From Cantharellus purpuraceus (Eukaryota > Basidiomycota > Agaricomycetes > Cantharellales > Hydnaceae), in assembly GCA_025174535.1 (NCBI GenBank), contig JALBUN010000006.1, positions 1,054,001 through 1,118,000 of the forward strand: a stretch of 64,000 nucleotides of DNA. Reading direction: 5' to 3'. The notes beneath the pieces were generated by a model that worked only from the letters and a program-made list of their open reading frames with translations, made no database searches and was not told the origin of the DNA. A program made the position numbers and the translations under genes. Position 1 is the stretch's first letter. Each line of letters begins with the position of its first letter. Shown one piece after another: positions 1 to 64,000 of the stretch.

Positions 1-613
1 GCTGAAGGTGGATCAACCTATGTAATTCCTGGACATGTCATTTCAGCGTCGGGTCCAGAGTATGTTGGCGAGAAAATGGGGCGAGGGAGAGAGGAAAAGG
101 CAAAACGACGGCGCGAGGAGAAGGAGACGGAGGAAATGCTGAGCCGGCTACTTGGAAGGGAGGGGGGTAGTGAAGGGACCCGCAATGCGGCGGCTGGGGC
201 GGTGAGGAAGGCGAGGGAAGTGATGCAGACGCTCAAGGGTGACAAACTGGCAGTGAAAAGGCAGGAACAGGAGTGCAGAAAGAGCGCGTACTCTGCTGAG
301 ACGATCAAGAGGCTTGGGTTTGATCCCATCAGCAAGGGCGGTCGGGAGAGCAGTGAGAGGGAGATGCAGCGGAAGGTGAATGTTTCGTGATTATACACTG
401 GTATGCGTACTAATGTTCCGATCACAGCTTGAGATTCTTGCCTCGTTGCAAAAGGAGCGTGGTGATATTATGCTGCAGCCACGCCCTGGGAAGCGAATTC
501 GCTCTGGTGTGACTGTGCCTGAGAGCAAAGAGGGCGCAATGTTGCAAAGTATTAATGGCCGTGCGGGGTATGAGGACAGTGACGATGATTTAGAGGTTGA
601 GCCACCTATATGA
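1..613 (+). CDS. Probable Mcm10 replication factor, C-terminal part
   Basis: Partial gene running in from the left edge; base 1 is in frame. Two exons are visible (1-375 and 428-613) with a 52-bp GT-AG intron, ending in TGA. The product is highly charged: an Arg/Glu-rich helix around residues 26-45, then a stretch ending AYSAETIKRLGFDP (codons near 289-330), then a short coiled segment and an acidic tail (DSDDDLEVE). The LGFDP-type block after a basic helix resembles the C-terminal region of fungal Mcm10, which binds Mcm2-7 and polymerase alpha in the nucleus and activates the replicative helicase. The family's OB-fold and zinc finger would lie outside the window, so the identification rests on tail resemblance only. 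It is co-directional with the Lon gene, with a 172-bp gap. Confidence 0.45.
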
Positions 614-785
614 GTAGGACTAAGTCGTAAAAGGTAAACAAGACGGGCACAAAGGCCTAGCGACACTACACGTGATTAGAGATTTGAGTACAATAAGAGG
701 ATTACATAAGCTCATTTCCGAAATTCGAACAACTGGAAGTTGACGCAACATTGATATAAAAGCGCAATCACCGCGTCCTCTGACG

Positions 786-3700
786 ATGGCCATGGCTGCT
801 CCCAGCACCCCTCCTTCTCTTCCTCTTTTCCCTCTTGCTCACCCCCTTATCCTCTTCCCCGCCTCGAGAATCACCGTCCCCATCTCCAAAGACTCTGGCA
901 GGGCTCTCATATCCCTCATCCAAGACTCCCCCGGTCAGCCCCTCATCGCTGCTGTTCCCATCCTCCACCCCCCTCCGGACAAGTCTGGAGTCATACAAGA
1001 CGCAGCAGGCGGGGGCACCGTTCTCAATGAGTGGGGTTGTGCTGCTCACGTCATCCGTCTTGTACGGCCTTCGGCTCTGCAGCCAGCCCAGCCTTACCTG
1101 CTTACATTACAAGGCGTTACCAGAATTCGTCTGGAGCCACCCCTACCAAGTCTCGACTCGCTGGATGCCGTCGACTTTACTTTTCACCCGGTCGTCTACC
1201 CGACCGCCAAGGGAATTCCCTCCCCAGACCATGTAGAAGCATTCAGAGTGGCTGGCGTGCGGCTTTTGGAGAGATTGTCAAAAGACGCAGGCCCGGGCCC
1301 AATTGTGGGTCCCGGCACTGGCAAGAGGGATGCCTTCCGGAGGCTCCGGGATACCTTGGAAGACGTCCCCGATGATAGAGCGCATGTTTTAGCCGACACC
1401 CTCGTCAGTCTTGTCAACGGCGAATTTACCGATAAGCTCGGTGCGTCTTTTGCTTGTTCAGCAGGCATTTCATGCCTCCTCATGTTCTACAGAGCTTCTT
1501 GCCGCTGTGGACCCCTCGACCCGCCTCCAGAAAGCCGCTACCATCTTTACAAAGCAAGCGTCCATATCTGAAGTGTCGTCCAAGATCACTGCTGCCGTCC
1601 ATGACTCGATGAGCAAGCAGCAGAAGGAGTATTTCCTCCGTCAGCAACTTGCCGCCATTCAACGAGAACTCAGTAATTTGCACCGCGGACCTAACTCAAA
1701 GCGCATAGCACCCCCTACCGGAGGTGACAGTCCGAGCGAGCTGGATGATGATGAAGCCCACGAAGCCGAGGATATGGCCGATATCCGACGTAAAATTGAG
1801 GCAATGGACGTTGGCAGCGAAGAGCGCAAGACAGGCGTCAGGGAGTGGAGACGACTTAAGCGTATCCCACAAGGCAGTGTGGAGCATGGTGTTATTCGCA
1901 ATTATGTGCGTTTGTTGCGAGAGGTGACTTTGGAGCTTTTTGTTCTAACATTCTCTGTAGCTAGAGTGGCTCACTGAAGTACCATGGTCACAAGCTACCA
2001 CCTCGACTTCGATTGAGAAGCTCAAGGACCGCGCGTTTTTGCGTAATGCTCGTGCGCAACTTGATAACGATCACTTTGGTCTTGAAAAGGTCAAGCGTCG
2101 TCTCATTGAGTACTTGGCTGTAGTTCGGTAAGCCTAGTTCCAACAGCCCTTGCAGCGACTAAATTTTCTTTAGATTAAAGGCTATGGCTGCTGCTTTGCA
2201 AATCCAACACGATGAAGAAGAAGCCAAGGCAACGTCGTTGGCTGTGGTGAAGAAGGGTGACGTTGATGTCCCCGTTGCGTCTAATATCCCAAAATCACCA
2301 AAGCGTCCAAAGCGGCGGATAGTGAACAAGGGGCCTATTTTACTGTATGCGTAATATTGACTTCTTTTGTGGACCCTGTTGATGTTGCTCTAGGTTTGTC
2401 GGCCCACCAGGTGTGGGAAAGACATCATTGGGTCAAAGCGTTGCCCGTGCGCTGAACCGGCCATTCCAGCGCATTTCACTGGGAGGAGTCCGTGACGAGG
2501 CGGAGATAAGGGGGCATCGACGTACGTACGTCGCAAGCGGCCCTGGACTCATTGTGCAAGCTCTCAGGAGGGCTGGACGAAGTGATCTTGTGCTTTTGCT
2601 GGATGAGATTGATAAGGTCGGTCACAGCAATTTCCACGGTGACCCATCGGCGGCATTGCTTGAGGTTTTGGATCCGGAGCAGTGAGTCCCTTGGGACAAG
2701 TTCGGTTGAATGTGACTGAATTTTGGTCGTCTAGAAATCACTCTTTCAACGTGAGGAAATCGATGGTCATCTTCGACGTGTACTGACGTGACCCAATAGG
2801 ACCATTACCTCAATGTCCCAGTAGATCTCAGCCAGGTGCTATTCATATGTACTTCCAACTCCCTAGAAACAATATCTGCACCGTTGCTTGACCGTTGTGA
2901 GATTATTCATCTCTCAGGTATGTGTCTTTCCACTGTCCTTGTCAACATCCTTACCGGTGTTTCATCAGGCTATACGTATGACGAGAAGATGCACATTGCT
3001 CGACGATTCCTGCTTCCCAAACAGCTCGGCGCAAACGGTCTCGACCCGGATCGCCTAAATCTGACGCAACCCGCGCTTTTGCAGATCGCAACAAGGTACA
3101 CGCGAGAGGCAGGCGTGCGGTCGCTTGAGCGTGCTATCGGCGCCGTCGTGCGTGCCAAGGCCGTCGAATGGGCTGGCCACGTGGATACACAGACCGAGAA
3201 CGAGTACCGCCGGGAGATTTTACCAGAGGATTTGGAGCACATATTGGGTATTGCGCGTTGGGATGGGGAGGAGAAAGACCGGGAGGAGCGTAGAGGGATT
3301 GTTTATGGGCTTGTTGTTATGGGGCAGGGCGAGGGGGGGATCTTACCAGTGGAAACGATTGCGACCCCGGGCACGGGTCAGCTGAAGTTGACTGGTTCGT
3401 TGGGAGAGGTATGTGTCCCGTTTTATTTCAATTTGGCATGAGCGTGATTGTTGACGGATTGTCGGTGCAATTCAAGGTCATTCGTGAGAGTGGAGAGATC
3501 GCGTTGAGCTGGGTGAAGACGCACGCGTATGCATTATGTGTCACTAGTCTCCCATCGCAAGATCCGCTCAAAGTCCCGGACCCTATCGACATTCACCTCC
3601 ATCTTCCTTCGGGAGCTCAAAAGAAGGACGGTCCCAGTGCTGGGGTCACTATGGTGTGCTTTGCTCTAGTTTCTTTTTTTCATGAGCTTATGTTTCTTTT

Positions 3701-4093
3701 GGCTATCCCCAGGTTTGTGCACTAGTGTCTTTACTTACGGGCGCGACCGTTCCGGTCCATGTCGCTATGACGGGTGAGGTGACCCTTCGAGGGCGCGTCA
3801 CACCTGTTGGTGGGATCAAGGAAAAGGTTCATTGTCTACATCCTTCATCTATGATACCTCTTCTCACATCCCGAACCCAATGGTAGATCCTTGGTGCGCA
3901 TAGAGCCCGGATCACGAAAGTGATTCTCCCAGCTGGAAACCGCAAAGACGTGGAGCACGACGTGGCTCGTGATGTTCGTGACCAGATGGAGTTTGTGTTT
4001 GTGTCGACGCTGCAGGAGGCGCTGACGGCAGCATTTGGTCCCGGTGGGCTGGAGTGGAGACGAAGAGAGATGATGGTGGAGAGCCGACTGTAA
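786..4093 (+). CDS. Lon protease, peroxisomal type (LONP2-like)
   Basis: ATP-dependent serine protease and chaperone. Eleven exons: 786-1440, 1493-1905, 1961-2127, 2174-2344, 2394-2681, 2735-2750, 2800-2917, 2969-3408, 3477-3653, 3713-3826, 3887-4093; they sum to 2,766 nt (921 aa) with consistent phases. Seen in order: N-terminal Lon substrate domain; long coiled linker ([13 protein letters not shown]); AAA+ module with Walker [10 protein letters not shown] (about residue 472) and Walker [12 protein letters not shown]; proteolytic domain with the Ser in DGPSAG (about 811) and the Lys in GGIKEK (about 850), the Ser-Lys dyad of the family. There is no mitochondrial presequence, and the last three residues are SRL, a canonical type-1 peroxisomal signal. 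This points to peroxisomal matrix quality control rather than the mitochondrial Pim1 paralogue. Exon 6 is only 16 nt. ATG 786 was chosen because it opens the conserved N-domain; ATG 792 is also possible. Confidence 0.95.
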
Positions 4094-4545
4094 GAGTAAC
4101 AGGGTGGGAAGGACACACTAGAGGTTTTCTTTTTTTTTTTTTAATCCCCCTCGAGGTTTTATTCCTAGTTCAATAGTAAGATATTTCCCAACTACGCATC
4201 GCCTGTACTCATTCTATCACCGCAATCAATCACATACAGGTGTTGTCATCCAACATGAACGAAACTTATAATATATAACTTTAGCTACAGTATATGATCG
4301 CATGAGTTGGCTTAGCCGTCTTCTGCATGGCAGTGCAGAAGAGATCGACTGGCAGGTGCAGTCAACAAGGCACATTGATCACGAAATGTGTGGGATGGAA
4401 TGCTAGACAGGAAGCCTTCTGGATACAAGTGATTGAATAAGCGTGTGCAGCAGATTTATTCGGCTGAGGTTTACGTGAACCGAAGTACGTGATCATTCAT
4501 TTCTTAACAGATAGGCCTAATTACACTCTATGTACGTCCTCTAAT
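4094..4545. other. Convergent intergenic region between Lon and MDH genes
   Basis: Holds the two facing 3' ends. A run of T near 4127-4141 lies just after the Lon stop. No open frame or RNA gene was recognised. Confidence 0.6.
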
Positions 4546-6168
4546 TTACAGCTTGGGGCCGTTGATGAAGGTTACACCCTGCAATGAACAATGATCAGGT
4601 CATGCGGCTGGCGGCTAGACCCAAGCCTACCTTATTGATATTGTCTTCGAGTTCGGGAATAGCTGCCTTCAAGAGTCCCTGTTCATAAGACGACAAGTTG
4701 CCCAGAGTATGGATCTTTTCAACACCATTGGGCTATATATACCATCCCTGTCAGTTGATGGGCGACAAAGAAAGAAGCCTTCAACGTACACCAAGCTCCA
4801 CTCTAGCAGAGAAGTAGGCGAGCTTCTTTCCGACCTCTTGGGAGACAACTTCGCCGCCTTCCTTGTCCGCATCGAGGTTCACATAGCTGGGCACCACGAT
4901 GCCTTTTGCGCCGCCGATCGCCTTGATCACCGCTTCTGCAAAAGTGGCACCAGCATACGCCATACTCAGGGTGGCAGAACCTGCGCCATCCTTGGCTTTT
5001 ACAACTTCATCTCCGCCGAACTGAATGCGCTTTGTGAGGGCTTCTAAGTCGGTAGTGGCAATGTTGGCGGGGAGTGGTGGCTGAGCTTGAGAGAGTAGAG
5101 GGATTATCTGCACAAGAGTCGTATATGTAAGTCTCGGAATATACCACCTATGAGTTTCCATACCGTGACGCCACTGTGTCCTCCAACAACAGGCACAGTA
5201 ACTTTGGGCGCAAGAGAGCTTTGGAAAGCTATCAGTATAATTCTTTATAGCAACGAATCAAGTCTCACATATCGTTCAAGACCTCTGATACAAAGGTGGA
5301 AGCGCGAACGACGTCGAGGGTAGTGACACCAAAGAGCCTATGAGGTGAAGGGTGAGGACAGTCATGCCAAAGTTTGATGTTAGCCCCTTATGAAACTCGC
5401 ATGGAGATCCAGATGATTACTACTCGCCTCTTGGGATCGAACACACCGTGTTTCTTAAATACTTCGGCAACGATTGGCACCGTCGAGTTGACGGGGTTGG
5501 AAATGACAAGAACAAAGGCCTTGGGAGCTGAAGTGGCAATACCTGTGGCTAGATCACGGACGATGCCGGCGTTGATCTTTAGTATACTGTTAAGTCCAAA
5601 TTCACAGGGGTTGGAACAATATTATAGCACCTTGAAAAGGTCATCTCTAGGGTATGACGTATATCAATGTTGCGCTGTTGTGAATATGGCATACAATCTC
5701 ACCTAGTCATCTACAACAAAAGTATAAATAATCGGCAATCCGAATGCATGAAAAGACTTGAACCACTCACACCAGGCTTCCTCGGTACACCTGCTGGAAT
5801 AACGACAATGTCGGCACCCGTGAGAGTTTTCTTGAGGCCATCATCGGGAGGAAGGTATCCCTCTACTTTAGAGGGTGTTGAGATATGCGACAGGTCTGCA
5901 GCCACACCAGGCGTGTTGACGATATCGTACAGACCAAGCTGATACGAACAGACTCTGCGAATACTCTAGGAAGAGATGAAAAACCGAACATGCCTCGGTA
6001 ATCAGCGGGTTGGTCTTGAGCAATAGCGACAAGGGCTGCCCAATACCGCCTGGCATCGATTTGCAGTCAGCAGCGACTCCACAACCAAATCACACGGCGT
6101 AGTGAACACTGTTAGCTAGACAAAGACAAACCTGCGGCGCCGAGAACAACTGCTTTGACTTTACCCAT
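4546..6168 (-). CDS. Malate dehydrogenase, NAD-dependent, without presequence
   Basis: Interconverts malate and oxaloacetate with NAD. Eleven exons (high to low): 6168-6132, 6049-5994, 5938-5771, 5710-5703, 5646-5631, 5576-5428, 5337-5269, 5218-5164, 5107-4790, 4732-4631, 4578-4546; total 1,011 nt, 336 aa, the usual family length. The N-terminus starts directly at the Rossmann fold (VVLGAAGGIGQP), so there is no mitochondrial leader. The substrate loop PRKPGMTRDDL and the catalytic His in VVGGHSGVT are present. The C-terminus GPKL is a weak PTS1 variant, so cytosol, peroxisome or both are possible (inference). Two consecutive micro-exons (8 and 16 nt) encode the active-site loop. Introns 2 and 6 start with GC instead of GT (donors GCATGT and GCGAGT), forced by reading frame. 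It is convergent with peroxisomal Lon. Confidence 0.95.
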
Positions 6169-6729
6169 AACTGACTTATACGAAGTTGGTGCTTGGAAAG
6201 ATTTACGATGGGAAAGATGTGAACGAAACTGAGCGTGAGGATCTGTGCGGTTGTAGAAGGAAAGCTAGCACTAGAGCGCCTAAAGCACTTCTTACGGTTA
6301 GCCCCGAACAGATTTACACTACCGTGCCATTCGTACGGAACTCGCTTCAAGATGGACAACGACTTCTCAAAGTAGAATTAATACATGGCATCTTGGAAAG
6401 AGTCTATATCTCCCCATGAACATAGCGTTCAACTATCTCTGCTGCCGCTGCTGCTGTCTGGTCACCTCTGAGTCCCAGATGCAACAGTCTAGGCAAGAAG
6501 CTCGCTCCGTGTCGGCGGCATAAATAGTTCCACTTGCACATGCAGCTGTATGCTCTATGTCAGCCTCTTACTGCCTGATAATATCACTCGGTTAATTTTC
6601 CGGGTGGAGTCCATGGAAGACTGTCTCCCCAACGGTCGGCCGTTATACCTGCACTTCCAGGAGGGGTCAAACCGGCGGCCCATTGTTTATGATAAGAAAT
6701 GAGCCGGAGTCGTTCATTTTCCTTTGGAG
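6169..6729. other. Intergenic region upstream of MDH
   Basis: Contains the MDH promoter side and the 3' side of the DUF2306 gene. Short open frames here have no recognisable domain or splice continuity. Confidence 0.5.
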
Positions 6730-7770
6730 TTAAATGAATCTATATGAAGGCAACGTCGTCAATACCGAAACAATCAACGTCGTATGGCGTACGTAGAGCT
6801 CGACCATGAACGTATGCAAGACGATTGCGACCCACGTGGCAGTAGCGAATGTCAGTCGGACAAGACTTCCTATGTGAAGTCGAGTGTCGAGGTTGGCGGG
6901 AACACCCACGTACGTGTCTTTGCCTAAGAGACAGGCCGGGAACTCTCCATACACTGCAGTGTCATTCTTGGTCACAAATTGCACTTGGTCGCATTTCCAA
7001 AGCTTGGGCAGTTCATTTACGATGTCTTAAGAAATGATCTGGAAACTCACCGTAGCGTAACCTCCACGGTATGTAACAGCAAAAAACATGATGACCATAA
7101 CTACACGCATTGTTACAATCGTTCCCATCCAAAACATGGCACGTAGCGTCCATTTACGGTGTTCGTTTATCTGATAACGCTTGATATTATACCATGCCAG
7201 GTACATGGCACCACTTGTCGCAATGACCAAGAATGTGATTGCAAAGTGCAAATTGAGGTCATTCCCGCCCATAGACACTGGCAGGATTAGGCCGACACCG
7301 ATATTGCCCAAGGTAAGAAGCAACATCACGACATAACCAATGTAGCGATGCACTGCAACAGCTTTCTAAAAGAGAATACTTATATCTCATTAACTGCAGT
7401 CACGTATTCACAAGGCTTACATTCCGAATCGCAGGCACAAATTGCAAGACAGACAAGAAGCCGGCTGGTATAGAGGAGAAAAGGTGAAAGAATATACCGA
7501 CTATAACAGACTTCAGCACGAATTATGGGTATGGCATTCGAGCTACATACAGTGATATGGGTCCTCTCGTAGCCAATACCATTCTCCGGGAGAAGACCGT
7601 TTCTCAAATGTCGGTGGATGAAGATACGGGGCTCGAATGCAACAGAAAAGTACCATTACACTAGAGATGACCACCCCTGACGGAGAAGTGTATATATCAG
7701 AACTGGTCTTCTCAAAAGAAAGGCAAGTGACTCGAACAGAGCTTAAAACCGTAGTTTGTCCGAAAACCAA
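6730..7770 (-). CDS. DUF2306-type polytopic membrane protein (start uncertain)
   Basis: Hydrophobic multi-span protein of unknown function. Recognisable exons on the minus strand: one ending PGEWYWLREDPYH near 7558; one reading FHLFSSIPAGFLSVLQFVPAIRN (about 7506-7423); one starting KAVAVHRYIGYVVMLLLTLGN (about 7361-7050) with at least three membrane helices and the IN-H-KWTLRAMFWMG block typical of DUF2306 proteins; and a last exon from LWKCDQVQFVTKND (about 6999) with a final helix, stop at 6730. Introns are GT-AG. The first exon could not be fixed: the frame opens at 7770 but a better N-terminal helix may lie in an exon I did not resolve. It probably shares a divergent promoter with the coiled-coil gene starting at 8038. 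Confidence 0.7.
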
Positions 7771-8037
7771 GGGCTAGTCGGCATTTGTGAAAGAGAGACA
7801 CTGATATGCTGCCATTACTCGCATTTACTCGCTCCGGCCTGGATTGACCGTGGTCATGTAGCATACCTAGACCTTGTGGTGAGGGTCGTAAGGCTTGCAT
7901 CCGATCGCCACGCTGGTGATCGGTGGTCACGTGACCGCGTGTTTGGTTCGACGCGATTTTGTTAGACGCGACTTGTCCAAACCGACTCTTAACCACCACG
8001 CTCTTTTTCCGTGATCAGGCCTACGCCACGTACGACC

Positions 8038-11000
8038 ATGTGGAACAAGCTAACTCATCTTGTCAAACGTAATTCAGGCATTGAGCAAGACAATAGTGAG
8101 GAGCCAAACCAGCGTAACGACCAAGATGCCTCTGCAACGGCTAATGTCTCAGTAATGTCCCGTGTTTATGAGCAGCACCCTAATCTTTCCCACTTTCATT
8201 CTGGCTCTGCTATACACCTTGCATCACCAAGCCCACCTGTATCACCGTCCAAGGGCTCCAGGCGAAGCATGTTCAAGCGTTCTCTAAAATCCAAATTTAC
8301 ATCAACTCCTGTCACCCAAAATAGTCAGGAAAATGTTACATCTCCAGCATCATCTGTGTGGACGTCGCCTTCACCCGTCAAGCAGGTCACGAGGAAGGTT
8401 AGAGCGAGCTTACAAGTTGACACATTCAGTACGAGTGTTTTACATTATCGGTGTGCCTTATCGTTGAGAGCAACCTACAGCTGCTCGGTCTTCTAAAACG
8501 GAACCAGCACCGCAGTCTGCTTCCCTCCCCTCCCAGCCGCATACTCCAATCACTACAGGGCAGCCCAAAGATGGTACATTTGATCCTCAGTCCGAAGTGC
8601 AGCCTTCTGGTACAGGTTCCATTCGCTCCATTCTGCGAGACAGGAACACGCCTGGTACGGGTCAGAGTGTGCGTTTCTTCTCCCGTGACGCGTATCGCGT
8701 CATAAGCCCCAACGTTTCCGAAATTGATCAAGATTCTATACCGGATTCCGAGGCCTTTCTGGAGAAGTTGAAACTTGTCAGTCCTGAGCGCAGTGGACTG
8801 CAAGCAATTGGTGCTCCGTCTGAGCACCATTCACTGTCCACGAACGCGCCTGACAACATAGTGGATATGTTTTCCCCGCCCCGTCCTGATTCGTCGGTGA
8901 AATCCCGAAAACCCCTTCCTTTCCAGCCACGACACCCTCCTCGCATGAGGAACTCATCTGTTGGCTCGTCGCGCTCTTCGCATTCGCGCTCAGACTCGGG
9001 CTCCTTTTCCGGCTCTAATTCACAGTCGTTGTCATCATTGACGATACCTATGCCACCTGCAGATATGCCCAACCTCTTTGATGTCTCACAAGAGCATGGA
9101 CTAGTCGATATCCCTGTCTCTGTCGAAGGAAGTTTACGTGACGATGCGATTGAAGAAGTAGAGAACGAAAATGAACTTGGGAACAAGGAAACGGACCCCA
9201 CGGCCATTGGTGACGCAAGCTTGAAGACAATTAGACGAAGTAGCCAGTATGTCAGCCCGCCGGCTTCCACCTCTACGCCCAATCACGGCAGATCGATAAC
9301 ACCACCGCGCAATATACTTACTCCCGATGGCACCGTGTTCCACTCCATGATGCATTCCAGTCCTGTGGAGGGTGCAACGTTGTTTCATTCGTTCTCGAAC
9401 ACAACGAATGAGCGCGCCTCTGCCACCGCATTCTTTACGCCTGACGCCTCACATTCAAAGACTGCAGATGACACCGTTCCTTCGGCTGCAGACAAGGAAG
9501 ATTCTGGCCCCTCCGTGTCGGCAGCCAAGGAACTCGTTCTTGCGCCGATGCAAAAGATGAGCACCTCAGACTCAGACTCTTCTGATGGGCTCGTGGTCCA
9601 CTCGCAAGAAGAGCTCGTCACTTCCCTGCGCCAACAGCTTTCACTTCAGCAGCAACTCGCTTCCCAATTTGAGGTAGACCTCGCAGCGCGAGATGAGCTC
9701 GTTTCCATGTTGTCAACTCAACTCCAGAATGCTGAATTGGGCGCGGAGAAGTATCGGAAGGAGGTTGAGCGTCGACAGACTGCGATGCGTGCGCTGAGAC
9801 GCAAGGTGAGCGAGCTTGAGAAAATTTGTCGCGGGTTGGAGGAGGAAGTCGAACGCAGTCGGGAGGAGAGCTTTGAACGAAGCGTGATGGATGAGGCGAG
9901 CGAAGGAGCGTTGGTGGTGTTGCATGGCAGTATTGGTCAGTTAAAGGGTGAGCTCGAGCGGGCCAAGGAGGGTGAAGCGAAGCTGTGCGAGGAGCGTGAC
10001 GCGTTGAAGAGTGAGGTGGAGATATATGCAGAAGAGAAGCAAAGGGTCGTAGCCAGAGAGAAGGAACTTGCCGCGCTTTTGGAAAGCAAGACGGATGAAA
10101 TCAGGCAGCTCGAAGTCAAGATCGACGAATTGTCACAAGCAGACTCACAGGCACAACAGACCATCGATTCGCTTCGAGAGGAGGTCGTGGAAAAGCAGCA
10201 AATGGTTGACGACGAGCGCGAGAAGTATGATCTAGCCGAATCTCAGTGGCTCGAGGAAAAGGCTAGCCTTCTGACTCGTCTGGAGACTGCACGTACATCA
10301 AGTCAGGATACTCAAAATGCAGAGTTGGAAGTTTTGCGACGAAAACATGACGAGAAGGAGGAAGAAGTGAAGGTGTTGAAAGCTGAGGTGGAGGCGCAGT
10401 GGGAACATGCTGAGAAGGCGGATGAAAAGATCACGCGATTGGAGGGTGAGAAGGAGGGACTTGCGAAGAGTGTGCAAGTCTTGCACTCGAAGGTGGAGGA
10501 GCTTGGTGGCCAGTGGAAAGAAAGCAACGGAAGGAGGGCAGAGTTGGAGGCAGAGCTCAATAATGCATTGGCTGCAAAGGACGAGGTTGAACAAGAACGA
10601 GACCAAGTACGTGCCTTTGTGTTGGATACGTTGGATCAGTACTGACATTAGACACCTTCAGCTTGTCGAGGATGTCAACTTTGAACGCGAGCATGCAGAA
10701 CAACTGGCTCAAACACTCCAGGAGCACAATCTGAAGATTGATGAACTCGAACAAGAACGTGGATATGCCTTGGAGAACGCGTCACGCCTTGAGGAGCTGC
10801 TCCGTAAACGCGATACAGAGATCGAGGAGGCGCAATCCCGTATCGTTGATCGTGAGCAGGAAGCCGAACATCTGCGATCACAAATGAGCAAGATGAAGCG
10901 CGAACACAGTCGATCTGCGGAGGAGCACAGTCGACATCTCAACGAGGTTGCTCAGCGGGAGAAGGCGGCGAGAACTGACATGGAGGATGCAGTGCGGCGG

Positions 11001-11736
11001 AAAGCGGAAGATGAAGTGGCACTGGGGTCGATTAAGGGGCGCGTGGCTACCCTGACTGACGAAGTAGACAAGTTGAGACGACAGGTGCACGATTTGCAAC
11101 AAGAAAGTGCAGATAAGGAGGTCAAGCTTCTACAGCTCACTAAAGCGAGGGCACAAGACGAAGAAGACAAGGAAGGCCTCAATATCGCGTTGGACTCGAA
11201 GCAGCAAGAGTTGGAACTTGTAAGATTCTTTTGTCTTACCTCTCTTAGGCTCGCTCGGCTTTGACATTCCATCTATTTAGCTCAAACGGAAATTAGGTGT
11301 GAAGGGTACAGGAGGTTCGACACCTGCACCCAATCGAGTGGGCCTTCCAGACCTGGGTTCGCGCCGTCAATCTCTCGCATTCGCAACGCCGAGCGCGCCG
11401 CGGCCACGACCTGGGTCCGCCATTGGCATCACGAAGCCTGGCACTATCGAGACGCCTATTAAGAAGTCGCTGAGCTCTAGTATTGGTGTTCGCGCCGCTG
11501 GCGCGTCTACGGTCAAACCTTCACGCATGGGGCCGCCAGTTGCACCTCGGGGGACACCACTATCAGCCTCGGCTTCCAGTCTTGCACGGTCGACATCTTC
11601 GAGCAAACCACGGTCCGCGCTGCCAGTGTCCCATCGCAGATCATCTTCCGTCATGTCTTCAAATACTAGCCACGTCGCAGAGAGTGACAAGGAGAATGAG
11701 GTTCCCGCGAGGAGAACAACCATGGTTCCAGCTTAA
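8038..11736 (+). CDS. Large coiled-coil protein, 1,176 aa, function unknown
   Basis: Four exons (8038-8428, 8481-10606, 10662-11219, 11281-11736; 3,531 nt). The N-terminal third is Ser/Pro-rich and looks disordered. It contains a compact conserved-looking block around 8615-8715 reading SIRSILRDRNTPGTG then SVRFFSRDAYRVISP. From about 9600 to 11260 the protein is almost unbroken heptad coiled coil, rich in Glu, Lys, Arg and Leu. The tail (11281-11736) is Ser/Ala/Pro/Arg-rich, as in proteins that bind microtubules or are phosphorylated. The layout (disordered head with short motif, long coil, basic tail) suggests a cytoskeletal or spindle-pole scaffold, but this is inference and I do not recognise a family with certainty. 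ATG 8038 (MWNKLTHLV) is the first ATG in frame. It is convergent with the LIM gene. Confidence 0.85.
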
Positions 11737-12050
11737 ATTAATTATTCTCATTTACCAGGTGTATGTGACGTTCCATCGTGTAAGCTTTGAACTTGTGTCA
11801 CCAATCTATGCTTCTATGCTATCGCAACACTACCGGTATTACTCCCCAGTTTTCAATACAATGGTTGTATGTAATGACAATCAATACGAGGGGTCTGCTA
11901 GATCCTGAACATGCTGATCCCAAAAGATGAAAACGTAAATAGTGGGGATACAGGCAGGTATGAGGCGTGAGAGACTAAGTAATAAATAGACCCCGTGAGG
12001 AGGGTATGAAACAGCTGTTCTCGATCAGAGGTCGCCTCGTTGAACAGGTA
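11737..12050. other. Convergent intergenic region
   Basis: Facing 3' ends of the coiled-coil and LIM genes; nothing else recognised. Confidence 0.6.
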
Positions 12051-13470
12051 TTAGCCTGCACGCCCAAGAAGTGCGTATCCACTTCCCTGGGGTCCGTGGA
12101 GCTACAGCACGATGACTGAGTTAGTGGAGCGGAGTCTAGGGAGACACAAAGACTAACCTTGGAGTAACAGCTACGACACATGACTTGTCCATCTTTTTCC
12201 GTAAGGCGGGTTGAGTCAAGTAGAACAGAGCACTCTGTACATCTTAGACATGTCTTGTGCCATGTTCTCCCGGACGCTTTCACCTGTATCAACGTCAGTT
12301 CCATTCCCATCCACCATTATCAGGAGACACCCTCGTGACTCGGATAACGCCATACCTGCTCAGCAAAATACACAGCCTTGTTACATCGCGGACAGCTCGG
12401 TGTGCCAGCAAATCCTGGGCTTGGGCCAAACGACTTCTTCGCTCCAACATTGCCCGTGAAACTCGGTCTCAGTGGTGCATCGAACCGCGTACCAGTCGTA
12501 TTGGCACGTAAATACGCAGGAGCAGATGCTGTGGACATCCCTGTCGTTGTCGGACTCAATGGCCTCGCGGAGCTTCCAGTAGGGCTTGGACTGATCGGGC
12601 GAGAGGAGTATGATTTGGAGGGACTGAGAGGCCGTGCTGTCGGGCGGAGGACTGCACCTGCGCCTGTTGGTTGAGAATTTCGCCGCGCAAACGAGAGGGA
12701 CGAAGGAGCTGTCCGAGGGAACGAGACGGATGCAGGGAGTGTGTTTGCGTGTGGAACAGCAGAGGCGCCATTTTCTTGCTCGGGCTCCGCTTCAGCATCT
12801 TCGGAAAGTTCCTCTGGTATGGATGGATTAGATGTGAATGAATCAGAGGTGGGTACAGGAGGAGGTGAACGCGAGAGGGGTTTGGGGGAAAGAGGTGTTG
12901 AAGGCGTTAAATTAGCGGATCGAAGATCTGGGGGATGTGTGAGATGACAATATCTTTCGCTTAAAGAGGTACATACCTCGTGTACCAAAGTTCTTTACAT
13001 GACAGGATTTGCTACTCAGGGGAAATATCAGCAAGCCGTGTTGTATGAGTGGGTTACCTTACCAGTATGGCTATTGGCAGTGTCCATAAAAGAACTCTAT
13101 TGAGTGGCTTTGATCAAAGCGTGTAGAGAATACGAACCTCTTGATCATGTTCCAATAATGATAGTGAGTCAAGCCGTCTTGAGCACGTCACGCATTTAAG
13201 GCAGGGCTGACGACTTGGAAGTTAGGGAAACATAAGAAATATCATTGAAGACCATCGTACCTTATGATAGATCTAGGAGATGCATGCGGGCTAAGATAGC
13301 GCAGGACTGATGGAACGAACCTCGCACCTTACGCCCAGGACCCATGACCTATAGCAGCAATAATATTATAACTATAACGAGCGTACAAAGAGACATCGCA
13401 GTACCTGCTCGGCGGCATAAACATTCTTGTCGCAAGTGGGACATTTCGGAGTGCCTCCAAAAGGATGCAT
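12051..13470 (-). CDS. Protein with two LIM domains joined by a Ser/Pro-rich linker
   Basis: Nine exons (13470-13405, 13348-13328, 13272-13261, 13206-13138, 13070-13063, 13011-12977, 12927-12356, 12283-12158, 12101-12051) sum to 960 nt, 319 aa, with all phases consistent. LIM1 (residues about 8-62): CPTCDKNVYAAEQ, then IYHKPCLKCVTC, then PYCKSCH. LIM2 (about 244-300): CPRCNKAVYFAEQ, HKTCLRCTEC, CRSCY. All eight zinc ligands of each double finger are present. The linker between them is Ser/Pro/Ala-rich and predicted disordered. LIM proteins of this two-domain type bind partners in actin or signalling assemblies; the partner here is unknown. Exons 3 and 5 are micro-exons of 12 and 8 nt, the 12-nt one encoding exactly IYHK. 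Without them the first zinc finger would be lost, which supports the model. Confidence 0.93.
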
Positions 13471-13890
13471 ATTGCGAAGGTCGATAAAAGCAGGCGAGCG
13501 ATTTAGGGGATGATTGAGACCCAGTGGTGAGTGGGTGGATGACGTAACTACTCCTTCGCTTGCAACTACGTAACTAAGGAGTCAGACAAGTACTCTCTCG
13601 TTCCAGCGTCGGCACAACTTACTGTGACTTTGTCAGTAAATAGAATACTGTCCAATAATTGTTTAACTATCAGAACCCAACGTGTGCGGTGGTGAGTCTA
13701 GTCAATCCAATACGCGGGAAAAGTCTTCCACGCAGGAACTCAGTCTGCTTATCACCCGAGGTATCTCAAAAACTTGCAGAAGTTTCCCGTGATGGCGTGA
13801 AGCGACACTATTATTGTTGGAATGATTACGAATCAAGCGATTGGGAAAGCAAACAGCAAGGCAACAGCAGGAAACAAGCATGGGGCTTAG
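13471..13890. other. Intergenic, upstream of LIM gene
   Basis: Separates the LIM gene start from the end of the small 119-aa gene; both are on the minus strand. No feature recognised. Confidence 0.5.
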
Positions 13891-14353
13891 TCAGCCCATG
13901 GCAATAGGAAGTTTTGCCTGTTCTCTGAGAGTCTCAACGCTCGTCGAGACAGGTGAAATAAGTTCTGTTGCGCGTTCAGTTGAAGTAGGAGAATCAAGCG
14001 TTGGTCCGTTGATAATGAGAGCGAGTGTGTGTGACTGGGCATGGTGAAAGTGTAGCCATCTGCTGCTCATAATCATCTCAGCTTCAAGCTTTCGAGAACC
14101 GAATAGGAATTTCACCCGTCATTAAGAGGGATACGTCCAGTGGAATCAACTTCTGTCCAGCTAAGTAATTGTGATATAGCTTGTAGCTCTGCCTCCGGTA
14201 AATCACCACGACCTAACTGCGCATCAGCGGCGACCGTTGAATTTTCCAAACAAACGATTTACCTGCTATTGGAACATGAAACTGGTTGAGAAGTAGAACA
14301 GCCTTGGTACCACGAGCTTGCAGCGCGGCGTTGAGGACGTGGTCTAGCGTCAT
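13891..14353 (-). CDS. Small three-exon gene, 119 aa; possible Roadblock/LC7-like fold
   Basis: Exons 14353-14263, 14212-14116 and 14062-13891 give exactly 360 nt. The protein begins MTLDHVLNAALQARGTKAVL and ends KLPIAMG. Both introns are GT-AG and the frame is open only when they are removed, which argues for a real gene even though no single exon is longer than about 57 codons. The pattern (N-terminal helix, then a beta strand AVLLLNQFHVPIAG, then a long helix EAELQAISQLLSW, then strands around RWLHFHHAQSHTLALIING) resembles the alternating helix/strand order of Roadblock/LC7 or LAMTOR-type small scaffold proteins. That resemblance is weak and is inference. It is divergent from APC1; the two start codons are 58 bp apart. 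Confidence 0.7.
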
Positions 14354-14411
14354 TCAGAGAACGCGTGTTCAGACTCCGCAACGCGTCGCCATAATCTTAT
14401 TCTTATGGGCC
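14354..14411. promoter_or_regulatory. 58-bp divergent gap between the small gene and APC1
   Basis: The start codons at 14353 (minus) and 14412 (plus) are back to back, so promoters and 5' leaders must overlap each other or the opposing coding sequence. No TATA box is evident. Position is seen in sequence; regulatory role is inference. Confidence 0.45.
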
Positions 14412-17400
14412 ATGGCTGCAGAAGTCTTCACGATGCCTAACCTGGGTCCACGACCGACACCAGCTGCATCATACTTCAGACGGGCTAACCCCCCAGAGAA
14501 TAATGGAACGTCAGGGCAGAACCAGTCACCCGATTCTGACCTCCTCAAGTCTATCAAGCAGATCATCCGTCCCTCCCTACCACACGAGATGCGACGCTCT
14601 CGTCTGTATTCGTGTAGCGAGTCACTATCTGATGAATACCTCGGTATGGGAAACGAGCTTTCGTGGAATAGCAACTGTGTCGTTCTGAGCACGGGAAGCG
14701 TTATCTTACGAAGATGGACACTCGACTACGAAGGTCAGGACATCCGATGGGCCTGTAAAGGGTTTTTCGTGGATCCAGGTGGTGTTGTTGAGGGGAACCC
14801 TGGGTCTTTTGCGACGGGAAGCTCAAACGATGCAGGCTCGTTCGTCTCATCTTCACAGTCAACATTTAGTCGCTTCGCGCAAAGTGCACGGGCCAGGCAA
14901 CGTGCCCTAGAACCTCCAAAGCGTCTCCATGCTGTTTATGTGTTCCTTCGCAATATAGGAAAGATATATGTGGAAGGCGGAGGAGACTATACATTCCATA
15001 TTCCCTTTCTCGTTCGCTGCGCGTGGCCGCTGCGTCCGTATGGTGTCCTAATCGAGCGTCAGCTTGGTGTTAATGAGTTTCGTGAGGCCATGAGACTCAG
15101 GCTACCCATCCTTCCGACTCTCTTCTCACTGCACGACCCATTTGCTGAGCCAAAAGTTGTAGGTGTTGCAGCGAAGATTCATGGGGCCTTTGGACCAAAT
15201 CCCGGTGTTCCAACCGCTATTACTCCATCAGATCCGGCCGCTCCCCCAGAGACTAGGACTCCTGATGAACTTTCCACGTCAGGGGGTCACAAGCCAACGC
15301 CTGTGAGTGCCATGCAGGCGGAAGCGCCTCCTCCACCTCCGAAGCGCGATAGGCCCCCACCGTTGCAGAAACCACCACCAACAGATCGAGTAATATGGGC
15401 GTCTGACGATGTTAACACCTCCAATTGGGCAGAATATCTTGTCGTTACCTTATCGTTACCCGTGCACCCCACTCAACCTCTTTCTGCAGCTGCTGCAACT
15501 CAACCTTCGAAAGGGCCTCCTCCCTCCCAACCGCCTAGTGCAAATACAAAAATACTGCTACCCCCAGCACCGGATCATCGCTATGCACACCAGCTGCATC
15601 TTACACTATGGCGTTATGCTTATTTCAAACCTCGCGAGGTTCCTGCTCCTGTCCCATCTCGACGCAAAAACCCTAGTGCACCCCCCTCTAGTAAACACTC
15701 CAGCTCTAAAGGCCAACCAGCGGCCTCCGTAGTCTCTACGCCACAGCACCCTGACCCCGAAGCTGCTCGTCGACGTGAGCTGCAAGATCGTGCAGATAGA
15801 ATCGCACCATCCTCCCCTGATGTGTCTACACCCTCGACTGGTATTAGCTTCCCTCCTCCATTACTTACTGGTGATGCTGCAATCCCAATTACAGCGCCAC
15901 GTCAACCCATCGGAGCACAACCAACGCTTGCGTCGTTACCTGGGGGTGAATTGCCCCCGTCCTGGGGACACCCACCACCGACCGTTACAGACCAAGGTCA
16001 GGATCGGCCAGGATCACAGGATCGTGGTCGTAGAACATCGTTGAGTGTAACGATGGACCGTATGGTGCTCGGCTCCGCTGGCCCCACGCTCGGGAAGAGT
16101 GGAGGAAGTAAAAGTCACCAACATACAGAGGCAGACACGAGTGCGGCGACGTTTATGAGCGCCAATCACATGAAGATGCAACCTTCGGTCTGGTTTGAAA
16201 AGATTGCTGCAATACCCATGCCTGTTAAAGAGTGAGCACCATCCTTTATACCAAACGTGATCGTTGCATGCAGTATGGTGCATGCCGATTATCCTCTTGA
16301 ACCTCCTTGAGGTTCAATTTGTTTACTGATGCTCTTCTCAGTATGCGCCATCCTGAGAAAATCACCGTGCACTTATTCGATACCCGTTCTGACCTCAAGT
16401 TGGAGAAATCCCTTCTTGCTATACATTTTCCTTCCATGCAGGTCCTATCCATTTATACACTAGGACGAATTGCCTCAGCAGACACGCTTCGTGTCTTTCC
16501 TGCCTTTCATATGCCAGCTCTATCCGCGACGGCCATCACCGGATTTAGAGGCCACGTCCATGATTTACTGGTCGTTAAGCCGGACAATACACTTACTGTA
16601 CTCACGCATGGGATCCGACAAGTGAGCGTCCGGTTAGCACCTCGGCAGGCTCCATCATCGCCATTCGGTGCACGGACTTCAGACGCGGTAACACAACTCC
16701 CTAATGTCGTTGGACATCTAGACGATGCCATGTCCGTGGACGAGTCTACTCCAACAGTCAGAGATGATCACTCTGACGTATCTATGCACTCCGTTATCGA
16801 CAAGGAGAAGATTGTCGCTGTGAGTGAGCCGTTGCACACTTCCGTAACAGTTCACTTTGAAGATGGTAGCACTACGCGCACGAGGCTTATTGCTAATTCC
16901 CATGATTTTTTGACGAGCCAGTGTTTTAATGTGCTCTCTTTTGCTTTGACTGGACCTCGAGCCTTTGCTCTCAGCTGCTCATGGCTGGCAAAGTGGAAGG
17001 CCACCGGTCCATCTGACGAGGGTGACGAGGAATGGAAATGCTTCGTTGATGCGATCTGTGAAATGTTTGACATCCGATCACCGTACCATGTCGAAGATGC
17101 TACAATGGTGACCCCGGGGACCTGGGAGGCTTTGGCATATTCGACTTCACATGAGCGACTCGAGCACGATGTAGTCTTCAAGTCTTTGGATGCGCCATTC
17201 CGTCCCCGACGCCCTATTATAGAGCCTCCGAAGAAAAGGCCTCACCCGGACATCGTTCCCTGTCTTCACGCACTACATATCCTGGGAGAGAGCTATAAGC
17301 TCATGAATGATGCTATAAATTCATACTTGCCGCGGTTAGCAAAACTACTTGTTGCCCTTGGCCAGGCAGCGCGTCCAGAGTGGGCAGATTATTGGGTGCG

Positions 17401-20400
17401 CTTATTGCCGGACATATATGAAGGGTGGGCGGATCCCAAGCGACAGGGTATGTACTTTTCCTCACATGCACTTCTTGCCTTTTGTTTAGCATCAACAGGG
17501 GAGTTTGCCGACCCCCGACTAAAGGCTCAGCCTCCTGATGTCTACGCCCACCTTTTCACCCGACTTGCTGATCCCAATGCAAAACTTATTTGGGCCACTA
17601 TCCCGCATATCTCACAGCTCTATCAGTTTGAACCGGCGATGTGCACAGGACGCTTCGACCCAACAGGTCATATGTACCGACTTTTCAGCATCTGGGACTG
17701 TTTTGCGGATCCAACTGTCCCCACTGCACGTAAACGAGCCGAGAATGCACTACAAGTCATGGTTCGGTCAGGGTTTTCTAATGATGATTTAGACCGGCTC
17801 CCATATGGCATCGCGCAGCCAATTAGGGAGTGTTTGAGAACGTCTCAATCGTTTCCGGGGCAAGATTGGCCAGCACAAGCGTATCACTTAGCTCTCAGGC
17901 CAGATTTGGCACAGATGGTGTCAGGCGATGCCGGTCATACTGCTTCGAGAGACAGTTTCCGACGAGTGGACAAACATTTCGTCAGTCCCCTCAGTCAATG
18001 ACCTCACTACATTTTTCCACTCACATTTCCTTCTATTGCAGGATCCTTCTGGTTCAAGAATGGCTGTTGGAGGCCTGGTAGAACAAGTTCAAACATTCAT
18101 GTCCCCAGAACCACCTTCCACGTCGGGCGTGGACCTTAATCTCGGGGATTTCACCGACATTCGGTTTGGAAACGATCGTCGTCTGCAAGAGGTTGCACGT
18201 ATGCTACAATCTTCCTCACCTGCAGTCATCATGATGCCTGAGAGACCTGATCTTTCGTGAGTTCGCTGTCACTTTGAGAACTTGAATGTCATGACCTGTA
18301 TTGCAGAGAACACGAAGTTGCGCGGGAGCAGCAGACGATGGCTCTCCGCGTTGCCGAGAGAACAATGGCCCTCCCAGTCGGACGTGCCATGTTTACATTC
18401 GGCTCAGTGCCTACCGTCATGCGAGATGCATATCAAATCCCTAGAATGGAGTTCTCAATCCGCCTGCAACCTTATAGCACGCTAGTCACCGTCGAAGGCA
18501 ATAAGATGAACACCGAGGCAAGGAATTGGGCAGATTTTCATAATGGCGTAGCTGCCGGCCTACGCATATCTCCGTCGTCAAAGATGGTTGACAGCTCCTG
18601 GATAACTTACAATAAACCTACGGAATTGACGGCGCAGCATGCTGGTTTCTTGTTCGGGCTGGGGCTCTCGGGGCATTTGAAAAATATGTTGACTTGGCAT
18701 ACGTTCTCGTACCTCACTCCAAAGCATGACTTGACATCCATCGGCGTACTTCTTGGGCTATCTGCTGCTAATGTTGGTACAGCGAACCGACACGTTACTA
18801 AACTCTTGGCTGTGCATACCCCAGCCTTACTCCCCAACCCCTCTGTTGACCTGAACGTGCCCATGTTGACGCAAGCTGCTGGGCTGGTCGGAATTGGGCT
18901 ATTGTACACTGGCACGAGAAATCGGAGGATGGCGGAGGTTGCCCTGCAGGAGATTGGTCGAACGCAAATTAATTCTGCAGACCAGACAACCGACCATCGC
19001 GAGGCATACTCGTTATCCGCAGCCCTGTCATTTGGTATGATCATGTTAGCAGCCGGAGTTACCCGCTCGAGTCCGGCGGATATGAATATGGTGTCCCGTC
19101 TTCGACTACTGATCCATGGCGAACCGATCCTTCCCAGCAATCAAACAAACAAACTGAGTTTTGACGTCACATTGACATCCGCTCCGGCGACTCTGGCATT
19201 AGCTCTTATGTTCTTAAGAACTGGACGACAAGACATTGCTGATATCCTCTCGGTCCCGAGTACACTTCTTGAACTCCATCATCTGCAACCAAGCTTACTT
19301 CTCGTGCGCACACTCGGGCGCGCGTTGATTATGTGGGAACAAATAACGGCGACGCCGCAGTGGGTGACGGATCAACTGCCAAAGACTGCGCTGGAAGCTC
19401 TCGAGCAGCGTATGGCGGGCAAGCATATTGACGAGTCTCTGGAATTGGCATATTTCAACATCATCTCTGGGGCATGTTTCGCCATAGGTCTTAAGTATGC
19501 TGGCACTGCCCAGGAAGATCCGTACTCTTGTCTGCTTCATTTCCATGATCAGTTCACCCGTGTATCCAACCAAAACAGTGAGTAGCTTTATTTACTCTCG
19601 GTGTCGGTGTGGCGATATATTCTTCGTTTCAGGTGGGCAGTTTGACCATCGAATAAAGCGTGCGGCTGTTCGCGATGGGCTTAACCTGACGTCCTTGGCT
19701 CTAGCAATGGTAATGGCAGGCACGGGAGAGATCAACTGCCTGCGCAGGTTCCGATTTTCTCATGGTCAGACTCTGCAGGCCAGTCGGTACGGTGTCCATA
19801 TGGCGACGCACATGGCGATTGGACTATTGTTCCTCGGAGGTGGTCGATATACACTGGGAACATCGGATTCAGCGATTGCATGTCTCCTAGGGGCGTTCTA
19901 TCCTCGATTCCCGACGTTATCGCATGAGAATCGCGGTCACCTGCAGGCTCTGCGACATTTATGGGTACTTGCTGTTGAACCTCGTTGTCTCATGGGTCGT
20001 GACGTCGAGAGCAAGGAAGTCGTGTATCTGCCAGTCAAAGTGAAGCTACGAGAGGGGAAAGAAACGCGATCTGCGCAGCTCATCTCGCCAACATTGTTTC
20101 CTGATATTAACAAACTTTTATCCATTCGCGTTGACACGCCGCGTTATTTCCCATTTTTCCTCGACATTGCGAACAATCCTCGACATCGAGACGTACTGCT
20201 TCGAAATCAGACGCTGTGGGTGAAGCGGCGGACGGGGCACTTGGGATATGGTGAAGACCCACGCGGAAGTCGCAGCATCTACATCCGCTCAGGTGCCTCC
20301 TCGGGCGATGCTGCGGTTCTTGATAACCCCAAAGCGTCGGATGCTAAATCTGAATCAGCAACCGAGTTCTACCAGTTTATTTCTTCGTTCTCAAACGAGG

Positions 20401-21110
20401 CATTCTACGTGGCGTTTGTGGATCGGTTCTGCCGCAGCGACGGGGAGGAAGAGAATGAGCTAGTATTGTCTGCGTTCAGCCACGCAGCGATGCTCGAGTG
20501 TCTCACGCTAGACCGGCCTCACATGCTCTTGACGTACCTTAGCATCCACCTCACACGCCACGCGCGCCCGGGGTCGTCTCCCCTCCACACGCTCGCAGTG
20601 CGCGACCTGACGTGGCTGGATGAGTTTTACAAGAACATCTACGACGCACGGTTCAGCGGGAAGAGCGACAACGCGCCGATGCCCCCGCTGATGCGGCGAC
20701 CTTTGCTGCTGGCTGCTGAGCGCGCTGTGGATTCGCATATGGCGCAATTGCGTGCGGATCCGGACATGCACGAGGCTTTGCGGCGGTACCACTGTGGCGA
20801 AGGAATTACACTACCAGGGCCGACGTCGTCAGCAGAGCGGAATAGGCAAACGCGGTTGCTGAGGCTGTTGGCGTTTTATTTGACGCGAACAAATGTACCT
20901 GCGGGGAGTGTGCTAGCGCAGCTGCGGGAGGAGACGCGGGCCACGCATGCGGAGGCTGTGGCAGCAGTGGGAGAGGGGGATGCGGGGAAGAAAGTAGAGA
21001 GTGCGGTGAAGGGGCTGCTGTGGAATACGGGGGTATTGTTTGCGGGAGGTGCTTTGAGGCCGTGGTCGATGAAGGCGTTGAACGAATGTATTGCGCTTTG
21101 GGGAGAGTAG
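14412..21110 (+). CDS. Anaphase-promoting complex subunit 1 (APC1/Cut4/BimE)
   Basis: Largest scaffold subunit of the APC/C ubiquitin ligase, which drives cyclin B and securin destruction in mitosis. Five exons: 14412-16231, 16342-17980, 18042-18256, 18307-19577, 19633-21110; 6,423 nt, 2,140 aa, close to the family's usual ~2,000. The N-terminal part has the WD-like APC1 signature (VVLSTGSVILRRWTLDYEGQ), followed by a long Pro-rich disordered insert (15180-16030). The proteasome/cyclosome (PC) repeats lie at about residues 1335-1700 (GFLFGLGLSGHLKNML, IGVLLGLSAANVGTANRHV, AAGLVGIGLLYTGTRNRRMA, LALAMVMAGTGEINCLRR). The C-terminus has the conserved end domain finishing ALNECIALWGE. A 42-nt GT-AG-like stretch at 17448-17489 is in frame and could be an extra intron. 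ATG 14412 (MAAEVFT) is preferred; upstream in-frame codons overlap the divergent small gene. Confidence 0.95.
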
Positions 21111-23453
21111 GATGGGGTGGCGGTGGCTAGACGTGGACTGTATTCTCTGTGGACAAGTGTATGCATTAATAATATATCACTACTGTCTCGAGCATACTTC
21201 ATGAAAAAATCGTGCCTTTGGCTCTGTGCGACGACTTTGGGTGTCCTGCTATTGTGACACAGTGCGACCTGCTGTCCGATCACAAGGCCTTAAAGATACT
21301 CAATATATACCCAACGTGCGTCGCTCTGTTCTAATTGAAAAATGCCACTATAATAATAGATTGACATTTTGAAATCCACAACCCGAAATCCACAATGTGC
21401 TACCTGGAGTTTGGACACTAGACTTGCCACCACAACCCAAAACCCAGGAACTCGGGCGCCATCGTTGCGTCGGGCGTCTAAATACTATAATGCAAACAAC
21501 CCGCGAAATAGAGAGGTCATTCACACAACGCTACTGGTTTGCATGTTCACTCGGTGCGTCATTCATAGGGTTTTTGTGGCACCTGCGTTGCTGTGACCTT
21601 GCCGGTATCGTCATACCCAGTACTGGCAGGGCGTAGGAATGAGAGGACGAGGAGAGGAGAAGGGAGGTACGCACGGCGAGGTGCTGCGGGCTGATGGTGT
21701 CGAGGAGCTCGAGAACTATAAAGACGCAGGGGCCCATGAGTTGGCAGAGCTGACGGAGACCTTATTAAGTTTGCAGTTGGAGTCATTCAATATCGGGCTT
21801 ATTTATGCGGCCTTTTCATTCGACTGTTGTGCGGGCTGGGGCTTTCTGCTATAAGGAAGAGATAAGAGGTATTGGGGAAATAGCTGTGTATGATGATGAG
21901 GGGGTTTTGGCCACTGAGACCTGAGACCTGAGAGATGGGGTCGTGTGGAGATGGCAAAGGTACTCAAGGGGTCCGCTCTGGGCTGTTGATAGAGCAGGGG
22001 AAGACGAGGACGAGGGTCACCTCGTAGCGTGTGCATGCGACCGTGCGGCTGGATGCTGAGGAACATGCGATCTCATGCTTGATGAGAGCTGTAGCTCCCT
22101 GGTGTCGCTCTCGACGAACCTTGCACGGCCAAAGCCTCGCATGGCACCCCATCTCGTCTTCTCCTTCATCCTATCTTCATAATCGCCCTCCTACTGCATC
22201 AATATCTGCGAATTTGACGAACATCACAAGGCTCATACATCAGGCGTCTGTTTTCCCACTCCAACCTATAAACCATCACGAAGTGCAATAGAGCAGGACC
22301 CTATGTCGAAATAATCAAAGTACGTAAATTCTTCATTCACATTCATCTATGCGCTACGCCCTCCATTGTCGGAGCAGCAGTCTCATCCGCCACGTCTGAT
22401 ACGTCAGATGCATGAAACAGTTGTCGAATGTCATGTCCACGCAGCGACATGCGCACTCCCATCAATGCATCAACCCACATCGAGAGTTTCTCAATCAAAC
22501 ATGTTAGGTGAGGTTGATACGGAATCAAGGTATACCTCTAACCCGCTCCTCATTGAACAGGTGGCATTCTCACACATTCACGGGATCCCGGAGGAGCCTG
22601 GACCCAAATCATGCAGGAAACAGCATAGCCCCAGTACTTGGTCAGCCCGAAGATCCAGTGACTGGGGTACGGCTAGAAGCAAGTCAACTGGTTCAACCTA
22701 GATGCACTCAAAGACAAAATGAAATAAATAAGACGGGGGAGCTTGGTGACGCATCTTAGCAAGTGCACGCATCAAACTCTGAGAATCATCGCGATGGAAA
22801 AAACCTGCGGCAGTCCGAGTCAACAATGCTTACTGTCATTATTTTCTTGCTTTTGCTGCATGGCTGTCCAGGCGCTGGACAGATTCTACTTGCCGCATAC
22901 AGCGTTTACGTGAGGTTCAAACAACGTCCATACGTGCTTCAATCTCACTTGGGTGATCGTGGGCAACCTCGGTTCAAAAAGATTAGGTGCACAATCTAAC
23001 GCTAATATTTCATTGGTAGCAAAACTGATATAGAAGAATAGACACAGTGAAAGGACTCTGATTGGCAGGACATGTTCTCTTACATCCGAGGTAGGGTTTG
23101 ATGGGATATGATATGGGTTTCAGCCCGTTAAGAAGTCAATTGCAATGGCACTAGGGTGCTTCACTTTCTTACCGTAAAATTTTGCAATCAACAAACTTGA
23201 TCACCGTTATTAGTTCGATCACCCAGTATTCAGCCGGAATGCATACTAATCATAGATGCGTAAGTATACAGTCAATCGCCATCACCAGTATTTGGCAAAC
23301 TGAATTGTTTAGTCACAGAACTCAGTCTGATATTTAAATTGTCCTATTCGTGTACAAGACCAAAGGTTCACGCACATGTATCAGGATTCAATCCGGGGCA
23401 TCCAGGGCATCAAATAAGCAGGCGAGGTGAATGACCCATCATCTCGCATTAAC
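21111..23453. other. 2.3-kb gap between APC1 and the palindrome
   Basis: No confident gene. On the minus strand, 22150-22015 reads as a possible exon (RHQGATALIKHEIACSSASS, ending before a GTGACC) and 21745-21660 as another (LRQLCQLMGPCVFIVLELLD). I could not join them into a consistent frame. The rest, 22260-23450, holds only short unconnected frames. Confidence 0.4.
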
Positions 23454-26400
23454 GTCTTCATACTTAAAGGCGGAATGGTTGGCAGAGGCTGCTTAGGCCA
23501 TCGAGATGGCTCACTTGTGGTTTACCCTCCTTGCCTCTGGCTTCCTGCTAGTAGTCCTTGTCCAGGGAACCCCCATAGCGCATGATTCTCCTACTGTCAC
23601 GCTCGATGATGCCACCTTTCGCGGGTCAACCTCTGGTCCCATCACCCGCTTCCTTGGTATTCCCTTTTCCCAGCCACCGTGAGTGGTCGACATGTAACTA
23701 GAGCTTAAATGATGACGCAGGTCGCCTCAAGGACTGGAGACTTTCGATTCCGCCTGCCAGTGCCGGTTAAATACACCAATGGCACGCATGACGCTACTGC
23801 GTTTGGTCCCTCATGCCCTCAGCAAGCCATCCGATTACCCCTTCCTAGTAGCCTCCCCACCGACACTGTCAATTTTATCACCGATTCCATATTCCAACTC
23901 GTCCTGCCTGATTCAGAAGATTGCTTGTTCGTGTTACAGACCCAATTTTTAATCACTAACGTGAGTTCTCAGGACCGTCAATGTGGTGAAACCCACGTCC
24001 ATTCCTGCCGGACAAAAGTTACCAGTGGTGGCGGTAAGCTCCATATACTTCCTGGTCTGTCTTGGTTGTTCACGGGCTGCCAGTGGATATTTGGAGGAGG
24101 GTTTGAGTTTGGAGGTCCCTCGATGTATGATGGAGGTGTCATTGTTCAAACATCAATTGACATGGGTCAACCGGTGATTTACGTGAGCATGAATTACCGG
24201 CACGTGTGAACCAGTTATCCCTCAGGTCTGGTGTTGACGAAAGCGACTGCAGAGTATCCCGTGTGTTTTACTTCATCACTATGACCAGGGTCGATGCTGA
24301 CACGACGCACTAGTGTTTGGTTTCCTCGCGAGTCAGGAAGTGAAAGACGCTGGAGTCGGCAATCTTGGTCTTCACGATCGTACGTTTCCCTTCACCACTA
24401 CGCACGCTAAGCATCAACTGACGGGGCGCAGAACGTGAGGCATTGCGGTGGATACAAAAGTACATTGGCGAATTTGGAGGCGACCCATCAAAGGTCACAA
24501 TGTACGCATACGCAGTTCTCAAACTGATATACCCGAGATGAGTTCATCACTTGTAATTCTCATAGATGGGGAGAATCCGCAGGCGCCATCTCTGTCTCCC
24601 TACATATGCTAACAAACGGAGGAAACACCGAAGGCTTATTCCGCGCTGCATTCATGCAATCTGGGTCTCCAATTCCCGTAGGGGATATTACCCATGGTCA
24701 ACGATACTACGACGCCCTGGTGCAGGAGGTTGGGTGCAGCTCCACGTCCGACACACTCGCTTGTTTGCGGACGGTGGATTATGCCGATTTGCACGCGGCT
24801 ATGGATAATTCACCTGGTATATTCTCGTATCAGGTATACTTATCAGTCGTCGTTTGTTTTTCAGAGAGAATTGGTGATGATGGTCTTTTGTGTTGTTTAG
24901 TCTTTGATGTTGGCCTGGCTTCCAAGGACGGACGGCGCGTTCCTCAAGGATACGCCGCAGAAGTTGGTGGCTGATGGGAGTGTTGCAAAGATTCCCATAG
25001 TAACTGGTATGTATCCACGCAAACCTATTTCTGATTTACTGCTGACCTTTTCGAATAGGCGACTGTGATGATGAGGGGACGTACGTTGGGTCTCAGTTAT
25101 TTCTTGGGTTCCGATGTTGAATTTCTCCAGACTCTTTTCATTGACAAATCTCAACGTCACGTACGAAGCTCTATGCACCTATCATTATCACTGATGCTAA
25201 GCTTTTGAAACCCTCAGCTCCGAATCGGACATGCGGGAATACATCAAGAGCATCTACATTCCCGATGCCACCGACGATGACATTACACAGTTGCTCAACG
25301 TATATCCAGCCGATATCACACAGGGCTCCCCGTACGACACTGGAATATTCAATGCACTGTCACCACAATTCAAGCGTTTGGCGAGCCTCCAAGGTGATGT
25401 TGTTTTCCAGGTGAGCTGCATGGGTCTTGTTACTAGGAGCTAAGCACGAGAGCAGGCGGCCTAGGCGCCAAGACGGTATTTTATCAATCAGCTGGCGGGA
25501 AAGCAGGATATTTGGGTTTTCTGTAAGCTGGCCTAGTTGGCTTGGTCGCTGAGATCCTCTCTGATGGTGAGCGGAAAGTGAATAAACGCTTGAAAGATCT
25601 TCCCTTCTTGGGTTCCGTATGTGTCGTGACAATCCTAAAAGACATGCGACGCGGTTAATCCTGTTTCCCTCATGTAGGCTCACGCTACTGACTTGCTGAA
25701 TGTAAGTTCGCCACTCGCGCTACATTGGTGCTCATCATAACGTCTCACGCCAGGTATACAGCATTGGGGAGATGAGGAATTACTTGATCAATTTCGCCAA
25801 CACGCTTGATCCCAACTATGCCTCTGGGTTCAACTGGCCAAAGTGGACGACAGGTTCTCGCAAGTTGCTGACGTTTGAGGATGGGCTGTTTCCACTGACC
25901 TTGGGCCAGGATACGTTTAGGGAGGTGAGTGTGGGAGAGTGGTTGTCTCAAATGATGACATTGATCATGAATGTTGCCTTTATAGGACGCAATGAACTTT
26001 TTGATCAATCTCGTGTTGAAATTCCCCATATGATATGTCATACTTTATGAGGTAATCTCCCAACTTATGCACCCTGGTATGAAGTCTCTTGTGCACATGA
26101 TGTGGTTTATGGTTGTCTTTTCACTCCACATAAACAGCACTATACTGGATAGGTGTGTGTGACTGGTGATCTTTGAATCCTGTGTACTGTTGTTGGACCA
26201 ATATGACTTAATGATTATCATACTCTATGAGGTGATGGGGGCATCATGCATTGATCAAGCTTGAGCTCACATTGCCTGTTGATTTGTCTGTGCAGGCATG
26301 TTGTCAGGGTTCAAATAAGTCATATTCTATTTTTAGTATTTTCTCTTGACACCCCTATCAGCGCAGCCTGTCAGGGTGCGTCTCCCCTATTTCATTGCCC

Positions 26401-26663
26401 CTATCACTTCCCCTATCTTTCCTCCCCTATCTTGGTTCTCCTATCCATCTCCATCATTTAGTATAAAGACTCGCCTTGGTGCAGTGTGATCCCCTCAGCT
26501 TGATCTCTGAGGATATCCGCTGTACCAGGTAAGTCCCATGTATTTATCAGAAACAGCTGTATAGACTGAGGATATCTGCTGTACCAGCTGGCATTATTTC
26601 TTATCGGCTCTCACTTATTGAGTATCTTGTTGTTGTGGCCTCGTCATCAGCGTCGCCCTCACA
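23454..26663 (+). repeat. Left arm of a 3.2-kb inverted repeat
   Basis: Every position p in this arm corresponds to 57293-p on the opposite strand of 30630-33839. All translated frames I compared are identical in the two arms, and all segments compared base by base matched, including intronic and 3' flanking DNA. The outer edge is sharp: 23454 pairs with 33839, and the neighbouring bases differ. The inner edge is 26663 paired with 30630, where the arm abuts LTR sequence. The arm carries one complete esterase gene plus about 630 bp of 3' flank. Confidence 0.97.
23506..26033 (+). CDS. Secreted type-B carboxylesterase/lipase, left copy
   Basis: Hydrolyses carboxylic esters or lipids outside the cell; similar to Candida rugosa-type lipases. 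A signal peptide (MAHLWFTLLASGFLLVVLVQG) is followed by FLGIPFSQPPTGDFRFRLP, which joins two exons only if intron 1 ends at the AAG before 23740. Further conserved blocks: WIFGGGFEFGG (oxyanion region), the nucleophile Ser in WGESAG (codon 24576-24578), the Glu in GDCDDEGT (25073-25075) and the His in AHATD (25681-25683), so the catalytic triad is complete. The C-terminus is DAMNFLINLVLKFPI with TGA at 26031. About 14 exons; nearly all junctions are in phase. One junction, after VSMNYR (24190-24315), has no usable donor in the right phase and runs into a stop, so the gene may be broken there. The identical copy lies on the other arm. Confidence 0.85.
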
Positions 26664-26808
26664 ATAGTCCTGCCATTAGTGCTCTTGTTTAAGTGACTAG
26701 TGTGTACCACCTTTGCAGAGTATTAGAAGCTTGAACTTGTGTGAAGCAGTTGCTAGACTACTTCACACATTGCTGTTACCCACTTCAGAGTGTCACTGTT
26801 TAGACGGT
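26664..26808 (+). mobile_element. Truncated LTR fragment (outer host), 5' piece
   Basis: Matches the middle of the 1.4-kb LTR family (segment beginning ATAGTCCTGCCATTAGTGCT). It is truncated exactly at the inner edge of the palindrome arm and interrupted at 26808 by a smaller element. The host continues at 28794. Confidence 0.8.
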
Positions 26809-26822
26809 TGTTATGCACTAGG

Positions 26823-28275
26823 TGTATGGGAACTGGTTTTCCCTTAAAAAGATCTTGTTTAAAGTCCCAAAACTGTACAATTTCGCTTGATGGCCTTAAA
26901 ATATCAGCATATATCTGCTGCTTTCTCTTGATTCAGGGCCATTCAAATATTCTCTATTTTTTCATATTTTTTTGGGAATTTTCCATGCAGAAATGAGTCT
27001 ACAAACTTATTGTTCTGCTGGGCGAAGTTTTGGGACCCACATGGACCCACAAACCTTCGCAGATGTCAGCAGCCTCAAAGTCAGCCGGAGTCACCCGGAC
27101 AACTGACTCATTGTCGATCACATGACTCATTTCAATCTCCGACTCAATCTGGTCACCACTGCCAGTAAATGCTCAATATCTTCGCAACCACTGCACCTCC
27201 TGACTCCATTTTCAGTGGAGAGTTCAATAGAAGCCATGCCTACCCATAGCTGTGCTAATCAGCCTGGGAAACGAAGTATTGACCGAGTTATTTGAGTAAT
27301 GGTGACTCATGCAATGACTCCTGCCATGACTCATGCTATGACTCCTTCCATGACTCATACCATGACTCCTGTGATTACTCATACTATGACTCCTGCTCTG
27401 AGTCACACTATGACTCCATCCATGACTCATGCCATGAGTCAGAGCAAATCCAAGCAGCTCATTGGCTAGGAAACTTCCACCCCCTTCTCACATATTCCAC
27501 TAGCTTCCAGTAGTTTCCATCTATTAATAGGTAGAAGTTTCCAGTAGTATTAGTCAGCTCCTGTAAATACAATATAAAAGGAGCCCATTCTGCCTCTGAA
27601 TAAATAACCATTTCTACCCCATCATTTGCACATCAGTGTGACTAGAGTGACATACAGTGTCATCCTCTATATCTCAGTAACTGTTGATTGTCCAGTTCAA
27701 GGGTCGCTTACAGTTGTGTAACTGTATTCGATTGCACTCGAAGTAGTGATTGTCCTGCTTTGGGCGTGAGTGTAGTATCTACCTCGCGTGACTACGAATC
27801 TACAGGGTGAGATTGTCTGTCGATAGTCCTGCCATTAGTGCTCTTGTTTAAGTTACTAGTGTGTACTGCCTTTGCAGAGCATTAGAATCTTGAACTCGTG
27901 TGAAGCAGTTGCTAGACTACTTCACACATCGCTGTTACCCGCTTCAGAGTGTCACTGGTTGGACGGTTGGATTCATCCACCTACTTCCTCTAGCCTCTAA
28001 GTGCATTCCCCTCTTTTTGGAATATCTGGACCCCTAAGCATCCGTGAACTCTAGACTCTGGAAGTCTTATTCATTCCCTACTGCTAAGAAACGTATTACC
28101 TTCCTGCGTATCGTCTGCATTGACCATTACAACGGATTGTAACCAAAGTACAAACGTTAAATCGTTTCTGGAGTTGTGCTGCAGTAGGATTTGATATTCT
28201 TCTCAGCTGTTCATTCACGGAATTGTGGTGATTTAGAGTTTGCCCTAACACCATAATTTTGCGGGTTCCAAAACA
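26823..28275 (+). mobile_element. LTR of 1.45 kb (variant A) nested in the small LTR
   Basis: Runs from TGTATGGGAACTGG to GGTTCCAAAACA and is flanked on both sides by CTAGG (26818-26822 and 28276-28280), a perfect 5-bp target duplication inside the smaller LTR. A TATA box (TATAAAAG, 27573-27580) and an AATAAA (27600-27605) fix the sense strand as plus. Upstream of the TATA box lies a 12-bp-period array of TGACTC-type sites. No gag or pol is present, so this is a solo LTR. Confidence 0.88.
27303..27441 (+). repeat. 12 x 12-bp array of TGACTCA/TGACTCC sites in LTR A
   Basis: Twelve heptamers start at 27303, 27315, 27327 and every 12 bp to 27435. Odd units are mostly TGACTCA or TGAGTCA (the palindromic Gcn4/AP-1 type bZIP site); even units are mostly TGACTCC. 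Two further TGACTCA sites occur upstream (27104, 27123). The related LTR at 53050-54028 has only about six units. It lies about 130 bp upstream of the TATA box. Confidence 0.85.
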
Positions 28276-28793
28276 CTAGGTCCGATTGGGGGTCAGAGAT
28301 TGGGTCAGAGGTTTGGTCGGAGTTGGAGAAGGAGTCAGTTACATTGTGGGGGTCGGAATGGACTTGGCTTCAGCTTATGTGCTGCACCCTCACTAATACC
28401 GGTGTCCGAGATTTCGGAGACGGACTACAACTTAGAGAGTTAGGATCAGACTTAGGAACTAGGCATGATTTGATATTTGAACTGGGGAATGAAGTCCCCA
28501 GTCAGACAACTTAAATACATATTTGAAATCTAATAATAATTACTCCAGTGATGGGTCTCCGAGGCCAACGGCCTTACATGAGTATGTCCAAGTCCAACGG
28601 GGATGGATGTCCGGGTTCCTATGGTGATGCTGATGCATCAATCGGAACTGGAGATGGATGGGCAGAATTGGCGGTGACAATTGGACAGGTAAATGGAGAC
28701 ATGGTGGTTTCCAAATGGAGTATAGATTTCATATGCGCAGGGATCTGAGTGGATCGGACGGGGATCTGGGCGTTAATGAATATAGTCATAACA

Positions 28794-29071
28794 ATGGTTG
28801 GATTCATTAGCCTCTAAGTGCATTCCCCTCTTTTTGGAATATCTGGACCCCTAAGTGTCTGTGAACTCTAGACTCTGGAAATCATATTTGTTCTCTACTG
28901 CTAAGAAATGTATTACCTTCCTGCATATCATCTGCATTGACCATTACAAGGGATTGTAACCAGAGTACAAAAGTTAAATCATTTCTGGAGTTGTGCTGCA
29001 GTAGGTCTTCCCAGCTGTTCATTCATGGAATTGTGGTGGTGATTCAGAGTTTGTCCTAACACCATAATTTT
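28794..29071 (+). mobile_element. Truncated LTR fragment (outer host), 3' piece
   Basis: Continues the host LTR after the nested insertion (TTCATTAGCCTCTAAGTGCA onward) and ends at ACCATAATTTT, about 17 bp short of the usual LTR terminus, where the next LTR begins. Confidence 0.75.
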
Positions 29072-30491
29072 TGTATGGGAATCACCTTTTCCCTATCAAA
29101 TTCCATTTATGCAGCACCAATGTGCTATTCTTTGCTTTTCCATTCCTAAATATCAGCATATATTTGGTGCTTGTACCTGGAATGGACTTATTCAAATATT
29201 CTCTAATTTTTCATATTTTTTCGGGAATATTCCATGCAGAACTCGGCCCAGAATCATTTATTTCTGCTGTGCTACAGTTGTGGACCCATAGGCGCCCACA
29301 AACCTTCCCACAGCTGGCTATCCACCTTTGGACCAGGCATTCAGCCTGAATTCAAGCTCAGATGTCTCTGATCAATAAATATTCTCTAACTTGACAACCA
29401 CAGCCTCTCAGGGCACTATTTTCCATGCAGATCATCACATGAGATGTGGCTATCCATGGCTGTCCAAACCAGTGCAGAAAACAGGGTGGACACCCTTCTT
29501 TTTGCCTGATCAGTGCCTAGTTCAGGGATCAGATCAGCTGATGGGTGATCAGATCAGGTGATTGCCTTGGAATATTCTACCCCTTTCCATAACATTCTAG
29601 CTGTTTCCTTCTATTATTAGATAGAACTTTCCAGAACCATTATTCAGCTCCTGATCAGTGTTAGTCCAGTGATCAGAACCTGTGATTGGCTTGGAATATT
29701 CTACCCCTTTCTTCCACCTTCCACAACCTTCCAGTAGTTTCCATTCATTTATAGGTCATTAGTCAGCCCCTGTAAATACAATATATAAGGAGGTCATTCT
29801 GCCTCTGAAATAGAAACATATTCAACATATCCTACCCATCTTCTGCACACCAGTGTGACTAGAGTGACATACAGTGTCATCCTCTATATCTCAGTAACTG
29901 TTGATTACCAGTTCAAGGACCTTTTACAGTTGTGTAACTGTACTTGATTGCACTCAAAGTAGTGATATTCCTGCTTTGGGCATGAGTGTAGTATCTGCCT
30001 CACATGACTATGAATCTACAGGGTGAGATTGTCTGTCGATAGTCCTGCCATTAGTGCTCTTGTTTAAGTTACTAGTGTGTACTGCCTTTGCAGAGCATTA
30101 GAAGCTTGAACTCGTGTGAAGCAGTTGCTAGACTACTTCACACATTGCTGTTACCTGCTTCTGAGTGCCACTGGTTGGATGGTTGGATTCATCCACCTAC
30201 TTCCTTTAGCCTCTAAGTGCATTCCCCTCTTTTCGGAATATCTGGACCCCTAAGCGTCCATGAACTCTAGACTCTGGAAGTCTTATTCATTTCTTGCTGC
30301 TAAGAAACGTATTACCTTTCTGCATATAGTCTGCATTGACCAATACAAAGGATTGTAACCAAAGTACAAACGTTAAATCGTTTCTGGAGTTGTGCTGCAG
30401 CAGGGTTTGATATTCTTTTCAGCTGTTCATTCACGGAATTGTGGTGATTTAGAGTTTGCCCTAACACCATAATTTTGCAGGTTCCAAAACA
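29072..30491 (+). mobile_element. LTR of 1.42 kb (variant B)
   Basis: TGTATGGGAATCACC to GGTTCCAAAACA, same family as LTR A in its 3' half but with a different 5' third. It has a TATA-like TATATAAGG near 29783 and the same 3' region. No target duplication is visible (ATTTT left, AGAGC right), so it has recombined or is joined to element-internal sequence at 30492-30629. Confidence 0.8.
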
Positions 30492-30629
30492 AGAGCTTGA
30501 TTGAGAAACCTTTTGTCAGTGGAGATATACCATCACTTGTGGTCCCAGCTCCAAATGCATCTAGGTGGACATGAGACACCAGAGAGGGCTGAATTGCTGG
30601 AATAAGAATTGTCAATCAAACCATACATG
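30492..30629. other. Short unique piece between LTR B and right arm
   Basis: About 138 bp beginning AGAGCTTGATTGAG. It could be the start of retroelement-internal sequence (the first bases after an LTR normally hold the primer site), but no coding match is visible. Confidence 0.35.
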
Positions 30630-33600
30630 TGTGAGGGCGACGCTGATGACGAGGCCACAACAACAAGATACTCAATAAGTGAGAGCCGATAAGAAATAAT
30701 GCCAGCTGGTACAGCAGATATCCTCAGTCTATACAGCTGTTTCTGATAAATACATGGGACTTACCTGGTACAGCGGATATCCTCAGAGATCAAGCTGAGG
30801 GGATCACACTGCACCAAGGCGAGTCTTTATACTAAATGATGGAGATGGATAGGAGAACCAAGATAGGGGAGGAAAGATAGGGGAAGTGATAGGGGCAATG
30901 AAATAGGGGAGACGCACCCTGACAGGCTGCGCTGATAGGGGTGTCAAGAGAAAATACTAAAAATAGAATATGACTTATTTGAACCCTGACAACATGCCTG
31001 CACAGACAAATCAACAGGCAATGTGAGCTCAAGCTTGATCAATGCATGATGCCCCCATCACCTCATAGAGTATGATAATCATTAAGTCATATTGGTCCAA
31101 CAACAGTACACAGGATTCAAAGATCACCAGTCACACACACCTATCCAGTATAGTGCTGTTTATGTGGAGTGAAAAGACAACCATAAACCACATCATGTGC
31201 ACAAGAGACTTCATACCAGGGTGCATAAGTTGGGAGATTACCTCATAAAGTATGACATATCATATGGGGAATTTCAACACGAGATTGATCAAAAAGTTCA
31301 TTGCGTCCTATAAAGGCAACATTCATGATCAATGTCATCATTTGAGACAACCACTCTCCCACACTCACCTCCCTAAACGTATCCTGGCCCAAGGTCAGTG
31401 GAAACAGCCCATCCTCAAACGTCAGCAACTTGCGAGAACCTGTCGTCCACTTTGGCCAGTTGAACCCAGAGGCATAGTTGGGATCAAGCGTGTTGGCGAA
31501 ATTGATCAAGTAATTCCTCATCTCCCCAATGCTGTATACCTGGCGTGAGACGTTATGATGAGCACCAATGTAGCGCGAGTGGCGAACTTACATTCAGCAA
31601 GTCAGTAGCGTGAGCCTACATGAGGGAAACAGGATTAACCGCGTCGCATGTCTTTTAGGATTGTCACGACACATACGGAACCCAAGAAGGGAAGATCTTT
31701 CAAGCGTTTATTCACTTTCCGCTCACCATCAGAGAGGATCTCAGCGACCAAGCCAACTAGGCCAGCTTACAGAAAACCCAAATATCCTGCTTTCCCGCCA
31801 GCTGATTGATAAAATACCGTCTTGGCGCCTAGGCCGCCTGCTCTCGTGCTTAGCTCCTAGTAACAAGACCCATGCAGCTCACCTGGAAAACAACATCACC
31901 TTGGAGGCTCGCCAAACGCTTGAATTGTGGTGACAGTGCATTGAATATTCCAGTGTCGTACGGGGAGCCCTGTGTGATATCGGCTGGATATACGTTGAGC
32001 AACTGTGTAATGTCATCGTCGGTGGCATCGGGAATGTAGATGCTCTTGATGTATTCCCGCATGTCCGATTCGGAGCTGAGGGTTTCAAAAGCTTAGCATC
32101 AGTGATAATGATAGGTGCATAGAGCTTCGTACGTGACGTTGAGATTTGTCAATGAAAAGAGTCTGGAGAAATTCAACATCGGAACCCAAGAAATAACTGA
32201 GACCCAACGTACGTCCCCTCATCATCACAGTCGCCTATTCGAAAAGGTCAGCAGTAAATCAGAAATAGGTTTGCGTGGATACATACCAGTTACTATGGGA
32301 ATCTTTGCAACACTCCCATCAGCCACCAACTTCTGCGGCGTATCCTTGAGGAACGCGCCGTCCGTCCTTGGAAGCCAGGCCAACATCAAAGACTAAACAA
32401 CACAAAAGACCATCATCACCAATTCTCTCTGAAAAACAAACGACGACTGATAAGTATACCTGATACGAGAATATACCAGGTGAATTATCCATAGCCGCGT
32501 GCAAATCGGCATAATCCACCGTCCGCAAACAAGCGAGTGTGTCGGACGTGGAGCTGCACCCAACCTCCTGCACCAGGGCGTCGTAGTATCGTTGACCATG
32601 GGTAATATCCCCTACGGGAATTGGAGACCCAGATTGCATGAATGCAGCGCGGAATAAGCCTTCGGTGTTTCCTCCGTTTGTTAGCATATGTAGGGAGACA
32701 GAGATGGCGCCTGCGGATTCTCCCCATCTATGAGAATTACAAGTGATGAACTCATCTCGGGTATATCAGTTTGAGAACTGCGTATGCGTACATTGTGACC
32801 TTTGATGGGTCGCCTCCAAATTCGCCAATGTACTTTTGTATCCACCGCAATGCCTCACGTTCTGCGCCCCGTCAGTTGATGCTTAGCGTGCGTAGTGGTG
32901 AAGGGAAACGTACGATCGTGAAGACCAAGATTGCCGACTCCAGCGTCTTTCACTTCCTGACTCGCGAGGAAACCAAACACTAGTGCGTCGTGTCAGCATC
33001 GACCCTGGTCATAGTGATGAAGTAAAACACACGGGATACTCTGCAGTCGCTTTCGTCAACACCAGACCTGAGGGATAACTGGTTCACACGTGCCGGTAAT
33101 TCATGCTCACGTAAATCACCGGTTGACCCATGTCAATTGATGTTTGAACAATGACACCTCCATCATACATCGAGGGACCTCCAAACTCAAACCCTCCTCC
33201 AAATATCCACTGGCAGCCCGTGAACAACCAAGACAGACCAGGAAGTATATGGAGCTTACCGCCACCACTGGTAACTTTTGTCCGGCAGGAATGGACGTGG
33301 GTTTCACCACATTGACGGTCCTGAGAACTCACGTTAGTGATTAAAAATTGGGTCTGTAACACGAACAAGCAATCTTCTGAATCAGGCAGGACGAGTTGGA
33401 ATATGGAATCGGTGATAAAATTGACAGTGTCGGTGGGGAGGCTACTAGGAAGGGGTAATCGGATGGCTTGCTGAGGGCATGAGGGACCAAACGCAGTAGC
33501 GTCATGCGTGCCATTGGTGTATTTAACCGGCACTGGCAGGCGGAATCGAAAGTCTCCAGTCCTTGAGGCGACCTGCGTCATCATTTAAGCTCTAGTTACA

Positions 33601-33839
33601 TGTCGACCACTCACGGTGGCTGGGAAAAGGGAATACCAAGGAAGCGGGTGATGGGACCAGAGGTTGACCCGCGAAAGGTGGCATCATCGAGCGTGACAGT
33701 AGGAGAATCATGCGCTATGGGGGTTCCCTGGACAAGGACTACTAGCAGGAAGCCAGAGGCAAGGAGGGTAAACCACAAGTGAGCCATCTCGATGGCCTAA
33801 GCAGCCTCTGCCAACCATTCCGCCTTTAAGTATGAAGAC
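30630..33839 (-). repeat. Right arm of the 3.2-kb inverted repeat
   Basis: Mirror image of 23454-26663 (paired coordinates sum to 57293). The outer edge at 33839/33840 is sharp: GAAGAC is shared, then sequence diverges. Total span of the palindrome is 10,386 bp with a 3,966-bp core. Confidence 0.97.
31260..33787 (-). CDS. Secreted type-B carboxylesterase/lipase, right copy
   Basis: Identical in all compared parts to the left copy, on the opposite strand: signal peptide near 33787-33725, nucleophile Ser codon at 32715-32717, Glu at 32218-32220, His at 31610-31612, stop at 31260-31262. It shares the same unresolved splice junction (32978-33103), so any defect predates the duplication. Because the two genes are transcribed toward each other, read-through transcripts would be perfectly complementary. 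Confidence 0.85.
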
Positions 33840-34568
33840 CTCGGCAGTAGTAGACGTAGATATACAAGGAGGCGTCCGATCATGCACTTCGAATGATGGA
33901 GGCTAAAGCTGTTCATGTGGCCACCCATGGTGCATAGCTCGTGAAAATCATCAGGGCCAATAGGCATCATCTTGTGTGTGAATAAGCTAGTTCAGTACGC
34001 AGCCGGTGATCATTCCGAAACGCGTGACCGCCCAATATGCAAGCGCCATCCCCAGCGCCTTGTAGAGACTGAGACGACAAGGGATGCAGGAGGCGCCGCA
34101 TGGATACAACAACTATACTTAGCATCAGCTCTCAAGTTCTCAGGTGCCGGGATCAGAGAAGGTGTGGAACCATCGCCCACGGGCTGGTCACATGGCACGG
34201 CGACTCAACAGTATCGACAGTGTGCCTCTGTCGTTGTAGTAACTTTCATGTCAAAATTGTCTGTAGGTGTAACTGCTGGCTGGAATATTTAGAGGCGTTC
34301 TTTCCGAGTTTCCTTGGCTGGTCATGGAAAGTTGTGAAGCATTGGACAGTTGTTCCATGTCACAAGGGAGAGACCAAGCCTCAGCTATATATATTGGCAG
34401 GGTGCATGCTGCCTCGTACGTATTTTGCATCGTGTGGAAGCGGAGTTGAAGTGGGTGACTAGAAGATTCCCCGTCAGCTTTTCCCACGCTACTGGAGCAA
34501 ACTTTCCGACTACCTCGACGTTGCGGCGCTTCGTTTTCTCACAGCAAAAAGCTTAACATTTCAACTTC
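33840..34568. other. Unique gap between palindrome and SR gene
   Basis: Single-copy DNA with short unconnected frames only; contains the SR gene promoter side. Nothing else recognised. Confidence 0.5.
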
Positions 34569-35640
34569 ATGCCTCGTATCTTGTTTGTAAGTGGCTTTGA
34601 TCGCCATACCAGGGCGCGTGACCTTGCCTATGAATTTGAACGGTGAGTAACACGATTTTTTCCTTGTCGCCGTTGTCGTTGACTAGTGGTGGGTGGTACC
34701 AGATACGGCCCTCTTGTTCGCTGCGACGTTCCTGCGCCGCGAAATTATGCATCAGCCAGCCCGTGAGTGTCCGCTCCCGATCCGCACGCGCCGCCCTTTC
34801 TTCGAGCGTTCGCACGACCCCGAGTCGATTCGAGTCGATGCATCGAGTTTCTGCACAAACGACGTCGAAGTCTATCGCATGCGCGCATCCCACGATACGT
34901 CCCTCACTTCGATTCACGCGTTCTACACCCTCTCCCTCTCCCACGATTTCGATCTCCTTCAATTTCTCCCCGAGTTCGAACGAGTCGCTCAACAATCCCC
35001 TCATTTCTCTGCTATCGCCAGTTATGCTTTTGTTGAATTCCGCAGCACGCGTGACGCTGAAGATGCGTATTATGAAATGTCAGTCATCTATTTTTTATTC
35101 ATAAACTTGGCATGTTTAATACCTTTTTTTGCTTCCTCCTAGGCATGGTAGGAGTCTTAACGGTTATCGTCTGAGCGTCCAGGTGCGTCCTTGGTCCTGT
35201 TTGAATGTGATAAATAGTCCAAATGCTGTTTACAGTGGGCCAAGAATCCACCCTCCGCCGTCTGGCGCTACGATGGTAAACGATCTCCTCCCCGCCGCGG
35301 CAGCAGAAGAGATAGGCGTAGTCGCTCTCGCTCTATCAGCCCAAGAAGAGACCGTGACAGAGACGACGACAGGGACGACAGGAGGAAGGACCGTGACAGG
35401 GATGACAAGGATAGAGACCGTGACCGTGATGACAGGAGGAGGGACAGGGACGATGATGGTGAAGACAGAAGAAGGAGGCGCAGCAGAAGCACAGAGAGAC
35501 GCAGGAGGAGCAGAAGCAGAAGCAGTGTCAGAAGGGATGACAGAGAGAAAGAGCCCGAGGAAGCTGGTGCCGAAAGGAATGGTGACCCTGATATCGAGCT
35601 TAAGGATGATAAGGCGACCACACCTCCCCGGGCAGATTAA
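34569..35640 (+). CDS. SR-type splicing factor (RRM plus RS domain), 211 aa
   Basis: Binds pre-mRNA in the nucleus and recruits the spliceosome. Five exons: 34569-34642, 34703-34762, 35022-35078, 35143-35182, 35236-35640 (636 nt). One N-terminal RRM: RNP2 is ILFVSG (residues 4-9), RNP1 is YAFVEF in exon 3, and the domain closes at NGYRLSVQWAK. From about residue 85 the protein is an Arg/Ser and Arg/Asp dipeptide-rich tail (SRSRSISPRRDRDRD and similar), the substrate of SR-protein kinases. Size and layout match short one-RRM SR proteins of fungi. Intron 2 is 259 bp, far longer than the local norm, and retention would give an immediate TGA. Confidence 0.93.
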
Positions 35641-35887
35641 GGGCCCCCACATCGTACTCGTCCACTTCGCTAGTGAAAAAAGCCCCTGTATATGTTCTCG
35701 GCAATAACAACTATGGTCTGCTTGCTGCTGCTTGTTATTGCAACGAGACTCAGAGTTTATATTATAAGCAAAAGTTAAATTCAAGCCAACTAAATTGCAA
35801 TCAATCCGAAAGTAAAAGCCAACGAAGACGACTGGGGATTACGTCACAAATGTCACGTACGTCCTACACTTGTCAGCCACCACATCC

Positions 35888-37840
35888 ATGAGTAGCATAG
35901 CGCACAGAGTGCCAACGATTGACGATCTTCGAGTAAGGCTTTTTCAATAAGCTGCCTGAATTATCACCGGTGTTGATGCTAATTCATTCATCACTAAACA
36001 GGTCAAATTATGCTGGATATGCCGTGAGGAGGAATCTCTAGGCGATGGTGAGTCGATGCCCTGTGGACTGCTTTCGATAGTTTATTTTGTGCTGGTGACA
36101 CGAGCGGGTCGTTCTGCATTTTCGAAGCCAAGCATGCCCATCCACCAGTATATACATTGACCGGCACGACTCGACTTGAACGGCTCCCTACTCGGCCACC
36201 TTTGCGTTTTTGAAAACATCTTTGTCTCCTTCTTCTTCCTCCCAAATTTCCCCTTGTTTACTAGAGAAGTTAACCCATCTGTTCTGTCCATAGCACCTTC
36301 GAGTTCGCCAAAAGCATGGGTGCATCCATGCGTGATTTTAATCGCTTTTCTGTCCTCACACTGTTCCACTGACGAACTATCACAGTCATGTACACTGGTT
36401 GCACACCAGGATTGCCTTCTCCAGTGGATTAAAGAATCTCAATCCCAACCCTCACGGCGAGAGAACGCTCTTAAATGCCCACAATGCAACACCAAGTACG
36501 TGGAGATATATCGTTGTGTCAATCTATTCAATTTGTCCTTCAGGTATATTATACATAGTCGTAACCCCTTCGTTCTTCGTGTAATGGATAGTCTCGATCG
36601 GTTGGCCAACCGCACTGGAAAATACGCAACACTCGGGATCGTGTTTGGTATCGTTGTAACCTTTACCGGCTGTACGTGTTGCCCCATATTACTTTTCTTC
36701 ATTGGATCTGAATTTTCCATTTGTTCAGCAATCTACGGCCTTTGTATGTTTTATGGTGCTCACGCTGTTCGTGTTTTTGTTGGCGACCGACTTTATGACG
36801 TCATAGTGGGTGATGACCCCAAGGATTGGAGCTGGACCGTATATTGCAACCTTCCTCTCATTCCATTCTACCTTATTGCATCTCATGTGCGCACATTTGA
36901 TTCCACCGTCTTTTCCAGTGTGACGGTTCCAATGCTCCTCTCCCTTTCTTTTCCATCTTCCACAATCCTTGCCGCTGCACACGAGCCTTTCCCGCTACCG
37001 CAGTTTTTGGTGACATACCCGCCAACTCCAACACTCTGCCTCCTCGTGTACCCCCTCCTCCGGATGTGGTACACTCACACGCGAGACCAGATCACAAATT
37101 GGGTGTTACAGACGCAGCCCGATGAGCAGAATCGACAGGAAGCCCCAGCGCGTCGGCAGACATGGGTGCTAGAAGACAATGACAATGCTGGCGACGGTCG
37201 TGTGCTGGGGGCCGATCTTCGAATTGACCTCGATCTTGAGGGTCCGGCAAGACAACAGCAGCAACCGCAGCAGAATGAGGAGCAGGCTAACCAAGATAGG
37301 CGTCCGAATGACAATGCGGACGGAAATGCAAACCAGGATGACGATCCTGGGCACAGAAGAGTAAGGGTGACGTTTTCCTCTCTTGGGCGTTTCATTAGCC
37401 GTGTGTTGGTCACGCCATGGGTCGCCAGTTATATGGGATCATTACTCGAGTTTTTATCTCACCATTCCCTCATTTTACGCCGCGTCCTATCTCTTCATGA
37501 ACCATACACACCATTAAGGTGGATGGACAACGTCGCACGGGGATCTGGCGCATCGCAAGCACTGAGCACCGTGGGCATGAAGGCACCATGGCATGACAAG
37601 CCAGCTATGGAGCCAATCTGGTGAGATATTCTTGACATCTAGTCTTTATGAGGTGTCATTGATTATGACAGGTGGAGAAATTCGCTTGGCTTGTCTCTCT
37701 GGATTGTCATGAGAGACACTGTTACGCTTGCCCACCTCTTCTTACGCAAGCGGGAGCTACAGTCCCGCCGTATATTGAGCCGATCCTTCGCTGGTATCGA
37801 TGTAGGAACACTGGACCTTATTTCTCCTGTCGCGTTTTAA
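35888..37840 (+). CDS. RING-CH (MARCH-type) membrane E3 ubiquitin ligase
   Basis: Six exons: 35888-35932, 36002-36047, 36294-36331, 36386-36495, 36544-37620, 37672-37840 (1,485 nt, 494 aa). The RING-CH finger is split over three exons: CWICREEE, then WVHPCSC, then LVAHQDCLLQWI and LKCPQCNTKY, giving the C4HC3 zinc ligands. Several hydrophobic spans follow (GIVFGIVVTFTGCTCCPILL, then others to about residue 290), then a Gln/Asn/Asp-rich stretch (37215-37345) and a last conserved part. Such proteins ubiquitinate membrane proteins in the ER or endosomes. Exon 3 (38 nt) is needed to complete the finger. The 48-nt intron 36496-36543 is a multiple of three without stop, so its retention would insert 16 residues just after the zinc finger. 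Confidence 0.9.
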
Positions 37841-37984
37841 CTGCGGCTGATACAATACTTACTATTAGTCCTCACGCTATTACGCACACCAGTGAAAGTC
37901 CAGGAAGATATGTGAATCAATGGAGTGTCTTGAAAGAGATCTAATCAACCTCAAGTACTGTCCCACGCTGTACACTTCCCCAAC
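37841..37984. other. Convergent gap of 144 bp
   Basis: Facing 3' ends of the RING-CH and eIF2-gamma genes; nothing else seen. Confidence 0.5.
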
Positions 37985-39788
37985 CTAAAAAGAAACCACC
38001 AGTTTCAGAGTTGTAGCGTAATAGTCACGAATGAACCCACCGACTAGCCGCCAATGCTTGTCAATTCGTCTGGAAAGGGCAACCTTTTCACCAATCTCTG
38101 TACAAGCGGGCTGTGTGAGCTGGATCTTGGCTAGATCGGCCTTCACGCTGAGAACACGACCACCAGTCGACGTCGAGCCAATATTAACAAGTAGCAGTTC
38201 ATTCTTCACTAATTTTGACACCTAGTAAAAGTAGAAGGAATGAGTTAGATCCCCGGTCGCAGCGATGCACACCTTTGTTTGCTTTTTGTCCTCCGTCTTC
38301 ACCCCAAGTAATCGACGGAGAAGGAAGAGGCTGATTTCCAACTCTGGAGACGTTGAACAAACAATACATTCCATGCACATAAAGGAAAGTCTGACCTGTG
38401 AATACAGATGGCAGCTTCCCCACAGCACCTAATACCTGCCCTACTAATCTATCTGCTCGGCAAAGCGTTGGATCTATCCGTGTTCCAACACCTATTAGTC
38501 CACCAGGTACGGCAAACTTCAGGTGGTTATTCTCGGCGTGAAGAGAAACGATACGGGAGAAGATGGGGCGACAGCGGTGTTTGCCTTGTGCGTCTTTGGT
38601 GACAATACCGGGTCGGATTTCTACTTCCATTCCGACAAGAAGAACACCTGTTAGGATTGACCCGCCGGCGACACCACCCTTGAGATCGTCCACCTCCGCA
38701 CCGGGTTTGTTCACGTCAAAGGAACGGATAACAATAAGTCGCGGCGTTGACATGAAGTCACGGACAGGTATAGGAATTCGCTTCACTATGTACTCGTTAA
38801 CGGCATCGATGTTATATTTTAGTTGAGCAGATATTGGAACGATGGGCGATGACTCGGCAACGGTTCCTAGAGTATGGTCAGTATACCGAAGGATGACTCA
38901 ATAGGATAACTAACCCTTGACAAATGAAACAATGCTCTTGTGGTGCTCCTCAGCAGCCTGCTCCTTGATTAGGTCAACCTTATTCTGGAGGATGATAATA
39001 TTTTGCAGTTTCATGATCTCGACAGCGGCAAGGTGTTCTGATGTCTGCGGTTGCGGACAAGTTTCGTTGCCAGCAATCAGAAGAAGTGCAGCGTCCATAA
39101 CTGCAGCGCCGTTAAGCATAGTGGCCATGAGAATGTCGTGTCCTGGGCAGTCGACGAACGAAACGTGTCTTGTGACATTGTCAGTGTGCAGAAAATCAAG
39201 TATTGCAATTCACGAACCGTAACAGCTTCATGCGATGACCACACCCTGGTCGCTCACACGGTGGTCGATCCTCTTTATCCGACTTGTAAGAGCGATAGCA
39301 CCCCGGACGTGGGCATGCTTCGTTTTCGCATTTGTAGATCTGTACACTGTTCAGGTCAAAATGATGTATTCTAAAATTATTCTCCACACCTTCGCGTTCG
39401 CATAGCCTAATTTTATAGTGATATTTCGAACAAGCTCGTTCTTGAAGCGAACCGTATGGACGCCCGATATAGCTTTGACGACTGTGGACTTACCATGGGC
39501 TACGTGCCCAATGGTACCTATATAGCCATGATATCAACTCCGGGTGTATCTGGTCAAAGTATCTCTCACCTAGATTTATTGTCGCCTACGTACCTCAGTA
39601 AAGGTGTTCACTACAGCATCTAACAGACCTACCTGTTTTGAGATGACTTCTGGAGATAACGGTGTGAGTTTTGAGGCATCTATCTCGACTTTTTCGAGTT
39701 GCTCAGCGAGCTCTTCGAGCCCCTCGTCCTCATTTTCAGAATCCAAATGCTCGTTTTTTGTGTGGTCCTTTGTCGTTGAGTTCGCCAT
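37985..39788 (-). CDS. Translation initiation factor eIF2 subunit gamma
   Basis: GTP-binding core of eIF2, which delivers initiator Met-tRNA to the 40S ribosome. Eight exons: 39788-39633, 39585-39570, 39517-39390, 39339-39218, 39168-38915, 38866-38396, 38343-38273, 38221-37985; 1,455 nt, 484 aa, the normal length. Seen: acidic N-tail; P-loop GHVAHGKST; zinc knuckle with [11 protein letters not shown] and [17 protein letters not shown] (G3); NKVD (G4); SAQLKYN (G5); EF-Tu-like beta-barrel domains II and III to the end. Exon 2 is a 16-nt micro-exon encoding ATINL immediately before the P-loop; skipping it would shift frame and destroy the GTPase. The start codon opens 162 bp from that of the divergent PPR-like gene. 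Confidence 0.97.
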
Positions 39789-39949
39789 CCTGTAGAAAGT
39801 GTGATGACTAGACGTTTTTAGAGTGCCAGCATGTGTACGTAAGCCCACGAAAGTTTCTATTGGCCACGACTTTTTCTGGTGAAAGACCTCCTGGCTTCCT
39901 ACGTTTAATCTTCACTCATCAATCATATATTAGGTCGTGCCATGGGGGA
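39789..39949. promoter_or_regulatory. Divergent promoter region, eIF2-gamma / PPR-like gene
   Basis: 161-bp gap between opposite start codons. No TATA box was recognised; role inferred from gene orientation. Confidence 0.4.
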
Positions 39950-42823
39950 ATGAACCTAGTTCCCACCAGGAGGTCTACACACCGTGGTCTTCTTCGGACT
40001 TTGCTGCCTGAGCATGGCACCGTTTTCTGTCGGTTTCGTCACAGTTTCTGCGCGCTTTCGTCTGAAGACTACAAGGTGTCCAGACTCTACGACATCGCGC
40101 AGAACCCGTTTGAAAATGGCTCGCTGATGTATCCAGCAAGACCTAGGTTGTCTTGGCATGCGAGGTTGAATACTCCAGCGTTGGAGAAACAGAGCATGCA
40201 AACACGCATACCATTTTCATCGAACCATTCTACGACTGGACGCTATGGTCCTTACATACAGGAACTGCTCAATGGACTTTGGTCAATGGATAAGAACCCT
40301 ATTTGGATCCTCATTGATGATTTGGTTGCGACAGGCGAGCTCCAGAGCTCCCACGACACATTCCCTGAATTCCAGCAGTGGAAGCACGTCGTGATGGCAT
40401 CTAGCTTCTCAGAGGCTATATTGACGTTGGTTTCGCAGGGGTATCTCCGATATCATTCCCCACTAGAGGAACGAGACGAAGTGGTAGATGATGATGAAGC
40501 AGGAGACGAGGATGTAGTGGCAGAAGAGGGTGGTGTGCAGGGAGCACCCGAGTCTACTTCAGTTTCCGTTCCAACTTGGTTGGTAGCCTTCATGCTCGCC
40601 ACGATGCCCCATACACAGGTTGACGCTTACGAGGGGTTCGCATTCTGTTTATCACAACTCGATGCTACCCCCACACATCTTCGTGCTCCTCTTCTCCTTT
40701 TCTCAATGTGTTCACTTTCCACCCACAAAGTAGCCGTACAGGTCCCGATCCTGTTGGGTGCCTTCCATGATATATTCTCTAGCACGGATCCCGACCTGGA
40801 GGCGAAAACCGACCGATGGAAATCCTTCGGATCCCGGGAGACTGTCATATACCAGTATAATGTCCTTCTCACCTTGCTTTCTCTATTTCCCCACGTTCCT
40901 GGATTCGCTCGGTGTACCATCGGAGTTTTACAACACATGGAAGCATCTGATGTACTGCTGGATGTTGACACAGCCAACAAACTTATAGCTTGTCGATTCG
41001 CTTCGAACGGCCTGGTGGCCACCATACGCGATGTTCTCGAAAGACAGGGAATGCACGGCACACAAGACCAATCGGACGAGCTTTCTTTTGCATTACTGCG
41101 GTTTTATTCCAGACGATCTAATCAGCCAATGGCTGCAGAATATGCTGAAACCTCACTCCAGAAACGTCCTGGCCAATATGCTCAAGCGTATTTGAGGTCA
41201 TTTCGAAATGTCGCAGAATCCTTTGCCTATCTTCGAAGTATCGAAGAACGTGAGCAACGAGAGGGCACATCGAACAAGAACAATATCGAGGGTGCGCGTG
41301 CTCTGGACCGCCCCTTCTCTGGCCATAACCAGACAGTCTCACATTCGCCTAGTGCCGAGTTCCGCGGCGTGACCAAGCGCCACGTCTATTCCTCTTTGCT
41401 GCATTCAGTCTCCACCAGTAAAACTCTATCTGCGAAGACCTTCCATGATCTATTTATCACTATTCGCGAAGCTCATGGTGACGATAAAGAGCTAGAGACT
41501 ATTGCTATCTCTGGCATGTTGAAACGCAAAGCATGGGACCAGGCCAAAGATCTATGGGATCAATGGCAGACAACGAATCGGTCAATACGATCCATATTAC
41601 GCGAAATGCGAAGCTTCCTAGAGAGGAGAGACAGAAATTTTGGGGATGCGGGAAAAGTTCGACGGACACTTGGATGGTCGAAAGTCACTGAACAAGTGAC
41701 AGCTCGAAGAATGAACATGTTGAGTGTGGATGCCAGCGCACTATCTGTCGTTGTACGCGCGCTCGCAGGTCCCAAGCCTGATTCCCTTGCGAGCGCTTTT
41801 GCGACAATGGACGGATACGCTCTCAAATTGCACACTTCAGAATCCAGACCTGGGGATGTGGATTATTCGGATTCACCTGAACCAAAGGCTGCTACTAGCA
41901 CCGAACCTATGGAACAAATACAACTAACCTCACGTGTCATCAATTGCTTTATGGTCCGTGCCATGTATTTTCGACGCCCGGACGTTGTTTTCCGACTCTG
42001 GGACGCCATGACGAATTATTACGGAGTTGACAGCTCGACAACTACCCTAGATATTCTCATACGCAGTGCTCGCCTTGCTGCGTCCATGGAAACCGCGCTC
42101 ACTAGATTCGCGCCAAAGTGGATGATATTCACTGGTGGGGGAGGCTTTTTCAGAAAGCCAGTTTTTCCCAATCTCAGTGCAGAAATCATGTGGATGCTAA
42201 GTCCTGACTGTTCGCCAACACCGAGATGGGGCGGTGTTCCAGCTTGGCGTATGGTGCGGCGTCTGTTCCGCGAGGAGATCATCTTTGCCAACTTCCCCCG
42301 ATTAAGGAATGTTACTATTCCGGCGTTAGCAGTACGAGGAGACAATGCCACTGGGAAGGTCGAGGCATTCAAAGAGCTCACTGCGGCCGGAGGCCTCTGG
42401 GGGACGCAAGCAAGGATGGGGAACTATCCTCACCTTGTGCCCAGTGCACGAATTTTCAGGGAATACATCGTCATGCTGGGGCGAGTGCATCGCAGTAGCG
42501 AAATACCAGAGGTTTTGGCGTGGATGAAAGCTCTCAATCTGTTGCCAAGTCGCCGGTGTCTGAGCCTATCTCTCGCTCTGTGGTCTCAGGTTGGACTCGA
42601 CTCTTTAGCAGACGATGCGTGGGGCGGGGTAATGCCGAGACATCATGATCGCACTGGAATCCAATCCTCTCCAGGGCACCGGAGACATGGAGGTGAATAC
42701 GACAAGTTGCTCGCTTGGTTGGAAAATTGGGTAGGAGAAAAGAACGTGCCCGAGGAAAGTGAGGTGCTAGATGCGTTTAGATATCTCCAGGAACTAGAGG
42801 AGAGAGAAGAGTTCCTCTACTAA
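39950..42823 (+). CDS. Mitochondrial PPR-like protein, single exon, 957 aa
   Basis: Long intronless frame. The frame is open upstream to 39833, but ATG 39950 gives an Arg/Ser/Thr-rich, acid-poor leader ([20 protein letters not shown]), a typical mitochondrial targeting sequence. The body is alpha-helical throughout, with repeated helix pairs of about 35 residues such as [20 protein letters not shown] and [20 protein letters not shown], the pattern of degenerate pentatricopeptide repeats. An acidic stretch (residues about 180-200) interrupts the helices. Fungal proteins of this kind act in mitochondrial RNA stability or translation; the target here is unknown. Being intronless is unusual beside its multi-exon neighbours. 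It is convergent with the PDAP1 gene, with 49 bp between stops. Confidence 0.75.
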
Positions 42824-42872
42824 ATTGTACAGCTGTGCATTATTACAAAAGGGGGTTGTGGCAGCTGATCCC

Positions 42873-43709
42873 CTAACGCCGACGTCCTTGGGATGATGCT
42901 TTCGCTTGAAGTTCGGCCGCTTTCGCTAAGTACAAACATTTGAGATGATATAATGTGACCGGCAAAGTTACTTAGGATCAGCAAACCTTCTGCTTCAGCC
43001 TTCCGTTTCGCTTGGGCTTCCTCTCTTTCTTTGCGAATCTGGGCAAGACGAGCGAGATCTGCCTTGGCCTGATCTGTCTTGCCAGCTAAATGCGCCTTCC
43101 AGTATCTTTCCTTGGCCTCCTGTTTCTCCTTTTGTTCCCTGATGGCACAGATCAATCACAGCATCCACGAGCACGGTCACAAGGACCTCACCTTTCACGT
43201 CTGGATAATGGCTGTGGAGCGTTCAGATCAGATAATTTCTTCGCCTTGGCTGAGCTGTGATTTGGATTGATAAGGTCTGCATCCTCATCGTTCTCATCCT
43301 CATCGTCCACAGCTGCGTTTTTCTTCTGATCAGCAGCCTTCTTCGCGGCTTTCCTTTCAGCTCGGCTCATTTCGGGTTGTCCAGATTTGGAGGCCATGTC
43401 AACATCATCATCATCATCCTCCACTTCTTCTTCTGCTTCGCCTTCATCTTCATCGTCATCATCAGACTCCTCTTCAATGTCCTTATCCCGTGCGGCCCTG
43501 ATAGGATAGGCTCCGGTGATCAGCCCCTAAACATCACACTGCTACACACGCACCACTTGTCTACAGCGACCGCAGTTCCATTCTCGTCTAATTGTAAATT
43601 ACGACTAGTCGACAATTCAGAAAAGATAACGTGAATATCATTCCCGACTTCACCTGAAGCTCCTACCACCCCCCCTCTTTGTCTTGAATTTTCCAGAGCC
43701 ACGAGCCAT
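42873..43709 (-). CDS. PDAP1/PP28-family phosphoprotein, 205 aa
   Basis: Five exons (43709-43654, 43604-43554, 43497-43192, 43138-42987, 42925-42873; 618 nt). It starts [18 protein letters not shown] followed by LDENGTAV, the N-terminal signature of the 28-kDa heat- and acid-stable phosphoprotein. A long acidic run follows ([17 protein letters not shown]), then the conserved core [47 protein letters not shown] and [20 protein letters not shown]. The family is widespread in eukaryotes, with RNA/ribosome association reported but no firm molecular function. It is divergent from the peroxygenase gene (200-bp gap). Confidence 0.92.
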
Positions 43710-43909
43710 AATTTTCGATCACCGGCGTGCTTGAGGGGTGTGGAATGTGCAAGAAGTTGGTGATCTCCTGAAGGCAAAAGAATGGAGAACGCGTGTCAGC
43801 AATGTGATATATCACGTGACTCCACGCGCAACTCCTATTACATAATCCCGAAGTCGCCGAGCCCTTATAAATTCGTTTGCTAGATATTGCTTGTTAGCCT
43901 CATACAAGT
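43710..43909. promoter_or_regulatory. Divergent promoter, PDAP1 / peroxygenase
   Basis: A 200-bp gap between opposite starts. TATAAA at 43866-43871 lies 39 bp up from the peroxygenase ATG, a plausible TATA box. Confidence 0.45.
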
Positions 43910-44763
43910 ATGACTGATACACGCGTTTCCCATGAGTTTCAAGCTCCAGAGTCCACTGCAAGTCGCAGTCCCTGTCCGGCGTTGAACGCTGCAGCGTCGC
44001 ATGGCTATCTGTACGCCTTCTTGAGAGCACGTCTCTCACACCCCCACCAGAGTGCTTATACATCCTCTTTCTACAGCCCTCGCTCTGGTCGCGACATATC
44101 ATTTATACAGCTTGTGAATGCCCTGCGGACCGTGTACAATGTTTCCCTCCCGCTCGCGCTCTTTCTCACGATGTCCGGCTTCTTGATCAGCGGCAGGAAC
44201 GGACATCCCACTATTCCGTTTCTAGGGACAATCGACCTCCATGACTTCGCGCGCCACGGAAAGATCGAGCACGACGGTTCTCTGGCTCACACAGATGCGG
44301 CGCCTCATGCCGTGTTCGCCGCAACATATCCTGATAAGGCACTGTTGGAAGATATGCTGGCTAATGGCGACGGAAAATACTTGACCATGGAAGATATGGG
44401 GCGAGTAAGGTATAAGATAGATATGCAGCTCGCACGTGAGGGCCGTAGTTTAGATGGGACCCACGGTATGCCATCTCCGTGTGGAATATGCATATCCCTC
44501 GAAAACGTAGTGACGTCTCACATATAGCCGAGGTCACTCGTGGAGAGATTGCCTTGTTACTTTCTGTGCTTGGCGATGGAACGAAGGTGTCGTCACAGAG
44601 GGTCAAGCAGTGGTTGGGTGAGGACAGACTGCCCGATGGATGGACGAGGCCTCAGAGGGTGCAGGGGCTCATTGAGACTATAACGATGGCGAGGAAGATT
44701 CAAGATGCCGTGGACAGGGCGAAGGAAGCGGCAGATCACCCAGCTCATTCGAAGCAAGATTGA
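43910..44763 (+). CDS. Short haem-thiolate peroxidase (UPO/chloroperoxidase family), intracellular
   Basis: Two exons (43910-44465 and 44528-44763; 792 nt, 263 aa). RSPCPALNAAASHGYL contains the Pro-Cys-Pro motif whose Cys is the axial haem ligand. EHDGSLAHTDA carries the EHD motif found in the short unspecific-peroxygenase group, with the Glu as acid-base catalyst. The C-terminal half (LTMEDMGRVRYKIDMQLARE, EVTRGEIALLLSVLG) matches the family's helical end. These enzymes oxyfunctionalise or halogenate organic substrates with hydrogen peroxide. Most are secreted, but this one begins MTDTRVSHEFQAPEST with no signal peptide, so it is likely cytosolic. Length is normal for the short group. Confidence 0.92.
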
Positions 44764-45339
44764 GCATTTATATCCTTGTGTACTGTCGCCACTGCGGACA
44801 TTTGGGCGCAGTACAGTCGAGCATTTCCGAGATGAATACCCTGGGTCTGAGGCATGTTTTGTTTTGAATAATGGATAAGGCCAACTTGAAACTCACATAC
44901 GAGATATATATGCGCGAATGGCGGGAGACACTGAAAAACAAACAACTTGCGATTATACATATGTCCCAATGATATGTATTACAATGTTGAAAGAGAGTAA
45001 GAACGATGTTTATAAAAGTAACTTAGATTCCTGCATATAGTTTGCCTCCACAGAGTTGGCGTAGCTTCTTCTGACGTTCGAATATCAACAAAGAAGAATG
45101 GTCACCGTATTTCTAGACCGTCAACAATGCTGTATGTTGACCATGGCCACCAATGTACACTCCTGGCCGTGCTATCAGAGCGCAAGATATGAGAACCAAA
45201 AGTCGAAGGAGGGAGGTTGCCGTTTGGCCACGACGCTGAAATCTGATGACTGCTGTGTTTGTTGCACCCTCGCCGCGCTAACAGCCCAAAACGGAATGTG
45301 AACACATTGCATTGAATACTCTATGAGTGGACCGTCTCT
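44764..45339. other. Intergenic region
   Basis: Convergent 3' ends of the peroxygenase and DUF6533 genes. Short frames only; no feature recognised. Confidence 0.5.
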
Positions 45340-46976
45340 TCATGGTAATATTCCTGCGTATTCTCCCGAAAGCAATAGTGTCTTCTCTTTGTAAAACCTT
45401 TCGCGCATGTTGAGAAAGAGGCGGCTGCCCATAGCACATGGTACGGCCACTGCCCAGCTGATTTGGGATGAAAACGTTAGTAGTGGTTGTGAGAGGGGAA
45501 TCCATCGAATTTGTAGACTCACCCTACGGCGATTTCGAGATCCCGATGGAGGCCGTCGGGTAGCGACCAGACAATGCAATTCGCAAGTAAAACCACGAAC
45601 ATCCTGATTGGCTTTATAAGCAAAGGCGATAGAACGGCTTCAGAATCTTACGCCAAAAAGTATGTCAGACTGTGTTTGATCATCAGTACTGGGGCAATCG
45701 AGATAGAATCAACGGGGCATACCTGTCTCGAACAATCAATTGCAACAGCTTAGAGCTCGTTCCAGAACGGTAAAGGCACCATCCTTTGAGCGTCATGAGA
45801 ATCATAAGAATTGTCTCGAAGATCAGCGCAGGAACCCAGCAGAGAAAGAAGTGGGGCGGTTTTGAATTGGCGTGGCAGCCTGTCAAGTCGTTTCCTGGCA
45901 CCGTAATAGCTGAAATTCTGCGTGAGGCTCCAAGAGAGTCAAACAAGGAATAGGACGTCTCACGCTCAGGCATTCCTAGGACTACGATTAGCAGTGAGCT
46001 GAAAACTTCTGCTACAAGGAGTGCAATCAACGTAAGTAGTATTCGTTGGCTGCGTTCGTATACTGCATGTATCTGAGAAAGAAGATATAAGACCATTGAT
46101 TAACTCGATAGAACATATTAAATACTCGAGTGATAAGGATAACTGGTTTCATGGTGGTGGTGAGTGCATACATAGACACTCAAAGACTTGATCTGATGAT
46201 TTACCCTCCGCACTAATGATAGCAACAACTTCCCTGCATTTAGTTGTATGCGTCAGCAATGCTCAACACCGCGCTAGTGGCCAAACGCCCCGACGAGTTT
46301 TCAAGGAAACAGGCTTTGACCTACGCGGCGAGTTCCCACCAATTAAAGTTTCGACAACTTGTGGCCAATACTATCTCAGAACACGGATACCTATACAAAT
46401 AGGTGATACATACAACTTTGAAACGTTATTCGAGTTGTGGAGAAGCATGGAATGACCTCACCTTTAAGGATAAAGATCCGTTAAAGAATACTGTATGCAT
46501 TGTCAGTACAGGTGCGGCCGCAGGGCGGTGTAGATTAAAAGTACCGGAAACGTCAAAAATGAGTGTCACTATTCCGAGGTAACGATTCTAAAAGGGTTGT
46601 TAGTATTTCCATGTGCCTGAAATAGGCAGGAACACGTGCAAGCATGTAGAGCGCTTTTCCGTATGACCAGTTGCGCTTCCACACATATTCGACCTGCAAC
46701 AAATTATAAATGACAATGGTTTACGGCAAGAGCGTCGGAACGAGACCTGCCTCGGCGTCGAATGTAAGAGCTGTCGGGAGGGGTCAGCCGCGACTTCCAT
46801 GCAGGCGACCACCGCCGCAGACTCACTATAGTCATACAGTAACATAGAAAGCGCTGCGATTGTCCCATACTTGGTGGGAGCATCTACACACAAGCTCAGT
46901 GAGAAAATAGGGGCGGGAGTGCGTGCGGACACTAACACCCGACGACGTATGGTTCAGTATCGAAGCCAGAGGCCAT
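45340..46976 (-). CDS. DUF6533-family seven-helix-like membrane protein
   Basis: Basidiomycete-specific polytopic protein of unknown function. The exons read: MASGFDTEPYVVG; then VDAPTKYGTIAALSMLLYDY, joined in phase by using the CTGAG acceptor after a 44-nt intron; LTFDAEAGLVPTLLP; VEYVWKRNWSYGKALYMLAR (the DUF6533 hallmark, with aromatic Trp-Lys-Arg and Arg-Val-Pro-Ala-Tyr); NRYLGIVTLIFDVSG; REVVAIISAE; HAVYERSQRILLTLIALLVA; LCWVPALIFETILMILMTLK; FVVLLANCIVWSLPDGLHRD; and WAVAVPCAMGSRLFLNMRER, ending near GEYAGILP at 45340. About seven hydrophobic helices result. Not every intron was fixed. No partner gene suggests its role. Confidence 0.8.
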
Positions 46977-47350
46977 GATTAAAGGGGGGGATATGTGAGG
47001 TGGGTGGATATTATCGCCGTGCAGGATATTTAAATCATCGAGTAAGCCTGTGGTGCCCGGCCGTTCAACTGGACAACTCAGGGTGGGGATGGGCTGTCTG
47101 CATGCTAACCCCTGGCGGCTTGGGTTGGCAGTGCTAGCAGTTTTTCATCAATTGATCGAGCTCCCGTACCGGACCTATCAACGGGTCCGGATCCGGGAAG
47201 CTGGGACAGACGCGGGATTATGTAATAATGAGAAACTCCGATTTTAGACGCCCATCGTGCGCGTCACTGTCGGGTGCGAAATGACGTCGTGCAGACAACT
47301 GTAGGATAAAAAGAGGTATTTTTCTTTTGCTCTCCCTTTATCATCACAGT
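46977..47350. other. Divergent intergenic region, DUF6533 / Ish1 genes
   Basis: 374 bp between opposite starts; a GC-rich stretch near 47150-47215 includes an imperfect inverted repeat around GGACC. No gene seen. Confidence 0.45.
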
Positions 47351-49299
47351 ATGCGTCTGACCATCTTTTTCCTCGCTGCTCTTCTTGCCCCATCCTCTGC
47401 CTTCTGGTTTTCCGCCGAAAAACCAGGCATGTCGTTCTTCCGCATCTCGCAGTCAGCCACTAATATCATGCTGCAGAGTATCAAGGCTGGGACACAAACC
47501 GACTCCAATCTTGGCTGAAAAGCCATGGCATCAATGTACCGAAAGGATACTCCCAGGAGCAGCTGCAGGATCTCGTCAAAGCCAACTGGGCGCAAGGTGC
47601 CTTGTGGACTCAAGATCAATACAGTGCCGCACAAAAAGCATTTTCCAACGTCAAAGAAGACACCTTCCAGGGTGAATTATGAATACCATTTGTCTATGGG
47701 AGACTTACCTCTGTTTACTAAAGCATGGGACGAGTCTAAACTTCGCCAGTTCCTTCTTGACCAAGGCATTGTCGCTCCAACGGGCCCGAGAGAACAACTC
47801 ATCCAGTCCGCTAAAAGCGCGTGAGTGCTGTCCTACTCGGAGGCTTACGTTTCTCACAGTGGGCAGTTATGCGTCATACACTTCTGCTGCCTCTTCCTTT
47901 AGCTCACGCGCCTCGGCCTCAGCATCGAGTGCCATGTATGGCGACAAGGTGACTACTATTCTTCAGCATTGCCTTCTCTCACAATATTCAAGGCACACCA
48001 GGCTGGAAAATTTGCTTCTTCAGCATCCGCATCCATATCATCCTTCGGGGCAGGTGCGACTGATACCTTGGTCAGGAAGCTCGACGACTCAAAGGACTAT
48101 GTATACTCAAAGTGGGATGACAACAAGATTAGGTATCTTTTTCTTTCACCTGCAATGAATTGTCTTCACTTGTATGAAGGTCATACCTCGAAGCAAAGGG
48201 CGTCATCGATACGAAACAGCAGGCTACTCGCAATCAGCTTCTTGGATATATGCACGACGCATACGCGAGTGTGGCTAATCCTATTTGGGAAGCTTGGGAC
48301 GAAAGTTATATGGTCTGCAACTTTTCCCCGCCGAGACGATCATCCATATTCAACTTTTGGTATTCAGCATGAGTGGCTCGTCCAACACGGCGTCATCAAG
48401 TCCGATTACGAGAAAAAACGCGATGCATTGCGCAAACTGATGGAAAAGTACTATTACGACACCAGCGACACCGTGTGGACCTCTTGGTCGGATTCCGACC
48501 TGAAGGCATGGCTAGTAGATCACAATATCATCAAGTCCGACGCGCAACTACGCAGGGACAAACTGCGCAGGCTCGTGCAGGACAATTATGTTAATGTCGC
48601 TGATACGATATATGCGGGGTGGAGTAATAGCGAAATGCGAGATTGGCTTATTGAGTACGGATATCTGCGAAGTAATGCGCAGGTAAAACGGGATGAGCTC
48701 CTGAAATTGTTCAGTGACAAGTATGCCATACCATGGCTTGCATGTTTACATGCTCATGTAATGCGATGCAGGTACAACGACATTTCAGCTCGTGCGGCGG
48801 CGTACATAACCTGGCCTGACGCACGTCTTCGTGCGTTCTTGCGCAATCATGGCCTTTCCGAAACAGCTCTCCCCACTTCTCGTCCAGACCTCCTACGTAT
48901 GTTCTGACCTCTTGATAATATTACGCGCAGTCGTTGCTAATAATCTTGAACATAGACGAAGTACGGATCCGCCACGTCCAGACCTCCGCTCGCGCTGAAG
49001 GCCTTCTTAACAAACTACGCGACTCACTGCACAGCGGCGTAGAGCTCGCGGAAGAAAAGGTCGGCGATATCCTCTCTGTCCTTGGCGGGACGAGCGAGGA
49101 GGCCAAGGTGCAGCGCCATAAACTCAATGTCGAAGCTGCAAAGAGTGCGGAGAAGGCGGCGAGTAGTGCACAAAGTGTAGCACAAAGTCTGTCGGCGGAG
49201 GCTGTGAAAGCGTCGAAAAAGGTACAATAATACCAATTTACGGTTGTTAAGATGGCTAAAATGGCTAATCTTGATGTACAGGCGAAGGCTGAGCTGTGA
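47351..49299 (+). CDS. Ish1/Msc1-repeat protein with signal peptide
   Basis: Signal peptide MRLTIFFLAALLAPSSAFW, then at least five Ish1-type repeats of about 50 residues, each with Trp-x-x-x-x-Leu-x-x-Trp/Phe-Leu and a His-Gly-Ile turn: WDTNRLQSWLKSHGI, WDESKLRQFLLDQGI, WDDNKIRSYLEAKGV, WLVQHGVI, WSDSDLKAWLVDHNI, WSNSEMRDWLIEYGY, WPDARLRAFLRNHGL. The tail is an Ala/Ser/Lys helix ending KAKAEL. The family includes S. pombe Ish1, a stress-induced nuclear-envelope protein, so ER or nuclear-envelope lumen location is likely. Exon 1 is 47351-47426, and its intron (47427-47476) begins with GC (GCATGT), required by frame. The last intron is just before the terminal AKAEL codons. Exon number is about ten. 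Confidence 0.88.
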
Positions 49300-50347
49300 T
49301 GTGATCAAGTCTATCGCCATCATTAATTCTACGCTTACATCAAGTTCACAATATTGGACACATAACAAGAGTTTTTCCGTCATGATCCCTCGCATGTTGT
49401 GTATGCACAGCGCATTTCTATCTCTTTTTTTATCAGAGTCATTTTCCCCTTCAATGCCGTGTAAACGAACTTGAGAAATGGCATTTTTATTGGCTGTATT
49501 ATGGCCTGATTGTCTGTGTGCACACGTTGAATTGGCTCTGCGTATTATCCCGAGTGATGCTAGCTTTCTTTGACCCAGTGATTCGAGCACAAATGCACTA
49601 TGAAAGCTCGGCAAATAGAAGCGATTATGGCCTTACGCAACTCGGAGTGATGTAGTGCCGTACCCTGCGAATTGCGTGTACATGTCTTCGTCTACTACTC
49701 TCCTATGCCATCGGCGTCGAATTCTACACAAAAAAACAGGTTACATCATTGCGCTCCGCGTAACAGTGATGGTTCCACTACTCGTGTCCCTCCTTCCATC
49801 AGTCAGCCTTGCGTCCATTTAAGGTGAGTATCATCACTCATCATCGACATCACTTATTACTGTAATTAATTTCAACCCTAATCGCGACAGTGTCCTTGTT
49901 TTTGGAACGTCCAGCTTCCCGTCCAGCTCCCCCCCGCATAAATGACCAGGGCTGACTTCCACCCATCATCATTCACCATCAGCGCTCCCAGGGTGAATTG
50001 ATGCATGATCAGAGTTTGTTTCTCGCTGTAGTGAGCTATTTCCTGTTTTACAAGACGCAGGTGCCAAAGCGCTAATGGTCCATGGTCACTTTAGAGTCAA
50101 GTTCAAATTGGAGACATGGAACATGATATGATTATTAGTTTATTATTGGCGAGATTGGGGGAAGGGATCTGCCACTGGCCAGGGGATAGCCGAGGTCTAG
50201 GTAGGTCAGTGGTAGGCCGCGAGAAAGCCGCGCAATCGATGTCGGACGAGGTTGCCCGCCGGAATGAACATCTGCATTTTTGATAGCCCAAAGGCCAAGG
50301 TGAGTAGTTGTTGCTGAAGTATTTTGTATTTCTAGTTAGTAGTTTAC
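49300..50347. other. Gap before the second transposon block
   Basis: No gene recognised. Short frames on both strands lack start-to-stop continuity or domain similarity. The boundary with the copia-type element is approximate. Confidence 0.4.
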
Positions 50348-50460
50348 TGTACACTACAAGCTCTGAAACTGCAGTTGCAGCGGAGCAGCTGAGAATGAAA
50401 AATAAAACAGTAACTGTTTCACTTGTACTAGCACAGACCAGTACTAGCCCCTGACCTACA
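50348..50460 (+). mobile_element. Possible LTR 3' end of a copia-type element (left edge uncertain)
   Basis: The sequence just before the primer-binding site ends CTGACCTACA, as an LTR should. A matching TGTA occurs at 50348, which would make a 113-bp LTR, but a longer LTR starting upstream cannot be excluded. Confidence 0.35.
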
Positions 50461-50475
50461 GGTTATGGGCCCCAC
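50461..50475 (+). other. Primer-binding site, half-tRNA-iMet type
   Basis: GGTTATGGGCCCCA is complementary to the anticodon-stem region of eukaryotic initiator tRNA (which carries GGGCCCATAACC), the internal priming mode known from Drosophila copia. It immediately follows the CA end of the putative LTR. Confidence 0.55.
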
Positions 50476-50521
50476 CCTGTAACTGAGTCCAGAAAACATC
50501 ATCAAAAAAAACTCAAAAAAT

Positions 50522-51080
50522 GACCAAGGTTCGTACCTTGCCTCCACCATCAGTTTCAGCTGTCCAATCGACAGCTCAACCAAGTTCCCTATATAGAATT
50601 GAACCATTCACTGGAGAAAACTATGCTCCATGGAGAGACAAGCTTTAACTAATCCTGATTGAACAGGATCTGTGGGGACATGTAACCAGTGGTGTGAAGA
50701 GGCCTGTACCAGCTGATTCTAATAATATAAAGCCAGAGGAATGCCAAGCTATGGATGAGTGGGTGAAACAAGACCATGAGGCCTATATGGCAATTTGTCT
50801 CTATATCAGTGATCAATACATGGTCTATTCACATGGAGTAAAGGACACTCATGATCTGTGGATGATCTTGGCCACCATTTTTGAAACAAAAGGGCCAATT
50901 GGCATAATTAATATGCACCTCCAATTTTTCCCTGCTTTCATTGAAGAAGGTGCTAATATAGAACAACATATTAGAAAACTTTGGGACCTGCAATGATCTT
51001 TACATTGCAAGGCCATGAGATTTCAGATCAAGACTTCACCAGTACTGTTTTGGTATTGAAGGATAACGCAGCAAAAGCTA
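50522..51080 (+). pseudogene. Decayed Ty1/copia gag remnant
   Basis: Reads MTKVRTLPPPSVSAV, then YRIEPFTGENYAPWRDKL, a stop, LILIEQDLWGHVTSG, DEWVKQDHEAYMAICLYISD, HDLWMILATIFETKG, then a frame change to LQGHEISDQDFTSTVLVLK. This is the gag-polypeptide (UBN2/DUF4219-like) of Ty1/copia retrotransposons, with at least one in-frame stop (near 50647) and one frameshift (near 50990). No zinc knuckle, protease, integrase or reverse transcriptase follows, so the element is truncated by about 51.1 kb. Confidence 0.75.
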
Positions 51081-51345
51081 GTATAAACTCAGTCTCGTGT
51101 AAACGAGTGACTTTATTATGACAAACCTAGTATAAACTACATAGTTTGTCAGCTACTTGTCAAACATAAGATAAAGAAGAATCCTACCTCAGTCTTGTGT
51201 AAACGAGTGACTGAGGTACTAAACTACAAAGTAACAAAACTTATATATGTTCAGTATTATGCCCCTATCATCGGTGTTCACCAACAAAGATCTGTAGTCA
51301 CGTTTGTGGACTGTAGTGGATCCCAAGGGACGCCCTGTTCTGTTC
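51070..51345. repeat. Short direct repeats after the gag remnant
   Basis: The motif GTGTAAACGAGTGACT occurs twice (about 51098 and 51195), the second within a CTCAGTC...GACTGAG hairpin. No coding content. Confidence 0.5.
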
Positions 51346-52042
51346 AACATTTGGAACCTGCAAAATTATGGTGTTAGGGCAAACTCTAAATCACCACAAT
51401 TCCGTGAATGAACAGCTGAGAAGAATATCAAACCCTGCTGCAGCACAACTCCAGAAACGATTTAATGTTTGTACTTTGGTTACAATCCTTTGTATTGGTC
51501 AATGCAGACTATATGCAGAAAAGTAATACATTTCTTAGCAGCAAGAAATGAATAAGACTTCCAGAGTCTAGAGTTCATGGATGCTTAGGGGTCCAGATAT
51601 TCCAAAAAGAGGGGAATGCACTTAGAGGCTAAAGGAAGTAGGTGGATGAATCCAACCGTCCAACCAGTGGCACTCTGAAGTGGGTAACAGCGATGTGTGA
51701 AGTAGTCTAGCAACTGCTTCACATGAGTTCAAGCTTCTAATGCTCTGCAAAGGCAGTACACACTAGTAACTTAAACAAGAGCACTAATGGCAGGACTATT
51801 GACAGACAATCTCACCCTGTAGATTTGTAGTCATGTGAGGAAGATACTACACTCATGCCCAAAGCAGGAATATCACTACTTCAAGTGCAATCAAGTACAG
51901 TTACACAACTGTAAAAGGTCCTTGAACTGGTAATCAACAGTTACTGAGATATAGAGGATGTCACTGTATGTCACTCTAGTCACGCTGGTGTGCAGAAGAT
52001 GGGTAGAATATGTTATTATTTCAGAGGCAGAATGACCTCCTT

Positions 52043-52624
52043 TGTTACGCACTAGGTCCGATTGGGGGTTGGAGGTTGGGTTGGAGGTTGGGTTGGAGGT
52101 TGGGTTGGAGGTTGGGTTGGAGGTTGGGTTGGAGGTTGGGTTGGAGGTTGGGTTGGAGGTTGGGGTCGGAGTATGTCGTGGGGGTCGGAACGGACTTGGC
52201 TTCAGCTTATGTGCTGCGCCCTCACTAATACCGGTGTCCAAGATTTCAGAGACGGAGTACGACTTAGAGAGTTAGGATTGGACTTAGGAGCTAGGCGTGA
52301 TTTGATATTCGAACTGGGGAATGAAGTCCCCAGTTGGCAACTTAAATACATATTTGAAATCTAATAATAATTACTCTGGTGATGGGTCTCCGAGGCTGAC
52401 GGCCTTACGTGAGTATGTCCGAGTCCGATGGGGACGGATGTCCGGGTTCCTATGGTGATGCTGATGCATCAATCGGAACTGGAGACGGATGGGCGGAATC
52501 AGCAGTGACAATCGGACAGGTAAATGGAGACGTAGCGGTTTCCAAATGGAGTATAGATTTCATATGCGCAGGGATCTGAGGGGATCAGACGGGGATCTGG
52601 GCATTAATGAATATAGTCATAACA
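52043..52624 (+). mobile_element. Small solo LTR (582 bp) with TSD TCCTT
   Basis: Termini TGTTACGCACTAGG and TAGTCATAACA form a TGTTA/TAACA inverted pair. It is flanked by TCCTT on both sides (52038-52042 and 52625-52629); the empty site CCTCCTTATATA is present at 55450. Same family as 26809-28793. Orientation is arbitrary since no TATA box was recognised. Confidence 0.9.
52066..52162 (+). repeat. 12-bp G-rich minisatellite inside the small LTR
   Basis: About eight copies of GGAGGTTGGGTT. The homologous LTR in the palindrome core has only diverged, unexpanded sequence here. The tandem G-runs could form quadruplex DNA (inference). Apparent proteins such as Gly-Trp or Asn-Pro-Thr-Ser repeats are artefacts of this array. 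Confidence 0.85.
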
Positions 52625-53049
52625 TCCTTATATATTGTATTTACAGGGGCTGATTAATGGTTCTGGAATATTCTGCCTATTAATAGATGGAAACTACTGG
52701 AAGGTTGTGGAAGGTGGAAGAAAGGGATAGAATATTCCAAGCCAATCACAGGTTCTGATCACTGAAATAACACTGATCAGGAGCTGAATAATGGTTCTGG
52801 AAAGTTCTATCTAATAATAGAAGGAAACAGCTAGAATGTTATGGAAAGGGGTAGAATATTCCAAGGCAATCACCTGATCTGATCCCTGAACTAGGCACTG
52901 ATCAGGCAAAAAGAAGGGTGTCCACCCTGTTTTCTGCACTGGTTTGGACAGCCATGGATAGCCACATCTCAGGTGATGATCTTCATGGAAAATAGTGCCC
53001 TGAGAGGCTGTGGTTGTCAAGTTAGAGAATATTTATTGATCAGAGACAT

Positions 53050-54028
53050 TGTATGGGAACTGGTTTTCCCTTAAAAGATCTTGTTTAAAGTCCCGAAACT
53101 GTACAATTTCGCTTCATGGCCTTAAAATATCAGCATATATGCGCTGCTTTCTCTTGATTCAGGGCCATTCAAATATTCTCTATTTTTTCATATTTTTTCG
53201 GGAATTTTCCATGCAGAAATGAGTCTACAAACTTATTGTTCTGCTGGACGAATTTTTGGGACCCACATGGACCCACAAACCTTTGCAGATGTCAGCAGCT
53301 TTAAAGTCAGCCGGAGTCACCTGGACAACTGACTCATTTTCAATCACATGACTCATTTCAATCTCCAACTCAATCTGGTCACCACTGCCAGTAAATCCTC
53401 AATATCTTCACAACCACTGCACCTCCTGACTCTATTTTCAGTGGAGAGTTCAATAGAAGCTGTGCCTACCCATAGCTGTGCTGATCAGCCCAGGAAACAA
53501 AGTATTGACTGAGTTATTTGAGTAATGGTGACTCATGCAATGACTCCTGCCATGACTCATACTATGACTCCATCCATGACTCATGCCATGAGTCAGAGCA
53601 AATCCAAGCAGCTCATTGGCTAGGAAACTTCCACCCCCTTCTCACATATTCCACTAGCTTCCAGTAGTTTCCATCTATTAATAGGTAGAAGTTTCCAGTA
53701 GTATTAGTCAGCTCCTGTAAATACAATATAAAAGGAGCCCATTCTGCCTCTGAATAAATAACCATTCCTACGATTTGCACATCAGTGTGACTAGAGTGAC
53801 ATACAGTGTCATCCTCTATATCTCAGTAACTGTTGATTGTCCAGTTCAAGGGTCACTTACAGTTGTGTAACTGTATTCAATTGCACTCGAAGTAGTGATT
53901 GTCCTGCTTTGGGCGTGAGTGTAGTATCTACCTCGCATGACTACGAATCTACAGGGTGAGATTGTCTGTCAATAGTCCTGCCATTAGTGCTCTTGTTTAA
54001 GTTACTAGTGTGTGTACTGCCTTTGCAC
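53050..54028 (+). mobile_element. Truncated LTR variant A
   Basis: Starts TGTATGGGAACTGG like 26823 but stops at CTGCCTTTGCA and joins inverted LTR-B sequence (CAGCAGAAATAAATGATTCT). It has a contracted TGACTC array (53527-53597, about six units) and TATAAAAG near 53730. Confidence 0.8.
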
Positions 54029-54226
54029 AGCAGAAATAAATGATTCTGGGCTGAGTTCTGCATGGAATATTCCTGAAAAAATATTGAAAAATAGAGAATA
54101 TTTGAATAAGTCCATTCCAGGTACAAGCATCAAATATATGCTGATATTTAGGAATGGAAAAGCAAAGTATAGCACATTGGTGCTGCATAAATAGGAGTTT
54201 GATAGGGAAAAGGTGGTTCCCATACA

Positions 54227-54755
54227 GGATTAGGGATCCAGAGCTTGACTTGTCAAGAGGGTACTTGTCAAGAAGCTAGCAACCAAGAAGTTGATGGGGG
54301 AAATCTTAGTTGATATACAAACTACTGTAACATACAGAGAGTAGCCCATATAAGTATGTGAAGAATTGAATGATAAACTAAAAGCAATAGGACAATAAGA
54401 CAGATGTGGAATACAACACAGAAAGGAGTTTGGAGTGCAGACTCAAGTCCAAACTAATACTAAGCAATATAAAAGATAAAGGTTTGTTGTAACTCATAAA
54501 AGGAAAACTACTCATATAGAGAACAATAACAGAGTTTGGGTTTGATGGAGGTGGAGTTGATGGAGATGGATTAGAAGGAGATGGAGATGGAGTCCAGAGA
54601 TTGGACTTGGTATTACAGGATGTAACAATAAGGGACTCATCAGAAATAGGATTTTAAAATGGCTTTTTAGATCCACATGTGGGACCTCATATTCTTGGAC
54701 TGAATTTCATATCATTTACATTGGTCATCTTCAAACTTTTATGCCCCATCATTAG
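54227..54755. other. Unclassified spacer between LTR units
   Basis: AT-rich, 529 bp. It includes a purine-rich GGAGATGGA run (54540-54595). No coding similarity; possibly retroelement-internal remnant or old target DNA. Confidence 0.4.
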
Positions 54756-56183
54756 TGTTTTGGAACCCGCAAAATAATGGTGTTAGGGCAAACTCTAAAT
54801 CACCACAATTCCGTGAATGAACAGCTGAGAAGAATATCAAACCCTGCTGCAGCACAACTCCAGAAACGATTTAACGTTTGTACTTTGGTTACAATCCTTT
54901 GTATTGGTCAATGCAGACTATACGCAGAAAGGTAATACGTTTCTTAGCAGCAAGAAATGAATAAGACTTCCAGAGTCTAGAGTTCACGCTTAGGGGTCCA
55001 GATATTCCGAAAAGATGGGAATGCACTTAGAGGCTAAAGGAAGTAGGTGGATGAATCCAACCGTCCAACCAGTGGCACTCAGAAGCGGGTAACAGCAATG
55101 TGTGAAGTAGTCTAGCAACTGCTTCACACGAGTTCAAGCTTCTAATGCTCTGCAAAGGCAGTACACACTAGTAACTTAAACAAGAGCACTAATGGCAGGA
55201 CTATTGACAGACAATCTCACCCTGTAGATTTGTAGTCATGTGAGGAAGATACTACACTCATGCCCAAAGCAGGAATATCACTACTTTGAGTGCAATCAAG
55301 TACAGTTACACAACTGTAAAAGATCCTTGAACTGGTAATCAACAGTTACTGAGATAGAGGATGACACTGTATGTCACTCTAGTCACACTGGTGTGCAGAA
55401 GATGGGTAGAATGTGATGATATGTTATTCTTTCAGAGGCAGAATGGCCTCCTTATATATTGTATTTACAGGGGCTGAGTAATGCTTCTGGAATATTCTAC
55501 CTATTAATAGATGGAAACTACTGGAAGGTTGTGGAAGGTGGAAGAAAGGGGTAGAATATTCCAAGCCAATCACAGGATCTGATCACAGCACTAACACTGA
55601 TCAGGAGCTGAATAATGGTTCTGGAAAGTTCTATCTAATAATAGAGGGAAACAGCTAGAATGTTATGGAAAGGGGTAGAATATTCCAAGGCAATCACCTG
55701 ATTTGATCACCCATCAGCTGATCTGATCCCTGAGCTAGGCACTGATCAGGCAAAAAGAAGGGTGTCCACCCTGTTTTCTGCACTGGTTTGGACAGCCATG
55801 GATAGCCACATGTCATGTGATGATCTGCATGGAAAATAGTGCCCTGAGAGGCTGTGGTTGTTAAGTTACAGAATATTTATTGATCAGAGACATCTGAGCT
55901 TGAATTCAGGCTGAATGCCTGGTCCAAAGGTGGATAGCCAGCTGTGGGAAGGTTTGTGGGCGCCTATGGGTCCACAACTGTAGCACAGCAGAAATAAATG
56001 ATTCTGAGCTGAGTTCTGCATGGAATATTCCTGAAAAAATATGGAAAAATAGAGAATATTTGAATAAGTCCATTCCAGGTACAAGCATCAAATATATGCT
56101 GATATTTAGGAATGGAAAAGCAAAGAATAGCACATTGGTGCTGCATAAATGGAATTTGATAGGGAAAAGGTGGTTCCCATACA
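54756..56183 (-). mobile_element. Intact solo LTR variant B, TSD ATTAG
   Basis: 1,428 bp from TGTTTTGGAACC to GGTTCCCATACA on the plus strand (element sense is minus). It is flanked by ATTAG at 54751-54755 and again at 56184-56188, a perfect 5-bp target duplication. A TATA region (complement of 55449-55458) and the shared 3' end identify it as the same family as the palindrome-core LTRs. No internal region, so it arose by LTR-LTR recombination. Confidence 0.92.
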
Positions 56184-56188
56184 ATTAG

Positions 56189-56857
56189 ATTGTTCTTGTA
56201 TGAGAACACTTGAGATCCAGTCCCTCCCTATGCATGTAAGCTTTGACTTGTTGTATGAAGAACGTTGTTATGCTGACCAAGATAGAGCAATAATATTGTA
56301 TCAGCTGATTTGATAACTGCAGATATGCTACATCTGAAACAAAATACAGGACTGGCAATGAACGAGTACAATGAATGAGTACTAAATGTTGCGACCGCTG
56401 GATCTGAGATACAATATAAACTGGAAATGGCATGTCTCATGTAAAAATTGGCAGCTGCATTACAATAAGTTGTGATGTGGCTTGGTTACCAATGAATAAC
56501 CAATGTGAACCCTTTATCTCTATCCTACTGATGTCTGGCATAACTCCCAACTTGAAGGACGGTGTCTTGTTAACAGTTACTGCAACGTATTGTCGACACT
56601 TGTTTTCTGCGCTGGATGGTGCAATTTTCGTGTATGAACGTTTAGACGAAGAATTGGGTGAGAGGTGGGAGAGACTCAAAGAGCTCGTGCTCTGCCTCGT
56701 CTGGCAAGCGGCATACCGTGACCTATGTGACATAACCGCGATCAGTCACGTGATACGACGTGGCAGACGCGACTCGGCAGCGGTTTACACTTTTTACACT
56801 TGTGTTTGCGCTGTCACATGTTGAAGTAGACAATCTCGCTTTTCGCGAACTATAACC
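56189..56857. other. Intergenic, upstream of nuclear protein gene
   Basis: Single-copy DNA; short frames only. The 3' part must hold the promoter of the gene starting at 56858. Confidence 0.5.
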
Positions 56858-58978
56858 ATGGGGGACGTACTCACAGCGATCCGTGAGAAATCCCAGGCTC
56901 ATCAGGAGGAATCCAAGGCCAAACGGTTCAGAGATCGTGGAGGGTGCAGTTCATCATTTATTCTATGTCTATCCCCCAAGACACTTATTCTATAATTGAA
57001 TAGATTGTGGCAGCCTCTCAGCCCCTCAAAGAACAAACTGATGGCGTTTCTCGATTCTGCCGAATTTCAGAATATCACCGAGGAACCTTCCCCTGCAGAG
57101 CATAAAGCAGGACCGTCCCAAGTGCTAGAGGCCACACGCACGCGTTCCAAGCAGACAGGCAAGGCGACTTCTTCCGACATTGATGCGAAACCAGAGGAAA
57201 ATGTCAGGGACGTAGCATCTGCACGTCCGAAAACGAAAGAAAAAAGCAAAGCATCTTTGATGGCTAAATTAACTGAGAGAGATAGATTCATTCACTCTGG
57301 ACCCAAAAGTATGCAATCAATTTTTGCTGTATTTATTCGGATGTCTTCTCACAGGGGTGTCAACAGTCAGGGAGCCTCCTTCATCTAAACCTGGCGACTT
57401 GCCCTCCACTATTCCGTCCGTGGAGAGCCCCATCGTTAGTCCTAAAAAGGGTATGCTATAACGGCGTTGTCTGGCTTTAACAATCCATAACATATTCACA
57501 GTGTCTGGTGTGAAATTGAGGCAGAAGCGAAATCTGGCAGTAGTTGACAATGAAGAGGACAGACCAACGAATGTTGCTGGAATGTCAGGCCTCAAATTGG
57601 TGCAGTCACAGTCAGCGACCAGTCATACCGATGAGCATGGTTTGTATTTGATTCGTTGTCATTCTGTGGTGATTCCTATCTAAGACTTGTCCTGGATACA
57701 GTCACACAGCCACGACGGTTGAAGAGAGCGACAAATACGCGAAGTCTTGAAGAAATAGCAGACGAAGACGTGTTATCCGATTACCGACCGTCCCCCGCTA
57801 AAAAGCGTCGAACCCGTGCTGCCCTGAATGCTTCCAAAGAACCTGCGAATGTTAGAAATAATAAACTTTCCAGAACGGAGGACAAGGTTTCTACGGAAAA
57901 TGAAGTAACCCCCATTCCGAGGAGCGTGGGCGATACCTCAACTATTACAGGTAGTTGTGTCATGATATATCTCTTCATGTCTGCAGGTTCACAGGGTCCA
58001 TTTCAGAATCGTCCACAACGGATTTGCCAATTGTTGATTCCTCGTGCCGTCGCAGGGGTTCGCTTGAACCTCCAGATGCTAATGGAATTAAATCTGTCAA
58101 GCGTAGACGGACGAGAAATGTGCAGAAAACTAAGGAAACGTTGAAGCCAATGAAACAGCCATCTACAGACCCCTCAGAGCTCGACATGATTTTGGATCAT
58201 GAGGTGCCAAAGCCCCGAAAGCGGAGGACCCCTGCGTCCAAATCTTCGACGAAACCTAGCAGTCGCACTAAATCCCGAAGGAACTGCCACGAAAAGCCTC
58301 TCATGGATTCAAACGATGATACTGTCCAGTCAGGATTGGGTAAGAAGTCAGGGGTTCGTAATGGCCTTCAGCTCTCAACAATTCAGGAAAAGGAAGAGAT
58401 TGAACATGGAAGCAGGGTGATATCCAAGGGGACAATGAGGAGCACAACTTTGGTGCCACGGGTTTCCGGCTCAGAACACATGAAGCCAACCTTGGGAATG
58501 ACGAAGAGGAAGCGGAAGAAAGTGAGGGTCGAACAGGATGACCCTGACATTACTGTCCGACTCAATCAGGAAGTGGGTCAGGCCTTAGGGACCTCGAAGA
58601 AGAATACGACGAGAGATGCTGCGAGCCCGCCTCCGACGTTGCCTGACCTGCATCCACCACCCCTCGAAAAAGATGATCTACTAGGGTCAAGAAAGCGAAA
58701 GCTAAAGAACAAGTATAGAGGGTCTGTTAATACTCCCCGTGAAGATATGGGTGCAGTGCCTCCGGTCAGTATGTCTGAGAAAAGGAAAGTCAGCTCAAAG
58801 GATAACGAGGTGGGTTTCTCCTACTGGTCATTATGAGAACCTCATCATTGACCAGGTCGAGCCGAACGAGGGACGTAAGATGATGCAAGAGCTAAATCAG
58901 CCCTCTTCCTCCCGTGAACGGCATTTCGAGCCAGATGCAATGGACAGCGATTTTGATGAAATAGATTTTTTGACATGA
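56858..58978 (+). CDS. Basic nuclear protein of unknown function
   Basis: Multi-exon. Exon 1 (56858-56943) encodes MGDVLTAIREKSQAHQEESK and joins in phase to exon 2 at 57004 (LWQPLSPSKNKLMAFLDSAEFQN). Later exons are rich in Lys, Arg, Ser and Pro, with several nuclear-localisation-like clusters (SPAKKRRTRA, KSVKRRRTRN, KPRKRRTPASKSSTKP, KRKRKKVR). The last exon starts VEPNEGRKMM and ends with an acidic peptide, DSDFDEIDFLT. No enzymatic domain is visible. The two ordered-looking ends (PLSPSKNKLMAFLD at the front, DFDEIDFLT at the back) around a disordered basic middle are typical of chromatin or DNA-repair adaptors, but I do not recognise the family. Middle exon limits (57310-58000) are approximate. 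Confidence 0.75.
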
Positions 58979-59181
58979 TATCACCTCCACTGTAGACAGT
59001 ACAATTAGCACAAATAGCCAGGCTCCATATGATGGACTGCCACGTTATGGGCGTCTACGTTAGATTACACGTAGCCGCACGTAGACGCGAGCACCAATAC
59101 TCCTCCGGCCTATGTGCTTTTAATCCACGCTCTCCTAAAACTTGTGTTTCTAGCATCCTGGAATAACTTTTCTTGACCTCC

Positions 59182-62100
59182 ATGCTTCATATTCTTTTTC
59201 TTCTTGCAATGTTTGCCGCAACAGACTGCGTCCTTGCGTCGGTATTGGCAGTGGATTATGGCACAGACTGGATTAAGGCATCTTTGATGAAGCCTGGAGT
59301 CCCATTTGACGTGTTGTTGAACAGAGATTCAAAGCGCAAGATACAGTCCTCCGTTGGGTGGAAAGGCACCGATCGTCTGTTCGGTTCAGACGCGTTCAAT
59401 ATTGTATGTCGGGTTGAGCAATGGTACGTATTGTACGCTGAACATACTCGCCTGTAGGCCACTCGCTTTCCCAAGGACTCGTTCTCCTCCCTAAAGTACT
59501 TGCAGGGTGAAACCTTCGACACTGACGCGGTCTCGTTCTATTCATCTATCTCGACTACGGAAATATTTGAAACTACTCGAAAAACGGTTGGTCTACGCAA
59601 GGCAGATGGATATGAATGGAGTGTTGAGGAGCTCGTTGCGATGCAATTCGCATATGTGAAAGAACTTGCGGAGAGCGTAGCAGGTGATAAAGTTTCAGAC
59701 GTGGTGGTGACCGTGCGTGTCTTGCAATTATAAGATTTTTAATTTAGTGCTCAAATAATACAGGTGCCCCCTTTCTTCTCGCAATTCGAGCGACAAGCTG
59801 TGCTGGACGCTGTGGAGGTATCTGGTCTCCGACCAATTTCATTGATTAATGATGGAATGGCGGGTACGTGTTTACGATGTCACATACTTGTTTCCACTCC
59901 TCTGAGCTTATACTTTATTCAGTTGCCATAAATTACGCCTTGACGCGCACGTTCCAGATTCCAGAAACTCACGTCATCTACGATGCTGGTGCAGGTTCCA
60001 TTCGCGCCACCGTCGTTACTTTTAGTTCTGGGCCTTCGTCAGACTCTAGTAAATCAAGTTCCAAGTCAAATAGCAACACGACTAGTATCGAAGCCAAGGC
60101 AATTGGATATGCCCGTGGAACTGGTGGAAACGAGTTCGATAGACGACTTCGGGAGATCTTGGTTGAAGATTTCAATTCTAAGTACAACAAGGATATCCGC
60201 ACGGATTCACGTGGAATGGCCAAACTTTGGAAAGAGGCGGGTCGGGTTAAGGCCGTTTTGAGCGCCAACGCGGACGCTGCCACAACTGTATGGTTTCTCA
60301 CGTGATTTTCGTATCTTATGTGTATTGATGTGGATGCCTTATGTCTAGGTGGAAAGTGTTGCATTTGACATTGATTATAGGTCCAAAGTCACCAGGGCAA
60401 CCTTTGAGGAGGCGCTTGCGGACCTCAAGCCTACCTTCACCCAGCCGATCACCGACGCCTTGAACAACGCGGGTCTCACTCTTGTAAGCTTAGAAACTTT
60501 CCCTTCAATCCGTCTCGCCTAACCACATCGTTGCAGGAGAACATCACTTCGGTAATCCTTACGGGTGGAAGTTCACGAACTCCAATCATCCAACAGGCTG
60601 TCCGAGCTCTTGTTGGCGAGTGAGCTCACTTCACTTGGTAGAAATGGTCTGGATTTGACCGTGTATTATCCTAGGGCGAAGATAGCTCAAAATGTTAATG
60701 CGGATGAAGCGGCAGTTCTTGGTTAGCATGATAAAATAGATTATTTGATGAAAAGTCTCATGCACCGTGTAGGAGCCGCCTTTTACGGAGCCTCTATCAG
60801 CAGCCAATTTAAGACCAAGAACATAAAAGTACAAGATGTCATGCCATACGATGTACAGGTGTCGTATACTGCAGAATCAAAAGTCTCAGGTATATTTCGT
60901 CTATACTTCCGCAGACATTTGTCTTTGTCGCTGATCATATTGTAATGTCAGCTGTTGGTCCGCGCACTATCAGTACCCTTTTATTTCCTGTCGGCTCTAA
61001 GTATGGCCCCAAGAAAACTCTCACCCTGAAGCGAAAGGATGACTTTGTACTGACTTTATCATACAAGTCACCCGAGGAAGGGTGATTTCCAAATACTTCG
61101 TGTTAGAACTCTACCCTGAAACTCTTGAAACGTAGGGTATTCCCGTCGGAAATTTCGCAAGCTCAGATTCTTGGAGTCAGCGAAGCTCTTGGAAATCTCA
61201 CAGAGCGGGGAGCTGTTGATCCCGTTGTTAAGGTGACTGTGGCCCTTTCGGAGTCTGGGTTTGCAGTTGTTCAAGATGCTGTGGCATATGGTGAGATCAA
61301 GGACGAATCAATCGCAGGTAGGTTGAATCGATTTGCTACTGTGTTTGGCGTCGAAACCTTTGGTAGGCAAGCTCAAGGGTCTGTTTGGTGGCGCAGCGTC
61401 CTCCGACTCTTCGACAGAGTCGTCGAATGCTGAGGCTTCAGGTGTCACAGTACCATCACCTTCTCCCTCCACAGAGAAAAAGAAGCAACAAGGAAAGGAC
61501 AAAGACCAGAGCACCATCAATTTAAAAGTTGATGTTGCGCCGCTCTCAATTCATCCTTTGACGTATGCAGAGAAACGGACAGCTCGTGAAAAGTAACTGA
61601 ACGCTTAGCCAATATCGATATATTTTGCTGACTATCGTCTTCCAGGCTCATCTCCATTGACCAGGCTGAGATGGCAAAGCGACGGCGAGAGGAGTCTCGA
61701 AACCTCCTCGAAACCTACCTTTACCGTCTACGTGATCTACTTGACGGCGACTCTACAACACCCTTCATAGTCTACTCAAGGGAGGAAGAAAGGAATAGGC
61801 TATCCGAGTTACTTCAAGAGACCTTCCACTGGCTCTCAGAATCAGGAGATTCAGCAGATACCATAGAACTATGGGGCAAGCGGGAAGCGCTAGAGTAAGT
61901 GTCGTGATGATAAATTACACTAACCCTCACCTTCCGTTACTCTACAGACGTATCGAGAAACCCATACAGACCCGATACCAAGAGGCCGAAACTCTGATTC
62001 CAGCGATCGCGGATTTGGAACAAGCATTTATTGCGGCCAACTCTTTCCTCAAGTCAGCGAACGACAATTACACCCTCGAAGTGGTGATTGATGCGCCTCA

Positions 62101-62446
62101 CAAGTATACCATAGAAGAGATAGAGGACGTGGAGTCGCGGCTCAATTCAAGTATTGCTTGGCTAAAGGAAAATTCTGAGAAGCAGAAGCAGCTTGCCCAA
62201 CATGATGACCCGGTCTTACTGACAGCCGAGGTGAAAGCCAGAGGCGTGACATTGCAGACTCATGTGATGAGACTCCTGAGACGGAAAGTACCCAGACCTA
62301 AACAGACGACGACCTCGGAATTCGTTACTGCGACAACTTCAGTGACGACGAAAGCTTCAACGAAGACACCGACGACAACGTCAGAGGGCGTGGAGCCGAC
62401 AAAGCAGGAGGGCGAGGAGTCTACACCAGAACATGATGAATTATAG
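59182..62446 (+). CDS. ER luminal Hsp70-like chaperone (Lhs1/HYOU1/Grp170)
   Basis: Folding chaperone and nucleotide-exchange factor for BiP in the ER lumen. Thirteen exons (59182-59403, 59458-59712, 59764-59863, 59923-60287, 60349-60483, 60537-60619, 60675-60721, 60773-60889, 60952-61081, 61136-61317, 61367-61592, 61646-61894, 61948-62446) sum to 2,610 nt, 869 aa, as expected. Signal peptide MLHILFLLAMFAATDCVLA precedes SVLAVDYGTDWIKA, the Hsp70 phosphate-1 motif. Also seen: VVVTVPPFFSQFERQAV, INDGMAVAINYAL, VILTGGSSRTPIIQQAVR and DEAAVLGAAFYGA. A Ser-rich insert (about residues 245-265) sits within the nucleotide domain, and an acidic/Ser loop follows the substrate domain (61390-61500). The extended Grp170-type helical C-domain ends in Thr/Glu-rich sequence and HDEL, the fungal ER-retrieval signal. 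Confidence 0.97.
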
Positions 62447-64000
62447 ATTACCATATCGAGCTGTATGTGTCTATTAATATAAAATTGTGTTCGTACTTTT
62501 TGTGGGCGAAGTTTCAAAAATTCCTCAATTTAGATGACTGCCACTGATTTGAGTGACAAGCTCGCAACAAATGTCTCGACAGAACTGTTGAACCAATGCC
62601 ACATACGTATTGTATCTTTACTTGAATTTGACTTATAAGCGTGAATACTGACACAACATTGCTCTAAACGACAAAGCTGGGTCCAACACGCAAGAAAGGA
62701 TGCAACCCTCTGGTTTTCTATTGTCCCTGGGTGGCAGTCCAGTTATTGGACATACTCCTTGGGTTCATCCTCCTTCCTTTCAGCGTTTAGCAAGCTGGTC
62801 TTGGCTCTTGGACAATACATATGGCACGATGATACTGTCTTCAAAGGAAGGTAAGCCAACAGCGCGCCAGGGAATTACATTAATACGTACGTGACAAAGT
62901 ATAAGATGCCATGACCTAAGGTCAAAAGTCTGGAAAGACTACAGCGCAATTCGGGTAAAGGACGACCGATGGTGTTAGGAAGGAAACTTGGAGCCCCTTG
63001 AGTTCTAGCTAGGTGAGTGATCAGACTTGCATGATGTTGACGCCATGCATTGCACTGCACTGTAGTCATATTTCTGTCGGAAGGTATGGCACTTACTGCG
63101 CACAAAGGTGCAGAGCGCAGAGTCGATTTGAACTAAACATATATGCCTTCGAGGAGAAACACAAAACACGTGGCCACCCGCAGTAGACTTGGGGAACACA
63201 ACCACCTGCCAGTGGAAGGGTCCACAAGATTACTCCATGAGAACCCCCATAAATCACTCAAAACTCATTCCCATGGGATTTTTGTTAAGTGTGCTGATGA
63301 TATCCTCTATCTTCCAAATCGATGAAACCGGTGGCTCAGATGGCGGTGTAGTGGGTATCGACTTGAAGACTAAACGCATATCTCCCTGGCACGTTTTTCT
63401 GCCGAGGCGTTCTCGCGTATCTTGGAGATACCGCTCCCCATCACCGTGTATATGAGAGGACGCCACGCTTCAGGCGAGACTGTGTGTTTGAACTTATCTC
63501 ACCAATTCAAGGTTTTGTGTACTCACTTTCATTGGCTTCCACGATGACTTCGCCCGATGATCCCGTCGTTGTACCTCAGGACCCATGAGGTACAATGACA
63601 TCTCTGTGATGCATTTACACCGAGTCACCTGACGTCGAATTCGAGTGGCGTGCCGTACCAACACGATTTCAACTTGGACATCGTTTTTGGCGTTCGTCAT
63701 CCCTGTTGCATGAATACCAATCATCAAAAGGTGCATTTTCAGCTCCCCTGCACATGTCTTCCTCCTGAGTGGCAATACGCAGAGATCGGTGTTACTAACG
63801 ACCGATACGAAAGGGATCTTGGCAAACAGTCGTCGCCAGAGCGCGTCTCGGGGTACTTACTGCTAGGGGATATCCAGTCACAATTTGAATTCATTGAAAT
63901 ATCACAGCGAAAACGCGCGCGAATTACGTGGAGAAACTTGGACCCCTTAGTATCTCCCTTTGCTTCCACGCCTCGTATTTCCAGTCAGGCGTTACCCCGC
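62447..64000. other. Right-edge region, no gene resolved
   Basis: On the minus strand, 63775-63560 reads PLRRKTCAGELKMHLLMIGI then VQVEIVLVRHATRIRRQ, and 63470-63390 reads RPLIYTVMGSGISKIRENAS. Both look like exon fragments, the first faintly like a fungal arrestin fold, but I could not join them. 62700-62890 has a short plus-strand frame without support. Confidence 0.3.

Follow-up and report, generated by a model that had tools for sequence, protein, structure and literature searches.

The mechanism considered below is already known, as far as the cited accounts go, chiefly from work on yeast and on human disease. The published cases that we found in which opposed repeats seed an inverted duplication are from yeast experiments and human disease, and the locus described here is a new example. 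At the yeast T-403IR-C site, inverted LTRs within about 4 kb of each other recombine and give rise to dicentrics (PMC5065131), and Ty1-mediated rearrangements are the subject of a further study (PMC3102749). In tel1/sae2 yeast, hairpin-primed inverted duplications are described as the result of fold-back, copying and end capture (PMC3974649). Inverted repeats that are 12 bp or 30 kb apart are reported to fold back in single-stranded DNA (PMC10164571).

Here we describe a palindrome in a 64,000-nucleotide stretch of DNA (the window) from Cantharellus purpuraceus. It consists of a mirrored segment with a non-mirrored spacer, and its inner junctions lie in an inverted pair of 362-bp LTRs, with the target CATGT complete on the right and, on the left, the target ATAGT present on a single side. 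The outer end is an abrupt join to a unique sequence, X, and an old transposon in the spacer, element C, is without its 5' part. As at T-403IR-C, there are two inverted LTRs, a site of about 4 kb and a mirror-image product, but the products described for that site are dicentrics and isochromosomes (PMC5065131), whereas here the mirroring takes in just 2.85 kb of non-LTR sequence, and no homology is visible where the other end is joined. The route proposed below resembles that in tel1/sae2 yeast in its steps: a broken end folds back on inverted homology, synthesis proceeds away from the break, and another end is captured. However, in the sequenced yeast isolates the priming homology was 3-9 bases and the loop 25-44 bases, compared with a 362-bp LTR and a loop of about 4 kb here, and end capture there uses homology, of which none is seen at our captured end (PMC3974649). 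Fold-back of inverted Alu repeats in long single-stranded DNA is similar in that widely spaced repeats anneal in cis and produce an adjoining inverted duplication, but the system described is an experimental cdc13 mutant with duplications of about 24 or about 100 kb (PMC10164571). ODIRA and the human inverted copy-number variants likewise have an inverted duplicated segment formed via palindromic junctions, as presented in PMC10766186, but differ from this locus, which has no triplication.

Structure and gene content of the palindrome

In a paired-position comparison, the left arm (23454-26663) matches the right arm (33839-30630) in a single run of 3,210 bp with 100% identity and 0 mismatches. 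The first-pass annotation, which had claimed identical arms with coordinates summing to 57293, was therefore exact. The longest inverted repeat found by a repeat search is the same arm pair, with a spacer of 3,966 nt. Outside the arms and inside the core, mirror identity is 0.17-0.35 per 100-bp bin, except in the two bins that hold an edge; it is 0.234 over the 500 bp directly outside the arms and 0.264 over the first 500 bp of the core, and the spacer as a whole is non-mirrored, at background identity. A perfect 3.2-kb inverted repeat is not due to chance. When the assembly (40,153,731 bases in 50 contigs) was searched with the whole arm, the two arms were the only full-length matches among the 40 candidates scored out of 487, and the other 38 of these 40 cover just the last ~365 bp, which is the LTR. 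Each arm is made up of 2,848 bp of non-LTR sequence followed, on the inner side, by a full-length solo LTR of 362 bp. Without the LTR, the arm has 5 candidates in the assembly, all of them scored: the two arms and three paralogs of the esterase (67-73%). Flank X (22700-23453) and flank Y (33840-34640) have one match each. No RNA family was matched at the gathering threshold, and no tRNA was found. The features are listed below; their junctions are known here from the assembled sequence alone.

23453..23454, left-arm outer junction: unique flank X meets the 5' edge of the esterase, 52 bp before the ATG, with no homology seen
23454..26663, plus strand, left arm: 100% inverted match to 30630-33839; the derived copy on the simplest reading
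23506..26033, plus strand, esterase, left copy: 17 exons, 548 amino acids plus stop, COesterase (PF00135), GESAG motif
26302..26663, plus strand, left-arm solo LTR, 362 bp: outer flank CATGT, inner flank ATAGT, so that the target-site duplication does not match
26664..26810, plus strand, element C, left fragment: old LTR-like element of ~1.4 kb, beginning exactly at ATAGT with its 5' part missing; 93% identical to 27823-27969
26823..28275, plus strand, element A: 1,453-bp LTR-like repeat, TGTATGGGAA...TTCCAAAACA, target-site duplication CTAGG
28276..28806, plus strand, rest of element B: termini that by eye look like GTTATG...CATAAC; interrupts C and is interrupted by A
28807..29071, plus strand, element C, right fragment: matches 27991-28260
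29072..30491, plus strand, element D: 1,420-bp copy of the LTR-like family of element A, adjoining or sitting in the end of C
30492..30629, minus strand, unique DNA inside the right LTR: 138 bp whose one assembly match is itself
30630..30991, minus strand, right-arm solo LTR, 362 bp: CATGT on both sides (30992-30996 and 30625-30629)
30630..33839, minus strand, right arm: mirror match, LTR with both target-site duplications; the ancestral copy on the simplest reading
31260..33787, minus strand, esterase, right copy: spliced coding sequence identical to that of the left copy
33839..33840, right-arm outer edge: adjoins unique flank Y

The arrangement of convergent esterase copies around a transposon core, also noted in the first pass, thus holds. 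The gene model has 17 exons, including an 8-nt microexon, and the frame is open in both copies. A 16-exon model was broken at exon 4/5, but comparison with the paralogs resolved this break through the microexon and a putative GC donor, so the frame is open and we rejected the idea of a pseudogene; the putative GC donor occurs in the arm esterase only, and all three paralogs have GT. Both arms retain all 16 modelled introns, without a difference between them. A retrocopy made via RNA was rejected on account of these introns and because the arm begins upstream of a TATA-like box: its edge on the 5' side of the esterase lies just upstream of this degenerate box. With an earlier 546-residue model, PF00135 scored 296 bits over residues 28-516 (profile positions 2-497 of 515), the best 120 homologs were 57-71% identical (61-67% for those named carotenoid ester lipase) and the top PDB match was 1gz7, 'LIPASE 2'. 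The full-length Pfam domain and the GESAG nucleophile motif place the protein among the type-B carboxylesterases. It shares its domain with the fungal carboxylesterases of the carotenoid ester lipase type, which we take to be relatives of the Candida rugosa lipases; nothing unusual was seen in the protein, and the esterase is here gene cargo. Of the earlier description as a secreted lipase, the lipase part agrees with the homology, and 'secreted' rests just on a hydrophobic N-terminus judged by eye. Three tandem paralogs lie on the same contig, about 32-43 kb to the left of the palindrome, and share the minus strand with the right copy.

The 362-bp LTR and its target sites

It had been suggested that the inner arm edges fall at LTR sequence. 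An LTR does sit there, and the arm edge is exactly the LTR end, but the LTR itself makes up the inner 362 bp of each arm, and its family differs from that of the core's LTR-like elements of ~1.45 kb. The repeat has TG...CA ends (TGTCAGGG...CACA) and a 5-bp target-site duplication, as an LTR should. Copies elsewhere are joined to common flanking internal sequence, as expected of an LTR retrotransposon: GAAGATCAAGCT is found downstream in 8 of 26 other copies and a purine-rich stretch upstream in 11 of the 26, and we consider these a putative PBS and a putative PPT, respectively.

The target sites differ between the two arms. The right-arm LTR has CATGT on both sides, followed by unique DNA, and is therefore read as an original insertion. 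The left-arm LTR has CATGT outside and ATAGT inside, leading directly into the interior of element C, an old transposon; related element A reads ...TGTCG/ATAGTCC at this point. We therefore read the left junction as recombinant. As a control, we examined 26 of the 38 other LTR copies listed (12 were left out, and a partial second match in locus L004, at 88%, was not counted). Seven of the 26 were solo LTRs, with perfect 5-bp duplications in four, matches of 4 of 5 bases in two and a mismatch in one, so a mismatch alone is not rare. The mismatched solo LTR (locus L044, contig C48) has an identical LTR in inverted orientation 2.8 kb away. The target-site duplications of this pair are swapped, and reversing the interval would restore CAGAC/CAGAC, which fits an LTR-mediated inversion. 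Judging from these sequences, inverted pairs of the 362-bp LTR appear to have recombined elsewhere in the genome too.

The arm LTR has no base that is private among the 26 other copies, and thus even the LTR insertion that preceded the duplication looks young. Since the copies differ by only 1-2 positions in 362 bp, the switch point cannot be placed. The core also holds a young element: element A shares at least 99.3% identity with every one of the 14 copies examined alongside it (loci L010-L023, from 42 near full-length places besides its own), and 11 of these 14 have perfect 5-bp duplications.

Origin of the palindrome

We consider it probable that the palindrome is a real and recent inverted duplication of one esterase gene that began at two copies of the same LTR in opposite orientation. 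The inverted duplication proposed before is supported as either very recent or gene-converted, with 0 differences in 3,210 bp between the arms. The earlier suggestion of retrotransposon-mediated fold-back or break repair can now be made specific, with an inverted LTR pair at the inner junctions of which one target-site duplication is intact and the other is not. The order of events and the mode of repair would be as follows. The ancestral order may have been X, then C carrying an LTR (LTR_b) at the target ATAGT, the core, the unique 3' flank, a solo LTR (LTR_a) at CATGT, the esterase on the minus strand and Y. The unique DNA at 30492-30629 would be the native 3' flank of the esterase locus, and LTR_b and LTR_a would have been inverted and about 4 kb apart before the event. 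To the left of LTR_b, a break or a stalled fork would have left an end that annealed to LTR_a, or switched template onto it, either on the same strand (fold-back) or on the sister, which would give a dicentric. Copying would then have continued outward through the esterase, stopping 52 bp before the ATG, a little beyond the TATA-like box on its upstream side. The end so formed would have been joined to the unrelated X with no homology left visible. The 5' part of C, and whatever separated C from X, would have been lost. The other half of LTR_b (ATAGT and the LTR start) gave 0 exact matches in the assembly with no mismatches allowed, and the former insertion in C is therefore deduced from one side only.

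Which copy is native is a separate matter. The native outer flank is likely to be the right one (Y), and the right esterase copy would be the older. Identical arms can cross over, flip the core and swap the inner junctions, so the target-site evidence points to one recombinant junction and not to the native flank. When X was compared with the promoters of the three paralogs (p1, p2 and p3), 110, 12 and 117 of 300 shuffles, respectively, scored as well; for Y the numbers were 123, 40 and 211. The best of these scores, X against p2, would argue mildly against a native right copy, but as one of six comparisons it carries little weight.

Among the alternatives, a chimera of two nuclear haplotypes survives best, although we think it unlikely. 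One haplotype would carry the esterase segment inverted, with its outer edge by X, and the other would have the ordinary order by Y; the assembler would have switched between them inside the 362-bp LTR, and each nucleus would have one copy. Many mushroom cultures are dikaryotic, and the inner edges do lie on a repeat that occurs in at least 38 further places. However, such a chimera would still need a true inversion that broke at the 5' edge of the esterase, and in addition the assembler, which produced contigs of up to 3.97 Mb, would have to have misjoined sequences at a repeat of 362 bp. The absence of any difference between the arms, introns included, would be unexpected for two haplotypes unless polishing had collapsed them, and the assembly has no second version of either flank. 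Together with the dissimilar outer sequences, this speaks against the join of haplotypes that the first-pass annotation had offered as its other option.

Somewhat less likely still is an old palindrome whose arms are kept identical by gene conversion, in which case the 100% identity would say nothing about age. Conversion homogenises long, near-perfect palindromes elsewhere, for example on ape Y chromosomes, and the sharp end of identity at both arm edges is predicted by both models. Against great age stand the arm LTR without a private base and the near-identity of element A to its relatives; with both of these young, the locus has been reshaped recently in any case. In fold-back reads the two halves mirror each other around a single point and the spacer is short or absent, whereas the centre here is 4 kb of LTR-bounded, non-mirrored sequence. 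It is very improbable that the contig incorporates a chimeric library molecule or a missed adapter, from whole-genome amplification or a fold-back read, even though long reads of amplified DNA are described as containing artificial palindromes (PMC6218980), as the outer flanks are different unique sequences and a random chimera would hit the exact LTR end at the left join only by chance.

If the palindrome is a recent LTR-seeded duplication, as we favour, the likely consequence would be two open, convergent esterase copies, of which the derived one would be cut off from its upstream promoter and would depend on X together with roughly 50 bp at its own 5' end. It is conceivable, but we give it little credence, that the locus has two states, with recurrent crossover between the arms flipping the core, conversion keeping the esterases identical under two promoters, and read-through of the core, starting in either copy, producing a long hairpin RNA that damps the local esterase cluster. 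The inverted duplication here is probably natural, and it occurs in a basidiomycete. It is so young that its target-site duplications still reveal one junction as original and the other as new, and through it a small tandem gene family has gained a further complete copy nearby. If confirmed, the locus would show concretely how LTRs can multiply a lipase-type gene without retroposition.

Extent and uniqueness of the palindrome

The two arms (23454-26663 and 33839-30630) form a single unbroken mirror match of 3,210 bp, in which each base faces its complement at 57293 minus its position. When partner bases were compared one by one, mirror identity was at background level in the core and beyond both arm ends. 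The repeat finder also gave these arms as its longest inverted pair, and they were the only 100% inverted pair in the window among the 25 longest of 29 pairs. The palindrome described in the first-pass annotation was borne out.

The assembly that contains the window (G000:C6:1054001-1118000) has 50 contigs and totals 40,153,731 bases. Searching this assembly with the whole arm gave 40 listed matches: the two arms themselves and 38 that span just the last ~365 bp; 40 of 487 candidates were scored, so the copy count of this repeat is a lower bound. Without the LTR, there were five candidates, and all were scored: both arms matched at 100%, and the other three are paralogs that matched in pieces at 67-73%. 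The flanking sequences, 754 bp on the left and 801 bp on the right, each have one match in the assembly.

Features of the palindrome and its neighbourhood (window coordinates)
14280-21107: anaphase-promoting complex subunit 1 (Pfam), left of the palindrome
52 bp from the arm outer edge to the ATG: esterase 5' stretch, with a degenerate TATA-like ACTTAAAGG
23506-26033: esterase gene model, left copy
268 bp: 3' sequence of the arm, between esterase gene and LTR
362 bp: LTR at the arm inner edge
26664-26810 and 28807-29071: element C, an old ~1.4-kb LTR-like element split by element B
Inside C: element B, which carries element A
26823-28275: element A, 1,453 bp, target-site duplication CTAGG
29072-30491: element D, after C; A, C and D belong to one family
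34560-37621: a gene whose C-terminus looks RS-rich by eye, and a RING-type protein, right of the palindrome

The nearest named records of the RING-type protein are from Gautieria (70%) and Ramaria (53%), which suggests that the organism probably belongs to the Gomphales.

The esterase gene and its tandem paralogs

The esterase model has 17 exons and encodes 548 residues in a frame that is open end to end, and the spliced coding sequence of the right-arm copy is identical. Fifteen of the 16 introns are GT-AG; the intron after exon 4 is GC-AG, whereas the three paralogs have GT at that donor, and together with the 8-nt microexon 5 it lies within 24199-24260. Pfam, protein and structure searches were performed with an earlier 546-residue model, in which exons 4 and 5 were joined by an X. 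The protein is a COesterase (296 bits), with 3,308 homologs at E <= 0.001 among 7,993 candidates scored. The best 120 of these are 57-71% identical to it; an unnamed JGI protein has the highest identity and Sphaerobolus stellatus comes next (70%), and carotenoid ester lipase is the name given to many, at 61-67%. The closest solved structure is 1gz7, 'LIPASE 2'.

Three tandem genes of the same family lie on the minus strand of the same contig at ~1034.4-1045.1 kb, with ~70% DNA identity to the arm gene. Their similarity to the arm starts at arm position 1-4, the outer edge, consistent with an arm that ends immediately upstream of the core promoter; the TATA-like site is ACTTAAAGG in the arm, ACTTATAAAAGG in two paralogs and ACTAATAAAAGG in the third. 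Two of the three are 95% identical in DNA. Within G000:C6:1033801-1046500, the nucleophile motif is GQSAG in two paralogs and GQSSG in one, compared to GESAG in the arm gene.

The core and the LTR junctions

Stop-free stretches in the core are all shorter than 130 codons. Perfect target-site duplications flank 11 of 14 other copies of element A examined, which lends support to treating such duplications as a clue. Element D is preceded by ATTTT and followed by AGAGC, which do not match. Should it lie in the tail of C, the deletion of one of two 20-bp repeats in tandem could account for the absence of a second tail copy. Elsewhere in the assembly, element A has at least 42 near full-length copies (41 at 96-100% and one at 93%). 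On contigs C1, C3, C7, C9, C10, C15, C23 and C31, fragments of the A, B, C and D types lie close together, within ~4-8 kb, and such clumps might mark insertion-prone or centromere-like regions. A second cluster of the core's ~1.4-kb LTR-like elements, ~76-98% alike and in both orientations relative to those of the core, occupies 51350-56184; within it, a 12-bp unit is repeated 8-fold in tandem (52066-52164).

The inner-edge LTR starts with TGTCAGGG and ends with CACA. We surveyed the flanks of 26 other copies out of 38 listed. Eight share a common downstream sequence and 11 a common purine-rich upstream sequence, and we infer that these copies flank longer elements as 5' and 3' LTRs; the other seven are solo, with a 5-bp duplication that is perfect in four, agrees at four of five bases in two and is mismatched in one. 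The two arm LTRs are identical to each other and to none of the 26, each of which differs at one or two sites. The arm LTR has no private base: even the less common bases that it carries at sites 146 and 276 are found in seven and six of the 26, respectively.

The right-arm LTR has CATGT on both flanks, and the 138 bp inward of it (30492-30629, inner CATGT included) occur once in the assembly. Judging from its flanks, it is an original insertion in native DNA. Outside, the left-arm LTR also has CATGT, which was copied along with the arm; inside, it has ATAGT, followed by the interior of element C. Element A reads ...TGTCG ATAGTCC... at the matching point, and the 5' part of C expected left of ATAGT is absent. 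The left LTR thus ends like an LTR inserted at ATAGT whose other side was exchanged for the esterase copy. In an assembly-wide search, ATAGT joined to the LTR start had no exact match. Taken at face value, the duplications show that one inner junction is original and the other recombinant.

Origin of the palindrome

In the starting state, element C and the esterase 3' flank would each have carried a copy of one LTR, in opposite orientation and 4 kb from each other. This pair could prime fold-back, template switching or sister-chromatid fusion; in every version, the product would consist of core, LTR and an outward copy of the esterase, and the copied end would then be healed 52 bp before the ATG. 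At the join, we saw no homology between the unique left and right flanks, X and Y (6 of the 20 mirrored bases adjoining the edge agree). Published yeast cases supply parts of this mechanism: LTR recombination, at a ~4-kb site with inverted LTRs that recombines to a dicentric (PMC5065131); fold-back in single-stranded DNA between inverted repeats with a spacing of 12 bp or 30 kb, which yields inverted duplications (PMC10164571); and end capture, following copying primed by a hairpin (PMC3974649).

A second inverted, identical pair of the 362-bp LTR, 2.8 kb apart, is present on contig C48 (G000:C48:380766-384253; L044/L045/L059). There, a solo LTR has GATCC on one flank and CAGAC on the other. 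The inverted neighbour also has CAGAC, on the side that faces the solo LTR, so that reversing the interval would leave CAGAC on both sides of the solo LTR. An LTR-mediated inversion of 381128-383891 would leave duplications swapped in this way. At its far end, the longer neighbour has ATTGC, for which there is no match and which indicates a further change at this locus that the inversion does not explain.

The strongest rival is that the contig joins two nuclei differing by an inversion through a haplotype switch within the LTR. This accounts for the contig, but two things would then be needed: an inversion that broke at the esterase edge and, in an assembly with contigs as long as 3.97 Mb, a misjoin on a repeat of 362 bp.

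If the palindrome is a duplication, a crossover between the identical, inverted arms would reverse the core and swap the inner junctions. With such a flip possible, Y is no more than the likely native outer flank, on the simplest reading. The right esterase copy shares its strand with the tandem paralogs, which speaks for it as the native one; when X and Y were compared with the paralog promoters, neither was clearly favoured, and the best single value leaned to X. The 2,848 non-LTR arm bases show no differences; by our own arithmetic (rule of three), this puts arm divergence under about 0.1%, unless conversion erased differences. The LTR insertion is older than the duplication, and it too is without a private change.

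With an inverted LTR pair at the inner edges and one target-site duplication matched and the other not, the earlier proposal of retrotransposon-mediated fold-back or break repair named the right class of cause. An inverted gene duplication primed by LTRs describes the palindrome best; it is a new example of a kind already known.
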